64,000 bases of DNA from the NCBI RefSeq assembly GCF_018127785.1, contig NZ_CP072389.1, positions 868,001-932,000 of the forward strand, in the 5' to 3' direction. The position numbers were made by a program, and so were the translations under genes. This document shows positions 1-64,000 of the stretch, piece after piece (position 1 is the first letter of the stretch; each line of letters begins with the position of its first letter). Source of the DNA: Prevotella scopos JCM 17725 (GTDB lineage: Bacteria; Bacteroidota; Bacteroidia; Bacteroidales; Bacteroidaceae). The notes beneath the pieces were generated by a model. The model was not told the DNA's origin and made no database searches. It saw only the letters and a list, made by a program, of their open reading frames with translations.

Positions 1-678
1 TATACCTCCGCTCTCACCTAACTTTCCTGGTGACACCTCTATATTCTGATCTTCAAGTGCATCACTGACGTCATCAGTTGACAATCCATAAGCTACCATC
101 TTGTCTGGATGTAACCACACACGCATAGCATAGTTACGCGTACCAAGAATATCCAAATCGCCAACACCATCTACACGTAACAACTCTGGAGATATGTTGA
201 TATCAAAGTAGTTGTACAGAAAGCTCTGATCAACCTCAGGATCATCACTGTAAAGATTGATATACATAAGTATGTTTGGCTCTTCACGTGATATCTTTAC
301 ACCTTCTCGAATGACTTCAGGTGGCAATTTATTTGTAGCAGAAGACACACGGTTCTGAACATTTACCGCATCGACATTGGGGTCAGTACCCAACTTAAAC
401 ACGACGTTTAGCTCTGCCTCGCCATCGTTACCAGCATCGCTTTCTATGTATTTCATACCAGGAATACCATTCAAGGCTTGCTCCAACGGAATGATGACCG
501 ACTTTACCAGCAACTCATTATTGGCACCAGGATAGTTAGCAATCACATTGACCTTTGGAGGAGAGATGGATGGAAACTGCGTGATAGGTAGATTGGAAAG
601 TGATAGTATGCCAATAAAGGCAATGACCAGTGATACTACAATTGAGAGCACTGGCCTACGAATAAAGATCTTAAACAT
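1..678 (-). CDS. RND multidrug efflux permease, N-terminal part (runs off left edge)
   Basis: Inner-membrane proton/drug antiporter of the AcrB/MexB (HAE1) family. Only the first 226 residues are in the window. The reverse-strand translation starts MFKIFIRRPVLSIVVS, followed by a hydrophobic first membrane helix and the family-typical stretches LPITQFPSI, ANYPGAN and IPLEQALNG, then the first periplasmic porter subdomain. The ATG at 676-678 lies two bases after the stop of the membrane-fusion gene, so the two are co-transcribed and presumably form one pump; the outer-membrane channel would lie beyond the edge. Substrate cannot be predicted. The family is certain from the N-terminal sequence. 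Confidence 0.93.
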   Translation of the reverse strand, partial: MFKIFIRRPVLSIVVSLVIAFIGILSLSNLPITQFPSISPPKVNVIANYPGANNELLVKSVIIPLEQALNGIPGMKYIESDAGNDGEAELNVVFKLGTDPNVDAVNVQNRVSSATNKLPPEVIREGVKISREEPNILMYINLYSDDPEVDQSFLYNYFDINISPELLRVDGVGDLDILGTRNYAMRVWLHPDKMVAYGLSTDDVSDALEDQNIEVSPGKLGESGGI

Positions 679-680
679 AA

Positions 681-1760
681 CTAATCAGCGTTTAGTTTAT
701 CCAACTTCATTGCGGCTTGCGGAGATACCATTGAGATGCTTACCTTGTCGCCATCATTAACTTTTTGTATTCCATCGACAAGATATCGGTCGGTAGCTTG
801 CAAACCTGAGGAGACAACATAAGCTCCTGTGATTTCACTATCTATCTTTATCGCACGTTGATGTACAACGTTATGTTTATCTACTACGAAAACATATTTT
901 TGATCTTGTAACTCATAAACTGCTTCTTGAGGAATCAAGAGAGCATCCTTTTTAGATACAAAGAGTTTCACCGTACCTGTTTCGCCATTGCGTAAAAGGT
1001 TGTTGGGGTTGTCAAAGATAGCGCGAATGGCAATTGTTCCAGTTGAACTATCAAACTGTCCACCAATATCTAACATCTTTCCCCTTGCAGGAAAGACGTC
1101 ACCATTTGCCAATACAAGCTGTAAGGGGTTGTTTGAGAAACGCTCCGGATGCAGACGAAAATCTAAATAGTCTGTTTCAGAAACATTAAAATAAACAAGT
1201 ACCTTCTTATTGTCTGACAAACTGGTAAGTAAGTCGCTGGGATCTACCAAACTCCCTCTTTTGTTAGGGATGCGACCTAAAATACCCGAGAAAGGAGCTC
1301 GAATGAGAGAAAGACGTTTGTGCAATACAGCTAACTTATAATCGGCTTCTGCCCCTTTCAATTTAGCCACTGCCATGCGTTTGGCATTATTTGATAGCAC
1401 CTTATTATCGGTAAGGTTCGTAACATTCTGCAAATCGATACTCGCTTGTTCTGCTGCAGCTTTAGCCTTCGCAATCTCTTCTTCAGCACCAACAATTGCA
1501 ATACGGAAAAGTGGTTGTCCCGCTCTTACATATTGTCCCTCACTAACATAAACATTTTGTAAGATACCTGTTTGTTGCGAATGGATTTCAATGTTTTGTT
1601 GTGAAGCGATGTTGGCAACATAGGAACGTGGCAGAGAGATGGTTTCTACCAATGGAGTCGTTGCCGTGTAAACTGATTTTACTTCTGTTTCTTTCTTTGA
1701 ATGACAAGCGCATAAAAGAAATATGACTGCAAGACAAGACAGTTGAAATAATTTCTTCAT
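681..1760 (-). CDS. RND efflux periplasmic adaptor (membrane fusion) lipoprotein
   Basis: Periplasmic adaptor linking the RND permease to an outer-membrane channel. 359 residues, normal for the AcrA/MexA family. The N-terminus is a lipoprotein signal ending in CAC (Cys19). Next come the first half of a lipoyl domain (GILQNVYVSEGQYVRAGQPL), a helical hairpin rich in Ala, Lys and Glu (about 90-145), the second lipoyl half (APFSGILGRI) and a beta-barrel/membrane-proximal region (NNLLRNGETGTVKLFV, IPQEAV). It is the first gene of an operon with the permease 2 bp downstream. A promoter candidate lies about 250 bp upstream. Confidence 0.93.
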   Translation of the reverse strand: MKKLFQLSCLAVIFLLCACHSKKETEVKSVYTATTPLVETISLPRSYVANIASQQNIEIHSQQTGILQNVYVSEGQYVRAGQPLFRIAIVGAEEEIAKAKAAAEQASIDLQNVTNLTDNKVLSNNAKRMAVAKLKGAEADYKLAVLHKRLSLIRAPFSGILGRIPNKRGSLVDPSDLLTSLSDNKKVLVYFNVSETDYLDFRLHPERFSNNPLQLVLANGDVFPARGKMLDIGGQFDSSTGTIAIRAIFDNPNNLLRNGETGTVKLFVSKKDALLIPQEAVYELQDQKYVFVVDKHNVVHQRAIKIDSEITGAYVVSSGLQATDRYLVDGIQKVNDGDKVSISMVSPQAAMKLDKLNAD

Positions 1761-2008
1761 AAATTAGTCTTTTTTGTTTGTAAAAATCAAAGTGAAAAGT
1801 CAAAAGGTGTTTTTGCACATCTTAACTTTATGTTGTTATCCTATCTACTATCCCTGTTTCCTCTGTTTATCCCAAATCTTTGAAAACATCCACGTAGATA
1901 CATCTCTTTATGGAAACTTTATTCGAGAATCCTTCTCTGAAATTTTCATATTTATCATCGCTTTACAATATAAAATACATCTTGTATAACACACAACTTG
2001 TGTGCCTG

Positions 2009-2039
2009 CAAAGTTATAGTCTTTTCATGTAGTATGCAA
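2009..2039 (-). promoter_or_regulatory. Bacteroidota-type promoter candidate for the efflux operon
   Basis: Reading the minus strand, TTG (2037-2039), a 20-nt spacer and TAACTTTG (2009-2016) match the TTG / TAnnTTTG consensus. The implied leader before the adaptor ATG at 1760 is about 240 nt. The rest of 1761-2186 is AT-rich and shows no gene I would support. Confidence 0.45.
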
Positions 2040-2186
2040 GTAATTCTTAAGTTAATTTATCAAATGGTTCTTGCTTCTTATCATTAGGGCATTATATTGA
2101 GACAGATTTTACCCTCCTCTTGTTTAATCAGTACCTTTTATTTGTCTTATTATGAAGATCTAACAACGGCTTACCTCGTTGCGAAG

Positions 2187-4469
2187 TCACCTAACACCTA
2201 ACTTCATACTCAACGCAATCCTCTTACGACGGATATCAACCTCAACGACACGAACACGAACGTGTTGATGTAGGCGGACAATCTGCGTTGGATCAGTGAC
2301 AAAGCGGTCGGAGAGCTGAGAGATGTGTACAAGTCCGTCTTGATGAACACCAATATCGACAAAGGCACCAAAGTTGGTAATATTCGTCACAATACCAGGA
2401 AGTTCCATCCCAACGATGAGGTCGTCTAGCTTGTGGACATTCTTATCGAACTCAAAGACTTCAACCGCCCCACGTGGGTCACGACCAGGCTTCTCAAGTT
2501 CAGAGAGGATGTCACGAAGTGAAACCTCGCCCAAGGCTTCTGAAGGGCGGGATGAGTGGGAAGTGAGATAGCGTTGAATATCAATCTTCGACAAGAGACC
2601 CTTATTGCCAATCAAATCCTTTATCGTACAACCTTGGTCTTTTGCCATTTGCTCAACGATGTGATAGCTTTCAGGATGAACAGCAGAGTTGTCGAGCGGG
2701 TTCTTGGCATTAGGAATACGTAAGAAACCAGCACATTGCTGGAAGGCTGTATCACCCAGACGCTTCACCTTTTTAAGTTGGGTACGTGAGGTAAAGGCAC
2801 CATGTTCACGACGATAATCAATGATGTTTTGAGCAAGTGCAGGACCGAGTCCGCTAACGTAAGTGAGCAGATGTCGAGAAGCTGTATTGAGGTTGACACC
2901 AACCTGATTGACACAACTCATGACTGTTTGGTCGAGTGAGTGTCTTAATTTTATTTGGTCAACATCATGCTGATATTGTCCGACTCCGATACTCTTCGGG
3001 TCAATCTTTACAAGCTCAGCGAGTGGGTCCATCAGTCGCCGACCAATAGAGATGGCTCCACGTGTCGTCACATCCTCATCAGGAAACTCCTCACGTGCCA
3101 CAGGTGACGCAGAATAGATAGAAGCTCCGTCCTCGCTGACCACATATTTTAAGATGTCGCCAAAGTTCTGATTAGGTTCATGAAGAACCTTATTAACGAA
3201 GGCTTCTGACTCACGACTCGCCGTACCATTGCCGATGGCTATTGCCTCAACCTCATAAGTGGAAATCATCCTTTTCAAGGCTTGTGCCGCTTGTGCCTGT
3301 TGATTACGAGGTGGATGTGGATAGATAATCTCATGATGCAGGAGATTACCTTGTTCGTCAAGACAAGCAATTTTACATCCATTGGCAAAGCCTGGGTCGA
3401 GTGCTAAGATACGTTTCTGTCCAAGTGGTGGAGAGAGAAGCAACTGACGAAGATTATCTGTAAAAACCTTAATAGCCTCATCGTCAGCATGCTCCTTACT
3501 CAAAGCGGCGAATTCGTTTTCAATACTCAGATTGATTAGTCGTTTAAAGGAGTCGTCAATGGCCTTGCAGACAAGAGTCTGACATGTTCCGTTCCCTCGC
3601 ACAAACTGACGAGTGATGCGTGAGATGCACTCCTCGCCATCAATCATGATACTCACACGCAGGATGCCCTGCGCCTCACCCCGACGCATAGCAAGCAAAC
3701 GATGACTATTACAACGACGGAGCGGTTCAGAGAAGTCGAAGTAATCAGCAAACTTTTGTGCCTCATCCGTATCCTGCATCTTCTTAATAACTTTCGAAGA
3801 TATGATGGCCTCACGCTTATAAGCAGTGCGAACAGTATTGCGTGCCTGCTGGTTCTCAGAAACAATCTCGGCGATGATGTCTAAAGCCCCCTCCGACTCC
3901 CCCGAAAGGGGGAGAGACAAGCTTGCAAGTTCTTTGCTGAGATGTGGGGGGATAGGCACTCCCCTCCTTTCGGAGGGGTTGGGGGAGGCTTCTCTCATTA
4001 TCGCCAATGCCAATGGCTCCAATCCCTTTTCACGAGCTATCTGCGCACGTGTGCGCCGTTTGAGTTTATAAGGTAGATAGATGTCTTCCAATTCTGTGGA
4101 ATCCATACAAGCAAGAATTTTCCTTTCCAGTTCAGACGTTAGTTTCTCTTGCTCACGGATTGTCTTAAGGATGGTTTCCTTACGTTTGCTAAGTTCTTTT
4201 AAGCGCTCGTTTAGTTCACTAATATTGGTTATCTGTACCTCATCAAGGTTCCCTGTCCGCTCCTTACGATAGCGTGCTATAAAAGGAATCGTGCAGCCTT
4301 CATCGAGTAAGGTGAGAACTGCCGAAACGCTTTGGAGAGGAAGGGAAAGAGAGTGAGAGATAAAGGAAGCCCCCTCTGCCTCCCCCGCAAGAGGGAGAGC
4401 CTGATTTGCGGAGTGTTTGCTATTATTCTTGTGTTCGTTTTCCTTGCTGTATGGTGTTTGTCTAATCAT
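2187..4469 (-). CDS. tex: Tex-like RNA-binding transcription accessory protein with in-frame repeat insertions
   Basis: Cytoplasmic nucleic-acid-binding protein of the Tex/YhgF family. Order seen: N-terminal helical domain (LLDEGCTIPFIARYRKERTG), YqgF/RNase H-like domain starting RILALDPGF (about 355), helix-hairpin-helix region (NTASRHLLTYVSGLGPALA, about 523), and C-terminal S1 domain (about 683-755, ITNFGAFVDIGVHQDGLVHIS). At 760 residues it is longer than usual. The excess lies in repeat-derived segments: about residues 13-36 (ALPLAGEAEGA), about 159-194 (SPNPSERRG...SLPLSGESEGA) and possibly about 633-645 (SSRPSEALGE). All keep the frame. The start is ATG at 4469, 68 bp after the preceding gene, so it may share that transcript. 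Confidence 0.93.
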   Translation of the reverse strand: MIRQTPYSKENEHKNNSKHSANQALPLAGEAEGASFISHSLSLPLQSVSAVLTLLDEGCTIPFIARYRKERTGNLDEVQITNISELNERLKELSKRKETILKTIREQEKLTSELERKILACMDSTELEDIYLPYKLKRRTRAQIAREKGLEPLALAIMREASPNPSERRGVPIPPHLSKELASLSLPLSGESEGALDIIAEIVSENQQARNTVRTAYKREAIISSKVIKKMQDTDEAQKFADYFDFSEPLRRCNSHRLLAMRRGEAQGILRVSIMIDGEECISRITRQFVRGNGTCQTLVCKAIDDSFKRLINLSIENEFAALSKEHADDEAIKVFTDNLRQLLLSPPLGQKRILALDPGFANGCKIACLDEQGNLLHHEIIYPHPPRNQQAQAAQALKRMISTYEVEAIAIGNGTASRESEAFVNKVLHEPNQNFGDILKYVVSEDGASIYSASPVAREEFPDEDVTTRGAISIGRRLMDPLAELVKIDPKSIGVGQYQHDVDQIKLRHSLDQTVMSCVNQVGVNLNTASRHLLTYVSGLGPALAQNIIDYRREHGAFTSRTQLKKVKRLGDTAFQQCAGFLRIPNAKNPLDNSAVHPESYHIVEQMAKDQGCTIKDLIGNKGLLSKIDIQRYLTSHSSRPSEALGEVSLRDILSELEKPGRDPRGAVEVFEFDKNVHKLDDLIVGMELPGIVTNITNFGAFVDIGVHQDGLVHISQLSDRFVTDPTQIVRLHQHVRVRVVEVDIRRKRIALSMKLGVR
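3886..3993. repeat. GC-rich double-hairpin repeat inside tex (in frame)
   Basis: The left arm starts GCCCCCTCCGACTCCCCCGA and continues AAGGGGGAG, a hairpin. The right arm, CTCCCCTCC TTTC GGAGGGG followed by TTGGGGGAGGCTTC, is an inverted counterpart. About 108 bp, equal to 36 codons, is read as protein in Tex. The same arms occur in the ABC-F gene and the U32 gene and between genes. Confidence 0.8.
4369..4430. repeat. GC-rich repeat arm at the 5' end of tex
   Basis: GCCCCCTCTGCCTCCCCCGC followed by AAGAGGGAG is a diverged arm of the same element. On the minus strand it is preceded by AATAATAGCAAA, which also precedes the right arm in the ABC-F gene. Much of the first 35 residues of Tex therefore derives from the element. 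Confidence 0.65.
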
Positions 4470-4537
4470 TTTCAGATACTGGTTTATTTCTTATCTTTTG
4501 TGGAATATAACGACTTCCCTTCCATTGTTCTCTTCGG

Positions 4538-5101
4538 TCAGTGCCCTTTGTTTTTGGAAGAATCAGTAGGTTTTGTCTTAATCACGATGGTTGGATGTTT
4601 TTCTTGTCGTGGATCGTTTATATAAGTAATGATGTCGGCAGAGAGGATGTCCGTGGGCTTAATACGCCTTGGCAAAGCCTCCGTTATACGTTGGGGTGAA
4701 AGTTTGTAATCAATGATGGTCAGTCTTTTTCGTGGGTTTATCATCTTGCCGTTCAGAATCCATTGGAGTTCTGCAAGGGAGTTGGTTCGTATGAGGATGA
4801 TATCTGCGGGTAATTTACAGAATGTGATGTTCTTCCCTTGTTTTATCTGTTCTTCTGCCGAGAAAATTTGTATGGATTCGATGGCATAAGGCGGAATAAG
4901 TCCCAGCCTATGTGATACAATCTGTTTAGCCGAATCCGACCGCATCTCGTCAATGGTAACGTGCAGGAGGGAGTCGGGTAGAGGAATGCCATCAATGACG
5001 CATAAGGTCTGGGCACGTGTGGTGAGACTGGCGAGTACAGTCAGGATTATACAGGTCAGGACTCTTTTCAAGCTCAGTTTCATAAGAATCTTTTTGTTCA
5101 T
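4538..5101 (-). CDS. Exported protein of unknown function
   Basis: Not recognised. 187 residues from ATG at 5101; a TTG one codon upstream is possible. A signal peptide of about 30 residues ends near TTRAQ. The mature part starts TLCVIDGIPLPDSL and later has ESIQIFSAEEQ, loosely recalling the 'VVDG..-IESI-VLK' pattern of TonB-receptor plug domains; there is no barrel and the similarity is weak. It lies 5 bp after the L,D-transpeptidase-like gene and 68 bp before tex, so it is probably the second gene of that transcript and acts in the periplasm or envelope. Confidence 0.7.
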   Translation of the reverse strand: MNKKILMKLSLKRVLTCIILTVLASLTTRAQTLCVIDGIPLPDSLLHVTIDEMRSDSAKQIVSHRLGLIPPYAIESIQIFSAEEQIKQGKNITFCKLPADIILIRTNSLAELQWILNGKMINPRKRLTIIDYKLSPQRITEALPRRIKPTDILSADIITYINDPRQEKHPTIVIKTKPTDSSKNKGH

Positions 5102-5106
5102 CAAGA

Positions 5107-5763
5107 TTATTTATATGCATAAAGCAGGATGGGTTTTCTGCTCTTGTCACAAAGGGCTTCGATTTTCCTTAGCATAGCGGGGCTTGTCGTGAAGCACCCC
5201 CACGAAGCATCGGTGAGTGGGAGATAGGAGGTGAGATGGTGCATAATGCCTACGTATCGAGAACTATGGATGAGGATGTTTCTTCGGCGTGCATTGCAGT
5301 TCGAAGCATCAAGACCATCAAGTGCAAAACGCAGTCCGACAGTAGTGGAATAGCCTTTCTCTGCAATCTTGAAGGCTCCGAGACTTGAACATCTGCTTCC
5401 CTCCCTATTTGAGAAAATAGGTTTCCACGCACTATTACCCTCTCCTTTGCCGTGTGCGCAGGGACCAGTGTCGAGCACGGTCAATGTATTCAGGTCGATG
5501 ATAGCCATTCGGTCCTCACCCGATGGGCGTGAGAAGTCTACGAGGATGCAATAGTCTTCATTATATCCCCTTTCGTGACAGATTTCCCATACATCTTTGA
5601 AATGGCTTTGGAATGAATAGGATTTTATTTTCCAATAGCCCTTTATGCTAAAGTTGAGGATTAGAAGAGAGAGAAGAAAGAAAAAGAATAACCGACCTCT
5701 CCCCCTTATCCCTCCCCCGTAGAGGGGAGTGATATGTCTTTTTGATTGTGTTTTACTTTTCAT
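5107..5763 (-). CDS. L,D-transpeptidase-like (YkuD_2-type) envelope protein
   Basis: About 218 residues from ATG at 5763; a TTG at 5787 would add eight. One N-terminal membrane segment or uncleaved signal (LFFFFLLSLLILNF) is followed by a catalytic domain with the YkuD_2 pattern: HGKGEGN, SSLGAFKI, LDGLDASN, ARRRNILIHSSRYVG and SWGCFTTSP. The Cys of SWGC is the expected nucleophile and the His of LIHSS its partner. The family is thought to act on peptidoglycan cross-links; substrate is inferred. Residues just before the membrane segment (ITPLYGGGIRGRGR) are encoded by a GC-rich repeat arm, so the native N-terminus has been altered. Probably operonic with the 187-residue gene. Confidence 0.78.
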   Translation of the reverse strand: MKSKTQSKRHITPLYGGGIRGRGRLFFFFLLSLLILNFSIKGYWKIKSYSFQSHFKDVWEICHERGYNEDYCILVDFSRPSGEDRMAIIDLNTLTVLDTGPCAHGKGEGNSAWKPIFSNREGSRCSSLGAFKIAEKGYSTTVGLRFALDGLDASNCNARRRNILIHSSRYVGIMHHLTSYLPLTDASWGCFTTSPAMLRKIEALCDKSRKPILLYAYK

Positions 5764-5837
5764 TGCTGTATTTTTAATTTTTGGCAAATGACGGTAATCA
5801 CTCCCCTCCCTATGGGGGAGGGGTAAGGGGGAGGGGC
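5696..5837. repeat. Pair of inverted GC-rich repeat arms around the 5' end of the transpeptidase-like gene
   Basis: Arm 1 (5696-5733) reads CCTCTCCCCCTTATCCCTCC then CCCGTAGAGGGGAGTGAT. Arm 2 (5797-5837) reads ATCACTCCCCTCCCTATGGG then GGAGGGGTAAGGGGGAGGGG. They are near-perfect inverted copies about 60 bp apart. Arm 1 is translated in the transpeptidase-like gene. A lone arm of this subtype recurs at 39841-39879. Confidence 0.8.
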
Positions 5838-5869
5838 CAGTTGGTTGGTTCAGTTGGAGAGGGCTTTTT

Positions 5870-8011
5870 TTACATTCCCCTTGCCTTCAGCAACGCCTTG
5901 GTATCAGGAGCCTTAAGACCTGTGAAATCAGAGAAGATGGTCATGAGATCACGTGTGTTACCACGAGAAAGAACCTTCTGGCGGAAGTCATCACCTACCT
6001 TACGTGTCAAGGCACCATGCGTTGCAAAATAGTCGGCAATGTTCACTGCCAACACCTCACTCCACAGATAGCTGTAATAACCAGCTGCATATCCACCACC
6101 CCAGATGTGGTTGAAGTAAGATGTAGAGTAACGAGGAGGTATCTGATTATTCAACAAGCTCATATCCGCCAGCACTTTCTTCTCGAAAGCTGGAGCCGCT
6201 TCAGCTGTTGGAATCTCTGAAGGAGAAAGGCAATGCCATGCCATATCAACACTTGTTGCCGCAAGATTCTCACCCAATGAATAAGCTGAAAGGTAGTTCA
6301 GCGAACCCAGCATCTTCTCACGAAGTGCATCTGGCATTGGTTCGTTAGTCTTGTAATGACGTGCATAGTGGTTGAACACCTCAGGGATACTTGCAAACGA
6401 CTCATTAAACTGTGATGGCATCTCCACGAAGTCACGTGATACGGCTGTACCACTCAATGTGTTATACTTACAGTTTGAGAGCATACCATGCAGGGCGTGT
6501 CCAAACTCATGGAACATTGTCTCGGTCTCATCCCATGTGAGCAGTGTTGGTTGGCCTTCAGGTGCTTTCGCATAGTTACAAACATTGTAAATCAATGGTT
6601 TCTGATTGCGGTCACTACTCTGCTTAAGGAAGGCACTCATCCATGCTCCACCACGCTTTGTTGGACGACGGAAGTAATCACAATAGAAGAGAGCCAACTG
6701 CTTACCATCGCCATCAAGTACGTCAAACACTTTCATATCCTTATGATAGGTTGGGATATCCTTACGCTCACGGAAGTTAAGTCCATAGACACGATGAGCA
6801 GCATAGAAGATACCATTCACAAGTACTGAATCGAGGTTGAAATAAGGCTTCACATCATCGTCTGAAAAGTTAAACTGCGCCTTCTTCATCTTTGCTGAGT
6901 AATAGAAGCGATCGTAAGGTTGGAGACGGAAGTCAGCACCCTCAGTCTTCTGCGCATACTCCTCAATAGCCTTTGTCTGCGCCTCAGACTTTGGTTTGTA
7001 AGCCTCAACCATCTGGTGTAGGAAGGCATAGACATTGTCTGTGTTCTTAGCCATTGTCTGTGAAAGTGAGTAAGAAGCATAGTTCTTATATCCCATGAGC
7101 TGTGCCTTCTCTGCACGCAGACGTGCAATCTTCACGATGATTGGGAAGGTGTTGTAAGCACCTGTACCATCCGTACGATGAATTGAAGCATTGTAAACCT
7201 TCTCACGTAGGGCACGATTGTCAAGACTTGCGAGGATTGGTTGCTGTGTAGTGTTCGTAATCACGATACAATAAGGTGCCTTACCGCCACGGCTTTCAGC
7301 ATCCTTCTTGCACTGTGCAATATCTCCCTCACTGAGGCCTGCCAATTCCTTAACGTCACTGACCCATACCGTAGCTTCGTTGCCTGCTTTAGGAAGCATA
7401 TCTCCAAACTCCTGCTGGAGCTTAGCCAGTTCCTTGTTGATTTCCTGCATCCGAGCCATCTTATCTTTTGCGAGGAGGGCACCAGCATGAGTGAAATCCT
7501 TATAGATAACTTCTAAGAGTTTCTTATCTTCACCCTTGAGTGTCTTGTATTCGTGATCGTAAACATACTTGATACGCTGGAAGAATTTCTGATTGAATTT
7601 AATTTCATTCTCAAATTCTGTCAGTAAAGGAACGATACTTGTTTGTGCCTTCTCAATCTCTGGTGTCTTATCAGCTGACACCAAGGCGTAGAAGATGTTT
7701 GACACACGCTCAAGCATCTTTCCGCTTCGCTCGTAAGCCAAAACAGTGTTAGCAAAAGTAGGCTTCTGCTTATTGTCAGTAATCTTCTTAATCTCCGCTC
7801 TCTGCTGAGCGATACCCGCTTTGATGGCAGGGAGGTAGTCGTCCCCCTTGATACGACTAAAATCAGGGGCATTGAAAGGTAATGTACTTGGTTTCATAAG
7901 TGCGTTACTTACCATTTGTGTAGTCTTTGGTCTTGCGTTTTGAGCCTGACCCGTGAGTGCTGTACAGACAAGTCCTGCAGCAAGCACAACATGTTTAAGA
8001 TTCTGTTTCAT
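5870..8011 (-). CDS. dcp: Exported M3-family peptidyl-dipeptidase (Dcp-like)
   Basis: Zinc peptidase removing dipeptides from peptide C-termini, here exported. 713 residues, family-typical. The N-terminal signal peptide is MKQNLKHVVLAAGLVCTALT followed by GQAQ. The active site is FHEFGHALHG near residue 500 (zinc-binding HExxH), with the downstream VEMPSQFNE supplying the third ligand region. The C-terminus has the M3-typical YSYLWSEVLAVNIADYF. It stands alone on its transcript, with a promoter candidate about 130 bp upstream. Together with the M13 peptidase and the metalloproteases nearby it points to periplasmic peptide catabolism. Confidence 0.93.
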   Translation of the reverse strand: MKQNLKHVVLAAGLVCTALTGQAQNARPKTTQMVSNALMKPSTLPFNAPDFSRIKGDDYLPAIKAGIAQQRAEIKKITDNKQKPTFANTVLAYERSGKMLERVSNIFYALVSADKTPEIEKAQTSIVPLLTEFENEIKFNQKFFQRIKYVYDHEYKTLKGEDKKLLEVIYKDFTHAGALLAKDKMARMQEINKELAKLQQEFGDMLPKAGNEATVWVSDVKELAGLSEGDIAQCKKDAESRGGKAPYCIVITNTTQQPILASLDNRALREKVYNASIHRTDGTGAYNTFPIIVKIARLRAEKAQLMGYKNYASYSLSQTMAKNTDNVYAFLHQMVEAYKPKSEAQTKAIEEYAQKTEGADFRLQPYDRFYYSAKMKKAQFNFSDDDVKPYFNLDSVLVNGIFYAAHRVYGLNFRERKDIPTYHKDMKVFDVLDGDGKQLALFYCDYFRRPTKRGGAWMSAFLKQSSDRNQKPLIYNVCNYAKAPEGQPTLLTWDETETMFHEFGHALHGMLSNCKYNTLSGTAVSRDFVEMPSQFNESFASIPEVFNHYARHYKTNEPMPDALREKMLGSLNYLSAYSLGENLAATSVDMAWHCLSPSEIPTAEAAPAFEKKVLADMSLLNNQIPPRYSTSYFNHIWGGGYAAGYYSYLWSEVLAVNIADYFATHGALTRKVGDDFRQKVLSRGNTRDLMTIFSDFTGLKAPDTKALLKARGM

Positions 8012-8138
8012 ATTCTTTTATTTATTTCTTATGTTGAAAAATGTGTATTAATAGGTTAGGTTTAAAGATTTCCAAATAAGTATTTATTGCTGGTAAATAT
8101 TCAGAATGTGAATAATCACCCTTTTCTCCTTTATTCCG

Positions 8139-8146
8139 CAAACTTA
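8139..8146 (-). promoter_or_regulatory. -7 box candidate for the M3 peptidase gene
   Basis: TAAGTTTG on the minus strand, about 130 bp upstream of the ATG. No convincing TTG at 19-21 nt upstream, so support is partial. Confidence 0.3.
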
Positions 8147-8279
8147 CAAAAAAAAATCGAGATGAGAAAATTATGAACGACGAATGTTTATTATCAGCTG
8201 TTTAGAAAAAGTTACATTAGTTGATTATTTCTACACATTATTTATCCGTCACACTTTGCATTCATCATCAAACCACGTG

Positions 8280-8575
8280 GCGTAATAACGAATCGTATGA
8301 CTAAATAATTTCAATTGACCGAGAGAAAATATCATGGTCGAAAGTCATTGTCCCTTACTCATTTAACGGTGAAACACCCCATAGTCAACCATCGCTTTGC
8401 AACGCTTTACGTACATCACATCCTTATTCAATCCTGTTTCATTGTGCAATTATCGCTCCGCACATGTGGTGCTAGCCATCCGCACCATCCGTGCTAAGCC
8501 TCCGCACCATCCGTGCTAGGCACCCGCACCAAACATACTAAGTATCAATAAAACAACCGATGTTGGTAAACGTGG
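8280..8575 (+). repeat. Degenerate MITE-like element, copy A, with three 22-bp units
   Basis: It fills much of the 1 kb gap between the M3 peptidase and the ABC-F gene. The left end has ATAACGAATCGTATGA, like the terminal repeat of copy C. Near the right end, three 22-bp units (8460-8525) each start CACA or CACC, have GTGCTA in the middle and end CCG. They are followed by CACCAAAC and ATCAATAAAACAACCGATG, parallel to copy B. Its inner part is much diverged, so the ends are approximate. No open reading frame in it looks real. Confidence 0.6.
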
Positions 8576-8806
8576 GTAGATATTGTATAAGTTAAGATTA
8601 TAATCCATGCTAACTCATTGACAGATCTCAACTTACGCCATCCTAATTAGCTGCGACTAGGAATAGATAACTTGGTTCTTATCCTATCTGTTAATTCCAT
8701 CGACTAAACATCTCAAAGGTTGAAAATTAAACTTCCAAGGTTAATGTTCAAAGTCCCCATCAAACGCTCACAGATTTATGTGAGAAAACGAATAGAACTC
8801 AATGCT

Positions 8807-8844
8807 CCAAGTTCAAAATTCAAAGTCCAAAACTCAAAGTTCAT
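8807..8844. repeat. Short tandem tract of AAGTTCAAA-like units
   Basis: Degenerate direct repeats of AAGTTCAAA / AAAGTCCAAA / AAAGTTCA, the complement of the TTTGAACTT tracts at 11040 and 37548. The rest of 8576-9010 is AT-rich with no gene. Confidence 0.55.
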
Positions 8845-9012
8845 AAAATCATTGCTTCTTTTCGTTATTTTTACTAACTTTGCCCATTACATATAATGTA
8901 GAGACAGATTAGGTAAAAATCCTATGATTAGTTTTACCTAAAGGGTTCCCAATAGTTCTTGATTCAACGAAGTTAGACTATACGAGGACTTTACAATTCG
9001 AAAAGAAAATAT

Positions 9013-9020
9013 TATCTTTG
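9013..9020 (+). promoter_or_regulatory. -7 box candidate for the ABC-F gene
   Basis: TATCTTTG matches TAnnTTTG and lies 28 bp before the ATG. The expected upstream TTG is at best TTTAC near 8990. A purine-rich stretch (AGGAAAGAGAAAAG) precedes the ATG. Confidence 0.5.
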
Positions 9021-9048
9021 CAAAGAATATTTAGGAAAGAGAAAAGAA

Positions 9049-11058
9049 ATGATATCAATAGACGGACTGACGGTGGAATTTGGCGTAAAGCCATTGTTTA
9101 AGGATGTTTCATTCGTCATCAACGAACGAGATAGGATAGCCTTAGTGGGCAAGAACGGAGCAGGAAAGTCAACGATGCTGAAGATTCTCTGTGGGATGCA
9201 GAAGCCAACGAGCGGTTCAGTGTCTGTACCAAATGACACAACGATAGGCTATCTTCCACAGGTAATGAAGCTATCTGACGATACTACCGTGAAGGAAGAG
9301 ACGCGCAAGGCTTTCGCTGACAAAACGAAGATGGAAGAGAAGCTCAAGAAGATGGAGCAAGAGATGGCTGAGCGTACCGATTATGAGAGTGATGGATATG
9401 CTGAGTTAGTAGAACGCTTCACAACGGAACACGAGCGTTATATGATGATGGGAGGTGAAAACTATGAGGCTGAGATAGAACGAACGTTGACTGGTCTTGG
9501 TTTTACTAGAGAAGACTTTGAACGTCCTACACGTGAGTTCTCCGGTGGATGGCGTATGCGTATTGAGTTAGCAAAGATTCTCCTTCGTCGTCCTGATGTG
9601 CTCCTCCTTGATGAGCCGACGAACCACCTTGATATCGAGTCTATACAATGGTTGGAGCAGTTTCTCGCTCAGAGTGCTAAGGCTGTTGTGCTCGTAAGTC
9701 ACGACCGTGCTTTTGTCAATAACGTGACGAATCGTACGTTAGAGATTACTTGCGGACACGTGGAAGATTATCGTGTGAAGTATGATGAGTATCTTGTTCT
9801 TCGGAAAGAACGTCGTGAGCAACAACTTCGTGCCTATGAGAATCAACAGAAAGAGATTGCGGATACTAAGGCTTTCATTGAGCGTTTCCGTTATCAGGCT
9901 ACTAAAGCCGTACAGGTACAGCAGCGCATCCGCCAATTGGAGAAGATTGTGCCTATAGAAGTTGACGAGGTGGATAATTCTGCTATGCGCCTAAAGTTCC
10001 CTCCCTGCTTACGAAGTGGCGATTACCCGATTATTGCAGAGGATTTGGGCAAAACTTATCCAAGTCGCTTGCATAGCGATGGACCTGGTCAGACGGTATT
10101 TGAGGCTGTCAATCTAATCATCAAACGAGGTGAAAAGGTAGCCTTTGTTGGTAAGAATGGTGAGGGAAAATCTACTTTTGTGAAGTGTATCATGGGTGAG
10201 ATACCATTTGATGGTACGCTGAAGATAGGGCATAATGTGCAGATAGGTTATTTTGCACAGAACCAAGCACAACTGTTGGATGAGAATCTGACGATTTATG
10301 ATACCATCGACAGAGTGGCTACAGGCGATATGCGTTTGAGAATCAACGATCTGCTTGGTGCCTTTATGTTTGGCGGAGAGACTTCTGAGAAGTATGTAAA
10401 GGTACTATCTGGTGGTGAGCGTTCACGCCTGGCTATGATTAAACTCTTGCTTGAGCCTGTCAACCTCCTCATCCTCGACGAGCCAACGAACCATCTTGAC
10501 ATCGCTTCAAAAGAAGTGTTGAAAGAAGCAATTAAAGCCTTTGATGGGACGGCTATCATCGTGAGCCACGACCGTGAGTTCTTAGATGGATTGGTCAGCA
10601 AGGTGTATGAGTTCGGAGGCGGTAAGGTGAGAGAGCATCTGGGCGGTATCTACGACTGGCTCAAAAGCCCCCTCCAGCTCCCCCGAAAGGGGGAGAGTGC
10701 AGAGAATCTCTCGCTGAGTGGTGGGGATAATGGTAAGTTTTCATCAAATAATAGCAAAGATGCAACTCTCCCCCTTTCGGGGGAGTCGGAGGGGGCTTCT
10801 TCTTTATCTTACGCTGAACGCAAAGAACAACAGAAGAAAATTCGTAAGGCACAACGTGCTGTTGATGAGTCTGAAGCAAAAATAGCGAAGTTGGAAGCAC
10901 GTAAGAGTGAACTCGATGAACTCCTCATGGCTCCTGAGAATGCCTCGAATATGGAACTCGTAACAGAATATACCAACCTACAACGTGAACTTGATGAGGA
11001 GAACGATAGATGGATGGTACTATCGGAAGAGCTGGAGACTTTGAACTTGGAACTTTGA
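9049..11058 (+). CDS. ABC-F family ATPase with in-frame repeat insertion
   Basis: Soluble duplicated ABC protein of the ABC-F group (ribosome-associated translation factors; Uup/YdiF/EttA relatives), with no membrane segment. Domain 1: GKNGAGKST (34-42), signature FSGGWRMR (about 164), Walker B LLLDEPTNHLD. Domain 2: GKNGEGKST (about 368), LSGGERSR (about 453), LLILDEPTNHLD. A charged interdomain linker lies at about 240-300. Residues about 540-584 are encoded by a GC-rich repeat element inserted between domain 2 and the C-terminal coiled coil (AERKEQQKKIRKAQRAVDES), so the Uup-like tail is displaced but still in frame. The last codons and the TGA fall in a TTTGAAC repeat tract. A resistance role is not indicated by sequence alone. 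Confidence 0.93.
   Translation: MISIDGLTVEFGVKPLFKDVSFVINERDRIALVGKNGAGKSTMLKILCGMQKPTSGSVSVPNDTTIGYLPQVMKLSDDTTVKEETRKAFADKTKMEEKLKKMEQEMAERTDYESDGYAELVERFTTEHERYMMMGGENYEAEIERTLTGLGFTREDFERPTREFSGGWRMRIELAKILLRRPDVLLLDEPTNHLDIESIQWLEQFLAQSAKAVVLVSHDRAFVNNVTNRTLEITCGHVEDYRVKYDEYLVLRKERREQQLRAYENQQKEIADTKAFIERFRYQATKAVQVQQRIRQLEKIVPIEVDEVDNSAMRLKFPPCLRSGDYPIIAEDLGKTYPSRLHSDGPGQTVFEAVNLIIKRGEKVAFVGKNGEGKSTFVKCIMGEIPFDGTLKIGHNVQIGYFAQNQAQLLDENLTIYDTIDRVATGDMRLRINDLLGAFMFGGETSEKYVKVLSGGERSRLAMIKLLLEPVNLLILDEPTNHLDIASKEVLKEAIKAFDGTAIIVSHDREFLDGLVSKVYEFGGGKVREHLGGIYDWLKSPLQLPRKGESAENLSLSGGDNGKFSSNNSKDATLPLSGESEGASSLSYAERKEQQKKIRKAQRAVDESEAKIAKLEARKSELDELLMAPENASNMELVTEYTNLQRELDEENDRWMVLSEELETLNLEL
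10667..10800. repeat. Complete GC-rich double-hairpin element inside the ABC-F gene
   Basis: Left arm: GCCCCCTCCAGCTCCCCCGA then AAGGGGGAGAG. Right arm: CTCTCCCCCTTTCGGGGGAG then TCGGAGGGGGC. The arms are inverted copies separated by about 75 bp that contain CTGAGTGGTGGGGATA (similar to the tex copy) and AATAATAGCAAA (shared with the 5' end of tex). Best-preserved full-length copy in the window. Confidence 0.85.
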
Positions 11059-11130
11059 TTTTTGGAAGTTTGAACTTTGAAGTTTGAAGTTTGACTTTTG
11101 AAGTTTGACTTTTGAAGTCTAGACTTTGAG
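11040..11130. repeat. TTTGAAC/TTTGAAG tandem tract overlapping the ABC-F stop codon
   Basis: Irregular direct repeats of ACTTTGAA and AGTTTGAA units beginning in the last codons of the ABC-F gene and running about 70 bp beyond its TGA. The unit alternates with its own complement, so the tract can pair with itself. Similar tracts lie at 37548-37620 and 8807-8844. Confidence 0.7.
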
Positions 11131-11224
11131 CGCTAACGTTTTTACTGTCTTACTCTTTTACTTTTTTATCGCAGTTCTCATAATTATTAATTTTGGATTT
11201 TGAATTATCTAAAACATATTTACT

Positions 11225-13258
11225 ATGCGTATCAAAACACTTTTACCAATGATGCTCTTAGCATCTGCCCCGATTACTGGCATGGCGCAAGGCCAAGCAG
11301 GTATCAAGGCTGAAAACCTAGACAAGTCGGTACGTCCGGCTGACGACTTCTTTACATTTGCTACTGGTGGATGGCAGAAACTAAATCCGCTACCAGGTGC
11401 TTTCTCGCGTTTTGGTTCTTTCGACCAACTACAGGAGAACAATAACAAACGTATCAACACCATCCTTACTGATTTGCTTAAGAAGCCTGGTAAAGAAGGG
11501 TCAGTTGAGAGAAAGCTGAGCGACTTCTATAAGCTCGCCATGGACTCTGTGCGTCGTAACAAAGAGGGAATTAGTCCGGTTAAACCTTTACTCAGCGAGA
11601 TGGAAGACGCAAAGACACTCTCAGACCTTCGTGCACTTCAGCTAAAGTATGCTAGCTTTGGTTATGGCGTGCCAATGGAATACAGCTTCGAGGCTGACGA
11701 GAAGAATGCCAAGATGAATATCCTCCTTATCTATCAGGGTGGGTTGAGTCTTGGACAGAAGGAATACTATCTGGACAATGATAAGGCAACGACTGACATT
11801 CGTAATGCTTATCGCCAGTTTATTGCAAACATGTTCCGTCTCTATGGCTTCTCTGATACACAAGCCAAGGCTAAGAGTGATGCCATTATGCGTTACGAAA
11901 CAATGTTAGCCTTGATATCTAAAAGTCGTACCGAGATGCGCGATGTAGAGGCTAACTACAACAAGATGACACTCAATGAGTTTAAGGAGAAGTATCCAAA
12001 CATTCCTCTTGAACAATTGATGAATGCTGAAGGTGTTAATAGCAAGGATATTCAGACGATGGTAGTAGGTCAACCATCTTTCCTTGCTGGTGTTGACAAG
12101 TTGGCTTCAACAGAGAGTGCTGACGAACTTCGTGCTCGTATGGAGTGGAGTGCTATCTTGGCTTCAGCTAATTATCTGAGCGATGATGTTCGTGCAGAAT
12201 ACTTCAACTTCTTCAGTAAGACGATGCGTGGTACCAAGGAGGATTACCCTCGTTGGAAGCGTGCCACACAACAGGTAGAGAAGCAGATGGGTGAGGCTTT
12301 GGGTCGTATCTATTGTGAGCGTTACTTCCCTGCGTCAAGTAAGAAGCGTATGGAAGAACTGATAAAGAACCTCGAAGTGAGTCTTGCTGAACGTATCAAA
12401 GCACAGGACTGGATGAGCGAGGCTACAAAGAAGGCAGCACTTGAGAAGCTCTCAACCTTCTATGTTAAGGTGGGCTATCCTAATAAGTGGAAGGACTTAG
12501 GTGAACTTAAGATTGATCCATCAAAGTCATATTATGAGAATGTGCAGAACTGCCATAAGTTCTGGGCAAAGGATGCTATTGAGGAGAAGGCTGGTAAGCC
12601 TGTCGATAAGGACAAGTGGCTGATGACACCACAGACGGTAAATGCTTATTATAACCCTACGACAAACGAAATCTGCTTCCCAGCAGGTATCCTGCAGTAT
12701 CCTTTCTTTGACCCTAAGGCTGATGACGCTTTTAACTATGGTGCTATTGGTGTGGTTATCGGTCATGAGATGACACACGGATTTGATGACCAAGGTCGTC
12801 ACTATGACAAGGATGGTAATATGACAGACTGGTGGACAGAAGAAGATGGTAAGAACTTTGAGGCACGTACGGGTAAGTATGCCGACTTCTTCAGTGCTAT
12901 TAAGGTGTTACCTGACCTCAATGCAAATGGTAAGCTCACCTTGGGTGAGAACCTCGCTGACCATGGTGGTCTTGAGGTTGCCTTCAATGCTTTCATGAAG
13001 ACACCAGAGGCTAAGAAGGGTAAGACAATCATGGGCTTCACACCTGAACAGCGTTTCTTCATCGCTTATGCTGGTGTATGGGCAAACAACATCACTGAAG
13101 CTGAGATTCGCAGTCGTGTAAAGAGTGACCCTCACTCTCTTGGCGAATGGCGCGTGAATGGTGCTTTACCACATATCAACGCATGGTATAAAGCGTTTGG
13201 TGTGAAGGAAGGTGATAAGCTGTTCATCCCAGAAGCTCAGCGGTTGAAGCTTTGGTAG
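11225..13258 (+). CDS. pepO: Exported M13-family zinc endopeptidase (PepO/neprilysin-like)
   Basis: Zinc endopeptidase acting on oligopeptides, exported by a signal peptide (MRIKTLLPMMLLASAPITGM, then AQ). 677 residues, typical. The N-terminal cap domain starts VRPADDFFTFATGGWQ. Catalytic motifs are VIGHEMTHGFDDQG (HExxH near 514) and GENLADHGGL (third zinc ligand Glu near 574); NAYYNP and CFPAGILQYPFF are also typical. The C-terminus ends in a short variant of the family's CxxW motif (AQRLKLW, without the Cys). Monocistronic, followed by a strong terminator at 13378. Same likely pathway as the M3 peptidase. Confidence 0.94.
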   Translation: MRIKTLLPMMLLASAPITGMAQGQAGIKAENLDKSVRPADDFFTFATGGWQKLNPLPGAFSRFGSFDQLQENNNKRINTILTDLLKKPGKEGSVERKLSDFYKLAMDSVRRNKEGISPVKPLLSEMEDAKTLSDLRALQLKYASFGYGVPMEYSFEADEKNAKMNILLIYQGGLSLGQKEYYLDNDKATTDIRNAYRQFIANMFRLYGFSDTQAKAKSDAIMRYETMLALISKSRTEMRDVEANYNKMTLNEFKEKYPNIPLEQLMNAEGVNSKDIQTMVVGQPSFLAGVDKLASTESADELRARMEWSAILASANYLSDDVRAEYFNFFSKTMRGTKEDYPRWKRATQQVEKQMGEALGRIYCERYFPASSKKRMEELIKNLEVSLAERIKAQDWMSEATKKAALEKLSTFYVKVGYPNKWKDLGELKIDPSKSYYENVQNCHKFWAKDAIEEKAGKPVDKDKWLMTPQTVNAYYNPTTNEICFPAGILQYPFFDPKADDAFNYGAIGVVIGHEMTHGFDDQGRHYDKDGNMTDWWTEEDGKNFEARTGKYADFFSAIKVLPDLNANGKLTLGENLADHGGLEVAFNAFMKTPEAKKGKTIMGFTPEQRFFIAYAGVWANNITEAEIRSRVKSDPHSLGEWRVNGALPHINAWYKAFGVKEGDKLFIPEAQRLKLW

Positions 13259-13377
13259 GTGATGGATGTTGGGTATTGATGGCTTGATGGTTAATTTACT
13301 TTCAGCCTTTTATACCTATCATTCCTATTACTCCTATCATTTGGTATTAGCCACACCGATAAATCTATAAAATAAAG

Positions 13378-13440
13378 GACTCACTCTAGGCAATCTATCA
13401 GATATTTTTCTGATAACAAAGCCTAGGGTGAGTCTTTTTT
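13378..13440 (+). terminator. Strong rho-independent terminator after the M13 peptidase gene
   Basis: GACTCACTCTAGGC (13378-13391) pairs with GCCTAGGGTGAGTC (13421-13434), followed by TTTTTTGTTGTTT. The loop holds a second small hairpin (ATCAGATA/TTTCTGAT). The remaining bases of 13259-13597 carry the metA promoter and no other gene. Confidence 0.9.
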
Positions 13441-13494
13441 GTTGTTTCACTGAGTAGTATATTATTCTTAGCAATACTTTTGTGCAAGTAAGAC

Positions 13495-13525
13495 TTGTAA
13501 AATCTGTGATTAATTACTATCTTTG
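13495..13525 (+). promoter_or_regulatory. Promoter for metA
   Basis: TTG (13495-13497), 20-nt spacer, TATCTTTG (13518-13525): a full match to the Bacteroidota consensus. It lies about 70 bp before the metA ATG. I saw no SAM riboswitch in the leader. Confidence 0.7.
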
Positions 13526-13597
13526 TAGCTTATTTAAATTAGAGAAAATAGAGGGACTGTATGCTTATGCTCCCACAAAAGATAAAGGAAACAGGAT

Positions 13598-14482
13598 ATG
13601 CCATTAAGATTACCTGACGGACTTCCCGCAATTGATATATTGAAGCGTGAGAATATCGACATCGAAGAAATGCTTGTAAAGAAAGATGACAAGCGACCCA
13701 TTCGTATTGTCATTCTCAATCTTATGCCGTTCAAGGCAACGACTGAGACGGATTTCATACGCCTTCTGTCTCATAGTCCACTTCCCATGGACATTAGCTT
13801 TCTGAAATTGAAAAGTCATACATCAAAGCATACACCACAGGAGCACATGGACCGTTTCTATCATACACTTGAGGAAGTAAACAAGGAGCAAGTTGATGGA
13901 CTTATCGTCACTGGTGCACCCGTTGAAGATATCCCTTTCGAAGAGGTGGACTATTGGCGAGAACTACAAGAGATATTCAATTGGGCGCATGAGAATGTGC
14001 GTTCAACGCTCTACATCTGTTGGGCGGCACAGGCTGGACTCTATCATTTCTATGGCATCCCGAAATATCCATTACCAAAGAAGATGTTTGGTATCTTCCC
14101 AACAACCCCACTAAAGCTAAATCTACCTCTCTTCCGTGGTTTTGATGATGTCTTCCGTATGCCACAGAGTTGTCATACGGAGGTAAGACGCGAGGATATC
14201 GACCGCATTGACGACCTCGAGGTCATTGCTGAGTCTGCAGAGAGTGGCGTGTCAATCATCAGATCACGAAGTAGGCAAGACTTCTTTATCACGGGCCACA
14301 TGGAGTATGCTCCCAACACCCTTGACACAGAGTATCGTCGTGACCTTGGCAAGCGTGATGACGTTGAACTCCCAAAGTATTATTATCGTGAAGACAATCC
14401 TGAGAATGGCCCGCTAGTCACCTGGCGTGCCCATGCCAACCTGCTATTCACGAATTGGGTGATGGGTATTAATGAAATGTAA
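13598..14482 (+). CDS. metA: Homoserine O-acyltransferase (MetA family, probably acetyl-CoA-using)
   Basis: First committed step of methionine synthesis: acylation of homoserine. 294 residues, cytoplasmic. Visible motifs: NLMPFKATTETDFIRLL, IVTGAPVEDIPFEEVDYW, catalytic Cys141 in YICWAAQAGLYHFYG, RGFDD, and the His/Glu pair in ITGHMEY. Position 110 (GAPVED) is Glu; in the published MetA comparison the equivalent residue 111 is Glu in acetyl-CoA-dependent enzymes and Gly in the E. coli succinyltransferase, so acetylation is predicted. It has its own promoter and lies about 80 bp before the U32 gene, with a 7-bp repeat tract between. Confidence 0.94.
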   Translation: MPLRLPDGLPAIDILKRENIDIEEMLVKKDDKRPIRIVILNLMPFKATTETDFIRLLSHSPLPMDISFLKLKSHTSKHTPQEHMDRFYHTLEEVNKEQVDGLIVTGAPVEDIPFEEVDYWRELQEIFNWAHENVRSTLYICWAAQAGLYHFYGIPKYPLPKKMFGIFPTTPLKLNLPLFRGFDDVFRMPQSCHTEVRREDIDRIDDLEVIAESAESGVSIIRSRSRQDFFITGHMEYAPNTLDTEYRRDLGKRDDVELPKYYYREDNPENGPLVTWRAHANLLFTNWVMGINEM

Positions 14483-14499
14483 GTCGTACTTAATACTAT

Positions 14500-14606
14500 T
14501 TCCCAACAACCAACAATAGTAACCATCAACAACCAACACCCAACAACCAACACCCAACAATATGTATTCATCAACACCCAACACCCAACACCCAACACCC
14601 AACAAT
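14500..14606. repeat. 7-bp tandem repeat (CAACACC) spanning the start of the U32 gene
   Basis: Four perfect CAACACC units (14572-14599) plus a partial fifth lie immediately after the ATG at 14562. Before the ATG, CAACAAC and CAACACC units alternate with the same 7-bp period. The unit length is not a multiple of three, so gain or loss of one unit after the ATG shifts the frame. Confidence 0.85.
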
Positions 14607-16694
14607 ATCGAGCTTCTCGCCCCAGCCAAGAACCTAGAGTGTGGCATAGCTGCAATTGACCATGGTGCTGACGCTGTTTACATCGGTGCTTCACGCTTTG
14701 GCGCTCGTCAGTCAGCAAGCAATAGTATGGAGGATATTGGTAAGTTGTGCGAATATGCTCATCGCTATGGTGCAACGGTCCACGTGACAATCAATACGAT
14801 TATCTATAACGACGAGTTTGAGGAAACACTTGCTTTGGTACGCAAACTGGTGAAGGTGGGTGTAGATGCTTTCCTCCTGCAAGACATGGGATTGATGAGT
14901 AAGGTGAGGGAGATGGTCCCCGACACGGTAGCCCTCCACGCCAGCACGCAGTGTGACACACGTACGTGGGAGAAAGCACAGTGGCTGAGCCTGCAGGGTT
15001 TTGACCGCGTTGTACTGGCTCGCGAACTATCTGCTGAAGAGATTAAGGATATTCACAGGAAGTTACCTGACCTTGAGTTAGAGGCTTTCGTGCATGGAGC
15101 GTTATGTGTGAGTTATAGCGGTGTCTGCTATGTCTCACAATATAGTTTCGGTCGTTCTGCCAATCGTGGAGCCTGTGCACAGTTTTGTCGATTAGCATTC
15201 GACTTAAAAGACGCAGATGGGAAAACTATCGAACATCAGCGTCATCTTCTCTCATTGAAGGATATGAGTCAAATAGATAATCTTGAGACGCTGATGCGTT
15301 CTGGCGCTTGTGCCTTTAAGATTGAAGGACGACTGAAAGACATCAACTATGTGAAGAATGTTGTTTCAGCATATAGTAAGCGTATTGATGAGATTATCCG
15401 CAAGAACCCTGGCGAGTTCCGTCGTACCTCATTAGGACGTGTCCGCTATTCGTTTACACCTGATTTGAAGAAGACTTTCAATCGTGGATATACTAATTAT
15501 TTTCTCAAAGGAAGACAAGCCGACATCTTCTCACCCGATACGCCAAAGGCTCTCGGTGAGTTTGTGGGTCGCATAAAGGAGATCAGACGTGATAGTTTTA
15601 ACGTGTCCAGCACAGCAAACTTTGCCAATGGTGACGGACTATGTTTCCTTTCACGTGATCCAGAAAGTCAGTCTGCACGCTTGGAGGGTTTCCGTGTGAA
15701 TCGTGCTGTTGGTAATCGTCTATACCCTTTCAAGATGCCTCGAGGCTTAAAGGCTGGTATGAGCCTATACCGCAACCAGGATCAAGCATTCGACAAGGAG
15801 TTGAGTGGAAAGACCGCTGAACGTAAGATTCAGATAAAGATGTGGTTTGGAGCTAACCCTGAGACCTCCCCCACCCTCTCCGAAGGAGGGGAAGATCATG
15901 GGCTGATATGGGCAAGAGCTGAGGTGATTGGGGCTAAACTTATATCATACGAACAAACATCTGACCAGCATCCTGTTTCAAATTCAACTTCTCACGAAAC
16001 GACCTCCAACGAGCATCCCGTTAGATGCTCCTCTTCTTTGGAGGGACTGGGGGAGATAGCCCTTACCCTCCAACTTGCACAGAAACCACAACATGATAAT
16101 ATCATTCGTCAGCTGACAAAACTGGGTAATACCGTTTATGAGTGTGCAGATGTTGAGATTGTTGATGGGGCGGATAAATACTTCATTCCAAGTAGCATTT
16201 TGGCAGAACTTCGTCGTTTGGTGATAGAAAATCTTGACAAAGAAGTAATGAGTATGCAGCGTATGACCATTCATAGAAAGTCGAAAAAGAATTCCTCAGA
16301 ACCTAAGCTGCAATTCTCCATGGTAAATCCATCTCAGTACCAGCAATTACCTTATCTTTATAATATCTCTAATGATGCAGCCCGCAAGTTCTATGAACAG
16401 CAAGGACTAACCAAGGCCGCCCCCGCCTTTGAGATTCAATATCCTAATGGTGTTGCCAATGGTGCGGATGCAACATCTAAGTCATTCTCAATTAAGGGGG
16501 ACAAAGAAGCTGTTTCTCACCTATTGATGCAGTGCCGTCATTGCATTCGTTATTCACTCGGATACTGTGTCAAGCGTGGTGGGAAAAAGCCTACTTGGCG
16601 TGAACCTCTCTTCCTCGAGCTACCTGACAAACGTCGTTTTCGTTTAGAATTCGATTGTAAGAATTGTCAGATGAACGTGTGTAATGTTACTTAA
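14562..16694 (+). CDS. U32 family protein (RlhA/YdcP-like) with repeat-encoded N-terminus and insertion
   Basis: U32 proteins of the YdcP/RlhA branch hydroxylate RNA (RlhA: 23S rRNA C2501); older annotations call them collagenase-like peptidases. 710 residues, longer than usual. The conserved core starts IELLAPAKNLECGIAAIDHG. The U32 signature is EAFVHGALCVSYSGVCYVSQ (about 173), then SANRGACAQFCR. C-terminal cysteines CRHCIRYSLGYC and CKNCQMNVC may bind a cluster or zinc. Residues 4-14 come from the 7-bp tract, and about 435-500 from a degenerate GC-rich repeat. No alternative start exists between the tract and the core, so the ATG at 14562 is the only sensible one. Confidence 0.9.
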   Translation: MYSSTPNTQHPTPNNIELLAPAKNLECGIAAIDHGADAVYIGASRFGARQSASNSMEDIGKLCEYAHRYGATVHVTINTIIYNDEFEETLALVRKLVKVGVDAFLLQDMGLMSKVREMVPDTVALHASTQCDTRTWEKAQWLSLQGFDRVVLARELSAEEIKDIHRKLPDLELEAFVHGALCVSYSGVCYVSQYSFGRSANRGACAQFCRLAFDLKDADGKTIEHQRHLLSLKDMSQIDNLETLMRSGACAFKIEGRLKDINYVKNVVSAYSKRIDEIIRKNPGEFRRTSLGRVRYSFTPDLKKTFNRGYTNYFLKGRQADIFSPDTPKALGEFVGRIKEIRRDSFNVSSTANFANGDGLCFLSRDPESQSARLEGFRVNRAVGNRLYPFKMPRGLKAGMSLYRNQDQAFDKELSGKTAERKIQIKMWFGANPETSPTLSEGGEDHGLIWARAEVIGAKLISYEQTSDQHPVSNSTSHETTSNEHPVRCSSSLEGLGEIALTLQLAQKPQHDNIIRQLTKLGNTVYECADVEIVDGADKYFIPSSILAELRRLVIENLDKEVMSMQRMTIHRKSKKNSSEPKLQFSMVNPSQYQQLPYLYNISNDAARKFYEQQGLTKAAPAFEIQYPNGVANGADATSKSFSIKGDKEAVSHLLMQCRHCIRYSLGYCVKRGGKKPTWREPLFLELPDKRRFRLEFDCKNCQMNVCNVT
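15864..16062. repeat. Diverged GC-rich double-arm element inside the U32 gene
   Basis: Left arm: ACCTCCCCCACCCTCTCCGA then AGGAGGGG. Right arm: GCTCCTCTTCTTTGGAGGGA then CTGGGGGAG. They are inverted and about 130 bp apart. The sequence between is low in conserved residues and includes an approximate duplication (ACCAGCATCCTGTT / AACGAGCATCCCGTT). Confidence 0.65.
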
Positions 16695-16720
16695 ATGAAT
16701 ACATAATCTATAGCTTTATC

Positions 16721-17890
16721 ATGATGCTCATAAATCCACAAGCTCTGCAACAACAAGAAATTGCCAAAGCCTCAATAACAAAGAAGTCAGGCGACTACTT
16801 TACACAACGAAGTAGCATTGTTGGCGGACTTCTCCTCCTACTGCTTAGTTTCTTGCTTACTGGCTGTTATCATAAGAAGACACCTTCCTCTTTCAGTCTT
16901 GCTGATAGTATTCAGGAAGCGCAAATCACTCGTCGTTTAGAGTCTGGCGATGACTCTATCATGAAGCAAGATGATAAAAATAAGATTGAGTGGAGCGATT
17001 CACGAAGTAAAGTAGATTCGTTGGCTTTCCGTGTAAAACATCATTATTCACAAGGCTTTAATTTCATCGTTACGGCTGATTCACTGATGCTTCTCCGTCA
17101 ACAACCAGAAGAGGCTGTAAACAAGATGAAGACTGACTCCTTTGCAGTGAAGGAAGGAAAAGAAGTTGCCGTGGCTGACATCAGAATCCTTCCGAATGAT
17201 AAACAGGATTCAGTATGGGTACAAATAGCGACAGAAGACTTTGCCTTTGGCTGGATTCACGAATCTCGTCTGTTGAAACAGGTTGATCCTGCTGATCCTA
17301 TCTCTGAATTTATTTCTACCTTCTCAAACATTCACCTGCTCATCTTCCTAATCGTCATTTCAATCATGGGCGTAGGATATTTGGCACGCAAGATATTGAA
17401 GAAGAATGCGCATATCGTACATTTCAACGATATAAGTTCCATCTATCCCACTCTCTTAGCAGTCGTTGTAGCCCTCTCTGCTGCTTTCTATGCGTCTATA
17501 CAACTCTTTGCACCAGAGACTTGGCGAGAGTTCTACTTCCATCCGTCACTCAACCCCTTCTCTCAACCCCTATTGCTCAATATCTTCTTAGTACTTGTAT
17601 GGGCGATGCTCATCATCGCCATTGCTACGATTGACGACGTAAGAAGACTCTTAAAGTCGGGTGAAACCCTACTCTACCTTAGTGGTCTTGGTGCGGTATG
17701 TGCAGTGAATTATATCGTTTTCTCGGTGCTCACCTTATATTATATAGGTTATCCACTTCTCATCGCTTATATCTATTATGCCTTCCGAGTCTATCTGCGT
17801 AAGACCAGCGAGACCTACTATTGCGGTAATTGTGGTATGCGCCTACACCGAAAAGGAAGATGCCCACATTGTGGAGCAGTCAACGAATAG
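16721..17890 (+). CDS. Membrane protein with lipoprotein-like N-terminus and C-terminal zinc ribbon
   Basis: Not a named family I recognise. 389 residues. A hydrophobic N-terminal segment ends in LLTGC, a plausible lipobox near residue 49, although the ATG chosen leaves an unusually long leader. A periplasmic part (about 50-195) has an SH3-like end (DSVWVQIATEDFAFGWIHES). Four or five membrane helices follow (about 205-370), and the last 25 residues form a zinc ribbon (CGNCGMRL...CPHCG). The gene is 26 bp after the U32 gene and probably co-transcribed. A sensor or envelope scaffold role is conceivable but not shown. Confidence 0.75.
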   Translation: MMLINPQALQQQEIAKASITKKSGDYFTQRSSIVGGLLLLLLSFLLTGCYHKKTPSSFSLADSIQEAQITRRLESGDDSIMKQDDKNKIEWSDSRSKVDSLAFRVKHHYSQGFNFIVTADSLMLLRQQPEEAVNKMKTDSFAVKEGKEVAVADIRILPNDKQDSVWVQIATEDFAFGWIHESRLLKQVDPADPISEFISTFSNIHLLIFLIVISIMGVGYLARKILKKNAHIVHFNDISSIYPTLLAVVVALSAAFYASIQLFAPETWREFYFHPSLNPFSQPLLLNIFLVLVWAMLIIAIATIDDVRRLLKSGETLLYLSGLGAVCAVNYIVFSVLTLYYIGYPLLIAYIYYAFRVYLRKTSETYYCGNCGMRLHRKGRCPHCGAVNE

Positions 17891-17911
17891 AACAGAACTT
17901 GGAAGTTTGAA

Positions 17912-18195
17912 GGCTCTATTATGAATCATGTGTAGGTAACTCGTCATAGAGCATAAAAATATTGTATAAAAGTATAGCTTCGAACTAAACACAACTCCTG
18001 ATTGACCTTAGTTTTAATACGCTTAATGCACATTAAACCCCGCCCCCTCCATATACAACAATGGTGTTAACCCTTCGCACATGTGGTGCATACCATCCGC
18101 ACCATTAGTGCTAAGCACCCGCACCACATGTGCTAAGCACCCGCACCAAACCGGTGGAATATCAATACACAACCCACACGATGTGTTATAGACCC
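17912..18195 (+). mobile_element. MITE-like element, copy B, with three 22-bp units
   Basis: 284 bp. Left end GGCTCTATTATGAATCATGT; right end ACACGATGTGTTATAGACCC. Flanks are AGTTTGAA and TGTTTGAG, a possible degenerate 8-bp target duplication. The interior matches copy C in inverted orientation over nearly its whole length (for example ATTGACCTT.GTTTTAATACG and CGCACATGTGGTGCATACC). Three 22-bp units lie at about 18077-18142. No transposase gene, so it is non-autonomous. Confidence 0.8.
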
Positions 18196-18285
18196 TGTTT
18201 GAGGTTTGGAATTGGAACTTTGACCATTATCTTTTTTACTTTTCTCTTACAATTCTCTTCCTGCATTAATATTTAAATAAAAATA

Positions 18286-18317
18286 TTTGCTGTTATTTTA
18301 ATTTTTATGTATTTTTG
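18286..18317 (+). promoter_or_regulatory. Promoter of the SusC/SusD operon
   Basis: TTTG (18286-18289), 20-nt spacer, TATTTTTG (18310-18317). The leader to the SusC ATG is about 100 nt and AT-rich. A strong consensus match. Confidence 0.65.
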
Positions 18318-18421
18318 CAAATTCGCTATAAAAAGGCGTATTTTTTATCATTCTCGTAATAAAGTGTTATTATACTTTTAATCCATGAGAATAATTCTAA
18401 ACATTAAAGTACCAGAGGGAA

Positions 18422-21400
18422 ATGAGAAAAGAAATGCAGAAAAGTAATCTTGTATTACGAATTTGGGCAGTACTAGCTCTGATGTTAATGCTTAGTATAG
18501 TGTCAACCGTATCAGCACAAACACAAGATGTTGATAAAATGGTGGTGACGCTGTCTATGAAGCAAACAGAATTGAAGACCTTTTTAGATGAGGTGTCAAA
18601 ACAAACAGGATTACAATTTGATGTGACTCCCGAGCTACTATCTCAAGCGGAGAAAATTAACATTGACGCACAAGCGCAGCCTGTTCGTGCCGTGTTAGGA
18701 CAAGTCTTTAATAAGATAGGTTTTAGCTATAGTATTGATGGCAACAGCGTGAAACTTGTTCGTAAACCAACACAGGAGAAACGGAAGGGAGTATATGGAC
18801 AGGTAACCGATAAAGACGGTTTGCCTCTACCTGGTGTAACTATCCGAATGAAAGGCTTTAATGGCGGTTATATTACGAACCTGGACGGTCAGTATGAAAT
18901 TAATACCGACCTGCCTGAGGTTACGCTTACCTTTAATTATATCGGATATAAACCTTTAGAGAAAAAGGTAAAGAATGGTACGGCTGGCAACTTCACGATG
19001 CAGGAAGACGTTGGTGAGTTGGGAGAAGTTGTCGTAACAGGTTTTGCTACAAAGAATAGAAACAGCTTTACGGGTTCGCAGGTATCTATAAAGAAAGACG
19101 AGTTGTTGTCTGTCGGTACAAAGAATGTACTTACGAGTTTGGCTAACTTTGTGCCGGGTCTTAGCGTGTTAGAGGATAACCTTGGCGGTTCTGACCCAAA
19201 TAAGATTGCTGATATCAATATTCGTGGACGTGCTACTTTCTCAGGTCAAGCAAACTTGCCTGTATTCGTTGTTGACGGTTCGCAGGTAAAAGTCGATTAT
19301 GTCAATGATATGGATATGAACGATATCGAGTCCATCACCGTACTCAAAGATGCATCGGCATCGGCACTCTATGGTGCGAAGGCTTCTGCAGGTGTTATCG
19401 TTATCACAACGAAGGCACTCAAGGGTGGTAAGTTGCGTTTTAATTATAACGGAACATTACGTTTGTCAACTCCTGATTTGAGTGATTATAAATTGCTTTC
19501 AGCATCACAAAAGCTTGAGTACGAGCGTTTGGCAGGTCTTTACACAGCGACCGATTTAGCGGAACAATATGCGCTACAAAACAAGTACGCATACTATTAC
19601 AACCAGATTCAGGATGGCGTAACAACCGACTGGATTAAGAAGCCTTTGCGTAATGCCCTTTCTTCACAGCATAGTGTAAGTATCGATGGTGGCGATGAGC
19701 ACGCGCGATACAACTTAGGTGTGCGTTATGGAGATGAAGAAGGTGTAATGAAGGGTTCAAGTCGTGAGCGTTTGTCAACAAACTTCAAACTCTCGTATAA
19801 CCTTTCTGGTAAGTTCTTTATCAGCAATACGGCTACCATCTCATCTGTAAAATCAACTCAGTCGCCCTATGGAGACTTCTCTGATTGGGTGAAGCAAAAT
19901 CCTTATGAATATCCATACGATGAGTATGGAGCACTGAAACCAAAGTTGAACTATGACCTCTCTAATCCTCTGTATGAGGCATCGTTAGGTAGTTTCAACA
20001 GAGGAAACACGCTTGACGTATTAAACACAACAACCCTTCAGTTGTGGTTGGGCGAGAAGTTCAGAATTGATGGAGACTTCTCAATACAGAAGACGAAATA
20101 TGAGGGACGTAACTTTGTGTCACCATTCTCGGCAGATCAGATTAAGAACGTAGCCGATGTGTCACGCAGAGGACAACTGACAGAGACTTTCACCAGTACA
20201 ACAACCTATCAGGGTAAGTTGATGGTGTCATACAATAACTATATATTCAGTAAGCTGTTCCTTACGACGATGGCAGGTGCCACTATCGAGTCAAACTCTG
20301 TCGACGGTAGTAGGTATGGTTCTGTAGGCTATTATTCAGACAACGTAGCCCACCCATTGTTGGCAGGAAACTATCCAACAGGTAAACCAGGTGGTGTAGA
20401 TAGTAAGTACAATGGTGCAGGTTTCTTCGTAAACCTTAACACAATATGGGATAACCGTTACTTCTTAGATGTGATTTATCGTTATGAGGGTTCGTCTAAG
20501 TTTGGTAAGAACTCTCGTTTCGCTCCTTTCTGGAGTGTCGGTACAGGATGGAATATTCATAATGAGAAGTTCCTGAAGGGCTCACCTTTCCAGTTGTTAA
20601 AGCTTCGTGCAAGTTTGGGTTATCTCGGAAACATCTCGTTTGAACCCTATCAGGCATTGACAATGTACACAAGTTTGGCAGGTCTTAACTATATAAAAGG
20701 TATTGGTGCCGTACCAATGGGTATTGGAAACAAGAATCTTAAATGGGAGAGAACACTCAGTGCCAACCTCGGTCTTGACCTCACAATGTTCAAGGGACGT
20801 TGGGACTTCTCGGCAGATGTTTATGTAAAGAATACTGATAACTTGCTGCTTGATATTACGAAGGCTCCATCATTGGGTATTACCACGTCACGTGAGAATG
20901 TCGGCGAGGTAGAGAATCGTGGGTTCGAGTTCCAGACACGTGTCATTCCAATCAAGAATAAGGATTGGGAGTGGTCGTTGAGCCTTAACTATGCTTACAA
21001 CAAGAATAAGATTAAGAAGATTAGTAACGCTCTTCGCGAACAAAACGAGAAGAACCAAGCAAAGGGCGGTGTGACACCATTGCCTATCTATGAGGAAGGT
21101 CAGTCGTTGACAGCATTGAAGGTAGTATCTTCTGCAGGTATCGACCCTATCACGGGTAATGAGGTCTTCATTAAGCGTGATGGTAGTCTTACGTTCGTTT
21201 ACGACCCTAATGACAAGATCGTATATGGCGATACCACACCATTCGGTATGGGCTCATTAGGTTCTTACCTTACCTATAAGCAGTTCTCAATGGGAATGTC
21301 TATGCGTTATTCTTTCGGCGGAGCTGTCTATAACCAGACGTTAGCAAGTAAAGTGGAGGGTGCCGACCCACGCTATAATGCTGACGAACGCGTATTTAGC

Positions 21401-21688
21401 AGCAGATGGAAGGAAGTAGGTCAGCAGGCAAAGTACAAGCGTATTAGCGATTCCAGCGTACCTATGCAGACATCACGATTTGTTGAGACAAATAATTATA
21501 TCACACTAAGCAGTCTCTCGTTGGCATACGAAGTGCCATTGACGTTTATCAAGCGATATGGTTTGAAGCGTTTACACTTGGAGATGTTGGCTAACGACCT
21601 CTTCTATCTCTCCTCTGTAAAACGTGAGCGCGGATTAAGTTATCCTTATGAGCGAAGCGTAGAGTTTTCAGTAAGACTTGGTTTTTAG
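18422..21688 (+). CDS. SusC/RagA-family TonB-dependent transporter with N-terminal STN domain
   Basis: Outer-membrane importer working with the SusD lipoprotein. 1088 residues. Order: signal peptide (to about 33), STN/secretin-like domain (about 38-118, LSMKQTELKTFLDEVSKQ), carboxypeptidase-like domain (about 127-205, GVYGQVTDKDGLPLPGVTI), TonB-box/plug (GELGEVVVTGF; NIRGRATF, VFVVDGSQV, ITVLKDASASALYGAKA) and a beta-barrel ending in SVEFSVRLGF. An STN domain often signals control by an anti-sigma FecR protein, but none is encoded nearby. First gene of an operon that includes surface lipoproteins and metalloproteases, so the substrate is more likely peptide or protein than glycan; this is inference. 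Confidence 0.96.
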   Translation: MRKEMQKSNLVLRIWAVLALMLMLSIVSTVSAQTQDVDKMVVTLSMKQTELKTFLDEVSKQTGLQFDVTPELLSQAEKINIDAQAQPVRAVLGQVFNKIGFSYSIDGNSVKLVRKPTQEKRKGVYGQVTDKDGLPLPGVTIRMKGFNGGYITNLDGQYEINTDLPEVTLTFNYIGYKPLEKKVKNGTAGNFTMQEDVGELGEVVVTGFATKNRNSFTGSQVSIKKDELLSVGTKNVLTSLANFVPGLSVLEDNLGGSDPNKIADINIRGRATFSGQANLPVFVVDGSQVKVDYVNDMDMNDIESITVLKDASASALYGAKASAGVIVITTKALKGGKLRFNYNGTLRLSTPDLSDYKLLSASQKLEYERLAGLYTATDLAEQYALQNKYAYYYNQIQDGVTTDWIKKPLRNALSSQHSVSIDGGDEHARYNLGVRYGDEEGVMKGSSRERLSTNFKLSYNLSGKFFISNTATISSVKSTQSPYGDFSDWVKQNPYEYPYDEYGALKPKLNYDLSNPLYEASLGSFNRGNTLDVLNTTTLQLWLGEKFRIDGDFSIQKTKYEGRNFVSPFSADQIKNVADVSRRGQLTETFTSTTTYQGKLMVSYNNYIFSKLFLTTMAGATIESNSVDGSRYGSVGYYSDNVAHPLLAGNYPTGKPGGVDSKYNGAGFFVNLNTIWDNRYFLDVIYRYEGSSKFGKNSRFAPFWSVGTGWNIHNEKFLKGSPFQLLKLRASLGYLGNISFEPYQALTMYTSLAGLNYIKGIGAVPMGIGNKNLKWERTLSANLGLDLTMFKGRWDFSADVYVKNTDNLLLDITKAPSLGITTSRENVGEVENRGFEFQTRVIPIKNKDWEWSLSLNYAYNKNKIKKISNALREQNEKNQAKGGVTPLPIYEEGQSLTALKVVSSAGIDPITGNEVFIKRDGSLTFVYDPNDKIVYGDTTPFGMGSLGSYLTYKQFSMGMSMRYSFGGAVYNQTLASKVEGADPRYNADERVFSSRWKEVGQQAKYKRISDSSVPMQTSRFVETNNYITLSSLSLAYEVPLTFIKRYGLKRLHLEMLANDLFYLSSVKRERGLSYPYERSVEFSVRLGF

Positions 21689-21742
21689 GCCGATGATGGT
21701 TAACAGTGAAAGACTATTTAGGTAACAATAAGAAAGAAATAA

Positions 21743-23203
21743 ATGAATATGAAGAGAATATCATATTATACAAAACTATTGGTAGGTGCTGTCATGATGC
21801 TATCTGTAGTATCGTGTAACGACTTTATAAATGTTCAACCATCTGGGCAGGAGGATGAAGAACAACAGTTCTCATCTATCCGTGGTTTCCGTAATGCTAT
21901 GTATGGTGTTTATGGCAGTATGGCAACATCAGACTTATATGGTGGCAACTTAAGCTTTGGCTTTGTTGACCAGTTAGGACAAATCTTTGGTTACGATAAC
22001 TCATCAGAGACAAGCTACTTCGTAGGTCAATACGATTATATGCGAAGTGATGTGCGATCTATTGTTGACGCCATTTGGACAAAGCAATATCAAGCAATCT
22101 CATACGTCAATAATATAATTGACCAAACAGAGAAGGCTAAGTTTGACCATGCGGAGCTGTCTTTGATGCGTGGTGAGTGCTATGGCTTACGTGCCTTTAT
22201 GCACTTTGACCTCGTTCGTCTTTTTGCTGAAGACTATGGTCAAAGCAATGCGTCAACACGTGGTATTCCCTACGCAACGACTTTCGACCTCAACAATAAG
22301 ACGATATTGACTTTGCATAAAACGTATGAGGCGATATTGTCGGATTTGGATAAAGCTGAAGAACTTTTGAAGAACGATGATGTCGTAAACGTTGAGACAA
22401 CAGCTACTAATGACTATCTGAAAGGACGTGCTGTGTTCTTTAATAAGTATGCTGTGGCTGCTACAAAGGCAAGAGTCTATTATGCTATGGGTGACGTAAC
22501 AAATGCTGCTAAGTATGCTAAGCAGGTGATTGACGCAACAAATAACTTCTCATTGAAGAAATATAGCTCTTTGAGCGATGTTAAGCGTTTCCCTGCAGCA
22601 GGAGAGTTGATTTTTGGCTTGTATAACAATACGCTTTCAAGCACTATCTCTACGCTTTTCTTATCACAGACAGCACGCGGTACATTCACTGAAGGCCGCA
22701 GAGACCTTGAGAGTCTGTATGAGACATCAGCTTTCTCGGCTACAAGTACAGACTTGCGCTACACAAGTTATTACAGACAGAATACTACACCAGATGGGTT
22801 GAAGACCTATTCTTTTGTAAGATTCTTAGAAAGTGATGCACAGGTGAATAGCAATCCTTTACAAGGCTTGACACTTATCCGTTTGCCAGAGATGTACTAT
22901 ATCTTAAGCGAATGTACCTATGATAGTAATAAGGCAGAGGCTGTTAGATTACTCAATGAAGTGAGAAAAAGCCGTGGATTAGAGGATGTTGATAGTGCAA
23001 AGGTAGCAACAAAAGAGGCTTTCAATAAGGAAATGTTGCGTGAGCGTATGCGTGAGATGCCTGGAGAAGGACAAACCTTCTATGCGTTGAAGCATTACAA
23101 CAAAGCATTTACTGACTTTAGAGGTATCACCACACGTCAGCCATCTAATTCCATCTTTGTCTTGCCTTGGCCAGAAAAGGAGAAAGAGTTTGGAGGACAG
23201 TAA
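21743..23203 (+). CDS. SusD/RagB-family substrate-binding lipoprotein
   Basis: Surface lipoprotein that caps the SusC barrel and binds substrate. 486 residues. Lipobox VVSC at about residues 23-26, then NDFINVQPSG. SusD-type features: RGFRNAMYGVYGSMA, the TPR-like helices with AISYVNNIIDQTEKAK, RGECYGLRAFMHFDLVRLFAEDYG, and the C-terminal LIRLPEMYYILSECTYD. It lies 54 bp after SusC. A second Met at codon 3 may be the true start. Confidence 0.95.
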   Translation: MNMKRISYYTKLLVGAVMMLSVVSCNDFINVQPSGQEDEEQQFSSIRGFRNAMYGVYGSMATSDLYGGNLSFGFVDQLGQIFGYDNSSETSYFVGQYDYMRSDVRSIVDAIWTKQYQAISYVNNIIDQTEKAKFDHAELSLMRGECYGLRAFMHFDLVRLFAEDYGQSNASTRGIPYATTFDLNNKTILTLHKTYEAILSDLDKAEELLKNDDVVNVETTATNDYLKGRAVFFNKYAVAATKARVYYAMGDVTNAAKYAKQVIDATNNFSLKKYSSLSDVKRFPAAGELIFGLYNNTLSSTISTLFLSQTARGTFTEGRRDLESLYETSAFSATSTDLRYTSYYRQNTTPDGLKTYSFVRFLESDAQVNSNPLQGLTLIRLPEMYYILSECTYDSNKAEAVRLLNEVRKSRGLEDVDSAKVATKEAFNKEMLRERMREMPGEGQTFYALKHYNKAFTDFRGITTRQPSNSIFVLPWPEKEKEFGGQ

Positions 23204-23218
23204 GTTATTAAACACTTT

Positions 23219-23941
23219 ATGAAAATGAAAAAAACAATAAGAAATATACTATTTGTTTGCACTGGTGTAACTATGTTTGCATCATGCAGCAACATCGACT
23301 TTGATGGTGAACATAGTTCTGACGGCATGTTTGAACCAACAAATCAAGTTAGTTTCTATTATGCACAACCAGGTGATACCATTGTAAATTACTCATTCGG
23401 AGTAAAGCCTGTTGATACACTTACACACGTGGTTTATTTGCCTGTGCAGCTTGTAGGTAATCTTTCTGCTAACGAACAGCCTTTTACGGTAGAAGTAGGT
23501 AAGGGTACAACAGCTGTTGCGGGGAAGCATTACACACTTAATACTGACACCTTACGTTTCGCTCCTAATGCTTATCGTACCTATGTCCCAGTGACGTTGA
23601 TACGTGCTAACTTGTCAGAAGATAAGGATGATTCAATACGATTGGTATTGAATTTAGTCGGGAAAGATAAGTTGGGTACAAGATTTACCAAGAGCAATAC
23701 GGTAAAAATAACCTTTAACAACGTACTCTCTAAGCCTGATTTCTGGGAAGTGATGGAGAGTTATTGGGGTTTAGGAGCCTTTACCAAAAACAAGTATCGC
23801 AAGTTACTTGCTTATTATGATAGCAATGAAACAACTATCAGAAATATCCTCGAGGGAACTGATGCTACTGCACAGGGTTATCTGTATCAACATGTGCAGG
23901 AGGTAATTGCTTATTTTGCAGCACATCCAGATGAGTTGTAA
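23219..23941 (+). CDS. DUF4843-type surface lipoprotein
   Basis: 240 residues with a lipobox FASC (about 24). The mature part fits the DUF4843 pattern seen in SusCD loci: YAQPGDTIVNYSFGVKP, an Ig-like beta domain with AGKHYTL, DTLRFAPNAYRTYVPVTLIR and DSIRLVLNLV, then a C-terminal WEVMESYWGLGAFTKNKYR. Function unknown; it is probably an accessory binding protein of the importer. It lies 15 bp after SusD. Confidence 0.8.
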   Translation: MKMKKTIRNILFVCTGVTMFASCSNIDFDGEHSSDGMFEPTNQVSFYYAQPGDTIVNYSFGVKPVDTLTHVVYLPVQLVGNLSANEQPFTVEVGKGTTAVAGKHYTLNTDTLRFAPNAYRTYVPVTLIRANLSEDKDDSIRLVLNLVGKDKLGTRFTKSNTVKITFNNVLSKPDFWEVMESYWGLGAFTKNKYRKLLAYYDSNETTIRNILEGTDATAQGYLYQHVQEVIAYFAAHPDEL

Positions 23942-24088
23942 AAGGTAGGATAAATATTGTTACTTGTCTTAAGGTATAATCGAGTATATACTGAGTATCG
24001 TTTCTATAAGGGACTTTAGTTTACGATAAAACGATGATTATACCTTATGATAGAATGAATATTGGTAAACAGATAAATAAGAAATAAG

Positions 24089-25525
24089 ATGATAAAGAAA
24101 TATTTATATCTTCTCTTGGCACTCCCATTAGTGGCATTGTCATTTCAGTCATGTATAAAAGACGAGTCTTATGGTCCTTCTGGCAATTCGTCTAAGTTGT
24201 CATTGGCACAGGACCTACAGGAGAAATATACCCTTAATAGATGGGATACATTGAAGGTTTCGCCTAATGTCGTACAGACAAATGAGCAAAAGAAGGTTGA
24301 CTATGAGTGGGAAGTAAATGGTAAGGTTGTATCGACCGATGCCTCTCTTAAATATGTTTGTAAGGACTTTGGTTCTTTCCCTTGTCGATTAAAGGTGAGC
24401 AATGGGGATAATATTCAATATTATGAGTTTGGACTCAATGTACAATACTCTTATGTTGATGGTCTTTACATATTAGCAAGCAATAGCGGAAAGACAATCG
24501 TTTCTTATCTGCCAGAGGAAGGAAGTACAAAGACTTTCGACTTAGATGTTCTGCAAAAGAATAACCCAAGCATTGATTTCACAGGCGAACCTAAGGGAAT
24601 TGATTATGCGTTAGCACGTGATAACAAGACTCCGCTCTTGTTTGTTGCTGTAGGAAATCCAAGTACTATTTATGAGTTTGATGGTAATCTGATGAATATG
24701 CGCTTCACTACTAATAGTACAGGTGATGTTACATATCTTAGAAAGAGTGCCTTGACATATCCTAAGTCAATGCTGACAATGGTAAATCATGTACCAAACC
24801 GATTGACACTCTCAGAGACAACACCCTTCAACTTAGGTAATTCTATCAAGGATGCTTTAGGTTCTGACATATCTTTAGCTGATGCTGCTACACCTTGGAA
24901 GCAACAAGACTTACGTTATGTACAAGGCTACGTAATGTTTGATAATGCTGAAGGACGATTGATCGCACAAAAGGTACAGGCTACAGGTAAGGTGCCTGTT
25001 GAGTTATTAAAGGGGAAGTTCACGGGTGAAACACTTGTTGGTATGGGACCTGTTGACAACGAGCGTAACATCGTTTTACTCACATGGAATGCTACTTCAT
25101 CAAAGTTTAAGTGCTATTATATCTTCCCAGGCTTCTATCCTTCTACAGCTACTAAGGTTGAGGCAGCAGTTGTAAAAGATGAAGCTGTTGTACCAGCTAC
25201 TGCGGGTTTGACCACACAATCAGTTGTACGCGTATCTGCAGAGAAGAACTTAGTTTACTATTCTGCTGGTAATAAGCTGTATGCTTACAACGTATTGTCT
25301 GGTGGTAATTTCCCACAAAGCGCATTAACAACCTTTGGAGATGCCAGTGAGACTATCGCTGATATGCTCATCTTAGAAGGAAGCAATAAACTTTATGTAG
25401 CTACAAACGCGGCTTCAGGTCAGCTTGTGGGAAGCATTTACTGTTTTGATATGAACGAAAACAAATTGCTTTGGGCGAAAAAGAATATTACTGGACGTAT
25501 CAAGAGCATTACATACAGACAATAA
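24089..25525 (+). CDS. PKD-like surface lipoprotein
   Basis: 478 residues with lipobox FQSC (about 21). The N-terminal PKD-like domain (about 45-130) has VDYEWEVNGKVVSTDASLKY and FPCRLKVSNGDN. The remainder repeats motifs such as YVDGLYILASNSG, LFVAVGNPSTIYEFDGN and DMLILEGSNKLYVATN, suggesting a beta-propeller-like fold. The PKD_6-type family typically accompanies SusCD/DUF4843 loci. It probably captures substrate at the surface. A 150-bp gap separates it from the DUF4843 gene. Confidence 0.8.
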   Translation: MIKKYLYLLLALPLVALSFQSCIKDESYGPSGNSSKLSLAQDLQEKYTLNRWDTLKVSPNVVQTNEQKKVDYEWEVNGKVVSTDASLKYVCKDFGSFPCRLKVSNGDNIQYYEFGLNVQYSYVDGLYILASNSGKTIVSYLPEEGSTKTFDLDVLQKNNPSIDFTGEPKGIDYALARDNKTPLLFVAVGNPSTIYEFDGNLMNMRFTTNSTGDVTYLRKSALTYPKSMLTMVNHVPNRLTLSETTPFNLGNSIKDALGSDISLADAATPWKQQDLRYVQGYVMFDNAEGRLIAQKVQATGKVPVELLKGKFTGETLVGMGPVDNERNIVLLTWNATSSKFKCYYIFPGFYPSTATKVEAAVVKDEAVVPATAGLTTQSVVRVSAEKNLVYYSAGNKLYAYNVLSGGNFPQSALTTFGDASETIADMLILEGSNKLYVATNAASGQLVGSIYCFDMNENKLLWAKKNITGRIKSITYRQ

Positions 25526-25530
25526 TGAAC

Positions 25531-25557
25531 GTGGCATGTAAGGAGATTACATGCCAC
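25531..25557 (+). promoter_or_regulatory. Perfect 11-bp-stem intergenic hairpin
   Basis: GTGGCATGTAA, loop GGAGA, TTACATGCCAC. It sits 3 bp after the PKD-like gene stop and before the metalloprotease pair. There is no U-run after it, so it is more likely an mRNA end-protection or processing site than a terminator. It buries the ATG at 25551, favouring the ATG at 25578 for the next gene. Confidence 0.7.
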
Positions 25558-25577
25558 ATTCAAACCATAATTCCGAC

Positions 25578-28121
25578 ATGAAAACAAACAATATAATGGT
25601 AACACTGCGCACAATAGGAATAGGCTTATTACTATTGTGCGTTAATGTTAGGGCTTTTGCCGATGATAAAAAAGGCGACGAAGACAAAAAAGCTAAGAAG
25701 GAAACAAAATACGATAAACTATTTAAGGACAAGAAGAAGGAAACTGCAAGTAGTAAGTTTATCACTGTACATAAGAGTGATGGGAAACTTTACTTGGAGG
25801 TCCCTGTTAAATACTTGCATAAAGAGATGTTGTTGGGTGGTGGTATCTCCTCAACAACAGACCCAACCTATCTGACCATTGGTACAAAGAGTTTCACTCC
25901 TTTGCATTTCTTCTTCGAAGTTCAAGACAGCAGCTTGGTGATGAAGACACCTAACAGTGTGGTTTATTCAGATGGTAGTGCAAGCGCTGAGATGCAAGAT
26001 GCCTTGAAGATTAGCTATCGTGACCCAGTCTTGATGGGCTTTAAGATTGCTGCTTACAACAATGATAGTTCGGCTATCGTGATAGATGCAACAGATCTCT
26101 TGGCACGTCCTAACAGTATGTTACCCATTATTCCAAAGAAGTCGGGTGATTTAGCATTGTCAGCTTCGCCTAAGAGCGAAATGTCTTATGTTAGAACGAT
26201 TAAGAGTTTTGATCGTAATATAACGATAAACGTTGATTTCAACTATCTACTCACTGCCTCACTCATGTCTTTACCAGTTGCGAGTGAGATTCCAACGACC
26301 GTAGGTGTTACCTATAGTTTAGCATTATTGCCAGATAGCAAGATGCGCCAACGCGTAACTGATTCGCGTGTTGGTATTGCATCTGTATCTAAACTCACCT
26401 TCGATAGTAACATAGCAAAAAGCAAGCAAACATTCATAGCACAACGTTGGAACCTCGTTCCACAGAATCTAAAGGCTTACGAACAAGGTAAGTTATCAAA
26501 GCCTGTTAAGCCAATATGCTTTTATATTGATGATGCCTTCCCAGTTGAATGGAAGAATGCGATAAAGCAAGGAGTAGAACTTTGGAATAAGGCTTTCGAA
26601 CAAGCGGGTTATCAAAAGGCTATTGAAGCCTTAGACTTCCCAAAGAATGACCATAACTTCGATGCAGATGATATTGCCTATTCTTGCATTCGATACGTGC
26701 CAAGTACAGCTGAAAAGGTTACATCTTCTTTTTTGGCGAACCCACAAACAGGAGAAATCATCAATGCCTCTGTGTTTGTTCCTGCCAATGTCGGTGATCA
26801 GATTTACCGTTGGTTATTCTTAGGTTCAGCAGCATCAGATGCCACAATGCGTACTTCTCATCTTCCACAAGACAAGTTCAATCAAGGATTGAAGTACATG
26901 GTAGCATGCGAAGTTGGGCGAAGCCTTGGTTTGCTTGATAATATAGGAGCTTCGTATTCCTATCCTGTTGACTCTCTTCGTAATAGCACATTCACACATA
27001 CCAACAATCTTGCTGCATCAATAATGGCTAATACACCTTTTAATTATGTTGCTCAGCCAAGTGATAAGGGTGTTGTTTATATGCCAGAGAATGTTGGACA
27101 GTATGACAAGCATGCTATCGAATGGGCTTATCGTTATTTCGACCCATCAAAGACAAGTTTAAGTGCTGAAACCGATGCACTTGAGAAGATGGTTGATAAG
27201 CGTGTACAGAATCCTCGTTATCGTTTCTTCCGAACTTCTTCATTGATTTGGGACCCACGTGTACAAGAAGGTGCATTGGGCAATGATGCGATTAAGGCAA
27301 GCGAATATGGATTGCGTAATATGCAAATCGTTGAAAACAACCTTTATAACTGGGTGAAAGACGATGATGACAGTCGCATCAAAGAGAAGTTATATCTGGC
27401 AATCTCTCAGCAGAGATACGCTTTCTTCAAACGTGTGTTGAGCAATGTTGGTGGTATCTTCTTAAACGATATGAAAGTAACATCGGGTGTTCCTCGCTAT
27501 GAGGTGGTACCTAAAGCGCGTCAGCGTCAGGCGATGTTATGGTGCTTAAATCAGGCAAAGCATTTTAAGCAATATGCTAACCCAAGCTTTGAGCGTAAGG
27601 GATTTATGGCTATAAGCTATTACGACCAGCTCTTAGAGTTTATTGGCTATGACCTCTTTGGTGTTCGTACACGCTTGGCAGTAGCATCACATCTGTCATC
27701 ACAGAGTTATAGTCAGAAAGAATATTTCGACGACCTTTTCTCTTCACTCTTCCAAAGTGCACAATTGTGTAAGGCTCCATCTCAGGAGGAACGAGTGTTA
27801 CAACGTGCTTATCTAACGTATTCACGTGCGGTTATCGACAAGGCTAACAAGCAGGGTGGTAATGGTCCAGCAGCACTTCAGTCTACATCGGTTAACGGCA
27901 GTCAGACGAGTAGCACTGCCTATGGTAACCCTACAGCCTCACTCGCACCAACAGTTGATGCTGCTTTGTTAGACGGCTCGGCTATTTACTTCTACACTTC
28001 ACTGTTGAAGCTAAAGCCAATGTTGGAGAAGTGTGTCAAAGCAAACCTCTCACCTGATGCGCACTCACATTATTCTATGTTGCTCTTTAAGGTGAACAAA
28101 GCTTTGGAGGATGGTCAATGA
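25578..28121 (+). CDS. Metalloprotease-family paralog that has lost its zinc motif
   Basis: 847 residues from ATG at 25578; ATG at 25551 would add nine but lies in a hairpin stem. A signal peptide (IGIGLLLLCVNVRAFA) is followed by a Lys/Glu/Asp-rich linker. The protein is colinear with the next gene along its length (VHKSDGKLYLEVP, FYIDDAFPVEWKNAIKQGVE, SCIRYVPS). Where the neighbour has HEIGHTLGFMHN, this one has CEVGRSLGLLDN (Cys at 26907): all three zinc-binding His are replaced. It therefore cannot be a standard zinc protease. A binding or regulatory partner is the likely role. The reading frame is intact with no sign of decay. Confidence 0.85.
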   Translation: MKTNNIMVTLRTIGIGLLLLCVNVRAFADDKKGDEDKKAKKETKYDKLFKDKKKETASSKFITVHKSDGKLYLEVPVKYLHKEMLLGGGISSTTDPTYLTIGTKSFTPLHFFFEVQDSSLVMKTPNSVVYSDGSASAEMQDALKISYRDPVLMGFKIAAYNNDSSAIVIDATDLLARPNSMLPIIPKKSGDLALSASPKSEMSYVRTIKSFDRNITINVDFNYLLTASLMSLPVASEIPTTVGVTYSLALLPDSKMRQRVTDSRVGIASVSKLTFDSNIAKSKQTFIAQRWNLVPQNLKAYEQGKLSKPVKPICFYIDDAFPVEWKNAIKQGVELWNKAFEQAGYQKAIEALDFPKNDHNFDADDIAYSCIRYVPSTAEKVTSSFLANPQTGEIINASVFVPANVGDQIYRWLFLGSAASDATMRTSHLPQDKFNQGLKYMVACEVGRSLGLLDNIGASYSYPVDSLRNSTFTHTNNLAASIMANTPFNYVAQPSDKGVVYMPENVGQYDKHAIEWAYRYFDPSKTSLSAETDALEKMVDKRVQNPRYRFFRTSSLIWDPRVQEGALGNDAIKASEYGLRNMQIVENNLYNWVKDDDDSRIKEKLYLAISQQRYAFFKRVLSNVGGIFLNDMKVTSGVPRYEVVPKARQRQAMLWCLNQAKHFKQYANPSFERKGFMAISYYDQLLEFIGYDLFGVRTRLAVASHLSSQSYSQKEYFDDLFSSLFQSAQLCKAPSQEERVLQRAYLTYSRAVIDKANKQGGNGPAALQSTSVNGSQTSSTAYGNPTASLAPTVDAALLDGSAIYFYTSLLKLKPMLEKCVKANLSPDAHSHYSMLLFKVNKALEDGQ

Positions 28122-30754
28122 AATATTCATTAATAGCTAATCAGTTAATGCGTCGCATACTATTACTTCTGCTTCTCTTCTCTCTGGTCGCAACATCGGG
28201 AGCGGCTTTCCCATTTTCAAAACGTAAGAAGAAGGCGCAGAGCACACAAACAGAAAAGAAATCGGCTTACGAGCGTGCCCTCACCGAGCAATTAACGGAG
28301 TCGGTGCGTGGTAGCTTTGTATCGTTTCATAAGACTGACGGACGTATATTGATGGAGCTTCCGAAGCAGTCTTTGGGTCGCGACATGATTATTGGCGTAA
28401 CCATTTCGTCAGTGTCAAATCCTAAGATGGGCGACTTAGGCTTTAAGAATTCCAACTTAGTGCATGTACGCTTCATTGAGAAAGATAGTTCTGTGGTGAT
28501 GCAGGTGGTAAATACCGACTTGTTTGTACCAAAGAATCAGCCCTCAGCTACGCTTGCTGCAAGGCTGAATTATGATAATCTTGATTTCTTTTCATTCCCT
28601 ATCAAAGCACATAACGACTCCACTGGAGCCGTGCTGTTCGATGCTTCGTCCTTTATTCTAAAGGAGAATCGCTTCTTCCCAGTCATTGCAAAGAATGTAG
28701 GGTCGTACACAGTAAACTCATCTTTGAAAGATAATCTTACAAGGGTAACGAAACTAAAAGTCTTCGATGAGAATGCCTGTGTCGGTATGGATAGGCATTA
28801 CATTATTAGTCTCTCTGGTAAGAAGGGTTCGCCTATCACCAACTATCCCGTAACGATTGGCGTAAACTTTACGTTAGCTTTGTTGCCAAACGACTTGATG
28901 ACACCTCGTTTGAGTGATACACGTGTGGGAATGTTTCTTATGAATAAGGATGTTCTTAAGAAAGATGGGTCAATTGATAAAGCAACATTCGTTAAGCGTT
29001 GGCGACTTGTACCGAAGGATACGGCTGCCTATTTTGCTGGCGAACTCTGCGAACCAACAAAGCCAATCGTCTATTATGTAGAGAATACATTCCCTCCACT
29101 TTGGAAACGAGCTATCAAAGCTGGTGTTCTATGGTGGAATAAGGCTTTCGAACGTATTGGGTTTAAGAATGTCATGCAAGTGGCAGACTTCCCTGCGAAC
29201 GACCCTAATTTTGATCCTGATAACTTCAAGTATTCTTGTATCAGATACTTACCTACTGACGTCGAGAATGCTATGGGACCATCGTGGACCGACCCTCGCA
29301 CAGGAGAAGTAATCAATGCTACCGTTCTTGTTTATAATGATGTTGTAAACACGATTAACAACTGGCGATTTGTTCAGACGGCACAGATTGACCCTCGTGC
29401 ACGTGGAGCGCAGATGCCTGACAGTATTATAGAGGAGACACTCGAGTATATTATTGCGCACGAGATTGGTCATACGCTTGGATTTATGCACAACATGGCA
29501 GCATCTGCAGCACTTCCAACCGACTCGCTGCGTTCACCAGCCTTCACGCAAAAGTATGGTACAACGGCTTCCATCATGGATTATGCACGTTTTAATTATG
29601 TTGCACAACCTACTGACCACGGCGTTAAACTTACTCCACCGCGTCTTGGTGTCTATGACTACTATGCTATTGAGTGGGCTTACAAACTTTTCCCTGGTTC
29701 GAAAGGGTTTGAGGATGATGCTAAACAGCTGCGTTTGTTGGCTGATAAGCATGAGGGCGATCCTTTCTATCGTTATGGCTTACAGCAAACGGGAACGAAG
29801 TATGACCCTTCTGCTATTGAGGAAGACCTCGGTGACGACCCTGTAAAGTCGTCTACCTATGGTATGGACAATCTTCGAATGATTCTCAAGAACCTTGATC
29901 ATTGGATTGGTGACGAGGATGGTGATAATCGTAAGGCTGAGTTATATAATGAGGTACTGTCTCAAGCTATGCATTATGTACGTAATGTTAGTGTTAATGT
30001 TCCTGGCATCTACCTCTATCAAACAAGCGAGAAGTCGGGCTTACCACGTTATAAGGTTGTGCCTAAGACTAAGCAAAAAGAGTCTGTGCAATGGCTTTTG
30101 AAGCAAGCACGTACGTTTGCGACGTTGGGTAACGATACGATTGAGAAGAAACTACCATTCGGAGCAAACAAGCCTTTTAAGATTTTAGCTCGTGATGTGC
30201 AGTCGCTTGCTATGATGGCAACATCAAAACTTGCTATTTCTTATTATCTTGACTCAACCTCTTATTCGCCAATTGAGTATATGGAGGATGTTTATCAAGA
30301 TGTCTTTGGCAAGACGATTGCCGGTAAAGAGAATCTTTCGGTGGCTGACCTATCTATGCAACGACTCTATGTCGACTTATTGCAAGAGGGTGTCTCTGAT
30401 ATGAAGCAAGCACCTAATGTTCATAATCTTCAGATGCCTTTGACTTCTGTAAATAGTGTTATCACTAATATGTTACGAAGAAACGAGGCTGAAAAAGAGC
30501 ATACGGAATGTTGTTATTTGGCAGACAGACAACGAAGTTTAGATGATGATACTCATTTTCTTAATTTCGGTAATGGCTATGGTGAGCCAGAACCTTTGTG
30601 GGGAACAACTGTCAATCGTACTTCAGAGTTCCAATTAGAGTATGCGCAGAAGTTGCTTTCTTTGTTGGAAACAACCATTCCACGTGTTTCTTCTCCTGAT
30701 TTGAAAGCACATTATATGCTTCTTGAAAAGCGTTTGAAGAAGTATTTAAAATAA
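28118..30754 (+). CDS. Exported zinc metalloprotease (DUF4953/DUF5117-type)
   Basis: 878 residues. An N-terminal hydrophobic signal (ILLLLLLFSLVATSGAAF) is followed by a basic linker. The catalytic motif HEIGHTLGFMHN (His448, Glu449, His452, His458 by position) matches the HExxHxxGxxH metzincin-like pattern, and SIMDYARFNYVAQ supplies the usual Met-turn region. It overlaps the preceding gene by 4 bp (ATGA), so translation is coupled and the proteins are expected in similar amounts. Last gene of the SusC operon, followed by a terminator at 30784. Substrate unknown. Confidence 0.9.
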   Translation: MKYSLIANQLMRRILLLLLLFSLVATSGAAFPFSKRKKKAQSTQTEKKSAYERALTEQLTESVRGSFVSFHKTDGRILMELPKQSLGRDMIIGVTISSVSNPKMGDLGFKNSNLVHVRFIEKDSSVVMQVVNTDLFVPKNQPSATLAARLNYDNLDFFSFPIKAHNDSTGAVLFDASSFILKENRFFPVIAKNVGSYTVNSSLKDNLTRVTKLKVFDENACVGMDRHYIISLSGKKGSPITNYPVTIGVNFTLALLPNDLMTPRLSDTRVGMFLMNKDVLKKDGSIDKATFVKRWRLVPKDTAAYFAGELCEPTKPIVYYVENTFPPLWKRAIKAGVLWWNKAFERIGFKNVMQVADFPANDPNFDPDNFKYSCIRYLPTDVENAMGPSWTDPRTGEVINATVLVYNDVVNTINNWRFVQTAQIDPRARGAQMPDSIIEETLEYIIAHEIGHTLGFMHNMAASAALPTDSLRSPAFTQKYGTTASIMDYARFNYVAQPTDHGVKLTPPRLGVYDYYAIEWAYKLFPGSKGFEDDAKQLRLLADKHEGDPFYRYGLQQTGTKYDPSAIEEDLGDDPVKSSTYGMDNLRMILKNLDHWIGDEDGDNRKAELYNEVLSQAMHYVRNVSVNVPGIYLYQTSEKSGLPRYKVVPKTKQKESVQWLLKQARTFATLGNDTIEKKLPFGANKPFKILARDVQSLAMMATSKLAISYYLDSTSYSPIEYMEDVYQDVFGKTIAGKENLSVADLSMQRLYVDLLQEGVSDMKQAPNVHNLQMPLTSVNSVITNMLRRNEAEKEHTECCYLADRQRSLDDDTHFLNFGNGYGEPEPLWGTTVNRTSEFQLEYAQKLLSLLETTIPRVSSPDLKAHYMLLEKRLKKYLK

Positions 30755-30783
30755 TAGAATTCTTCAATTCTATAAACTTAAAG

Positions 30784-30819
30784 CTCTCTATAATTCTCAT
30801 AATTATAGGGAGTTTTTTT
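30784..30819 (+). terminator. Rho-independent terminator ending the SusC operon
   Basis: CTCTCTATAATT pairs with AATTATAGGGAG, followed by TTTTTTT, 30 bp after the protease stop. Confidence 0.85.
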
Positions 30820-30900
30820 GTTCTTTCGAAATATGAAGTGATATACAGAACAAAATTAATAGTAGACCAAGAGAAAAATTAAATTTTAAATCACCAATAT

Positions 30901-30931
30901 TTGTTTTTAACAAAAAGATTGAGTAAATTCG
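30901..30931 (+). promoter_or_regulatory. Promoter candidate for the beta-barrel receptor gene
   Basis: TTG (30901-30903), 20-nt spacer, TAAATTCG (30924-30931; one mismatch in the last four bases). The leader to the first ATG is about 140 nt. Nothing else was seen in 30820-31078. Confidence 0.45.
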
Positions 30932-31078
30932 CACTTGGTACTTGAATCTACCAATTAATAACTATTTTTGTAAATATATAACTATACTCATTGCTAACAC
31001 AGACAGATTTGAGCATACTATCAATAACTATGTTATCGCCTCTGCTCTATCGCTCTATATTAGTAATGCATCGCTAAA

Positions 31079-33463
31079 ATGAAATACTATATGAACATAA
31101 AAAATATGCAAGTTGCTGTCATGAAAATATTACATAGTTTCATTGGTGTGTTGTCACTTGGGGTAAACGTGCCGTTCTTTGCTCGTTTGGGGATAGTGGT
31201 ACAGTTTCTTGTTAAACCAACAAGAAACTTACTGTATACTTTTGTGAACTTCAGGATGTTTTCGCGTTTCTATAAAATCGTAGGAATAAAACACATATAT
31301 TCAATTGTTTTTATCTTTCTCTTTCCATCGGTAGCATTTGCATTATCTCAACCAATTGGTCTTTCAAATATATATATGTCTCTTCCGGATACACTAAAGG
31401 CTGATTCACTTGAATATTACAAGATGTGGAACCTACAAGATGTCGTGGTTGTAGGATCTAAAGTCGTGATTACCCATAAGCCAGGTAGCATCACCTATAT
31501 TATTAAAAACGACCCATACGCCAAAGGGTTGAATGGTTTGGAAGCCATACAGCGTGTGCCACGAGTTTCTCAGATTGGTGATGCCATTAATGTGGCTGGG
31601 AAAAACAGTGTGCGTTATATCATAGATGGAAAATTGTTGGAAGCCTCCGATGCCGAGTCGCTGGTCAATCTAAAAAACCTACGGGCAGAAGATATTGATA
31701 GAATAGAATTGCTCACAGTTCCGCCGTCTAAATATCCTGCTGATGCAAATGTAGCTTACATCAGCATAAAGATGAAGAATGATAAGACGTTGGGAATTGG
31801 GGGTAATTTAGATGCCAATCTAATCTTGAAAGAACACGTCAATAGTTCTTTGGGAGTAGGGTTAAGACAAGCCGCAAAGAAGGTGGACTATAGCGTCAAT
31901 CTGAATTATTACAGCACCAAAGGCATCAACGACCTATATCGCGAATATACCTTTTCTGACCATACAAAGTCTTCGAAACGTCATAATACATTCAATAATG
32001 ATGTGTATAATGTAAACACTCTGCTTAAATACAGACCATTATCAACGGTTGAACTTGGTACAATTGTCAACTACTATTCCGAACATCTGCGCTCCTATAT
32101 CACAGATGAAACCATCGATAGAAATACCAAATATCAGTCATTCTCAACATCACCGTCAAAGCCCAACCATGCTACAAGTGCAACTGCATTCTGCGATTGG
32201 ACTCTTGCGCCCAATGGAAAGATGCTGAGTTTGACGTATAACTATTTTAACAAACATACGGTCACTTCATCTTTAATAAGCACGATTACAAATGTTTCTG
32301 ATGATAATTTGAAAAGCGATGGTAACAACGACTATAAGATTCACTCCTTGAAGTTGGATGCGACATTGCCTTTTTCTTGGATGGACATCGAGGCTGGTGC
32401 CGCTTATACATCCATAAGGAACACTACAGCTATGGATATATTCAACCAGACCAATGATGATTGGCTGGTGGATGACAGGCTGAGTAATCATTTCAACTAC
32501 TCAGAAAAAACCTCCGCACTATATATATCCCTTTCAAGGCACTTACTTCCTCAGCTGTTTGCAAAGGTAGGGGTGCGTTATGAACATACTGCAATCAAAG
32601 GACTTCAAATTAACACAGATGAGCGTATGCGACAATCATACGGCAAGCTATTTCCAACTTTCAATCTTGACTACAACAATAACAATGGTCTGGGTATCTC
32701 CGCATCCTACTCTATCGGAATTGACCGACCGAGGTTTTTAGACCTTAATCCTTTTAGATACTATACGACAACCACTGATTACAATTCTGGCAATGCGTAC
32801 CTCAGTGCAAGCACAACGCACAATGCCGAACTTAACGTCAGCTACAAGGGGCTGTATGCCGTTCTATATAACAACCAGATAAGAAACGGCATTGGCTATG
32901 TAACATTTTTCAACGACGACAACTCACAATACTCCATTCCCCAGAACCATATCGAATATAGTAAATACGGACTGTACGTTTCCTATCAGAAAAATCTTAC
33001 GTCTTGGTTGAATATAAAAGCAGGCTCGGAACTTTTTTATGCACGGTCTAAGTCAAACTTAGAGGGTGTGCCCTTGCCCAGTGTAGAGGGATGGAGCGGT
33101 AAACTGGAGGGTAGTGCTGACATCGCATTTAACAAGCCTCGAACCATTCTTTTCAACATGAGCTACACACACATGTTTCCTTACAACGAGGAATTAGCCA
33201 AATACAAATCCATTATATTGCTGAATGCCAATATAAGATATGTACCGGCAAATGGCAAATTTCAGCTTATGTTGTCTGTTAACGATCCATTCATGCAGAA
33301 TATTACAACTATGACAAAAGTCTATTCTACATACTCCGAGTATAGCAGGAATAATGTTCACGCACGTAATGTGTCCTTAAAGTTCAGTTATCGTTTTGGA
33401 GGAAATAAACTGAAGGATGTGTATCGTGACAACAAAGAAAGTGAATCAAATAGAAGCTTCTAA
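31079..33463 (+). CDS. TonB-dependent receptor-like outer-membrane beta-barrel protein
   Basis: 794 residues as drawn from ATG at 31079. A cleavable signal (IYSIVFIFLFPSVAFA) sits only near residues 75-92, so the real start may be the Met at 31256. Plug-like region: LQDVVVVGSKVVITHKPGS, GLNGLEAIQRVPRV, VRYIIDGKLLEA, DIDRIELLTVPPSKYPADAN. The rest is a barrel of the OMP_b-brl_3 type with a short tail after SLKFSYRFGGNK. Unlike most relatives it lacks an N-terminal carboxypeptidase-like domain. It stands alone. Ligand unknown. Confidence 0.85.
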   Translation: MKYYMNIKNMQVAVMKILHSFIGVLSLGVNVPFFARLGIVVQFLVKPTRNLLYTFVNFRMFSRFYKIVGIKHIYSIVFIFLFPSVAFALSQPIGLSNIYMSLPDTLKADSLEYYKMWNLQDVVVVGSKVVITHKPGSITYIIKNDPYAKGLNGLEAIQRVPRVSQIGDAINVAGKNSVRYIIDGKLLEASDAESLVNLKNLRAEDIDRIELLTVPPSKYPADANVAYISIKMKNDKTLGIGGNLDANLILKEHVNSSLGVGLRQAAKKVDYSVNLNYYSTKGINDLYREYTFSDHTKSSKRHNTFNNDVYNVNTLLKYRPLSTVELGTIVNYYSEHLRSYITDETIDRNTKYQSFSTSPSKPNHATSATAFCDWTLAPNGKMLSLTYNYFNKHTVTSSLISTITNVSDDNLKSDGNNDYKIHSLKLDATLPFSWMDIEAGAAYTSIRNTTAMDIFNQTNDDWLVDDRLSNHFNYSEKTSALYISLSRHLLPQLFAKVGVRYEHTAIKGLQINTDERMRQSYGKLFPTFNLDYNNNNGLGISASYSIGIDRPRFLDLNPFRYYTTTTDYNSGNAYLSASTTHNAELNVSYKGLYAVLYNNQIRNGIGYVTFFNDDNSQYSIPQNHIEYSKYGLYVSYQKNLTSWLNIKAGSELFYARSKSNLEGVPLPSVEGWSGKLEGSADIAFNKPRTILFNMSYTHMFPYNEELAKYKSIILLNANIRYVPANGKFQLMLSVNDPFMQNITTMTKVYSTYSEYSRNNVHARNVSLKFSYRFGGNKLKDVYRDNKESESNRSF

Positions 33464-34254
33464 TATTGGAATAAGCAGATGCCTAAAAGAATGCGAGTAT
33501 TAGCGAATGTACATGACCCTGCACGTCACGATATGACTCCTTGATGCGATAATAAGGAGCCATGTCGCCTGTTGCTGGGGTGAATCGTGTCTGTATATTT
33601 GCGTGCATGAGTGCAAAGTAAAATAATTTTGATATGACTGTGTCCTACAAATCGGATTTTACTCCTCATTACAATACCCTATACTTGATTATCAACCATT
33701 TATCAAATTGATACTACACAAAATATCCCGAAAATTTATGAAAAATAATTTTGCCTGTTAAACTTGGGTTAGACTTTGAGGTTAAATCTTACGTGGGAAA
33801 TGAGTATATTCGTGTCCAGAAAAATGTTTACATAAATTCAAGGTCTGTGTAAGTAAAAACTAAGAAAAGGGGCTTTTCTTCTGCCTTTGTAACTAAAAGA
33901 TAATCAAGTAGTTGTAAAATAGCGTGCGTAAAGGTGCTTTCTAAGGCTCTTAAAGGGCGTTAGTAAGACTTCAATTAACGCCCTTTTGAAGTGCTATAAA
34001 GCATCTTTTCATATGCAAAAGAGCGTAGATTGAAAACGAAGATATGAAAAAACAGGACAAAGACGTCATCATTGTCTCTGTTTTTGTATGAACGAGACTC
34101 TTATTATCGTTCGTAAAAGTTGCAGAAAGCAAGTAATTTTAGAGGATGAAAGACGTGCTTTCTCTCATTTTAATAATAGTGATAATGCTTATTAGTGATA
34201 GAAATAATGCTTATCAGCAGGAAGTTCCCACAACTTATTTAGCTGCCGCCTTGC
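33464..34254. other. 790-bp gene-free region with a nested hairpin
   Basis: No supported coding sequence on either strand. At 33932-34008 an inner stem (AAAGGGCGTTA / TAACGCCCTTT, 13-nt loop) sits inside an outer one (AAGGTGCTTT / AAAGCATCTT with a G-U pair). It may be a bidirectional terminator between the convergent genes or part of a small RNA. ATAATGCTTAT occurs twice 22 bp apart (34182, 34204). TAnnTTTG-like boxes on the plus strand (33625, 33746) lack good partners. Confidence 0.5.
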
Positions 34255-34563
34255 TTATTTCTTTTTCTTTTTGAATAAGCTGAACTTATTATTAAAGGGT
34301 CCTGATGCATGCTTACCGCCAAACATACGATAGAGCTTCCACGTAAGGATAAGTCCATCCAATACATTCGCACCAACATTGAAGGCGCCAGAGAAGCGCT
34401 GGGTAGGTGTGTTCTTGTCTTTCGGCTTATGCATAAGTTCATTCCACAACCCCGCAATCTTGTTGCTATCCTTGGTCAAGTCTGTACGCAGCTGCGCCTT
34501 GCGCAAACGTATGTCGTTCAGAGACCTATAATTGGTTCCAAAGTGAGTGGTCTGTTCAGTCAT
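34255..34563 (-). CDS. Small basic protein of unknown function, third gene of the YtxH/holin-like operon
   Basis: 102 residues, not assigned to a named family. The N-terminal half is charged (RSLNDIRLRKAQLRTDLTKD), followed by a Gly/hydrophobic stretch (NVGANVLDGLILTWKLYRMF) that could be a membrane or amphipathic helix, and a tail of Lys (LFKKKKK). It lies 4 bp after the holin-like gene. This order (YtxH, holin-like, small protein) is common in Bacteroidota; an envelope-stress role is inference. Confidence 0.75.
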   Translation of the reverse strand: MTEQTTHFGTNYRSLNDIRLRKAQLRTDLTKDSNKIAGLWNELMHKPKDKNTPTQRFSGAFNVGANVLDGLILTWKLYRMFGGKHASGPFNNKFSLFKKKKK

Positions 34564-34567
34564 AAGC

Positions 34568-34921
34568 TTATTTTGACATTAAGAGACTTCCCAAGAATCT
34601 TACCAATGGGCGTTCAATAAGTCTGTGACGCAGTAAGATAAAGAAGATGAGCAGTAGCAAATAGCCACCACCAACAATGAGGAAAGCCCAAATAAGTGAG
34701 CCCACCAATGTCTGCAATGCAAAGGCTGCAGCAAAGGAGAGATAAATTAGGGAAATTAATAAGATAGTGCAGAAGACAACCATGATTGTAATCACGGTCA
34801 GTAATCGCACGACCTTTTCAATTACATCGAGCTTCATGTACTCTGACTGAAGCCCGATATAATGCTTTAGCACCTCAACGAGTTGTGCTATTGTTTCTAC
34901 GTTCTTATCGTTTGAGAACAT
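34568..34921 (-). CDS. Phage-holin-family-like small membrane protein
   Basis: 117 residues. The N-terminal soluble helix (IAQLVEVLKHYIGLQSEYMK) is followed by two membrane helices (about 40-65 and 70-97) and a basic end (RHRLIERPLVRFLG). This is the layout of the holin superfamily III/DUF1469-type proteins of chromosomal, not phage, operons. It sits between the YtxH-like and 102-residue genes with gaps of 10 and 4 bp, so they are co-expressed. No phage genes are nearby. Confidence 0.78.
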   Translation of the reverse strand: MFSNDKNVETIAQLVEVLKHYIGLQSEYMKLDVIEKVVRLLTVITIMVVFCTILLISLIYLSFAAAFALQTLVGSLIWAFLIVGGGYLLLLIFFILLRHRLIERPLVRFLGSLLMSK

Positions 34922-34931
34922 CCTTTATGAT

Positions 34932-35147
34932 TTAGATAGCGTCTGAAGCTGCATCCTTGATATCCTCAACGAAATCCTCAGCTTCCTTGCGGCTGAGCTT
35001 GATATCATGCTTCTTGCAGAAATCGTCAACAGCATCAGAAATCTTTGAACGTGTGTCTGTACCCTTCTCTGGAGCCAAAAGAAGTCCGAGAGCTGCGCCT
35101 GTGATGCTACCACAGAGGAATGCGCAAACATAACCTAATGTCTTCAT
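34932..35147 (-). CDS. YtxH-like small membrane protein
   Basis: 71 residues: one N-terminal membrane helix with glycines (YVCAFLCGSITGAALGLLLA) followed by PEKGTDTRSKISDAVDDF, the YtxH signature (GLLLAPxxGxxTRxxI). The C-terminal helix is acidic. First gene of a three-gene operon with a good promoter 50 bp upstream. Confidence 0.85.
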   Translation of the reverse strand: MKTLGYVCAFLCGSITGAALGLLLAPEKGTDTRSKISDAVDDFCKKHDIKLSRKEAEDFVEDIKDAASDAI

Positions 35148-35195
35148 AATCTCTTATTTTTTATTGTTAATAAATAGTTCTTTCTTTATCAATGG

Positions 35196-35226
35196 CAAAT
35201 ATAGTCAAAGTTTCGCATATTAGCAA
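35196..35226 (-). promoter_or_regulatory. Promoter of the YtxH/holin-like operon
   Basis: Minus strand: TTG (35224-35226), 20-nt spacer, TATATTTG (35196-35203). Full consensus match, about 50 bp before the ATG. Confidence 0.65.
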
Positions 35227-35379
35227 TAGATAGGAAGTATTTTTGTGTTAAAAATCTTACAAATAGTTTATTTAACAAACTTTATTGACGCTGCTTTCTT
35301 ACTTCTGCTTCTTATTTTGTAACTTCGCACGATAATTACATAGTAAATTAATAGTATAATCAATAAAAACTAAGGGATT

Positions 35380-35874
35380 ATGAAGAAATTTATGGTTTTG
35401 GGCGCAGTTATGTGTGTAGCATTGGCATTCACAGGCTGTAAGTCAAGTGAGAGTGCTTACAAAAAGGCATATGAGAAGGCAAAGTCTCAGGAGCAGAATA
35501 CTACAAATAATGAAGACAATTCAACTCAGCAAGATGCTGTAGTGGCACCAGTTGAGACACAGCCTGTAACGCAAGCTCCTGTTGTTGATAATTACGATAA
35601 TGAGCCTGTACGCACAGAGAAAGTTTCTGTCGTAAATGGTTCTGGTTTGAAGCCTTACAGTGTTGTTGTGGGTTCATTCGGTGTTAAGTCTAATGCTGAG
35701 GGCTTGCAGCAGCGTTTGAAGAATGCTGGTTATGATGCTCAGGTAGCTTTCAATGCTGGTAATAATATGTATCGCGTTGTTGCATCAACTTACGATAGCA
35801 AGGCTTCAGCTGTTCAGAGCCGCAATCAGCTTCGTGCTACCTATGCTGATGCATGGTTGCTCTACTCTCGCTAA
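35380..35874 (+). CDS. SPOR-domain lipoprotein
   Basis: 164 residues with lipobox FTGC (about 17-20). A flexible middle rich in Gln, Asn, Pro and Val (about 35-85) is followed by a C-terminal SPOR domain (YSVVVGSFGVKSNAEGLQQR, NMYRVVASTYDSKASA). SPOR domains bind denuded glycan strands of peptidoglycan, often at division sites. Its stop codon directly abuts the ruvX ATG. A weak -7 box, TAACTTCG, lies at 35320. Confidence 0.88.
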   Translation: MKKFMVLGAVMCVALAFTGCKSSESAYKKAYEKAKSQEQNTTNNEDNSTQQDAVVAPVETQPVTQAPVVDNYDNEPVRTEKVSVVNGSGLKPYSVVVGSFGVKSNAEGLQQRLKNAGYDAQVAFNAGNNMYRVVASTYDSKASAVQSRNQLRATYADAWLLYSR

Positions 35875-36294
35875 ATGGGTAGAATTTTAGCAATAGATTA
35901 CGGAAAGAAACGTACAGGATTAGCAGTCACCGACCCATTGTGCATTATTGCCAATGGGTTGGCGACTGTTGCTACGTCTGGACTTTTCGATTTTCTGACT
36001 GAATATATTTCTAAGGAAGCAGTCAGCCAGCTTGTCATTGGCAAGCCTTTGCAGCCTAATGGTCAACCGAGTGAGAACCTTGCTCGTGTTGAGCAATTTG
36101 TCAACCGTTGGCGCAAGGCACATCCTGAGTTGCCTATCGATTATTATGACGAGCGGTTTACGTCGGTCATCGCTCATCAAGCAATGCTTGCAGGTGGTGT
36201 AAAAAAGAAGACACGTCGTGAAGACAAAGGACTTGTTGACGAGATTTCAGCAACGATTATTCTTCAGGATTACATGCGTTCTAAGGGACTTTGA
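35875..36294 (+). CDS. ruvX: RuvX/YqgF-family pre-16S rRNA nuclease or Holliday junction resolvase
   Basis: 139 residues, normal length. RNase H-like fold motifs: ILAIDYGKKRTGLAVTDP (catalytic Asp), LVIGKPLQPNGQPS, IDYYDERFTS and the C-terminal DEISATIILQDY. The family is essential in E. coli, where YqgF matures 16S rRNA. The ATG follows the SPOR stop with no gap, so translation is coupled. Confidence 0.93.
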   Translation: MGRILAIDYGKKRTGLAVTDPLCIIANGLATVATSGLFDFLTEYISKEAVSQLVIGKPLQPNGQPSENLARVEQFVNRWRKAHPELPIDYYDERFTSVIAHQAMLAGGVKKKTRREDKGLVDEISATIILQDYMRSKGL

Positions 36295-36352
36295 TTTATT
36301 TTTCGATAAAAGCCTTTAGACTTTATTAGTTTTTAAAAGAAAGAAAAGAAAT

Positions 36353-36913
36353 ATGGTATTACCCATTTACACATACGGTCAGCCAGTATTACGTAAGGTA
36401 GCAGAGGACATTCCCCTCGATTATCCAGACCTCAAAGAGCTGATTCAGAATATGTTTGAGACCAACACTAACAGTGACGGTGTAGGATTAGCAGCACCAC
36501 AGATTGGCAAGTCTATTCGTGTGGTTGTAGTTGATTTAGATGTTCTATCTGACACATTCCCTGAGTACAAAGACTATCGTCATGCATTTATCAATGGTCA
36601 CATCCTCGAGTATGACGATTCTGAGACAGAGACTATGGAAGAGGGCTGTCTTTCACTTCCGGGACTGCACGAAAATGTGACACGTGCAAAGCGTATCTAT
36701 GTAAAATGGCTTGACGAGAATCTTGTTGAGCACAAGGAGTGGATTGATGGTTATCTTGCACGTGTCATCCAGCATGAGTTCGATCATCTTGAAGGTCGTG
36801 TTTTCACTGACCGACTCTCGCCATTCCGCAAGCAGATGATTAAAAACAAACTCAAAGCCCTCTTACAAGGTAAGATGCGCTGTCATTATCGTGTGAAGGC
36901 TCCACGTACGTAA
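36353..36913 (+). CDS. def: Peptide deformylase
   Basis: Removes the N-formyl group from nascent proteins. 186 residues with the three metal-site motifs: GVGLAAPQIG, EEGCLSLPG (Cys ligand) and QHEFDHLEG (two His and catalytic Glu). It lies 58 bp after ruvX and 4 bp before the TPR gene. Confidence 0.97.
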   Translation: MVLPIYTYGQPVLRKVAEDIPLDYPDLKELIQNMFETNTNSDGVGLAAPQIGKSIRVVVVDLDVLSDTFPEYKDYRHAFINGHILEYDDSETETMEEGCLSLPGLHENVTRAKRIYVKWLDENLVEHKEWIDGYLARVIQHEFDHLEGRVFTDRLSPFRKQMIKNKLKALLQGKMRCHYRVKAPRT

Positions 36914-36917
36914 GCCT

Positions 36918-37553
36918 ATGTTGCGTGGAATCGTAGTATCCTTGCTGTGCTTATTAGCATTACCATCGGCTGCCCAATACAACATCAAGAAGATGATGGA
37001 AGAAGGTAAGCGGACGCTCGATCAGGGGTACTACGTCACTTCCATGCAAATCTTCTCCCGTATCGTTGCTTTGAAACCGAATCTATACGAGGCTTGGTAT
37101 TCAATGGCATTGTCAAAGTATCATCTTGAGGATTATAAAGGTGCTGTCGATGATTGTCGTCGTGCTTTGACGTTACAACCTTATATCGCTGATATCTACG
37201 AACTTTATGGTATGTCTAACATCCGTGTGGAGCGTTACGACAGTGCTATCGTTGCCTTTACCCGAGCTCTTGACATAACGCCCGACAATCGCGACTATTG
37301 GTTTAATCGTGCTTATTGTCTCTATCAAGTGGGCGATAGCAAGGCAGCCCTTCAGCAACTTGATTATATCCTCAAACGTTGGAAGTCGTTCGATGCTGCC
37401 ACCCAGCTGCGTGCCGACATCGTAGCAGGTAGGAAGCCAAAGCAACAGCCCATGCAGTCTAACAGTTCTCAATTCTATAAACTTCCCAGCTTAAAAGTAG
37501 AGGGTGAAGACAAGACAAACCCAATGAAGAATAAGCCCCTTTTCATTCATTGA
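36918..37553 (+). CDS. Exported TPR protein
   Basis: 211 residues. Signal peptide MLRGIVVSLLCLLALPSAAQ is followed by three to four TPR units (LYEAWYSMALSKYHLEDYKGA, IADIYELYGMSNIRVERYDS, NRDYWFNRAYCLYQVGDSKA). Probably a periplasmic protein-interaction scaffold. This TPR gene between def and thrS is conserved in Bacteroides relatives from memory. Its stop codon is formed by the first unit of the TTTGAAC/G tract. Confidence 0.85.
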   Translation: MLRGIVVSLLCLLALPSAAQYNIKKMMEEGKRTLDQGYYVTSMQIFSRIVALKPNLYEAWYSMALSKYHLEDYKGAVDDCRRALTLQPYIADIYELYGMSNIRVERYDSAIVAFTRALDITPDNRDYWFNRAYCLYQVGDSKAALQQLDYILKRWKSFDAATQLRADIVAGRKPKQQPMQSNSSQFYKLPSLKVEGEDKTNPMKNKPLFIH

Positions 37554-37620
37554 AGTTTGAACTTTGAACTTTGAAGTTTGAACTTTGAAGTTTGAACTTT
37601 GAAGTTTGAACTTTGAACTT
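37548..37620. repeat. TTTGAAC/TTTGAAG tandem tract at the TPR gene stop
   Basis: About eight alternating AGTTTGAACTTTGA units begin at the TGA of the TPR gene and fade into related sequence up to about 37680. Very like the tract at the ABC-F stop (11040-11130). Confidence 0.75.
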
Positions 37621-37727
37621 TATGATTAGCGTTTAACCTTTGAGTTTTCGACCCTTTGAACATTGAGTTTAACCTTGAACTATATCGGTAATCAAATTTA
37701 TGACGTACTGATGAAAATTCCGTTCGA

Positions 37728-37812
37728 ATAATTATGAATCGTAAATTATGAATACTAAATTAACATTAGTAATCATAATTATGAATTATGAATTATAAAT
37801 TATGAATTAAAA
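37728..37812. repeat. ATTATGAATT tandem tract upstream of thrS
   Basis: Degenerate copies of ATTATGAATT (about 10 bp), best preserved at 37775-37808, ending just before the thrS -7 box. Very AT-rich, so it may act as an upstream element of the promoter. Confidence 0.65.
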
Positions 37813-37816
37813 ATTG

Positions 37817-37824
37817 TACCTTTG
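37817..37824 (+). promoter_or_regulatory. -7 box for thrS
   Basis: TACCTTTG, 34 bp before the ATG. No TTG at the expected distance; the region there is the ATTATGAATT tract. Confidence 0.5.
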
Positions 37825-37858
37825 CCACAACATTTGATTTATAAAACTAATTTGTAGT

Positions 37859-39808
37859 ATGGTTAAAATCACTTTCCCAGATGGTTCCGTTCGTGAATAC
37901 GAACAGGGCGTAACTGGTTATCAAATCGCCGAGAGTATTTCGCCGGCTCTCGCCCGTGACGTTGTATCTTGCGGTGTAAATGGCGTAACAACAGAACTCA
38001 ATCGTCCTATCAATGAGGACGCAAGTATCGCACTTTACAGGTTCGATGACGAAGAAGGTAAGCATACCTTCTGGCACACCTCTGCCCACCTCCTTGCTGA
38101 GGCATTGCAAGAGCTTTACCCAGGCATTCAGTTTGGTTTTGGTCCTGCAATTGAAAATGGTTTCTTCTATGACGTGATGCCTGCAGAAGGTCAAACAATC
38201 TCTGAGAATGACTTCCCAAAGATTGAGAAGAAGATGCTCGAACTTGCAAAGAAGAATGAGCCCGTTATTCGTCGTGATGTCTCTAAGGCTGATGCTGTGA
38301 AAGAATTCACCGCTGATGGTCAGGAATATAAGGTGGAGCACATCGTTGAAGACCTCGAAGATGGCACCATCTCAACATATACTCAAGGACACTTCACCGA
38401 CCTTTGTCGTGGCCCTCACCTCGTTTCAACAGGTGCTATCAAGGCTGTAAAGATTACTAGCGCTGCTGGAGCTTTCTGGCGTGGAGATGCGAAGCGCGAG
38501 CAAATGACACGTATCTATGGTATCACCTTCCCAAAGAAGAAGATGCTTGATGAATACCTTGTTATGCTCGAAGAGGCTAAGAAGCGCGACCACCGTAAGA
38601 TTGGCAAGGAAATGGAACTTTTCATGTTCTCTGAGCGTGTTGGTAAGGGTCTTCCTATCTGGTTGCCAAAGGGAACACAGTTGCGCCTGCGCTTGCAGGA
38701 CCTTCTGCGTCGTCTCCTCAAGCCTTACAACTATCAAGAAGTTATCACACCAGGTATCGGTGGCAAGAATCTCTACGTAACTTCTGGTCACTATGCACAC
38801 TATGGCAAGGATGCTTTCCAGCCAATCCATACACCAGAGGAGGACGAAGAGTATATGCTCAAGCCAATGAACTGTCCTCACCACTGTGAGATTTACGCTT
38901 ACAAACCACGTTCTTACAAAGATCTCCCACTGCGTATCGCAGAGTTCGGAACCGTGTTCCGCTACGAGAAGAGTGGTGAGCTTCACGGACTTACACGTGT
39001 TCGCACCTTCACTCAGGATGATGCACATATCTTCGTGCGTCCTGACCAGGTAAAGGCAGAGTTTGAGAACAATATCGATATTATCCTCAAGGTGTTCAAG
39101 ACCTTCGGTTTCGATAACTATGAGGCACAGATTTCTCTCCGCGACCCAGAGGATAAGGAGAAGTATATCGGTTCTGACGAGGTTTGGGAAGAGAGCGAAG
39201 CAGCTATCAAGGAAGCATGTGCAGAGAAGGGTCTCAACGCTCGTGTAGAGTTGGGCGAGGCAGCGTTCTACGGTCCTAAGCTCGACTTCATGGTGAAGGA
39301 TGCTATCGGTCGTCGTTGGCAGCTCGGTACTATTCAGGTAGACTATAACCTCCCTAACCGCTTCAAACTCGAATATACAGCAGAAGACAACTCTAAGAAG
39401 ACACCAGTGATGGTTCACCGTGCACCATTCGGTTCACTCGAGCGTTTCACAGCTGTTCTTATCGAGCACACAGCAGGTCACTTCCCACTCTGGTTGACAC
39501 CTGATCAGGTTGCTATCCTCCCAATCTCTGAGAAGTATAACGACTATGCTCAGAAGGTGAAGGCTTACTTCGATGCTCACGACGTACGTTCAATCATGGA
39601 CGACCGCAACGAGAAGATTGGTCGCAAGATTCGCGACAACGAGCTCAAGCGTGTTCCTTACATGGTTATCGTTGGCGAGAAAGAGGCTGCCGAGGGTCTG
39701 GTGTCAATGCGTCAGCAGGGCGGTGGCGAGCAGGCTACTATGACAATGGAAGCCTTCGCTGAGCGTATCAACAACGAGGTTGCTGAACAGCTGAAGGAGT
39801 TGGATTAA
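37859..39808 (+). CDS. thrS: Threonyl-tRNA synthetase
   Basis: Class II synthetase charging tRNA-Thr. 649 residues, normal. TGS domain (1-60, [19 protein letters not shown]), editing domain with [13 protein letters not shown] and the [11 protein letters not shown] segment, catalytic core with [11 protein letters not shown] (zinc-binding Cys), [24 protein letters not shown] and [11 protein letters not shown], and the anticodon-binding C-terminus ([23 protein letters not shown]). The infC-rpmI-rplT genes that often follow thrS in Bacteroidota are absent here; repeats and a MITE follow instead. Confidence 0.97.
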
Positions 39809-39840
39809 GAAAGGAGAAGAACAACAACGACAACGGACTG

Positions 39841-39879
39841 GCCCCTCCCCTTTGCCCCTCCCCCGTAGGGAGGGGAGTG
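39841..39879. repeat. Single GC-rich repeat arm downstream of thrS
   Basis: GCCCCTCCCCTTTGCCCCTC then CCCCGTAGGGAGGGGAGTG; same subtype as the pair at 5696-5837. The rest of 39880-40036 shows no gene. Confidence 0.75.
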
Positions 39880-40036
39880 AATACTGCGATATCCCTATTA
39901 TGTAGGGTATGTAGTGATATGATAATAACTTATTTGCAGGGGGAGAACAGAAGTTGGAAATCCTTCGCCTTTAGAGGCTAACATATTATGACCTTCGTGG
40001 TCTTCCCCTCTCACTACGAGAGAAGAAAAACATTAT

Positions 40037-40065
40037 GCGGCATCCCTTAGTGGGTGCCGCTTTTT
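40037..40065 (+). terminator. Rho-independent terminator downstream of thrS
   Basis: GCGGCA-T-CCC pairs with GGG-TGCCGC around TTAGT, followed by TTTTT. It lies 230 bp after the thrS stop, directly before the MITE. Confidence 0.8.
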
Positions 40066-40077
40066 ATTTATAAGTTT

Positions 40078-40317
40078 GGTTCTATAACGAATCGTGTGGG
40101 TTGTGTGTTGATATTCCGCACGAGTGGTGCTGCGGATGGTATGCACCACATGTGCGGAGGATTAACACCATCGCTGTATATGGAAGGGTAGGGATTTAAT
40201 GTGCGTTAAGCGTATTAAAACGAAGGTCAATTTGGAGTTGTGTTTCGTTGGAGGCTATACTTTTTGACAATATTTTAGGCTCTATGACGAATTACCCACA
40301 CGATTCGTTATAGAGCC
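40078..40317 (-). mobile_element. MITE-like element, copy C, with perfect 8-bp target duplication
   Basis: 240 bp. The 24-bp terminal inverted repeats (left start GGTTCTATAACGAATCGTGT) differ at one position. The right end itself folds as a hairpin (GGCTCTATGACGAAT / ATTCGTTATAGAGCC). Both flanks read ATAAGTTT (40070-40077 and 40318-40325), a perfect 8-bp duplication. The interior is colinear with copy B in inverse orientation but carries only one full 22-bp unit. No transposase. Confidence 0.9.
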
Positions 40318-40413
40318 ATAAGTTTTAAAAAAATTATGCAATAAGACCACTACTTTCAACCTAACTAAAAGGTTATTATACAGAGACTTATAACGTCTTT
40401 AGATATGAATCTA

Positions 40414-41622
40414 TTAACGTAACTTATAGCCCTTAAATGCATAGAACATAATGTAGCCAAAGCATACAAAGCAAAGACCATAGGCATATCGAGCATCTGA
40501 AACATCCTTTAAAAGACCAAACAACACTGTAATTGCTGCTCCACCGATAAGTCCCATCGTCAAGAGTGATGAACCCTTCTTGGTAAACTTACCCAAATCC
40601 ATCAATGCCAAAGGCCAAAACGCTGGCCACATCAGTGAACATCCTAAAGCCATGACACCGACACTATATATACTGTAAACTCCAGGAAGAAGAACAACAA
40701 GAGTCGTTCCCAACAAGGCTACGAATGAACAAATCTGCAAAGCACGTGTCTGAGAAAGATACTTAGGAATCAGAATGATTCCTGCTATATATCCAATACT
40801 AATACTAATCGGAGTTATCCAAGAATAGTTTTCTGGATGAGCAAGTCCTAACTCATTCGCATAGTCAATGAGCGTTCCCAACACGATAGTCTCTGCACCA
40901 ACATAAAAGAAGATGGCAATAGCACCCAGAACCAAGTGTGGGAACTGGAAAACAGACTTCTTACTGTTTGCATAAGCAGATACTTCTTGGTCAACCTCAT
41001 CAGTCTCACTGCTATCCTCACCCGCTGCTTTCACCTCTGGCAATGGCGACAAAAGAGCCACTACACCTAAAGCAACGAACAGACAAATAATCACAGCAAA
41101 AGGTTTACCTAAATCATCTATAGCAACACTACCTGAAGCACCTGCGAAAAGAGCAATAAAGAGGGGTGACACTGGCCAAGCTAACTTGTTGATCATACCC
41201 ATAATAGAGATACGCTTTGCAGCACTCTCCGTTGGTCCTAATATCGTAACATAAGGATTTATAGCTGCCTGCAAGAAGGTGTTAGCTGTTCCACAGAAAA
41301 AGGAAGCTGTCAAAAATAAAGGAAAACTCTTTGCATCTGCCGAGAAAATAAACACTCCAAAAGCTACGGCAAACATTCCGAACGCAATAGCCATCGTACG
41401 CTTATATCCTATCTTGCTGATTAACATTCCCGCAGGATAGCCAAAGATAAGGAATGGCAAGAATGTTGCACCAATGAGCATATATGCTTCCATTGAAGAA
41501 ACGCTTAACGACACCTTCAATACTGGAACCAACAATGAATTTATACCCAAGGAAAATCCACAAGTGAAAAACATAAGCCCTAAGAATGCCATAGGGACAA
41601 GGAAACTCTTTTGTTCTTTCAT
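40414..41622 (-). CDS. FucP/GluP-family sugar:proton symporter
   Basis: Inner-membrane sugar transporter of the major facilitator superfamily. 402 residues from ATG at 41622 (MKEQKSFLVPM); an upstream ATG at 41658 would add 12. About 12 membrane helices. Family features include FFTCGFSLGINSLLVPVLK, FGYPAGMLISKIGYKRTM, NTFLQAAINPYVTILGP and ETIVLGTLIDYANE. The acidic loop (SSETDEVDQEVS) is the central cytoplasmic linker. Monocistronic; a -7 box TACCTTTG is at 41875-41882 with no clear partner. The exact sugar cannot be told. Confidence 0.9.
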   Translation of the reverse strand: MKEQKSFLVPMAFLGLMFFTCGFSLGINSLLVPVLKVSLSVSSMEAYMLIGATFLPFLIFGYPAGMLISKIGYKRTMAIAFGMFAVAFGVFIFSADAKSFPLFLTASFFCGTANTFLQAAINPYVTILGPTESAAKRISIMGMINKLAWPVSPLFIALFAGASGSVAIDDLGKPFAVIICLFVALGVVALLSPLPEVKAAGEDSSETDEVDQEVSAYANSKKSVFQFPHLVLGAIAIFFYVGAETIVLGTLIDYANELGLAHPENYSWITPISISIGYIAGIILIPKYLSQTRALQICSFVALLGTTLVVLLPGVYSIYSVGVMALGCSLMWPAFWPLALMDLGKFTKKGSSLLTMGLIGGAAITVLFGLLKDVSDARYAYGLCFVCFGYIMFYAFKGYKLR

Positions 41623-41888
41623 AAGTCTACTATGCAACACTATTGATGAATACTTCACTTAAATAATATGGGACAACATGACATCTTCTTTTGTTGATTA
41701 GAGTAATGTTATGTCCACGAACAAATCCCTAAAACCTATCATCAACAACTGACATACTCCATCATATTAAACTGTTGGAAGACCCAACAAATTTTATCCT
41801 GTATTCTGCCATTTCAAGATAAAACCTAACCCAAGTGTTGCAATAAAAGTCACATTAAATCTTGATTGACGATGCAAAGGTATAAAAA

Positions 41889-41929
41889 AAACGCGAAAAA
41901 CTATCACAACTTGATATTTTTTCGCGTTT
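41889..41929 (-). terminator. Terminator downstream of ispH
   Basis: AAACGCGAAAAA pairs with TTTTTCGCGTTT, and on the minus strand it is followed by TTTTTTTATA. It lies 30 bp past the ispH stop. The rest of 41623-41958 holds only the transporter's promoter region. Confidence 0.8.
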
Positions 41930-41958
41930 AATCTCTTTGTTTGAGGATTATAAAGCTA

Positions 41959-42966
41959 TTATTTCGTACGCCTGAGTATCTCATCACGGCATTCTTCCAT
42001 CAGCCATTTTGGCGTACTCGTAGCCCCACAGATACCTACTGTTTCAACTCCTTCAAACCAACTCATGTCAATTTCGTCTGCACTCTCAACTTGATGGGAG
42101 TTTGGGTTTACACTCAAACATTCGTGAAAGAGGACCTTACCATTTGAACTCTTACGGCCTGCCACAAAGAGAATCAAATCGTGACGAGCGGCAAAGGTAG
42201 AAATGTTTGGCATACGATTAGCGACCTGTCGGCAGATTGTATCGAAGCTTTGGAACTTTGCTTTGGGTGAGATATGACTTTGAATGTATTCGATAATCTT
42301 ATGAAACTCATCCAAACTCTTTGTCGTCTGTGAGTAGAGATAGATGTCATTATTAAAGTCTAACGCCTTAACATCTTCAAACTTCTCTATCACAATCGCC
42401 TGACTATGGGTCTGACCAACAAGTCCAAGCACCTCGGCATGACCATTCTTTCCAAAGATAACAATGGAAGAGGAGGCACTAAGCTCTTGTCCCTCGCCTA
42501 CTGCAGGAGGAAGAGAAACAGAAGAAGTAGAGGTTTCCACCGCTTCATTCGTTACTGGTTTAAGGCTTGAAGGTTCATCAACAGTAGCTCCGCCCTTTGA
42601 AGATATCATATAAGAAGGTTGACGACCTTTCTCATACTGTGTCTTAATACGACGTTGGAGGGCAAGAACCACAGGGCAAGTAGCATCGATAATCTCAATG
42701 TTATTACGTCTTGCAAGCTCGTAAGTCTCAGGTGGTTCGCCATGTGCACGCAGCAAAACCTTCACGTTATGAAGCTCGCGCATCTGCTCATGATTAATCG
42801 TGATGAGCCCTTTCTTTGTGAGGCGTTCCACCTCCATACTGTTATGTACAATATCACCTAAGCAATAGAGTTTGGTACCCTTTGCCAATTCTTCTTCGGC
42901 TTTCTTAATGGCAGTGGTCACACCGAAGCAGAAGCCACTACCGTTATCGATTTCTATCTGAAGCAT
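41959..42966 (-). CDS. ispH: 4-hydroxy-3-methylbut-2-enyl diphosphate reductase with insertion
   Basis: Last enzyme of the MEP isoprenoid pathway, a [4Fe-4S] protein. Cluster Cys in GSGFCFGVTTAI (Cys13), DATCPVV and DTICRQVANRM. Also GKNGHAEVLGLVGQTH and CGATSTPKWLMEE. 335 residues against roughly 290 in relatives. The extra 45 or so (about 118-163) contain SLPPAVGEGQ, resembling the SLPL(A/S)GE peptides made by GC-rich repeats elsewhere, so an old in-frame insertion is likely. Confidence 0.94.
   Translation of the reverse strand: MLQIEIDNGSGFCFGVTTAIKKAEEELAKGTKLYCLGDIVHNSMEVERLTKKGLITINHEQMRELHNVKVLLRAHGEPPETYELARRNNIEIIDATCPVVLALQRRIKTQYEKGRQPSYMISSKGGATVDEPSSLKPVTNEAVETSTSSVSLPPAVGEGQELSASSSIVIFGKNGHAEVLGLVGQTHSQAIVIEKFEDVKALDFNNDIYLYSQTTKSLDEFHKIIEYIQSHISPKAKFQSFDTICRQVANRMPNISTFAARHDLILFVAGRKSSNGKVLFHECLSVNPNSHQVESADEIDMSWFEGVETVGICGATSTPKWLMEECRDEILRRTK
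42470..42610. repeat. Degenerate repeat-derived insertion in ispH
   Basis: Minus strand TCTCTTCCTCCTGCAGTAGG then CGAGGGACAAGAG aligns loosely with the tex arm CTCTCCCTCTTGCGGGGGAG. Assignment to the family is tentative. Confidence 0.4.
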
Positions 42967-43044
42967 TTCTTCTTTTTGGAGTTAAAGAGTTGAGAAGTTA
43001 GGGAGAGTTAAGACAACACCCCTACTTCACAACGCTATCTAATA

Positions 43045-43092
43045 ACTTATTCACTTGTCAACTCATAAAACTTGTAAACTTGTTTACTCGTC
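43045..43092. repeat. Short repeat tract at the 3' end of the alpha-2-macroglobulin gene
   Basis: Degenerate units of ACTTGTCAACT / ACTTGTAAACT / ACTCGTCAACTT, overlapping the stop codon at 43084. Confidence 0.45.
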
Positions 43093-46000
43093 AACTTGAA
43101 TAACTTCTGCGCCTGTACGTCCGCTATACTCTGGTGCGTATGCACATTGCGCAGTGCAGGTTCCTGTCTGATAAACACCTGCTCGGTCAATATAATATTC
43201 TGTTTCAACGACATGCTTACCCTTTGCCATCTGGTCGAAGTAGTAATTAGTCGTGTAATCCTTTGGAGCAATGTAATATCCCCAACGATAACCACTCAAC
43301 TGACTAACAGGCTCGAGGCAGGCAGCACGCTTGTCAACAACCTGTACGAAGTCGTAATCACGGTCAGCAATTATCGTCAAACGGATACGCACCTTGTCAC
43401 CAACTTTGAGGTTCTTACCTCTCTTCAACAACACACTATCAACCATTACCTCACGTTTAATCTTCAAGCCAGATGAAGCATCAGAGATATCTGTTGACGT
43501 CTGGAAGAACTGTGCATAGACAGCACCCCAACTTGTGCCAGTGCTTGCCTTGCTAATAACCAAATCATGACTTTCAGACGATTGGAAATCAACTGGCTGT
43601 GTAGCCTTCACATAACCCAACCCTGCTGTAGGCTGTGTTGTCTGCAATGGTTTGTTATCAAGCATCAACGTAGCATGCTCTCCATTCTGCATCAACCAAT
43701 TGCCATTGTTCATAAATGCCCAAATAGCATTCACTGAGTTCAATGGTGTATCCCAAGCCTGCGTACGCTTCTCCTGCAAGAGCCAACGCTGCATCTCAAC
43801 AAGCGTCTTACCATCAGTTGGAGTAATTGTCTTTATCGCCTCAATAGCAGCCACCTCTGTTGGAATCTTATAATCACGCCAGCTGTAATAAGCGTTTTTA
43901 GAATCGAAGTAACGTCCCTTTTCCTCCGTATAAACTGTATATTCCTTGATACTCTGCAGGTATTCACGCGCCTTCTCAACCTTACCATACTGCTGAAGGA
44001 TTACAGCTGTATTCGCTTTACCGTAGATAGTTAAGTCCGTAGGCTTCTTGGTCAAGCGGTCGATGAGGTACTTTATGTCATTTGTAGCTCGGTCATGATA
44101 GAACAAAGCATTGGTGTAAAGATAATCACAGAGTGCGTCAGAAGGGAACAATGTTGTGTTATACTTCTTCTCATCACGCTTCATTTCAGCCACACACTTT
44201 GCCACCATCCTATCCATAAATCGGAAAGAAGCTTTGATCATATTTGTTACCTCTGGGCTTGGACTTGTAAGATTTTGCAAACGAGCAAGTGTCTTCGTCA
44301 CCGCAACAGTCATATAAAGACTTCCCTTCATTCCTGGCCACCAAGAGAACGAACCATCAGAGTTTTGCAGTTTCTTTAGACTTGAGAATGTTGATGACAA
44401 TTTATTCTGCAATTGATTCTCATCGAGGAAGCGCACGAGTTGCTGTTTTTGTTCGCTTTCATTCTTAGCATCCATTACCCAAGGAGTCTCATCAAGTGTC
44501 AAGGTTTTGAGTTCTTGATTCTTCTCCAAAGCCGACATCATTGACGTTTCCTTACCTGTCTCCTTCTTCCATTGCTCGATTGTCTGCTTAATCGATGGGG
44601 AAGTACTCATAATCTGCTTACCCAAACGATTTGCATAATAAGCCGAAACAAGACTGATAGCATTCTTTTCACTCGCATCTGCAACATAAGGCAAGGCTTG
44701 AATCATCAGCCAATTAGGGTTATTGGTATATTCTACTGTCAGCTTTTGGTCCGTACTCTTCTTTGGGAAAAGCTTACCAACATTAATCGTCTTCACCCCT
44801 GCTTCATTCTGTGTGAATGGATAGGTGTTTGTTACATACTCCTTATTCTGAAGTACTGACAGGTAATGTTGCTCACCATCAGAGAAACCATCGCCTTCAA
44901 CCGTAAAGCGAACAATGAGTAAAGACTGGTCAGCTGTAAGCTGATTGGCATTCTTCGCCAACAATGAAGCTAAGCTATAAGTTGCTGAACCACTCCCCTG
45001 CGCTTTCAAGACAACAGCTTTACTGTCTGTAAAGAGCACCTTCTCAGTTGCTGGATCAAGGATTTCAATCTTTGCTTTTGCATTGATAGCCTTGTCAGAC
45101 TGATTGAACAAACGAGCAGAAACCATTGCTTCGTCACCCATACGGACAAAGCGAGGCATATTAGGCTGCACCATCAATGTCTTCTGAGCAACGATATCAT
45201 CGGAAAGGAAGCCATTGTTCATATCCTCATCATGTGCCAATCCCATGAAACGCCAAGTAGTAAGGCTCTCTGGAAGCGTAAACTTAATACTTACATTACC
45301 CTTTCCATCCGTCTGCAACTGTGGATAAAAGAAGGCTGTCTCATTGAGATTCTCACGCATAGAAGGCTTTATATTCTTCGGTTCGTCCTTCTCTTGTTTT
45401 ATCTCCTCATCTTTCTTGACAACAGGAGCAGTAAATTTCACTTTCATTTCCTTAGTAGGTCCAAATCCAACCTTAACGACCTCATTCATAGAAGACTCCT
45501 TTGCCAAAGCCATTGACTTAACGACACGTGTCATGCTTACCATTCGGTCTTCTCTTGCTGAATAAATATAAGCATCTGGCGTATCATAATCTTCTAAGAA
45601 GCGACTATCAAATCTCGAAAAAGACAACAGTTCTACATCAAAAGGTTTGATATTAGCTTCCCATGAAAGACCCAAACCTGAATAATCAGAACTCTCCCAA
45701 TTAACAGATGTATAGTTAAGCGAGAAGAAGTTGCCCAAGTACCATGAATTAGACAAGAACTGATCAAGACTCTTATCATAAAGTGTTGCCATCAGTTGAG
45801 CATTGGCAGCCTTGCCATCAGGACGATTAATGGTTACTGTCCATTCCTCTTGCTGTCCTGGAATAAGTTTATTACGGAATGTCTTCCATTTTACTATCAA
45901 ACTCTTATCTGGTAACGGACGCGTAATCCTCTCTGAATGAGAATACATAATACCATTCTTTACCCAAGCATAATTAAGAAAGATCTCATCACCATATTCT

Positions 46001-48630
46001 TCCTTATAAACAAACTTGCGTGTCTGTATACTATTGCTTTGATTGAAAGAACCTGTTTCAATCACTTTATTATCTGAGAAGATAGAATAAACAACATATT
46101 GATTCTCATCACTTGAACCCACCTGCATATAGATAGGACCACCATCGCGTGGGAATTGGTTTCCACTCAGATAGAACCAGTCATGTGTCTCAATAGCTGG
46201 ACGCTTATCATCAAAAGAGAAGACGACAAAATCCTCATCTATCGTATCTGTTCCGCAAATAGCATGTAGGCGATAAGCACCAGAAGACAAACCCTTTATA
46301 GCAACATTCTCATTTGCCTTCACCGTCTTGTAATTGCTATAAACATATTTATTCTTATCCTTCTGCTGTGGTACAATAACATACTTCACAGTACCATCAA
46401 CAGGAGAGCCTGCAGCATTCAGATAATTAAACTTAATCGTTTTAAGACTGTCACGCAGGTTCTTCTCAGCAATATTGCAAGAAAGACTTGCCTCCTTTGT
46501 TCCTAATGGTAATGAAGCAAAACCGTCATGTGTCTCACCTGCGGCATCGGTCACCGAAGCCTCAACTCTAAAGTTATAGAAAAGTGAACGATAACCCTTA
46601 CCAGACTTCAGTTCCTTCTTGGCTTTATCAGACAGAACAAAAGGTACGGTAACAACAAACTCTCCCTTGTCGTCTGTGACAACATCTTGCTCGTTCACTT
46701 CCTCACTATCTTCATAGAAGCGACTCCAATAGCTTATATTACGTGTAACGACATAATGCACCTTTGCACCTTGTACTGGTACACCAGCAAAACTCTTAGC
46801 ACGACCAATCAACTTGATAGAATCACCGACAGCATACTTCTCCTTATACTCGTCAAAGTTTACATCAAACGTTGGACGCTTGTACTCATCTACTTGGAAA
46901 CGCTTAGATCCTTTTGTTCCAAAATCAGCATAAATAGAGAAACTACCTGTCAGTCCACTTGTTGGAAGATTAAAGTCTGCTGCAGCAGTACCGAAACGGT
47001 CGGTGGTTACTGACTTACGTCCTATCTCCTTATAATTAGCATCCTGCAAAACCATATCGAAGGTTTGTCCGCCTGCAGCCTTAGTCTTATAGTCTTGCTT
47101 GGTGTTCTGATAAGCAATGACAGATGCGTGCACCGTCTGCCCAGGACGATAGATACCTCTATCCGTGAAGACCTGAGTTACCATTCTATCATAGTTCTCC
47201 TTGTCGTAGTCATACGAACCTTCCAGTTTAGTCTCTCTAAAAGCTTTGTCCTTATTCGTAGAGACATAGATGTACGGAGTAGTTCTTTCAGAGTCAAACA
47301 CTACCTCTCCCTTCGTGTTCGTGACAAGCTTCTTGACGATAGAGGGTTTATCATAATAATTTGGATAAGTAGCTTGAACCTTTACATCTGCTACTGGTTG
47401 TCCATCCACAACATTGACAACAACATATCGTGCTTTCTTCTTTGGTTGTAGTTCACTCATGACATAGAGGTCACTAACATAATAGAAAGCATATTCTGGT
47501 GTAATATTCTTTTCAGGGCTTTCTATCTTAATAAGGTAAACGCCCAAAGGTAATGTAGGCATTAAGAAAGAGTCTTTCACCTCTTCATAATCCTTATGAC
47601 CTGTGTAGGTACGCTTTATCGTCTGCTTCGTTGCAGGCAACAGACTTGCCATCACCTTAACCATGTCGTCTTTATCCCCAAGACTGAGAGAATGATTTCC
47701 TGATAGTTTCGTACGCGTAACCGTTATGACTACATCTGACACATTGCGCGTATTCAACTTAACCCAATTATTCTTCTCCGACGAACTAACATTACGCTTA
47801 TCAAAACTCACGTCAAACATCGGTCTTGTCAATTCTTCACGAGCATTACGTAACGCTACTATTCTATTCCATGATGCCCAACGAACAAGTGCATTATCAA
47901 TATATGCTATCTTCTCCTCAACCGGAGTATCTTCTCCCATACAGGCATAACGCTTCAACGCAACTTCTCCACATATCGGTAAGTCACTATACTCTTGCAT
48001 GAGTGAGTCAAGCTTTGGAATACTCTCCTTCTCATTCTTTATCCCCATCAAGGCTGTGTAGCAAGCAGCTTCACGGTTTCCAACGCTTTTATAATAGCTA
48101 TATAGTTTGTCATAGTTACCTACCTGCATACCAATAACATGCAGCAAGTCACCCTTGAAGATATTATCATCTTTACCTACAACTATCAAAGGCTTAAAGT
48201 CAGCTGCCTTCTGACTTGCCAACAGAGAAGGGTTAGCCAATGCTTTCTTGAAGTAATCGTCAGCGTTTCCATCATCATCATTCCGACTTATCACACCCAA
48301 GATACAGTTGTAGATAGCCGACAATACTTCATCCTTTCCTTCTACCATCTTTGCCTTTGCCTTCAATCGCTTCAACTCCACCTCAGCAGAGTCTGGTGCA
48401 ATCTCTGTCTGTAACCTTGATGCTAACAGACTGGCAGCCAAGATTTGCCCATAGGCTTTCTCTTTCTGCCCCTTCTGTTCAATCTTCTTTAATAAACTGA
48501 TTTGTGTCTTTGGCAAGTCCTTTTGCTCAGCTTGATTTACTTGTTGCCATAAGGCGTCAAAACTCTGTGCTGTCATCGTTATAGGTAACAACAAAAATAT
48601 GATTGATAAAATGATAAATAACTTCTTCAT
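43084..48630 (-). CDS. Alpha-2-macroglobulin-family protein lacking the thioester motif
   Basis: Large periplasmic protein of 1848 residues from ATG at 48630; the upstream extension to 48798 runs into the radical SAM gene and is rejected. Signal peptide MKKLFIILSIIFLLLPITMT then AQ. Middle: macroglobulin beta-domains (RTTPYIYVSTNKDKAF, TDRGIYRPGQTVHASV), then the A2M core (NETAFFYPQLQTDGKGNVSI, PESLTTWRFMGLAH) and the alpha-helical domain (SWWPGMKGSLYMTVAVTKTL). Where homologs carry CxEQ, this reads PYVADASEKNAIS (about residue 1320), so no thioester can form. Family members trap or inhibit proteases; here covalent capture is ruled out. Own promoter. Confidence 0.92.
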   Translation of the reverse strand: MKKLFIILSIIFLLLPITMTAQSFDALWQQVNQAEQKDLPKTQISLLKKIEQKGQKEKAYGQILAASLLASRLQTEIAPDSAEVELKRLKAKAKMVEGKDEVLSAIYNCILGVISRNDDDGNADDYFKKALANPSLLASQKAADFKPLIVVGKDDNIFKGDLLHVIGMQVGNYDKLYSYYKSVGNREAACYTALMGIKNEKESIPKLDSLMQEYSDLPICGEVALKRYACMGEDTPVEEKIAYIDNALVRWASWNRIVALRNAREELTRPMFDVSFDKRNVSSSEKNNWVKLNTRNVSDVVITVTRTKLSGNHSLSLGDKDDMVKVMASLLPATKQTIKRTYTGHKDYEEVKDSFLMPTLPLGVYLIKIESPEKNITPEYAFYYVSDLYVMSELQPKKKARYVVVNVVDGQPVADVKVQATYPNYYDKPSIVKKLVTNTKGEVVFDSERTTPYIYVSTNKDKAFRETKLEGSYDYDKENYDRMVTQVFTDRGIYRPGQTVHASVIAYQNTKQDYKTKAAGGQTFDMVLQDANYKEIGRKSVTTDRFGTAAADFNLPTSGLTGSFSIYADFGTKGSKRFQVDEYKRPTFDVNFDEYKEKYAVGDSIKLIGRAKSFAGVPVQGAKVHYVVTRNISYWSRFYEDSEEVNEQDVVTDDKGEFVVTVPFVLSDKAKKELKSGKGYRSLFYNFRVEASVTDAAGETHDGFASLPLGTKEASLSCNIAEKNLRDSLKTIKFNYLNAAGSPVDGTVKYVIVPQQKDKNKYVYSNYKTVKANENVAIKGLSSGAYRLHAICGTDTIDEDFVVFSFDDKRPAIETHDWFYLSGNQFPRDGGPIYMQVGSSDENQYVVYSIFSDNKVIETGSFNQSNSIQTRKFVYKEEYGDEIFLNYAWVKNGIMYSHSERITRPLPDKSLIVKWKTFRNKLIPGQQEEWTVTINRPDGKAANAQLMATLYDKSLDQFLSNSWYLGNFFSLNYTSVNWESSDYSGLGLSWEANIKPFDVELLSFSRFDSRFLEDYDTPDAYIYSAREDRMVSMTRVVKSMALAKESSMNEVVKVGFGPTKEMKVKFTAPVVKKDEEIKQEKDEPKNIKPSMRENLNETAFFYPQLQTDGKGNVSIKFTLPESLTTWRFMGLAHDEDMNNGFLSDDIVAQKTLMVQPNMPRFVRMGDEAMVSARLFNQSDKAINAKAKIEILDPATEKVLFTDSKAVVLKAQGSGSATYSLASLLAKNANQLTADQSLLIVRFTVEGDGFSDGEQHYLSVLQNKEYVTNTYPFTQNEAGVKTINVGKLFPKKSTDQKLTVEYTNNPNWLMIQALPYVADASEKNAISLVSAYYANRLGKQIMSTSPSIKQTIEQWKKETGKETSMMSALEKNQELKTLTLDETPWVMDAKNESEQKQQLVRFLDENQLQNKLSSTFSSLKKLQNSDGSFSWWPGMKGSLYMTVAVTKTLARLQNLTSPSPEVTNMIKASFRFMDRMVAKCVAEMKRDEKKYNTTLFPSDALCDYLYTNALFYHDRATNDIKYLIDRLTKKPTDLTIYGKANTAVILQQYGKVEKAREYLQSIKEYTVYTEEKGRYFDSKNAYYSWRDYKIPTEVAAIEAIKTITPTDGKTLVEMQRWLLQEKRTQAWDTPLNSVNAIWAFMNNGNWLMQNGEHATLMLDNKPLQTTQPTAGLGYVKATQPVDFQSSESHDLVISKASTGTSWGAVYAQFFQTSTDISDASSGLKIKREVMVDSVLLKRGKNLKVGDKVRIRLTIIADRDYDFVQVVDKRAACLEPVSQLSGYRWGYYIAPKDYTTNYYFDQMAKGKHVVETEYYIDRAGVYQTGTCTAQCAYAPEYSGRTGAEVIQVDE

Positions 48631-48650
48631 AATCTTTCGTTTGTTAATTG

Positions 48651-48658
48651 CAAAGATA
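48651..48658 (-). promoter_or_regulatory. -7 box for the alpha-2-macroglobulin gene
   Basis: Minus strand TATCTTTG, 21 bp before the ATG at 48630. The short distance supports that start. No TTG at the expected position. Confidence 0.5.
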
Positions 48659-48715
48659 ATGCTTTTCAAGGAAATAACGAAAGATGAGCTATGTATATTG
48701 TATAGGATTAATCTA

Positions 48716-49336
48716 CTACCGCACAATATAATTAAACTTATCAAAGTTTGTAAAGCCCATCTCTTCCAACTGATGTTGGCTCCGCTGGCGGTCTTCATCT
48801 ATATTATATTCAGGTATCAAAGGTAAGCGAATAATGACCTTATCAGCATATCCGTTCGCTGCTAACCATTGAAGATTACTGACTACCAGTCTGTTCTCTT
48901 TACATCCATAAGCCTTATAGATATCAGGGTTCATATCCTTAATATCTACATACCACATCTGCACCAACGAGGCAATAGCTTTGACATGCTCAAGTGGAAC
49001 GTTGAGCGATGTCTCTATTGTCAACTTCCATTCGGGGTTCATTATCTCGGCAAAGGCCTTGATGAAGTCTGAACGTAAAAGGGGCTCACCACCGCCAAAG
49101 CAGATACCGCCACCCGTTGCCACAAAGTAAAGGTCGTCTATCTCTACCTCACTATACAACTCACCAGGGGTCAGCCTGCACCATACACCATCAGCCTGCA
49201 AGCACTGAGCATTTAAGCAGTACTCGCAATGAAGCGGACAACCATGAAAGCCTACCAATGTTGTTACGCCTTCGCCATCCGTGGTGAGTCTGTGCCGATT
49301 AATGGCAATAAATGGTGCAGTTATTTCTGATTGCAT
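48716..49336 (-). CDS. Radical SAM activase-like protein (PflA/NrdG-type)
   Basis: 206 residues. The radical SAM cluster motif CX3CX2C is HGCPLHCEYCLN (Cys33, 37, 40), with the SAM-binding GGGEPLL and later IETSLNVP and WYVDIKDMNPDIY. The short length and CX3CX2C spacing are those of glycyl-radical activating enzymes and some peptide-modifying enzymes; no second cluster domain is present. Its ATG (49336) overlaps the last 16 bases of the fifth paralog upstream, so it is co-translated with that cluster. No glycyl-radical enzyme is encoded in the window, so the target is unknown. Confidence 0.85.
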   Translation of the reverse strand: MQSEITAPFIAINRHRLTTDGEGVTTLVGFHGCPLHCEYCLNAQCLQADGVWCRLTPGELYSEVEIDDLYFVATGGGICFGGGEPLLRSDFIKAFAEIMNPEWKLTIETSLNVPLEHVKAIASLVQMWYVDIKDMNPDIYKAYGCKENRLVVSNLQWLAANGYADKVIIRLPLIPEYNIDEDRQRSQHQLEEMGFTNFDKFNYIVR

Positions 49337-50022
49337 TTCTCTTTATGTGATTGAGGTGCAGTGCTGTCGGCTAATTCTTTCTCTAAATACTCCCTATCTA
49401 TCTCCCCTACTACATCAAGAGAAGGTTCTAAACGGACAACCATCTCATCAGGATTACGAATAGACTTCACTACTATCACCTTATCCTCAAATCCATAAGA
49501 TGAAAACACGAGGGTATCATTACGATTAACCTGCAATACAAATCTTCCATCTTCGCCCAAAGACAGCCTCTTCTTACCTCCTAATAGCATAACATTAACT
49601 TCCGGAGCAGCCTTACCAGTAGAAGAGTCGAGCACTCGTCCAATAATAACAATAGCATTCTTCAAATCTGCAGTGAGTGCTTTTGGTATCACTACTGTAT
49701 CACCCATAACTGGCATATCAGTAGAATCCTGAGCTTTATTCTCAACGTTGCAAGCTTTGGGAGTGTTCTGACATGATGTAAGCGGAACCGTAGCAACACA
49801 AAGACCAGCAGCCAAACCAGCCACTTTCATGCCCCATCCCTTGCGTTTCCGTTCTCTTAATTGCGTCTCTAAATAGCGTATCTCCGCTTCACAAGCAGGG
49901 CAAGTGCCTGCACAATCCCCTTCGTAATGACACTCCTTAGGCTGATAGCTGATACCATTCGCATCTGCTATCTGCTGTCGAATATCCTTTAATAGCTTAC
50001 AAGTACTCTTTCCTTTCGTCAT
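49321..50022 (-). CDS. Tandem paralog 5: Cys-motif / membrane / carboxypeptidase-like-domain protein (diverged)
   Basis: 233 residues, family not named. The N-terminal module is shared with paralogs 1-4: KSTCKLLKDIRQQIADANGI, then a CX5CX3CX2C motif (ECHYEGDCAGTCPACEAE). A hydrophobic segment (MKVAGLAAGLCVATVPL) follows and ends in TSC, a possible lipobox unlike the AxA-type end of the others. The C-terminal half is a carboxypeptidase-regulatory-like beta domain (IIGRVLDSSTGKAAPEVNV, DGRFVLQVNRNDTLVFS). The tail differs (DVVGEIDREYLEKELADS). It is the most diverged copy and overlaps the radical SAM gene by 16 bp. Confidence 0.82.
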   Translation of the reverse strand: MTKGKSTCKLLKDIRQQIADANGISYQPKECHYEGDCAGTCPACEAEIRYLETQLRERKRKGWGMKVAGLAAGLCVATVPLTSCQNTPKACNVENKAQDSTDMPVMGDTVVIPKALTADLKNAIVIIGRVLDSSTGKAAPEVNVMLLGGKKRLSLGEDGRFVLQVNRNDTLVFSSYGFEDKVIVVKSIRNPDEMVVRLEPSLDVVGEIDREYLEKELADSTAPQSHKEKCNQK

Positions 50023-50033
50023 AATACTAATCC

Positions 50034-50747
50034 TTACTTACACTTCTTTTTATTCTTTTCCTTATGCGTCTTCGGCTTATAAGTCCTATGACCATACACG
50101 TCATCGTAGTTCACAACGGTTACAAGCCCTCCTGCTATGCACGATAAACTCGATAATTCAGAAACTTCCAGTACAATAACATTATCATCAGAATGCAAAA
50201 GAGAACTTACACGAACCTTCTTATCCTTACAACCTATATATGAAATAACCAACGAAGTGTCTGATGGTAACTTCAATGCAAAAAGTCCATCAATATTTGT
50301 TGCAACGCCCTTGTTTGTTCCGTCTATAAAAACAGCTGCCCCTATCACTGGTTCTTTATTTTCTTCGTCTATGACCATTCCACGTACAACCACAGGTGAT
50401 GCACAACCATCAGAAAGGTCTACTACCTTTACATCGCCTTTCTTAGCTGTATGTATAGGACGATGAGCCGTACTATCAGACTTAACAGTTTGCGCAGTAG
50501 CAGTCATCGGCATTACCGTAGCGCAGATACCAGCAGCAATACCAGCTACCTTCATACCGAAGCCATTACCCTTACGTGCCTTTAACTCACGTTCAAGATA
50601 ACGTATCTCCTCTTCACAAGCAGGGCAGGTACCTGCACAATCCCCCTTGTGATGACACTCTTTAGGCTGATAACTGATACCATTGGCATCCGCTATCTGC
50701 TGCCGAATATCCTTCAGCAACTTACAAGTACTCTTCCCTTTTACCAT
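50034..50747 (-). CDS. Tandem paralog 4: Cys-motif / membrane / carboxypeptidase-like-domain protein
   Basis: 237 residues. Cys8, then the cluster Cys31, 37, 41, 44 (ECHHKGDCAGTCPACEEE); a charged helix (IRYLERELKARKGNG); a hydrophobic segment about 63-87 (MKVAGIAAGICATVMPMTAT then AQ); a linker (KKGDVKVVDLSDGCASP); and a beta domain (VVRGMVIDEENKEPVIGAAV, TNIDGLFALKLPSDTSLVIS). The basic tail has YDDVYGHRTYKPKTHKEKN and ends KKKCK. If the hydrophobic segment spans the membrane, the Cys cluster is cytoplasmic and the beta domain periplasmic. Spacer to paralog 5 is 11 bp. Confidence 0.82.
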   Translation of the reverse strand: MVKGKSTCKLLKDIRQQIADANGISYQPKECHHKGDCAGTCPACEEEIRYLERELKARKGNGFGMKVAGIAAGICATVMPMTATAQTVKSDSTAHRPIHTAKKGDVKVVDLSDGCASPVVVRGMVIDEENKEPVIGAAVFIDGTNKGVATNIDGLFALKLPSDTSLVISYIGCKDKKVRVSSLLHSDDNVIVLEVSELSSLSCIAGGLVTVVNYDDVYGHRTYKPKTHKEKNKKKCK

Positions 50748-50758
50748 AATACTAATCT

Positions 50759-51463
50759 TTACTTACACTTCTTTTTATTCTTCTCCTTATGCGACTTCGG
50801 TTTATAAGTCCTATGCCCATACACATCATCGTAGTTTGGCGAAACGGTTACTACTGCAAAAAGACCTTTCAACACCAGCTTTTTAAGCATAATAACATTA
50901 TTGTCAGAACGTAAAAGAGAACTTACACTAACCTTCTTATTATTGTATCCTATAGATGATACAACCAACGACGTGTCTGACGGTACTTTCAGAGCAAACT
51001 GTCCATCTACATTTGTAACCGTTTCCTTGGTTGTTCCGTCTATTAAGATAGAAGCACCTATCAAAGGTTCTTTATCTTCACTGTCTATGACCATTCCACG
51101 TATAACCACAGGTGATGCACAACCATCAGAAAGGTCTACTACCTTTACATCGCCTTTCTTAGCTGTACGCACAGGAAGATTAGAAGTACTATCGGGCTTA
51201 ACACCTTGCGCAGCAGCCGTCATCGGAATTACCGTAGCGCAGATACCAGCAGCAATACCAGCTACCTTCATTCCGAAGCCATTACCCTTACGTGTTCTTA
51301 ACTCACGTTCAAGATAACGTATTTCTTCCTCACAAGCAGGGCAAGTACCTGCACAATCCCCCCTGTGATGACACTCCTTAGGCTGATAACTGATACCATT
51401 CGCATCCGCTATCTGCTGCCGAATATCCTTCAGCAACTTACAAGTACTCTTTCCTTTTGCCAT
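50759..51463 (-). CDS. Tandem paralog 3: Cys-motif / membrane / carboxypeptidase-like-domain protein
   Basis: 234 residues with the same four-part layout. Cys cluster ECHHRGDCAGTCPACEEE; hydrophobic segment ending TAAAQ; beta domain with IRGMVIDSEDKEPLIGASIL and TVTNVDGQFALKVPSDTSLV. The tail replaces the conserved LE with KKLVLKGLFAVVTVSPN before YDDVYGHRTYKPK. Spacers on both sides are 11 bp, as throughout the array, which indicates recent unequal duplication of a unit of about 715 bp. Confidence 0.82.
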   Translation of the reverse strand: MAKGKSTCKLLKDIRQQIADANGISYQPKECHHRGDCAGTCPACEEEIRYLERELRTRKGNGFGMKVAGIAAGICATVIPMTAAAQGVKPDSTSNLPVRTAKKGDVKVVDLSDGCASPVVIRGMVIDSEDKEPLIGASILIDGTTKETVTNVDGQFALKVPSDTSLVVSSIGYNNKKVSVSSLLRSDNNVIMLKKLVLKGLFAVVTVSPNYDDVYGHRTYKPKSHKEKNKKKCK

Positions 51464-51474
51464 AATCCTTATCC

Positions 51475-52209
51475 TTACTTACACTTCTTTTTATTCTTCT
51501 CCTTATGCGACTTCGGCTTATCAGCTCTACGACCACTCACGTCATCTTTATTACCTTTATTTTCACCTTTACAGGTAGGTCGTGTAGCTATTGTTACAAT
51601 GCCATCTAACATTACATCTCTATCTTCTTCAAGCACAATAACATTATTATCAGAATGCAAAAGAGAGCTTACATGAACCTTCTTTGTCTTGTATCCGATA
51701 TATGAAATAACCAAAGAAGTGTCTGGTGGTACTTGCAAGGCAAACTGTCCATCAATATTTGTTACATCACCTTTGTTTGTTCCGTCTATAAAAACAGAAG
51801 CACCTATTACAGGTTCTTTATCATCACTACCAATGACCATTCCACGTACAACCACAGGTGATGCACAACCATCAGAAAGGTCTACTACCTTTACATCGCC
51901 TTTCTTAGCTGTATGTACAGGAGGGTTAGCCGTACTATCAGGCTTAACACCTTGCGCAGCAACAGTCATCGGCATTACCGTAGCACAGATACCAGCAGCA
52001 ATACCAGCCACCTTCATACCGAAGCCATTACCCTTACGTGCTCTTAACTCACGTTCAAGATAACGTATCTCCTCCTCACAAGCAGGACAAGTACCCGCAC
52101 AATCCCCCTTGTGTTGACACTCCTTAGGCTGATAGCTGATACCATTCGCATCCGCTATCTGCTGCCGAATATCCTTCAGCAACTTACAAGTACTCTTTCC
52201 TTTTATCAT
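51475..52209 (-). CDS. Tandem paralog 2: Cys-motif / membrane / carboxypeptidase-like-domain protein
   Basis: 244 residues, longest of the set. N-terminal module and membrane segment are almost identical to the neighbours (ECQHKGDCAGTCPACEEE; here Gln replaces the His of ECHH). The beta domain has VVRGMVIGSDDKEPVIGASV. The tail is distinct: EEDRDVMLDGIVTIATRPTC followed by a Lys/Gly/Asn-rich stretch and DDVSGRRADKPKSHKEKN. Variation is concentrated in the tail before the basic end, while the N-terminal half is conserved. Confidence 0.82.
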   Translation of the reverse strand: MIKGKSTCKLLKDIRQQIADANGISYQPKECQHKGDCAGTCPACEEEIRYLERELRARKGNGFGMKVAGIAAGICATVMPMTVAAQGVKPDSTANPPVHTAKKGDVKVVDLSDGCASPVVVRGMVIGSDDKEPVIGASVFIDGTNKGDVTNIDGQFALQVPPDTSLVISYIGYKTKKVHVSSLLHSDNNVIVLEEDRDVMLDGIVTIATRPTCKGENKGNKDDVSGRRADKPKSHKEKNKKKCK

Positions 52210-52220
52210 AATCCTTATCC

Positions 52221-52919
52221 TTACTTACACTTCTTTTTATTCTTCTCCTTATGCGATTTCGGTTTATAAGTCCTATGACCATACACATCATCGTAGTTTG
52301 GCGTAACGATTACAACTTCTCCTACTATGGCATAGGCTTCCAGCACAATAACATTATCATCAGAATGCAAAAGAGAACTTACATGAACCTTCTTTGTCTT
52401 GTACCCGATATATGAAATAACCAACGAAGTGTCTGATGGTACTTTCAAGGCAAACTGTCCATCAATATTTGTTACATCACCCTTCTTTGTTCCGTCTATT
52501 ACAATAGAAGCACCTATCAAAGGTTCTTTATCATCACCGCCTATTACCATTCCACGTACAACTACAGGTGATGCACAACCTTCAGAAAGGTCTACTACCT
52601 TTATATCGCCTTTCTTAGCTGTACGCACAGGAAGATTAGAAGTACTATCGGGCTTAACACCTTGCGCAGCAGCAGTCATCGGCATTACCGTAGCACAGAT
52701 ACCTGCAGCAATACCAGCCACCTTCATACCGAAGCCATTACCCTTACGTGCTTTTAACTCACGTTCAAGATAGCGTATTTCTTCCTCACAAGCAGGACAA
52801 GTACCTGCACAATCCCCCTTGTAATGACACTCTTTAGGCTGATAGCTGATACCATTCGCATCCGCTATCTGCTGCCGAATATCCTTTAGTAGCTTACAAG
52901 TACTCTTCCCTTTTGCCAT
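52221..52919 (-). CDS. Tandem paralog 1 (first of the array): Cys-motif / membrane / carboxypeptidase-like-domain protein
   Basis: 232 residues. Cys cluster ECHYKGDCAGTCPACEEE; membrane segment as in the others; beta domain VVRGMVIGGDDKEPLIGASI and TNIDGQFALKVPSDTSLVIS. The tail AYAIVGEVVIVTPNYDDVYG resembles the stretch after the carboxypeptidase-like domain of SusC proteins (GELGEVVVTGF), but no barrel follows. It is first in the direction of transcription; upstream is a transposase remnant, and only an imperfect promoter box (TTTATTTG on the minus strand near 52960) is seen. Confidence 0.82.
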   Translation of the reverse strand: MAKGKSTCKLLKDIRQQIADANGISYQPKECHYKGDCAGTCPACEEEIRYLERELKARKGNGFGMKVAGIAAGICATVMPMTAAAQGVKPDSTSNLPVRTAKKGDIKVVDLSEGCASPVVVRGMVIGGDDKEPLIGASIVIDGTKKGDVTNIDGQFALKVPSDTSLVISYIGYKTKKVHVSSLLHSDDNVIVLEAYAIVGEVVIVTPNYDDVYGHRTYKPKSHKEKNKKKCK

Positions 52920-53044
52920 AAATTATTATTTAACTTAAGTCTCCCACCCTCAAAAAGTTGACTCAAATAAAGTTCCTCCATAATCATTGGTAACCTTGTA
53001 GTGCTATACATCATTGATTATCAAAGAATTTAAGAGTAACGATT

Positions 53045-53355
53045 ATGGATGCTAATTTAGATAATTTAAACGAGATATCCAAGCTTTTGAGCTTAAAAAA
53101 AGATGAGTAGCGATATTCTCTCACTTTTCTCAAAATTGGGTCTTGGTCATCTACTCAGCGTATGAGACCATGAGTGAATTGTTTGCCGACATGGAAGAAG
53201 ACGTCATGGCACTTACACTATGGCATCGTGTACTGAAGTGGATAGAGAGATTGGTTACTGCTCTTTATGACGTTCTTGGGCTCTCTGTTAGTGAAATAGG
53301 GCAGTTAATTGTCAACAGCTACATCGAACCACCTTTCAAACATGCACAACTAGAA
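53045..53355 (+). pseudogene. Probable remnant of an insertion-sequence transposase
   Basis: Short pieces in different frames read MDANLDNLNEISKLLSLKKD, then ILSLFSKLGLGHLLS, then DMEEDVMALTLWHRVLKWIE and LVTALYDVLGLSVSEIGQL. They resemble the N-terminal and C-terminal ends of a Bacteroidota IS4-type transposase with the catalytic middle missing, joined by frameshifts. Recognition is from memory and weak. The rest of 52920-53399 shows nothing else. Confidence 0.35.
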
Positions 53356-53399
53356 AAAAATCTCCCCCGCACCGAATGGAGAGGGGGAGAAACGTATTA

Positions 53400-54254
53400 T
53401 TATTCGAAAGGACGTGTCCAAAAGCCATAACCACGGCTTGTTCCTACTATTTTAATTCTACTAGGGGTAAACCAGAACATATAAGAAAAGAACTTATGCT
53501 CTCCAGTATCTGGATAAATACTTGATGACCAATAAGACCCAACATAACCTATACCATTCAATCGACCCTCAAGATAGTTACCCATAGCAGGTAAGTAAAA
53601 ATACTGAGAGGCTTCTGCTGCAGAAAGAGGCGTAGATAAGATACTAGAATAAACTCTATCCGTGCTCTCCTGTATCTTACGCAAATCCTTATTATCCGGT
53701 GTCTTGTTCGCATTAAAACCCGAGATATTTGCTTTTTTCTTTATCCACATACCACCCTTGTACAAATGGCCCATTACTGTCCAAAGTTCCTGTGTATCTG
53801 AATGAGGATCGCCCTTTTCTGCGTACCACACCATCTCGTTAACATTGGGCATATCCTTGCAAGTAACACTCGCTTTGTTAACAGCATAATTACCTATGAT
53901 TACATTATACCAGCGATTATCTGATGCGGATTTAGCATAATTTGGACTATTTGCCTGGGTTGATGTTGTAGGCTGACCATCAGGGAGATTATTTTTCCAT
54001 TCCCAACCAGTCCAATATTGTTTCTTGGCATCCCACATAAAATATCTGTCGCCGCTATAAGAACGAACATTTAAGTTGGATTTCACGTCATAGAATTTGT
54101 TCTTCTCATAATTGAACGAAGTCAAGACCATGTACACTTCTAAGCTTTGATAAGTAATCATCGTGCTCATGTCCCGCACATGTTGTGCGGACGCTCCGCA
54201 CCATTGGTGCAAACGCTCCGCACCATTGGTGTTCATGCCCCGCACCATTGCCAT
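53400..54254 (-). CDS. FISUMP-like protein, probably 5'-truncated
   Basis: 284 residues as an open frame. The C-terminal part fits the Fibrobacter-type paralogous (FISUMP) domain: GMWIKKKANISGFNANK, YFYLPAMGNYLEGRLNGIGY, GSYWSSSIYP and the end GYGFWTRPFE. Proteins of this type are normally exported lipoproteins, but no signal peptide is present. The first 30 or so residues (MAMVRGMNTNGAERLHQWCG) are read from 22-bp repeat units, so the original 5' end was probably replaced. Expression is doubtful; a pseudogene is equally possible. Confidence 0.55.
   Translation of the reverse strand: MAMVRGMNTNGAERLHQWCGASAQHVRDMSTMITYQSLEVYMVLTSFNYEKNKFYDVKSNLNVRSYSGDRYFMWDAKKQYWTGWEWKNNLPDGQPTTSTQANSPNYAKSASDNRWYNVIIGNYAVNKASVTCKDMPNVNEMVWYAEKGDPHSDTQELWTVMGHLYKGGMWIKKKANISGFNANKTPDNKDLRKIQESTDRVYSSILSTPLSAAEASQYFYLPAMGNYLEGRLNGIGYVGSYWSSSIYPDTGEHKFFSYMFWFTPSRIKIVGTSRGYGFWTRPFE
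54172..54250 (+). repeat. Array of three 22-bp units (MITE-associated type), copy D
   Basis: Units start CACATGTTGTGC, CACCATTGGTGC and CACCATTGGTGT, each ending in CCG, with a partial fourth (CACCATTG). Same period and layout as in MITE copies A and B, but without recognisable terminal repeats. It overlaps the 5' end of the FISUMP-like frame. Confidence 0.75.
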
Positions 54255-54442
54255 AGATGACCTATCACATTACAATATAGTTTTAGTACAAAATATCTGG
54301 TTGCTACATACAAAGGGAGATAATATATAATAAGAGCGGAGGATTCAAATTATCACTGGACGCCTATCACCCACCACAAGTAACCATTATCCCCTAACAC
54401 TCAACACCGAACTAGGCACTACAACCTAACAAACACAATAAA

Positions 54443-54493
54443 CCCCTCTTGAAAACCATTCTTGCGGAAAATACCCGCTGATTTCAAGAGGGG
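54443..54493 (-). terminator. Terminator of the GldB-like gene
   Basis: CCCCTCTTGAAA (54443-54454) and TTTCAAGAGGGG (54482-54493) form a perfect 12-bp stem with a smaller GCGG/CCGC hairpin in the loop. It lies 36 bp beyond the stop. 54255-54442 shows nothing but short AC-rich repeats. Confidence 0.75.
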
Positions 54494-54529
54494 AGTGTAT
54501 GGTGCTTATAATATCTGAAGCTATAAAAA

Positions 54530-55342
54530 CTAATTCTCAAGAACCTTAAACTTAGAAAAGTCTGCCATACGAAGCAGTTCCTCATACGAGGTCTTAGGAT
54601 TCTTCTTCATATAATTCTCCACAGCTTCCTCATATCGACTATGATAAATGCGCTTTGTCATAACCTGATTGACAATCCATTGTATCTTGCCAATCTGCAA
54701 ATCGCGCTCCAACTGCGGTCGCGATTCAAATTGCTGTAAAGGATAGACACTCACCAAATAAAACGTCAAGCAATCTGGAAGGATATACTCACGTGACATT
54801 TGCTTACGCTGTGTTGGCGTATAGAACTGCGCATACAATGGGAAGTTAGGACCAAGGTACTTGTCAAGTGAGATACCAATTGTACCATTACCTACCACGA
54901 TACTCTGATCCAAAGCCGAAATCTGAGTATAGACTCTTGGGAGGGCAATATCAGGTAACGACTGTTTCAGTCGTGCGAATGCTGTGCTAAACTGATGATC
55001 CAAATCCTCCGTATTGACATACTCAGACTCTACGGCAGCAATAACAGACTGCAAGGTTGTATCTTGATAAAACTTCAAGAACTTTGTATTGATGTCTGGG
55101 TCGGTAATCTCACCTATCTTCACGACATTTTCTATTAGTGTACGCGTTTCAATAGGATACTCCGTGTTCATCTGCTGGAGTGCAGAGAAATCACCCGTCG
55201 TCAGATAACGATATTCTAAGCGGTCATAGCGATCTATCTCTAATAACATAGAATTTTCTTTCATGTCATCAGATGAAAGTCTGAACTGACAACCAACACA
55301 GGTGAACAGAACAACTAACAATATACAATAGAGATATTTCAC
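54530..55342 (-). CDS. GldB-like lipoprotein
   Basis: 270 residues from a GTG start at 55342; the signal MKYLYCILLVVLFTCVGC fits this start exactly. The pattern follows the gliding-motility GldB family: RYDRLEYRYLTTGDFSALQQ, LKFYQDTTLQSVIAAVES, PRVYTQISALDQSIVVGNG, ISLDKYLGPNFPLYAQF and DCLTFYLVSVYPL. GldB-like proteins are also kept in non-gliding Bacteroidota, where the role is unknown. Monocistronic, with a good promoter and terminator. Confidence 0.78.
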   Translation of the reverse strand: MKYLYCILLVVLFTCVGCQFRLSSDDMKENSMLLEIDRYDRLEYRYLTTGDFSALQQMNTEYPIETRTLIENVVKIGEITDPDINTKFLKFYQDTTLQSVIAAVESEYVNTEDLDHQFSTAFARLKQSLPDIALPRVYTQISALDQSIVVGNGTIGISLDKYLGPNFPLYAQFYTPTQRKQMSREYILPDCLTFYLVSVYPLQQFESRPQLERDLQIGKIQWIVNQVMTKRIYHSRYEEAVENYMKKNPKTSYEELLRMADFSKFKVLEN

Positions 55343-55376
55343 AGGTTACTTTTTTACAATATTTGAGTATTGAGTG

Positions 55377-55407
55377 CAAATTTACTAAAATATATTTTAA
55401 AACACAA
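55377..55407 (-). promoter_or_regulatory. Promoter of the GldB-like gene
   Basis: Minus strand: TTG (55405-55407), 20-nt spacer, TAAATTTG (55377-55384), 34 bp before the GTG start. Confidence 0.65.
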
Positions 55408-55453
55408 GCAATCTGCTAAAAATATTAAAACAAACTGCAATTATGTTGAATTT

Positions 55454-56491
55454 TCATTCAGGCAGATCACTAAAAACCTTACGTCCTTTCACATAATACT
55501 GCCATAAGAGAGCATACCGCTTACGACCATCGCATGTACAGAACGGAAGTTTTTCTCGCCTTTCAATCCTCTCATCAGGACGATTAGGTAAGCGCTCAAA
55601 CTCGTGTCGCCACTTCTTAAACGCATGCCGTGCCGCAAATATTGCCTTGAACTCGCCCCAATTTCGATTCAATATCAGCGTTTGGAATGCAGCTAAGTAG
55701 TCTAAGAACCACCTTACACGCATCACGTGCTTGAGATCTTCTTCAGGTAAGTTCTTCCATAACATCGTCAGGTTATTACGGAAGTTCAGGAAGGTTTTGC
55801 GTGGGTTTGACTTCGGTAATGTGCCCCCTCCAACATGATAGACATAACTTTCGGGGAAACAGAAGATGCGTTTACCCATCTGATGCAGTCGCCAACAGAG
55901 GTCAATTTCTTCATTATGCGCAAAGAACCGCCCATCCAATCCACCTGCAGCCCAATAATCCGTAGCTCGTATCATCAGGCAAGCCCCCGTTGCCCAAAGA
56001 ACCTCCTCTGCATCATCATACTGTCCATTGTCCTCTTCTATCGTGTCAAAGATGCGCCCACGACAGAAGGGATAACCATAACGGTCAATGAAACCTCCTG
56101 ATGCACCAGCATACTCGAAGGCATCAAGATTGGCTACTGAGAGTAACTTTGGCTGACAGGCAGCTATCTCTTCGTGGGCATCCATCTCCTCAATGAGAGG
56201 CGTAAGCCAGTGGTGCGTCACCTCAACATCGCTATTCAGCAATACATAATATTCGCTATCCACCTGCTTGAGAGCACGATTATAACCTTCTGCGAAGCCA
56301 TAGTTCTCTGTCAGTTCTATCACACGGATATTTGGATAAGAAGCTTTCAACCATGCGACAGAGTCATCTGTTGAAGCATTATCGGCTATGATAATATCTG
56401 CCTCTTCACGCGAGAAGGTCAGCACAGAAGGAAGATATTGCTCCATCATGCGTCGCCCATTCCAATTCAAAATAACAACTGCTACCTTCAT
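55454..56491 (-). CDS. Family 2 glycosyltransferase
   Basis: 345 residues, GT-A fold. The N-terminus is VAVVILNWNGRRMM, then IIADNASTDDSVAWL (UDP-sugar-binding region), GYNRALKQVDSEYYVLLNSD (DxD-like Asp) and ATGACLMIRATDYWAAGGLD, with FAHNEEIDLCWRLHQMGKRI near the acceptor site. Of the rhamnosyltransferase-like type that builds cell-surface glycans; donor and acceptor unknown. It overlaps the mtaB stop by 4 bp (ATGA), so it is translationally coupled to a tRNA-modification gene, a pairing kept in Bacteroidota genomes as I recall. Confidence 0.92.
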   Translation of the reverse strand: MKVAVVILNWNGRRMMEQYLPSVLTFSREEADIIIADNASTDDSVAWLKASYPNIRVIELTENYGFAEGYNRALKQVDSEYYVLLNSDVEVTHHWLTPLIEEMDAHEEIAACQPKLLSVANLDAFEYAGASGGFIDRYGYPFCRGRIFDTIEEDNGQYDDAEEVLWATGACLMIRATDYWAAGGLDGRFFAHNEEIDLCWRLHQMGKRIFCFPESYVYHVGGGTLPKSNPRKTFLNFRNNLTMLWKNLPEEDLKHVMRVRWFLDYLAAFQTLILNRNWGEFKAIFAARHAFKKWRHEFERLPNRPDERIERREKLPFCTCDGRKRYALLWQYYVKGRKVFSDLPE

Positions 56492-57837
56492 AAGAGTTCT
56501 GCTTTTAATGAACTTTGGTCGAAATTAAATTCTCCCAAACGCACTCGGAGTATTTGGTTATCGTATTCTTCCTTCGCTTGATTAGGCGATAGTTCCACTC
56601 GAATATAATTATCCGTAAAGCCATGCATCGCCTTACCACGTGCCGCCTTCTCAAAGAGTACGTTTGCCTCCTGACCAATATGCGCTGCATAAAAAGCACG
56701 TGTCTTCTCATCCGATAGCTTCAAGAGCTTATGCGCACGATGTTTCTTCTCACGCTCATCTACCACGTAAGGGATTGACAAGGCCGCTGTCCCTGGTCGT
56801 TCTGAGTAAGGGAAAACATGGAGCTGTGTGACTGGCAGGGAATCAAGGAAGTTATAACAATCCTCAAAATACTCTGGTCGTTCACCACGAGAACCTACCA
56901 TCACATCAACTCCGATAAAGGCATCAGGCATCTTCTCCTTAATCAATTTTATCTTATGTGCAAAGAGTGCCGTATCGTAACGACGATGCATCAGTTCCAA
57001 CACCTCGTCAGACCCACTCTGAAGTGGGATATGGAAATGTGGCATAAATGCTCGTGACTCTGCACAATAAGTTATCAACTCATCATCGATCAAGTCGGGT
57101 TCCAGCGAACTAATACGGAAACGCTGTATTCCCTCTACCTTATCTAATGCCTTAACGAGGTCTAAGAAGCTTTCACCCGTTGTCTTACCAAAGTCACCAA
57201 TGTTAACTCCCGTAAGTACTATTTCCTTTCCGCCCTCACCAGCTACCTCTTCCGCCTGTGCAACAAGCGACTCAATCGTTGGGTTACGTGAGAAACCACG
57301 TGCGTAAGGTATGGTACAATAAGTACAGAAGTAATTGCAACCATCTTGTACCTTTAAGAAGTAGCGTGTACGGTTACCACGCGAACAACTTGCCTGAAAA
57401 CTCTTAATATCCTTTGTACGTACAGAGTGGTATTCGCCCTCTGACTCTTTTTCCTTTGTTGTATCAACCTTATTCCATGCATCACTAAGATATTGGACAA
57501 GGTCGGCTTTCTCATTACTACCTAATACCAGATCGACACCTTCAATCTTAGCCACTGTTGCACTCTCAAGCTGTGCATAACAACCGGTGACAATAACAAA
57601 AGCACCAGGGTTGTTGCGTACCATACGACGGATAATCTGACGACACTTATGGTCAGCAACTTCTGTAACTGAACAGGTATTGATCAGACAAATGTCTGCT
57701 TGCTCAGATTTCTTCGCCTCACGTACGCCCATATTATATAATGTACGCGCGAAGGTACTTGTCTCTGAGAAATTGAGCTTACAACCCAACGTATAAAACT
57801 TGGCTGTCTTGCCTTGAAATGCTGCTGTATCTATCAT
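56488..57837 (-). CDS. mtaB: tRNA t6A37 methylthiotransferase
   Basis: Adds a methylthio group to t6A at position 37 of ANN-decoding tRNAs. 449 residues. The N-terminal UPF0004 domain carries cluster Cys in YTLGCKLNFSE (Cys19), NTCSVTEVADHKCRQ and VTGCYAQ. The radical SAM motif is CNYFCTYCTIPYARG (about 160). C-terminal TRAM-like segment. The longer frame (to 57876) is rejected because a promoter -7 box lies at 57846-57853; ATG at 57837 follows it by 8 bp. That implies a leaderless or near-leaderless transcript. Confidence 0.94.
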   Translation of the reverse strand: MIDTAAFQGKTAKFYTLGCKLNFSETSTFARTLYNMGVREAKKSEQADICLINTCSVTEVADHKCRQIIRRMVRNNPGAFVIVTGCYAQLESATVAKIEGVDLVLGSNEKADLVQYLSDAWNKVDTTKEKESEGEYHSVRTKDIKSFQASCSRGNRTRYFLKVQDGCNYFCTYCTIPYARGFSRNPTIESLVAQAEEVAGEGGKEIVLTGVNIGDFGKTTGESFLDLVKALDKVEGIQRFRISSLEPDLIDDELITYCAESRAFMPHFHIPLQSGSDEVLELMHRRYDTALFAHKIKLIKEKMPDAFIGVDVMVGSRGERPEYFEDCYNFLDSLPVTQLHVFPYSERPGTAALSIPYVVDEREKKHRAHKLLKLSDEKTRAFYAAHIGQEANVLFEKAARGKAMHGFTDNYIRVELSPNQAKEEYDNQILRVRLGEFNFDQSSLKAELL

Positions 57838-57845
57838 ATAACTTG

Positions 57846-57877
57846 CAAAGTTACAGTAAAATGAACACAATACCAAA
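57846..57877 (-). promoter_or_regulatory. Promoter of mtaB-glycosyltransferase operon
   Basis: Minus strand: TTTG (57874-57877), 20-nt spacer, TAACTTTG (57846-57853). The predicted transcription start is within a few bases of the ATG at 57837. Confidence 0.65.
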
Positions 57878-58100
57878 GAATTAGTCTCGTTTACACACTA
57901 TAAAAGTGTGAGTATAGCAAAGAAAAGAACGAAACTAAGTTATAAAACAAGACTTAAGAAACTTAAAAAAGTAAGTGATTTAAGATTGTGTAGGCACACA
58001 CAAATTTGTTTAACATTTATTTAACGTTTACATATCACTGGTTATCAATGCGTTACGATTTTGTTACAAAAAAGGCTCAAAAAAAGTTCTAAAAATATTA

Positions 58101-58129
58101 TTGCCGAATAAAAAAAATACTTACCTTTG
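58101..58129 (+). promoter_or_regulatory. Promoter of the small lipoprotein gene
   Basis: TTG (58101-58103), 18-nt spacer, TACCTTTG (58122-58129); leader about 45 nt. Apart from this and the divergent mtaB promoter, 57878-58180 is AT-rich with no gene. Confidence 0.55.
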
Positions 58130-58180
58130 CATCGTTTTAACAAACAAATGATTGTTTTACAGATTTAAAAAGCAAAGAAA

Positions 58181-58381
58181 ATGAAGAAATTAGTTTTAAT
58201 GTTCGTAGCTATCGCAGCTATCTCTTTCGCATCTTGTGGTAACAACTCTAAGCCAGCTGCTAACGCTGACTCTACAGCTGACTCTGCTGTTGATTCAACT
58301 GCTGACTCTGCTGTTGTTGATAGCGCTAACGCTGATTCAGCTGCTGCTCAGACAGCTACTCCAGACTCTGTTAAAAAGTAA
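58181..58381 (+). CDS. Small low-complexity lipoprotein
   Basis: 66 residues. Lipobox FASC (Cys19), then a mature part made almost only of Ala, Asp, Ser, Thr and Val in imperfect units (ADSTADSAVDS, VDSANADSAA), ending in DSVKK. The codon-level repeat is GCTGACTCT. Promoter and terminator flank it, so it is a genuine independent gene. No known domain; it is probably an acidic, disordered envelope lipoprotein. Unit number may vary between strains. Confidence 0.82.
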   Translation: MKKLVLMFVAIAAISFASCGNNSKPAANADSTADSAVDSTADSAVVDSANADSAAAQTATPDSVKK

Positions 58382-58413
58382 TCAGAGCACGAACAGAAAA
58401 AGAGAGAAATTGG

Positions 58414-58440
58414 CCGCAGGACATCATGTCTTGCGGTTTT
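58414..58440 (+). terminator. Terminator of the small lipoprotein gene
   Basis: CCGCAGGACAT pairs with ATGTCTTGCGG, followed by TTTT; 33 bp after the stop. Confidence 0.8.
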
Positions 58441-58578
58441 CTCGTTTATAGAAGTAAGGTAATTCAGGACAATGGTTACCCTATAGCATACTGACTATCA
58501 AAGGATTGCTGTGGAATGAAAGAAAAGCAGCAAGCTTTGTGCAGCAAAAAAAAGATAAGTGGCGTCTCTAAAATCGTC

Positions 58579-59091
58579 CTATTCATTTACAATAATTCCT
58601 TTATCCAAGTTTATTGTAAGCCTCTTACGCTCCTTCCCAAGGTCTTTCAGAAACCTGAAATTCACCCTATAGTCTTCACGAGTAATCCCTGCAACGCCCT
58701 TTTGATAGATGACTCTATAATCTGAAAATAAAGCAACATCCGCCATTAAAACACCCTCTTTCTTATAACCTAAGTATTGCTGAAAATAGCAGTCAAAGGG
58801 AAGAAACTCATCTTGATGCCCATGAATATACTTCCTTACGACACTCTTAGCGAGTTCAAACTCTTTATCATTCAGTTGCTTTGGAACCTCTGTTCTTATC
58901 TTGCCAAATAACGGGTCTCCATTATCCATTACCGCTTTCTCGGAAATAACATTGTATATCTTTTGTCCCGTCTCATCCTTTGGGTAGACATACACAGTAT
59001 CATATGGAGAATGAACGGTTGTTACTTTTCGCGTCTTTGTTGTGCAACAGAATAGAAGGAGACAAGAAAAGATAAGTAGTATAGTCTTCAT
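58579..59091 (-). CDS. Lipoprotein of unknown function
   Basis: 170 residues with a short lipoprotein signal (ILLIFSCLLLFCC). The mature part is mixed alpha/beta with no recognised domain (VYPKDETGQKIYNVI, ELAKSVVRKYIHGHQDEFLP, YRVNFRFLKDLGKERKRLTI). It lies 9 bp after the 182-residue lipoprotein gene, so the pair probably acts together in the envelope. Confidence 0.75.
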   Translation of the reverse strand: MKTILLIFSCLLLFCCTTKTRKVTTVHSPYDTVYVYPKDETGQKIYNVISEKAVMDNGDPLFGKIRTEVPKQLNDKEFELAKSVVRKYIHGHQDEFLPFDCYFQQYLGYKKEGVLMADVALFSDYRVIYQKGVAGITREDYRVNFRFLKDLGKERKRLTINLDKGIIVNE

Positions 59092-59100
59092 ACGCTTCGA

Positions 59101-59649
59101 TTAATTGTTTTTCAACGGAATATCCCCTACAAAAATCCATACAGATTGACTCCTTCCGTTCTCACTTTTTATTAAAGGTGAGAAGATACTATCACCATTT
59201 TCTCGTGCAATGGGGTACCGCTTATTCATAAACCAAACGGCATCCTTCGTGCGATAAAGCTTCATCTTGATATAAGGTTTATCTGAAACATAATAGCCAC
59301 CATATTCTTTCAAATCCTCATTATTGGGGAAGTCTTGCACCAAGATACCCTCTGTCAGTCCCTCACCTGTTATGGTATGAGAGAGGACACCATCGGTATA
59401 TACCCATCCATGTAACAGCGTAAAGAACTTATTTCCGATACCTATTGGAGCCGTATTGAAGTCGTAATCTTCGCATTCCATGATGACAATGTCGTCCTTG
59501 AACTCCTTTAGATATTCCCTCTGGTCAGGAAAATGACCTACTGCGACTCCCGAATCCTTCTGCCCATCAGCCGTCTTTGTCTTGCAGGCAGTCAGCAGAA
59601 AGGAGAGAAAGAGCAGTGTTAGAACTGTTTGATATCGTTTCATATGCAT
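59101..59649 (-). CDS. Lipoprotein of unknown function, first of a pair
   Basis: 182 residues; the third codon (ATG at 59643) is an equally good start. Lipobox LTAC, then a Lys/Thr linker. The mature part (DDIVIMECEDYDFNTAPIGI, LVQDFPNNEDLKEYGGYYVS, YIKMKLYRTKDAVWFMNKRY) matches no family I know. A promoter with good spacing lies about 50 bp upstream. Confidence 0.75.
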   Translation of the reverse strand: MHMKRYQTVLTLLFLSFLLTACKTKTADGQKDSGVAVGHFPDQREYLKEFKDDIVIMECEDYDFNTAPIGIGNKFFTLLHGWVYTDGVLSHTITGEGLTEGILVQDFPNNEDLKEYGGYYVSDKPYIKMKLYRTKDAVWFMNKRYPIARENGDSIFSPLIKSENGRSQSVWIFVGDIPLKNN

Positions 59650-59697
59650 CGTTGTTGTTCGTTTGTAGTGTTCGAAAATAGGTGCTGTTAGCTACGC

Positions 59698-59727
59698 CAA
59701 AGATAATAAAAGTTTTGCATACGACAA
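59698..59727 (-). promoter_or_regulatory. Promoter of the lipoprotein pair
   Basis: Minus strand: TTG (59725-59727), 19-nt spacer, TATCTTTG (59698-59705). Confidence 0.6.
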
Positions 59728-59755
59728 TGTAATTCTACTGATTTTCAGCCATAAA

Positions 59756-59789
59756 ACAAAAATCCTCTTCATCCGAAAGAATGAAGAGG
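59756..59789 (-). terminator. Terminator of the SemiSWEET gene
   Basis: CCTCTTCAT and ATGAAGAGG form a 9-bp stem. On the minus strand it is followed by ATTTTTG. 25 bp past the stop. Confidence 0.8.
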
Positions 59790-59814
59790 ACGCACATTTT
59801 ATATTGTTTTGAAC

Positions 59815-60075
59815 TTACAATGCAGTGAAAGCAGCTACAAAACCAAAGATGATACCCGGTGTGTTAGCAATCGCCAATGGCCAGTCACGCTTCTCTTTGA
59901 ACAATCCGTAAGCAACCCACAAGGTACAGTTAACACCTGCCATAAATGGCTGAATGAAGGTTCCCTTCTGCCCTGCTAAGTTGTTTTCTATCTGTGGAAA
60001 ATAGAAAACATACATTAACACTGATGTTACCATACCAATCCAACCCATAGAGGTGAAGAACTTTTCTTTTGTCAT
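59815..60075 (-). CDS. SemiSWEET sugar transporter
   Basis: 86 residues with three membrane helices, the full size of a bacterial SemiSWEET, which works as a dimer to move small sugars across the inner membrane. The PQ motif is in VLMYVFYFPQIENNL; later helices have MAGVNCTLWVAYGLF and LAIANTPGIIFGFVAA (the Asn residues of the sugar pocket). Own promoter and terminator. Substrate unknown. Confidence 0.88.
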   Translation of the reverse strand: MTKEKFFTSMGWIGMVTSVLMYVFYFPQIENNLAGQKGTFIQPFMAGVNCTLWVAYGLFKEKRDWPLAIANTPGIIFGFVAAFTAL

Positions 60076-60162
60076 ATTATTCTGATTTTATTTGTTTATG
60101 AATACAAGAAGGATTTAGTTTATATCTTTTATTTACCTATCTAACATTTCATTCTAACGCTA

Positions 60163-60195
60163 CAAAGATACAAATTATTTCTTTTTTAAAACAAA
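60163..60195 (-). promoter_or_regulatory. Promoter of the SemiSWEET gene
   Basis: Minus strand: TTTG (60192-60195), 21-nt spacer, TATCTTTG (60163-60170). Leader about 80 nt. Confidence 0.6.
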
Positions 60196-60265
60196 TGATA
60201 GACAAAACATATCGTTTCATCTGTTACTTTCTTATTTTATATCAGTTATTTGATATAGCTGAATC

Positions 60266-62956
60266 CTAATTAAAATACTTTTGAATACTATCCATTAGGG
60301 GTGTCAATTCACGATTGAAAACCCTTCCATGGCGGTCGACCATCTGCAGGGCATAGGCGATGAACAGCCTACGCTTAGCACGCGACATGGCAACATAGAA
60401 CTTACGAGCGTCTTCCTCGTCCTGCTGTTTCGTCTTGTTATAGGCGTTCGGGTAGCGTCCATCGGCTGCATCAAAGATGATAACATTATCAAACTCCAGT
60501 CCCTTTGCCTTATGAACAGTCGTCACATAGATACGCTCAAGAATACTCTTACTATTGCAGAAGTCGGCTTCTTTCAGCGTATTAATATCCATTACGTACT
60601 GCGAGAGCTGTGGTGCAAGGGCATTAGCAACCGTTTCGTCTATCAGCATATCTATGCGGAGGTAACGGAGGATATAGTCTAATCGGGGGATGTCATTGAT
60701 TAAGCCATCTGAACGAAAGGCATTATAAGCAGTAGAGAGTTCGTTTACAAGGGCTGGTTCATGGTTGGTTGATAGCTGATAAAGTCGGTTGACAGCCTCT
60801 CGATAGCATTCGCCATAATTGCTACGGAGCACATTAGCAAAGGGTTTCACCTTCGGATGGTGGATGAAAGCCTCTTGTTGTGCTTGCTTCTCACGTGCTT
60901 TCTCAGCACAGAGGTGTGCAAGACTGACCGTAGCCCTCACATCATCAATTGCCTGATGACTATTAACACCTGTCAGTTGGAAGGTTTCAAGCAGGCTTTC
61001 CAACTTATAAGAATGAAGGCTCGGAGCCAAAAGTCTTATCAGTTTGAGCGAATCAAAGCAACGATTCTCGTGTGCCTGCATCGTGTCATTGCAGTAGCGT
61101 TGCAGATTGTTGTCCAATATGTTGTAATCATAGTTAGCATTATGACCGAGAATAGGACTGGTCCCAACGTAAGCAAGGAAACGTCGTAAGGCATCAGAGG
61201 GAGAGAGTAATTCGCCAAAAGACATCTTCTCATGATAGATAGCATACATCGGATTCTCCTTATCTCCGAGCATTGGTAGAATCGGTTTATCGGTCTCTAT
61301 GTAGAGGTCGAGCGGTTCGCCAACCACTTCCTCACCCTTGATTCGGATGGCAGCAATCTCTATAATGTCGTCATTGAACACGTCTAAGCCAGTTGTTTCG
61401 GTATCGAAAACAACGATTTCTTCCTCGTTGTAGGCACGAAGAAACTCAGCTGTATAACAGCTTTCGGGGTAAAGAAGGAAGTCGGATGGCGATAGTGCCA
61501 ACTGCTTTAGCTTCCAATTAAATCGGCGAGCAAGGGCATGAGAAGGGAAGGCACGCACCCCTTTCATGATACGTGTCCACGCTATAGAATTATGTTCATT
61601 GGAGAGTACACTCAAATGTGCCAACAATAGCTTGACATCTGGTGTATCGAAGAGGTCGCGACCAGACACCTTAAAGTGGGTCAGCCCTGCTTCCGTCATA
61701 GCTTCACTGATACGGTCAGCATCCGAATTAGCACTAACGATAACGGCTGTACGCTCTTCCTTATTTTGCTCATAAAGGCGGAGAGCCTCAGTGGCAATAT
61801 CCTTATGTTCAGCTTCAATCGTACTACTATGTATGATTCTCAAGTCTCCCGACGTAGCCTTAGTGTCATTATCGGAAAGAGGGAGTAGTTCGCGGTCTAT
61901 CTTCAGTTGCTTTTCTGCATAGTCATTAAAGACGTCAAGTAGATATTTTGGTGAACGGTGGTTACGCTGCAGATGATGTATATTACCCTTACAGCGCATC
62001 TTCAAGAGGGTCAGTGTCTCCACTTTCGCCCCCATAAAAGAGAAGATAGCCTGCTGTTCATCGCCTAAGTACATCACCATCGGGTTGTCTTCTGCTGTCA
62101 GTAAGTCGATGATAGCAAGCTGCATACTGTTAAGATCCTGCACTTCATCGACCTGTATCCATGGATAACGCTTGCAAGTGGGGTCAGAATGATAGATATC
62201 GTATGTATAGAGGAGCAAGTCTTCAAAGTCAAAGAGGTGATTCTCCTCCTTGTATCGGGCATAACAATTAGCGTAATACATCTTCCAGAGCAGTACACGA
62301 ATCCTATCCGCCGTCTTTGCATCAAGCCTGGGTGCATTCGCTTCGTCCATATATTCCTGTGCATGATGATAGATATTCACTACCGCCTGTTCGTCATATT
62401 CAATCTTTTGTGAGGCACAGATATGCTTTACAGCTTCTCTATCGTCATCTGTAAAACTCTCTGGATGAAGGTAATACTTCCATGAATGGCGGTGTTCCAT
62501 CTGATAGATGAAATGCTGAAAGAAGATAATCGTCTGATAACCTTTGTATCGGTTGAAGTCTCTTGTCACTCCCTCTTCATCTTCATTACGATAATCAGCG
62601 ATAATACTCACCGCCTCTTCGTCGTCAATAATAGCAGAATCAGCTGGAATCCTACCCTGCTCAAAAAGGAACTTAGAGCAAAAACGATGCACGTTACCTA
62701 CCATCAGTTCCGAGAAATCACCTCCCACTACCTTTTGAATACGGTTGGTCATCTCCCTTGCAGCACGGTTGGTGAACGTAAGACAAAGCATATCCTCATA
62801 CTTCACACCCCTTTCTCGTGCGTATCTTATCCTCTCTGCGAGGATATGTGTCTTACCACATCCTGGCGATGCGAGCACAAGATGATGTCCCTGACTGGCT
62901 TCAACAACAGGAATCTGATATTTATCTAAACTTGATGTGTAACTTTTTTCTTCCAT
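60266..62956 (-). CDS. UvrD/PcrA-type helicase with embedded DEDDh exonuclease
   Basis: Superfamily 1A DNA helicase, 896 residues. Helicase motifs: Walker A ASPGCGKTH (30-37), LTFTNRAAREM, DEVQDLNSMQ (II), GDEQQAIFSFMGA (III), LQRNHRSP (IV), TTVHKAKGLEFDNVI (V) and YVAMSRAKRRLFIAY (VI). Between motifs IV and V, about residues 513-680, lies a DnaQ-like 3'-5' exonuclease: FDTETTGLDVF (ExoI), LGHNANYDYNIL (ExoII) and HQAIDDVRAT (ExoIII). All DEDDh residues are present. A helicase able to unwind and trim DNA ends is implied; the exact repair role is unknown. A weak -7 box (TACTTTTG) lies at 62992-62999. Confidence 0.92.
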   Translation of the reverse strand: MEEKSYTSSLDKYQIPVVEASQGHHLVLASPGCGKTHILAERIRYARERGVKYEDMLCLTFTNRAAREMTNRIQKVVGGDFSELMVGNVHRFCSKFLFEQGRIPADSAIIDDEEAVSIIADYRNEDEEGVTRDFNRYKGYQTIIFFQHFIYQMEHRHSWKYYLHPESFTDDDREAVKHICASQKIEYDEQAVVNIYHHAQEYMDEANAPRLDAKTADRIRVLLWKMYYANCYARYKEENHLFDFEDLLLYTYDIYHSDPTCKRYPWIQVDEVQDLNSMQLAIIDLLTAEDNPMVMYLGDEQQAIFSFMGAKVETLTLLKMRCKGNIHHLQRNHRSPKYLLDVFNDYAEKQLKIDRELLPLSDNDTKATSGDLRIIHSSTIEAEHKDIATEALRLYEQNKEERTAVIVSANSDADRISEAMTEAGLTHFKVSGRDLFDTPDVKLLLAHLSVLSNEHNSIAWTRIMKGVRAFPSHALARRFNWKLKQLALSPSDFLLYPESCYTAEFLRAYNEEEIVVFDTETTGLDVFNDDIIEIAAIRIKGEEVVGEPLDLYIETDKPILPMLGDKENPMYAIYHEKMSFGELLSPSDALRRFLAYVGTSPILGHNANYDYNILDNNLQRYCNDTMQAHENRCFDSLKLIRLLAPSLHSYKLESLLETFQLTGVNSHQAIDDVRATVSLAHLCAEKAREKQAQQEAFIHHPKVKPFANVLRSNYGECYREAVNRLYQLSTNHEPALVNELSTAYNAFRSDGLINDIPRLDYILRYLRIDMLIDETVANALAPQLSQYVMDINTLKEADFCNSKSILERIYVTTVHKAKGLEFDNVIIFDAADGRYPNAYNKTKQQDEEDARKFYVAMSRAKRRLFIAYALQMVDRHGRVFNRELTPLMDSIQKYFN

Positions 62957-63054
62957 AGAAAGTATTTTTATAGCAGTAGATGCTCCTTCTGCAAAAGTAA
63001 GAAAAAGATTGGAAATAACTCGTTATCAAGTTAAAAGAATAAAAAATAAAGTTG

Positions 63055-63062
63055 TAACTTTG
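63055..63062 (+). promoter_or_regulatory. -7 box of the DUF6155-like gene
   Basis: TAACTTTG, 52 bp before the ATG; no clear TTG upstream. Divergent from the helicase gene. Confidence 0.4.
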
Positions 63063-63114
63063 TGCATAACAACTTTATATTACTAACAAACACTAATGTG
63101 GAGAGGACTCTGAT

Positions 63115-63636
63115 ATGACCAAATTAAAACTGAAGAAACATCTTGCAGTACTACCAAAGGAAGACGTAATAAACCTTGTGTTAAGTCTGTATGATGCAAG
63201 CGCAGAAGCGAAGATGTATCTGGAAATGTATCTTACACCTGATTATAGTGCAGCGTTGGAAAGATACAAGAAGATTATCCGTAACGAATTTTTCCCCGCT
63301 CGGGGCTTTTATGATAAGCCCTCATTTGCAACATGTCGGAAGGCAATCTCAGATTTCAAGAAGTTGAAGGCTGATGCCATCAGTCTTGGAGATTTGATGC
63401 TTTACTATATAGAGTTGGGATGTGAATACACAATGACCTTCGGTGATATGTGGAAACAGTATTATACTACATTAGAAACGAATTTTGAGAAAGCTCTGAA
63501 GCATATTTCCGACCATAACCTTGAGGAACATTTCAGACCGAGAATTGAAAGTATGCTTAAGTCAACACAATGTGGTTGGGGCTTTTCCGATACCTTATGG
63601 GATATGTATTATGACTATTATGGTTGTCAAGAATGA
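63115..63636 (+). CDS. DUF6155-like protein of unknown function
   Basis: 173 residues, no signal or membrane segment; all-helical by appearance. It starts TKLKLKKHLAVLPKEDVINL and has AKMYLEMYLTPDYSAALERY and CRKAISDFKKL, a pattern I associate with DUF6155 proteins. The C-terminal end is rich in aromatics (GWGFSDTLWDMYYDYYGCQE). It lies between the helicase (divergent) and an exonuclease gene 84 bp downstream on the same strand. Confidence 0.7.
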   Translation: MTKLKLKKHLAVLPKEDVINLVLSLYDASAEAKMYLEMYLTPDYSAALERYKKIIRNEFFPARGFYDKPSFATCRKAISDFKKLKADAISLGDLMLYYIELGCEYTMTFGDMWKQYYTTLETNFEKALKHISDHNLEEHFRPRIESMLKSTQCGWGFSDTLWDMYYDYYGCQE

Positions 63637-63720
63637 ACAAAGAGACTTTGTCTAAACAAACATAGAGCGTCATCTATAGAATTAAAATATAGAAAACAAC
63701 TAACAAATTTATAAAGAACT

Positions 63721-64000
63721 ATGCAGGACTTTGCAGCGATTGACTTTGAAACAGCAAACTTTGAGCGGTGTAGTGTATGCTCGGTGGGTGTGGTAGTAGT
63801 AAGGGGAGGAGAGATTGTTGACAGCTTCTATTCGCTTATACAGCCCGAACCGAATTACTATCATTGGCGATGTACGGAGGTGCATGGACTTACCTGTGCA
63901 GATACTGATGGTGCACCCGTATTCAGCGAGGTGTGGAAGCAGATAGAACCAATGATAGAAGGTCTGCCATTGGTAGCACATAACGCACCATTTGACAAAG
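63721..64000 (+). CDS. DnaQ-like 3'-5' exonuclease, N-terminal part (runs off right edge)
   Basis: The first 93 codons of a DEDDh exonuclease: FAAIDFETANF (ExoI, catalytic Asp/Glu), then EVHGLTCADTDGAPVFSEVW and LVAHNAPFDK (ExoII). The stop lies outside the window. It is of the small PolC/epsilon-like stand-alone type, many of which carry a C-terminal BRCT domain that cannot be seen here. It follows the DUF6155-like gene by 84 bp and may share its transcript. Confidence 0.9.
   Translation, partial: MQDFAAIDFETANFERCSVCSVGVVVVRGGEIVDSFYSLIQPEPNYYHWRCTEVHGLTCADTDGAPVFSEVWKQIEPMIEGLPLVAHNAPFDK

What the first reader, a model, noticed from the sequence alone, without database searches (positions are those of the whole stretch)
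3886..16062. GC-rich double-hairpin repeat inserted in frame in several housekeeping proteins
The same inverted arms (CTCCCCCGAAAGGGGGAG cores) lie inside tex (3886-3993; 4369-4430), the ABC-F gene (10667-10800), the U32 gene (15864-16062) and probably ispH (42470-42610). They are translated without breaking the frame, giving peptides such as SLPLSGESEGA. All sites are at domain borders or termini. The same arms also occur between genes (5696-5837, 39841-39879). This parallels the Rickettsia palindromic elements that insert into coding genes. In this group it may be undescribed, and it could be a REP/RAYT-type or other non-autonomous element.
Basis: partly seen in the sequence, partly recalled or inferred. 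Interest (0 to 1): 0.78.

Follow-up and report, generated by a model that had tools for sequence, protein, structure and literature searches.

The report
Hairpin repeat inside Prevotella proteins
A short, GC-rich DNA repeat that folds into one or two hairpins has spread through Prevotella genomes and sits, without breaking the reading frame, inside several working proteins, giving unrelated proteins the same extra floppy peptide; similar cases are known in other bacteria, but this family, and its lack of the usual copying enzyme, look new.

Summary
The GC-rich arms form a genome-wide family: about 60 candidate hairpin sites in this 3.3-Mb Prevotella genome and 0 to 179 pattern hits per genome in 60 genomes of the genus. 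An arm is about 35 nt: purines, a C-rich tail, then a hairpin. Arms occur alone or as tail-out pairs. Some pairs are whole elements of about 100-170 bp: in P. vespertina one element occurs at least four times, twice in frame, in ABC-F and in an unrelated 806-aa protein, with the same peptide (APSSSPERGRAPIR..EDKQG). The P. veroralis ABC-F element likewise matches the tex element of this genome, in the same frame. In-frame arms also lie in U32, RibD, an oxidoreductase fusion, a DUF559-RNase H fusion, and at several termini. Most relatives measured lack the segment in RibD, U32 and tex; at tex and ABC-F the native linker seems replaced rather than interrupted. Outside genes, arms here lie just after stop codons in a fixed orientation (27 of 34, 8 expected); this is weak in other species. 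The genome has no Y1 (RAYT) transposase hit, and copy number does not follow Y1 across 60 genomes. Best reading: a new REP/RPE-like non-autonomous element tolerated in disordered linkers; mobiliser unknown.

The parts
2187..4469 (-). tex gene (760 aa) carrying two arm sites
   Evidence: Pfam Tex_N, Tex_YqgF, HHH, S1; 2oce/3bzc match
3884..3991 (.). two-arm element (arms 3884-3916 and 3959-3991) in frame in tex; peptide ASPNPSERRGVPIPPHLSKELASLSLPLSGESEGA
   Evidence: same whole element as in P. veroralis ABC-F (73% over query positions 3-144)
4367..4399 (+). single arm near the tex N-terminus (ALPLAGEAEGA)
5698..5729 (+). arm inside the N-terminal part of an L,D-transpeptidase-like ORF (TPLYGGGIRGRG; start codon uncertain)
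5804..5834 (-). second arm of that pair, between genes
9049..11058 (+). ABC-F gene (669 aa)
   Evidence: Pfam ABC_tran, ABC_tran_CTD
10665..10798 (.). two-arm element (134 bp) in the linker between second ATPase domain and C-terminal domain; SPLQLPRKGESAENLS...LPLSGESEGA
   Evidence: best PDB match stops at residue 540, CTD match starts at 599
14562..16694 (+). U32 peptidase-family gene (710 aa)
   Evidence: PF01136, PF12392
15863..15892 (+). first, diverged arm in U32 (TSPTLSEGGE)
15955..16028 (+). interior with SDQHPVSN/SNEHPVR segments, a 10-aa variable-number repeat in relatives
16029..16057 (-). second, decayed arm in U32 (SSSLEGLGE)
39838..39880 (+). single arm between genes, hairpin 46 nt after a stop codon
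42466..42645 (-). extra segment of about 50 aa in ispH with decayed arm-like remnant at 42484-42516 (weak)

Best explanation
A family of short, non-autonomous, REP-like interspersed elements of Prevotella. The unit is an arm of about 35 nt: purine-rich edge, C-rich tail (CCTCCCCCNN), GC hairpin (CCCCTCC-GAAA-GGAGGGG and variants), then a short subtype-specific inner sequence. Units occur singly, in tandem (another species) or as tail-out pairs. At least some pairs have been copied as whole elements with their interior to unlinked places, including the inside of genes (shown). In this genome copies survive mainly just after stop codons and in linkers, loops and termini of proteins, where the peptide (rich in S, P, G, E, N) is disordered and harmless (location shown; disorder and tolerance inferred). 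Because the arms hold almost no stop codons in any frame, a landing often fuses rather than truncates (composition shown; consequence inferred). Later the native linker may be lost and the insert drifts in length (shown by comparison). The enzyme that copied the element is not identified and is not a Y1 transposase now present in these genomes (absence by profile search shown; another enzyme inferred).
For: Genome-wide family; genus-wide: 49 of 60 genomes, own included. Whole-element copies: P. vespertina ABC-F element at C1:13253 (itself), 21223 (90%), 17288 (85%), C11:139196 (84%) plus a broken copy at C1:18117-18292; the 17288 copy is in frame in an 806-aa ORF, same frame and peptide as in ABC-F. 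P. veroralis ABC-F element versus own-genome tex element and two further P. vespertina copies, same frame in the two coding copies. Four coding copies are open in that frame; of five other copies two carry stops in it and three are open. Absence in relatives: RibD 66 aa here against 10-16 aa in 22 others measured; U32 25-31 aa in P. vespertina, veroralis and histicola against 56-175 in the window's close relatives; tex 28-52 aa without arms in 29 of 29 others. 35 of 50 arm records open in all six frames against 1.6% of control windows. Same linker hit in two species: DUF559-RNase H fusion here and in G016.
Against: No target-site duplication or clean single-step empty site was found; RibD carries about 39 nt and 80 nt of further unmatched sequence around its arm. 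In ABC-F and tex a native linker of similar length is missing, so replacement by recombination is possible; the 785-aa fusion shows no net gain (51 against 56 aa). Many pair interiors match no other copy in my set, so not every pair is a moved unit. The window's own ABC-F element is read in another frame than the P. vespertina one at the same place. In the own genome the only long shared interior was between two non-coding pairs 1.6 kb apart (80 nt, 95%), none between two genes. Start codons of the N-terminal fusions are uncertain (longest-ORF calls). No mobiliser is known. One strict arm pattern found nothing in viral contigs.
Confidence: 0.74

Rival explanations
1. Classical REP/REPIN: the arms are mobilised by a Y1 (RAYT/TnpA-REP) transposase, present in some Prevotella and lost in others.
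For: Architecture (short palindrome, inverted pairs, position near gene ends, intragenic copies) is that of REPs (PMC3733652, section 15 read). Y1_Tnp occurs in 34 of 60 genomes of the genus.
Against: No hit in the own genome nor in G003, G026, G019, G046, G047 (element-rich, at least 91% complete); Spearman 0.09, p 0.49. GTAG/CGTC tags rare or absent. The Y1 loci themselves were not inspected for flanking arms.
Confidence: 0.12
2. Functional RNA element: a 3'-end hairpin (terminator, processing or stability element) kept by selection after stop codons; the copies in genes are by-products of its spread by recombination.
For: 27 of 34 oriented non-coding arms have a stop codon of the same strand within 60 nt on the tail side, simulation 8.0 +- 2.3, maximum 16 in 2000 trials. 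Stable RNA hairpins, -15.4 to -20.5 kcal/mol for three arms and their complements. A terminator scan of 3500-17000 flagged the second ABC-F arm (10771-10795, then CTTCTTCTTT), inside the gene, among 15 sites (shuffles 8.9 +- 3.2).
Against: The arms listed are as a rule not followed by a T-run; no Rfam match in the window. Weak in other species: same-side stop within 60 nt for 2 of 11 oriented arms (G003), 2 of 5 (G026), 5 of 37 (G016), against 25 of 37 here, and 1 of 4 in the 80 named loci. Does not explain whole-element copies in two genes.
Confidence: 0.2
3. Not mobile: ancestral low-complexity linkers that became GC-rich and palindromic, spread locally by gene conversion or slippage.
For: The ABC-F linker varies in all 80 named relatives, 31-70 aa. 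The U32 insert grows in 10-aa steps. Several P. vespertina copies lie within 30 kb of each other.
Against: The same interior on different contigs and in unrelated proteins; up to 179 pattern hits in a genome with almost none for the control pattern.
Confidence: 0.05

Closest known systems
Rickettsia palindromic elements (RPE)
   Same: Palindromic elements that encode a conserved peptide and are often fused in frame to unrelated genes (as summarised in PMC10969869, passages read; the original Ogata papers seen only in its reference list).
   Different: Other phylum; arms with C-rich tails; in this genome also strongly placed after stop codons; single-arm, tandem and pair forms. Sequence kinship not tested.
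REP / REPIN / BIME (GTAG and CGTC superfamilies)
   Same: 20-40 nt hairpins, inverted dimers, close to 3' ends of genes, some intragenic copies encoding 20-30 aa (PMC3733652, section 15 read).
   Different: GTAG/CGTC tag rare or absent, no Y1 transposase hit in the host genome, copy number independent of Y1.
MITEs
   Same: Inverted arms at both ends of a short non-coding element.
   Different: No target duplication established and no parent transposon among the ORFs checked (genome not searched for transposases); arms also live alone.
PINSR of Prevotella intermedia/nigrescens (PMC4755523, section 14 read)
   Same: High-copy repeat of the same genus.
   Different: 188 bp, intergenic, no terminal inverted repeats, judged non-coding by its authors.

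Membership tests
REP/REPIN | Short (20-40 nt) high-copy palindrome | tested here: met
REP/REPIN | Inverted pairs forming larger units | tested here: met
   43 tail-out pairs in the window and 86 loci scanned; 39 after dropping pairs that share the second arm, three of them places seen twice
REP/REPIN | GTAG or CGTC tetranucleotide tag | tested here: not met
   6 of 50 and 0 of 50 arm records within 8 nt
REP/REPIN | Cognate Y1 transposase (RAYT) in the genome | tested here: not met
   0 hits in G000; no correlation in 60 genomes
REP/REPIN | Location at 3' ends of genes | tested here: met
   27 of 34 in the own genome; weak in three other species
RPE-like protein-coding palindrome | In-frame copies of one element in unrelated genes | tested here: met
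   ABC-F and 806-aa protein in P. vespertina; ABC-F (P. veroralis) and tex (own genome)
RPE-like protein-coding palindrome | Peptide kept in the mature protein | not testable with these tools
   needs proteomics
RPE (Rickettsia) | Sequence homology to RPE families | not tested
   no Rickettsia sequences fetched
MITE | Target-site duplication | tested here: inconclusive
   RibD, U32 and tex flanks too diverged
MITE | Parent transposon with the same ends | tested here: inconclusive
   15 ORFs holding or neighbouring arms: none matched a transposase family, one (L171:3898-4785) matched nothing; whole genome not searched for transposases

The most novel reading that the evidence does not exclude
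A protein-coding palindromic element family of a new phylum, copied by a hairpin-recognising enzyme other than a Y1 transposase, that lands next to stop codons and in linkers and repeatedly supplies the linkers, C-termini and N-termini of core proteins (it already forms the C-terminus of PnuC and probably the N-terminus of ThiN in two species), so that it acts as a maker of disordered protein parts.
Probability: 0.3. Interest if true: 0.75.

Novelty: new variant of a known kind. Interest (0 to 1): 0.58.

Why it matters
Mobile DNA that turns into protein sequence is known in bacteria mainly from Rickettsia and from intragenic REPs. Here whole copies, coding and non-coding, exist in one genus, with relatives lacking them, so gain, frame choice, drift and loss of native linker can be followed. 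It also poses an open question: what copies a REP-like element where no RAYT is found. And it warns annotators that shared peptides such as SPNPSERRG or LPLSGESEGA in unrelated Prevotella proteins are not homologous domains.

Tried and rejected
Rejected: chance GC runs (runs of 4+ are fewer than expected, 127 against 151; runs of 5+ 37 against 29, so it is the palindromic arrangement that is unusual). Not supported: invertible promoter; at the one locus compared (pnuC-thiN) the pair has the same orientation in G000 and P. vespertina. Rejected: known RNA family (no match in the window). Tried: arms in viral contigs, one strict pattern, 0 matches. Tried: oriented-arm scan of the 80 named loci with a strict hairpin finder: only 13 oriented arms (9 in genes, 4 outside, 1 of the 4 near a stop), 35 unoriented, too few to use. 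Tried: literature for a description in Prevotella or Bacteroidetes: the listings and the passages I opened show none; most subscription journals are not in the library.

Disorder of the inserts therefore rests on composition only: 8 of 10 inserts score above 0.22 on a recalled scale (TOP-IDP), whole proteins 0.09-0.11; the ABC-F insert (0.235) lies just under the 95th percentile of its own protein's 40-aa windows (0.24), tex N-terminus and RNase H linker score 0.19. An alignment of 29 arms mixed subtypes and was not used for a covariance model.

Full report
What was checked. The window is G000:C1:868001-932000 of a 3.30-Mb, 3-contig genome of the Prevotella melaninogenica group: the nearest named relatives returned are P. 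jejuni, P. vespertina, P. veroralis and P. histicola (records very near the own genome may be left out there). The arms exist as described. Pattern searches of the own genome gave 72 strand hits against 1 for the reversed control and 43 places against 6. In the window and 36 fetched loci, three regular expressions gave 64 hairpin sites in 49 clusters. Some are probably chance hairpins (the second control gives 6), and diverged arms such as those of U32 are missed, so the census is approximate.

Anatomy. Lining up arms from four genomes gives: purine edge (often AGAAG), C-rich tail CCTCCCCC or CCCCTCCCCC, usually two to three free bases, hairpin, then a short inner sequence that differs by subtype (AGTGCCTATGCGCACACGAG, AGTGCCTAACGG, AGTGATTACCGAGATACC, AGGCAAATAGGATAAG in this group; AGTGCTAACTTGCG in 44-nt tandem arrays of G016). 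Stems differ between subtypes and stay complementary, but my finder asked for a stem, so this is no test of covariation. I looked for tail-out pairs only: 43, or 39 after dropping those sharing the second arm, three of them places seen twice.

Movement. Interiors of pairs were compared with each other. Many show no or only short matches, so a pair is not always a moved unit. But several are whole copies. The P. vespertina ABC-F element has copies at C1:21223-21357 (90%), C1:17288-17422 (85%) and C11:139196-139322 (84%), a broken copy at C1:18117-18292, and some 45 arm-only matches, among 52 matches listed. The C1:17288 copy lies in frame in an 806-aa ORF with a sub-threshold DUF3987 match. The two proteins then share APSSSPERGRAPIRxxEDKQG...NRxPLxSEGxGEA. 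The P. veroralis ABC-F element aligns over its full length with the tex element of the window's genome (73%) and with two P. vespertina copies, C1:35157 and C1:40307 (72% each); the first is spanned by short ORFs of 101 and 170 aa that I did not test, the second by none over 100 aa. The four coding copies (three genes, three species) use the same frame; of five other copies, 3672 (C1:21223) and 6735 (the broken one) have stops in that frame, while C11, C1:35157 and C1:40307 are open in it. So the frame is partly open by nature, and the evidence for selection on it is modest. Against a fixed frame: the window's own ABC-F element is read one frame off the P. vespertina one (SPLQLPRKGES against APSSSPERGR).

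Coding copies in this genome (with Pfam). Internal, with conserved sequence on both sides: tex middle, ABC-F linker, U32, RibD, a Fer4_20/Pyr_redox_2 fusion of 785 aa (linker), a DUF559-RNase H fusion (linker). C-terminal: RarA/MgsA (APPQPSPKGEGDK*), PnuC (SLPQPLRKEGSA*, the stop codon lies in the element). N-terminal, start codon uncertain: tex, L,D-transpeptidase, ThiN, a metallo-beta-lactamase-fold protein, WbqC; next to a start codon: an ABC ATPase (MlaF-like, label recalled) and a Gly_transporter protein. The pnuC-thiN pair is shared with P. vespertina at the same place and orientation, so it is old; there PnuC ends SLPKPLLKE*, in a broken arm.

Filled and empty sites. ABC-F: all 120 listed orthologs carry SPLQLP-type inserts (the list is the best 120 of 7999 scored). 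In 80 named relatives the linker is 31-70 aa; outside the P. melaninogenica group many have RAHNAETI.. and no arms, while other lineages carry other repeats there (L120, L063, L067 similar GC arms; L086, L092, L101, L103, L105, L108 TTCCCANNNNGGGAA units; L123 GAGGAACGAGG units). So the linker is a recurrent landing place, and in the window's group the native linker was replaced. Tex: 29 of 29 others have a native-type segment (28-52 aa, mostly ..QREQNP..RFVKGDV..AL.GA) and 119 of 120 close orthologs with both anchors have 37-90 aa with arms instead; Pfam Tex_central_region is recognised only from model position 28. RibD: 66 aa against 10-16 in the 22 other genomes where both anchors were found (7 of 30 loci had no anchor). 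U32: 25-31 aa in three sister species, 61 in P. jejuni, 20-38 in the other 12 measured, 56-175 in the 120 close orthologs; 13 of 29 loci had no anchor. The 785-aa fusion: linker 51 aa here, 56 in P. vespertina and P. veroralis without arms, no net gain (8 of 30 loci with anchors). The DUF559-RNase H fusion of the distant G016 has an arm of another subtype in the same linker.

Location outside genes. Of 62 hairpins, 16 lay inside ORFs, 11 outside could not be oriented and 35 outside could. With longest-ORF gene calls, 27 of the 34 that have a gene on both sides have the stop codon of a same-strand gene within 60 nt on the tail side; placing them at random in their own intergenic spaces gives 8.0 +- 2.3, maximum 16 in 2000 trials. 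This is weaker in P. vespertina (2 of 11), P. veroralis (2 of 5) and G016 (5 of 37), where many arms could not be oriented by the same rule. Nearness to 3' ends is a known REP property.

Frame neutrality. 35 of 50 arm records have no stop in any of six frames (11 more are open in five); of same-length windows 1.6%. No whole pair examined is open in all six frames (0 to 5), so selection must still act on interiors.

Mobiliser. PF01797 has no hit in the own genome and hits in 34 of 60 genomes of the genus. Arm counts and Y1 counts do not correlate (rho 0.09, p 0.49; 33 better genomes: 0.11, p 0.56); 7 of 19 genomes with at least 40 strand hits have no Y1 hit, 6 of 11 with no arm hit do. ORFs holding or next to arms are ordinary genes. 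Beyond the genus, a draw of 198 Bacteroidales genomes gave at least one hit in 71 (own genome included), but more than ten per strand only in G061, G081, G206 and G238 besides the own; the two genomes of another genus of the family had none.

Reading. What it works like: a Rickettsia-type protein-coding palindrome with REP-like arms. Membership: not a GTAG/CGTC REP with RAYT by the tests made; kinship with RPEs was not tested. The steps shown are dispersal of whole elements, in-frame presence in several genes, absence in relatives, and lack of Y1. Inferred are the tolerance through disorder, and the existence of another copying enzyme.

Noticed in passing
window 8428-8550, 17956-18195, 40062-40333, 54166-54266: A second interspersed repeat: body of about 150 nt (88% between two copies) with GCACCATNNGTGC-like palindromes in 22-nt steps and edges like AACGAATCGTGTGGGT.
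   Followed up: no
window 49797-52993: Five tandem repeats of about 720 bp (paralogous genes), copies 69-84% like the first over 300 nt.
   Followed up: no
window 11040-11143 and 37527-37651: TTTGAA(C/G)TTTGAAGTTTGAA repeats beginning at the ABC-F stop codon and at a second place.
   Followed up: no
L086, L092, L101, L103, L105, L108 (ABC-F linker): TTCCCANNNNGGGAA palindromes, mostly in 22-nt tandem, found in these loci only in the ABC-F linker: an unrelated palindrome in the same linker.
   Followed up: partly
U32 orthologs P0241-P0360: A 10-aa repeat (QTSDQHPVLN) varies in number within the U32 insert among closely related sequences, insert 56-175 aa in all.
   Followed up: partly
tex and U32 orthologs: Some sequences have TSLRSVTVGS nested inside the arm-coded peptide (LPFTSLRSVTVGSGEPEG against LPLSGEPEG), perhaps another small hairpin in the loop.
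   Followed up: no
G003, G026, G008: No tex ortholog at E 1e-100 in three relatives that carry the element.
   Followed up: no
G016:C1:294761-295133 and 371652-371942: Tandem arrays of arms, mostly every 44 nt.
   Followed up: partly
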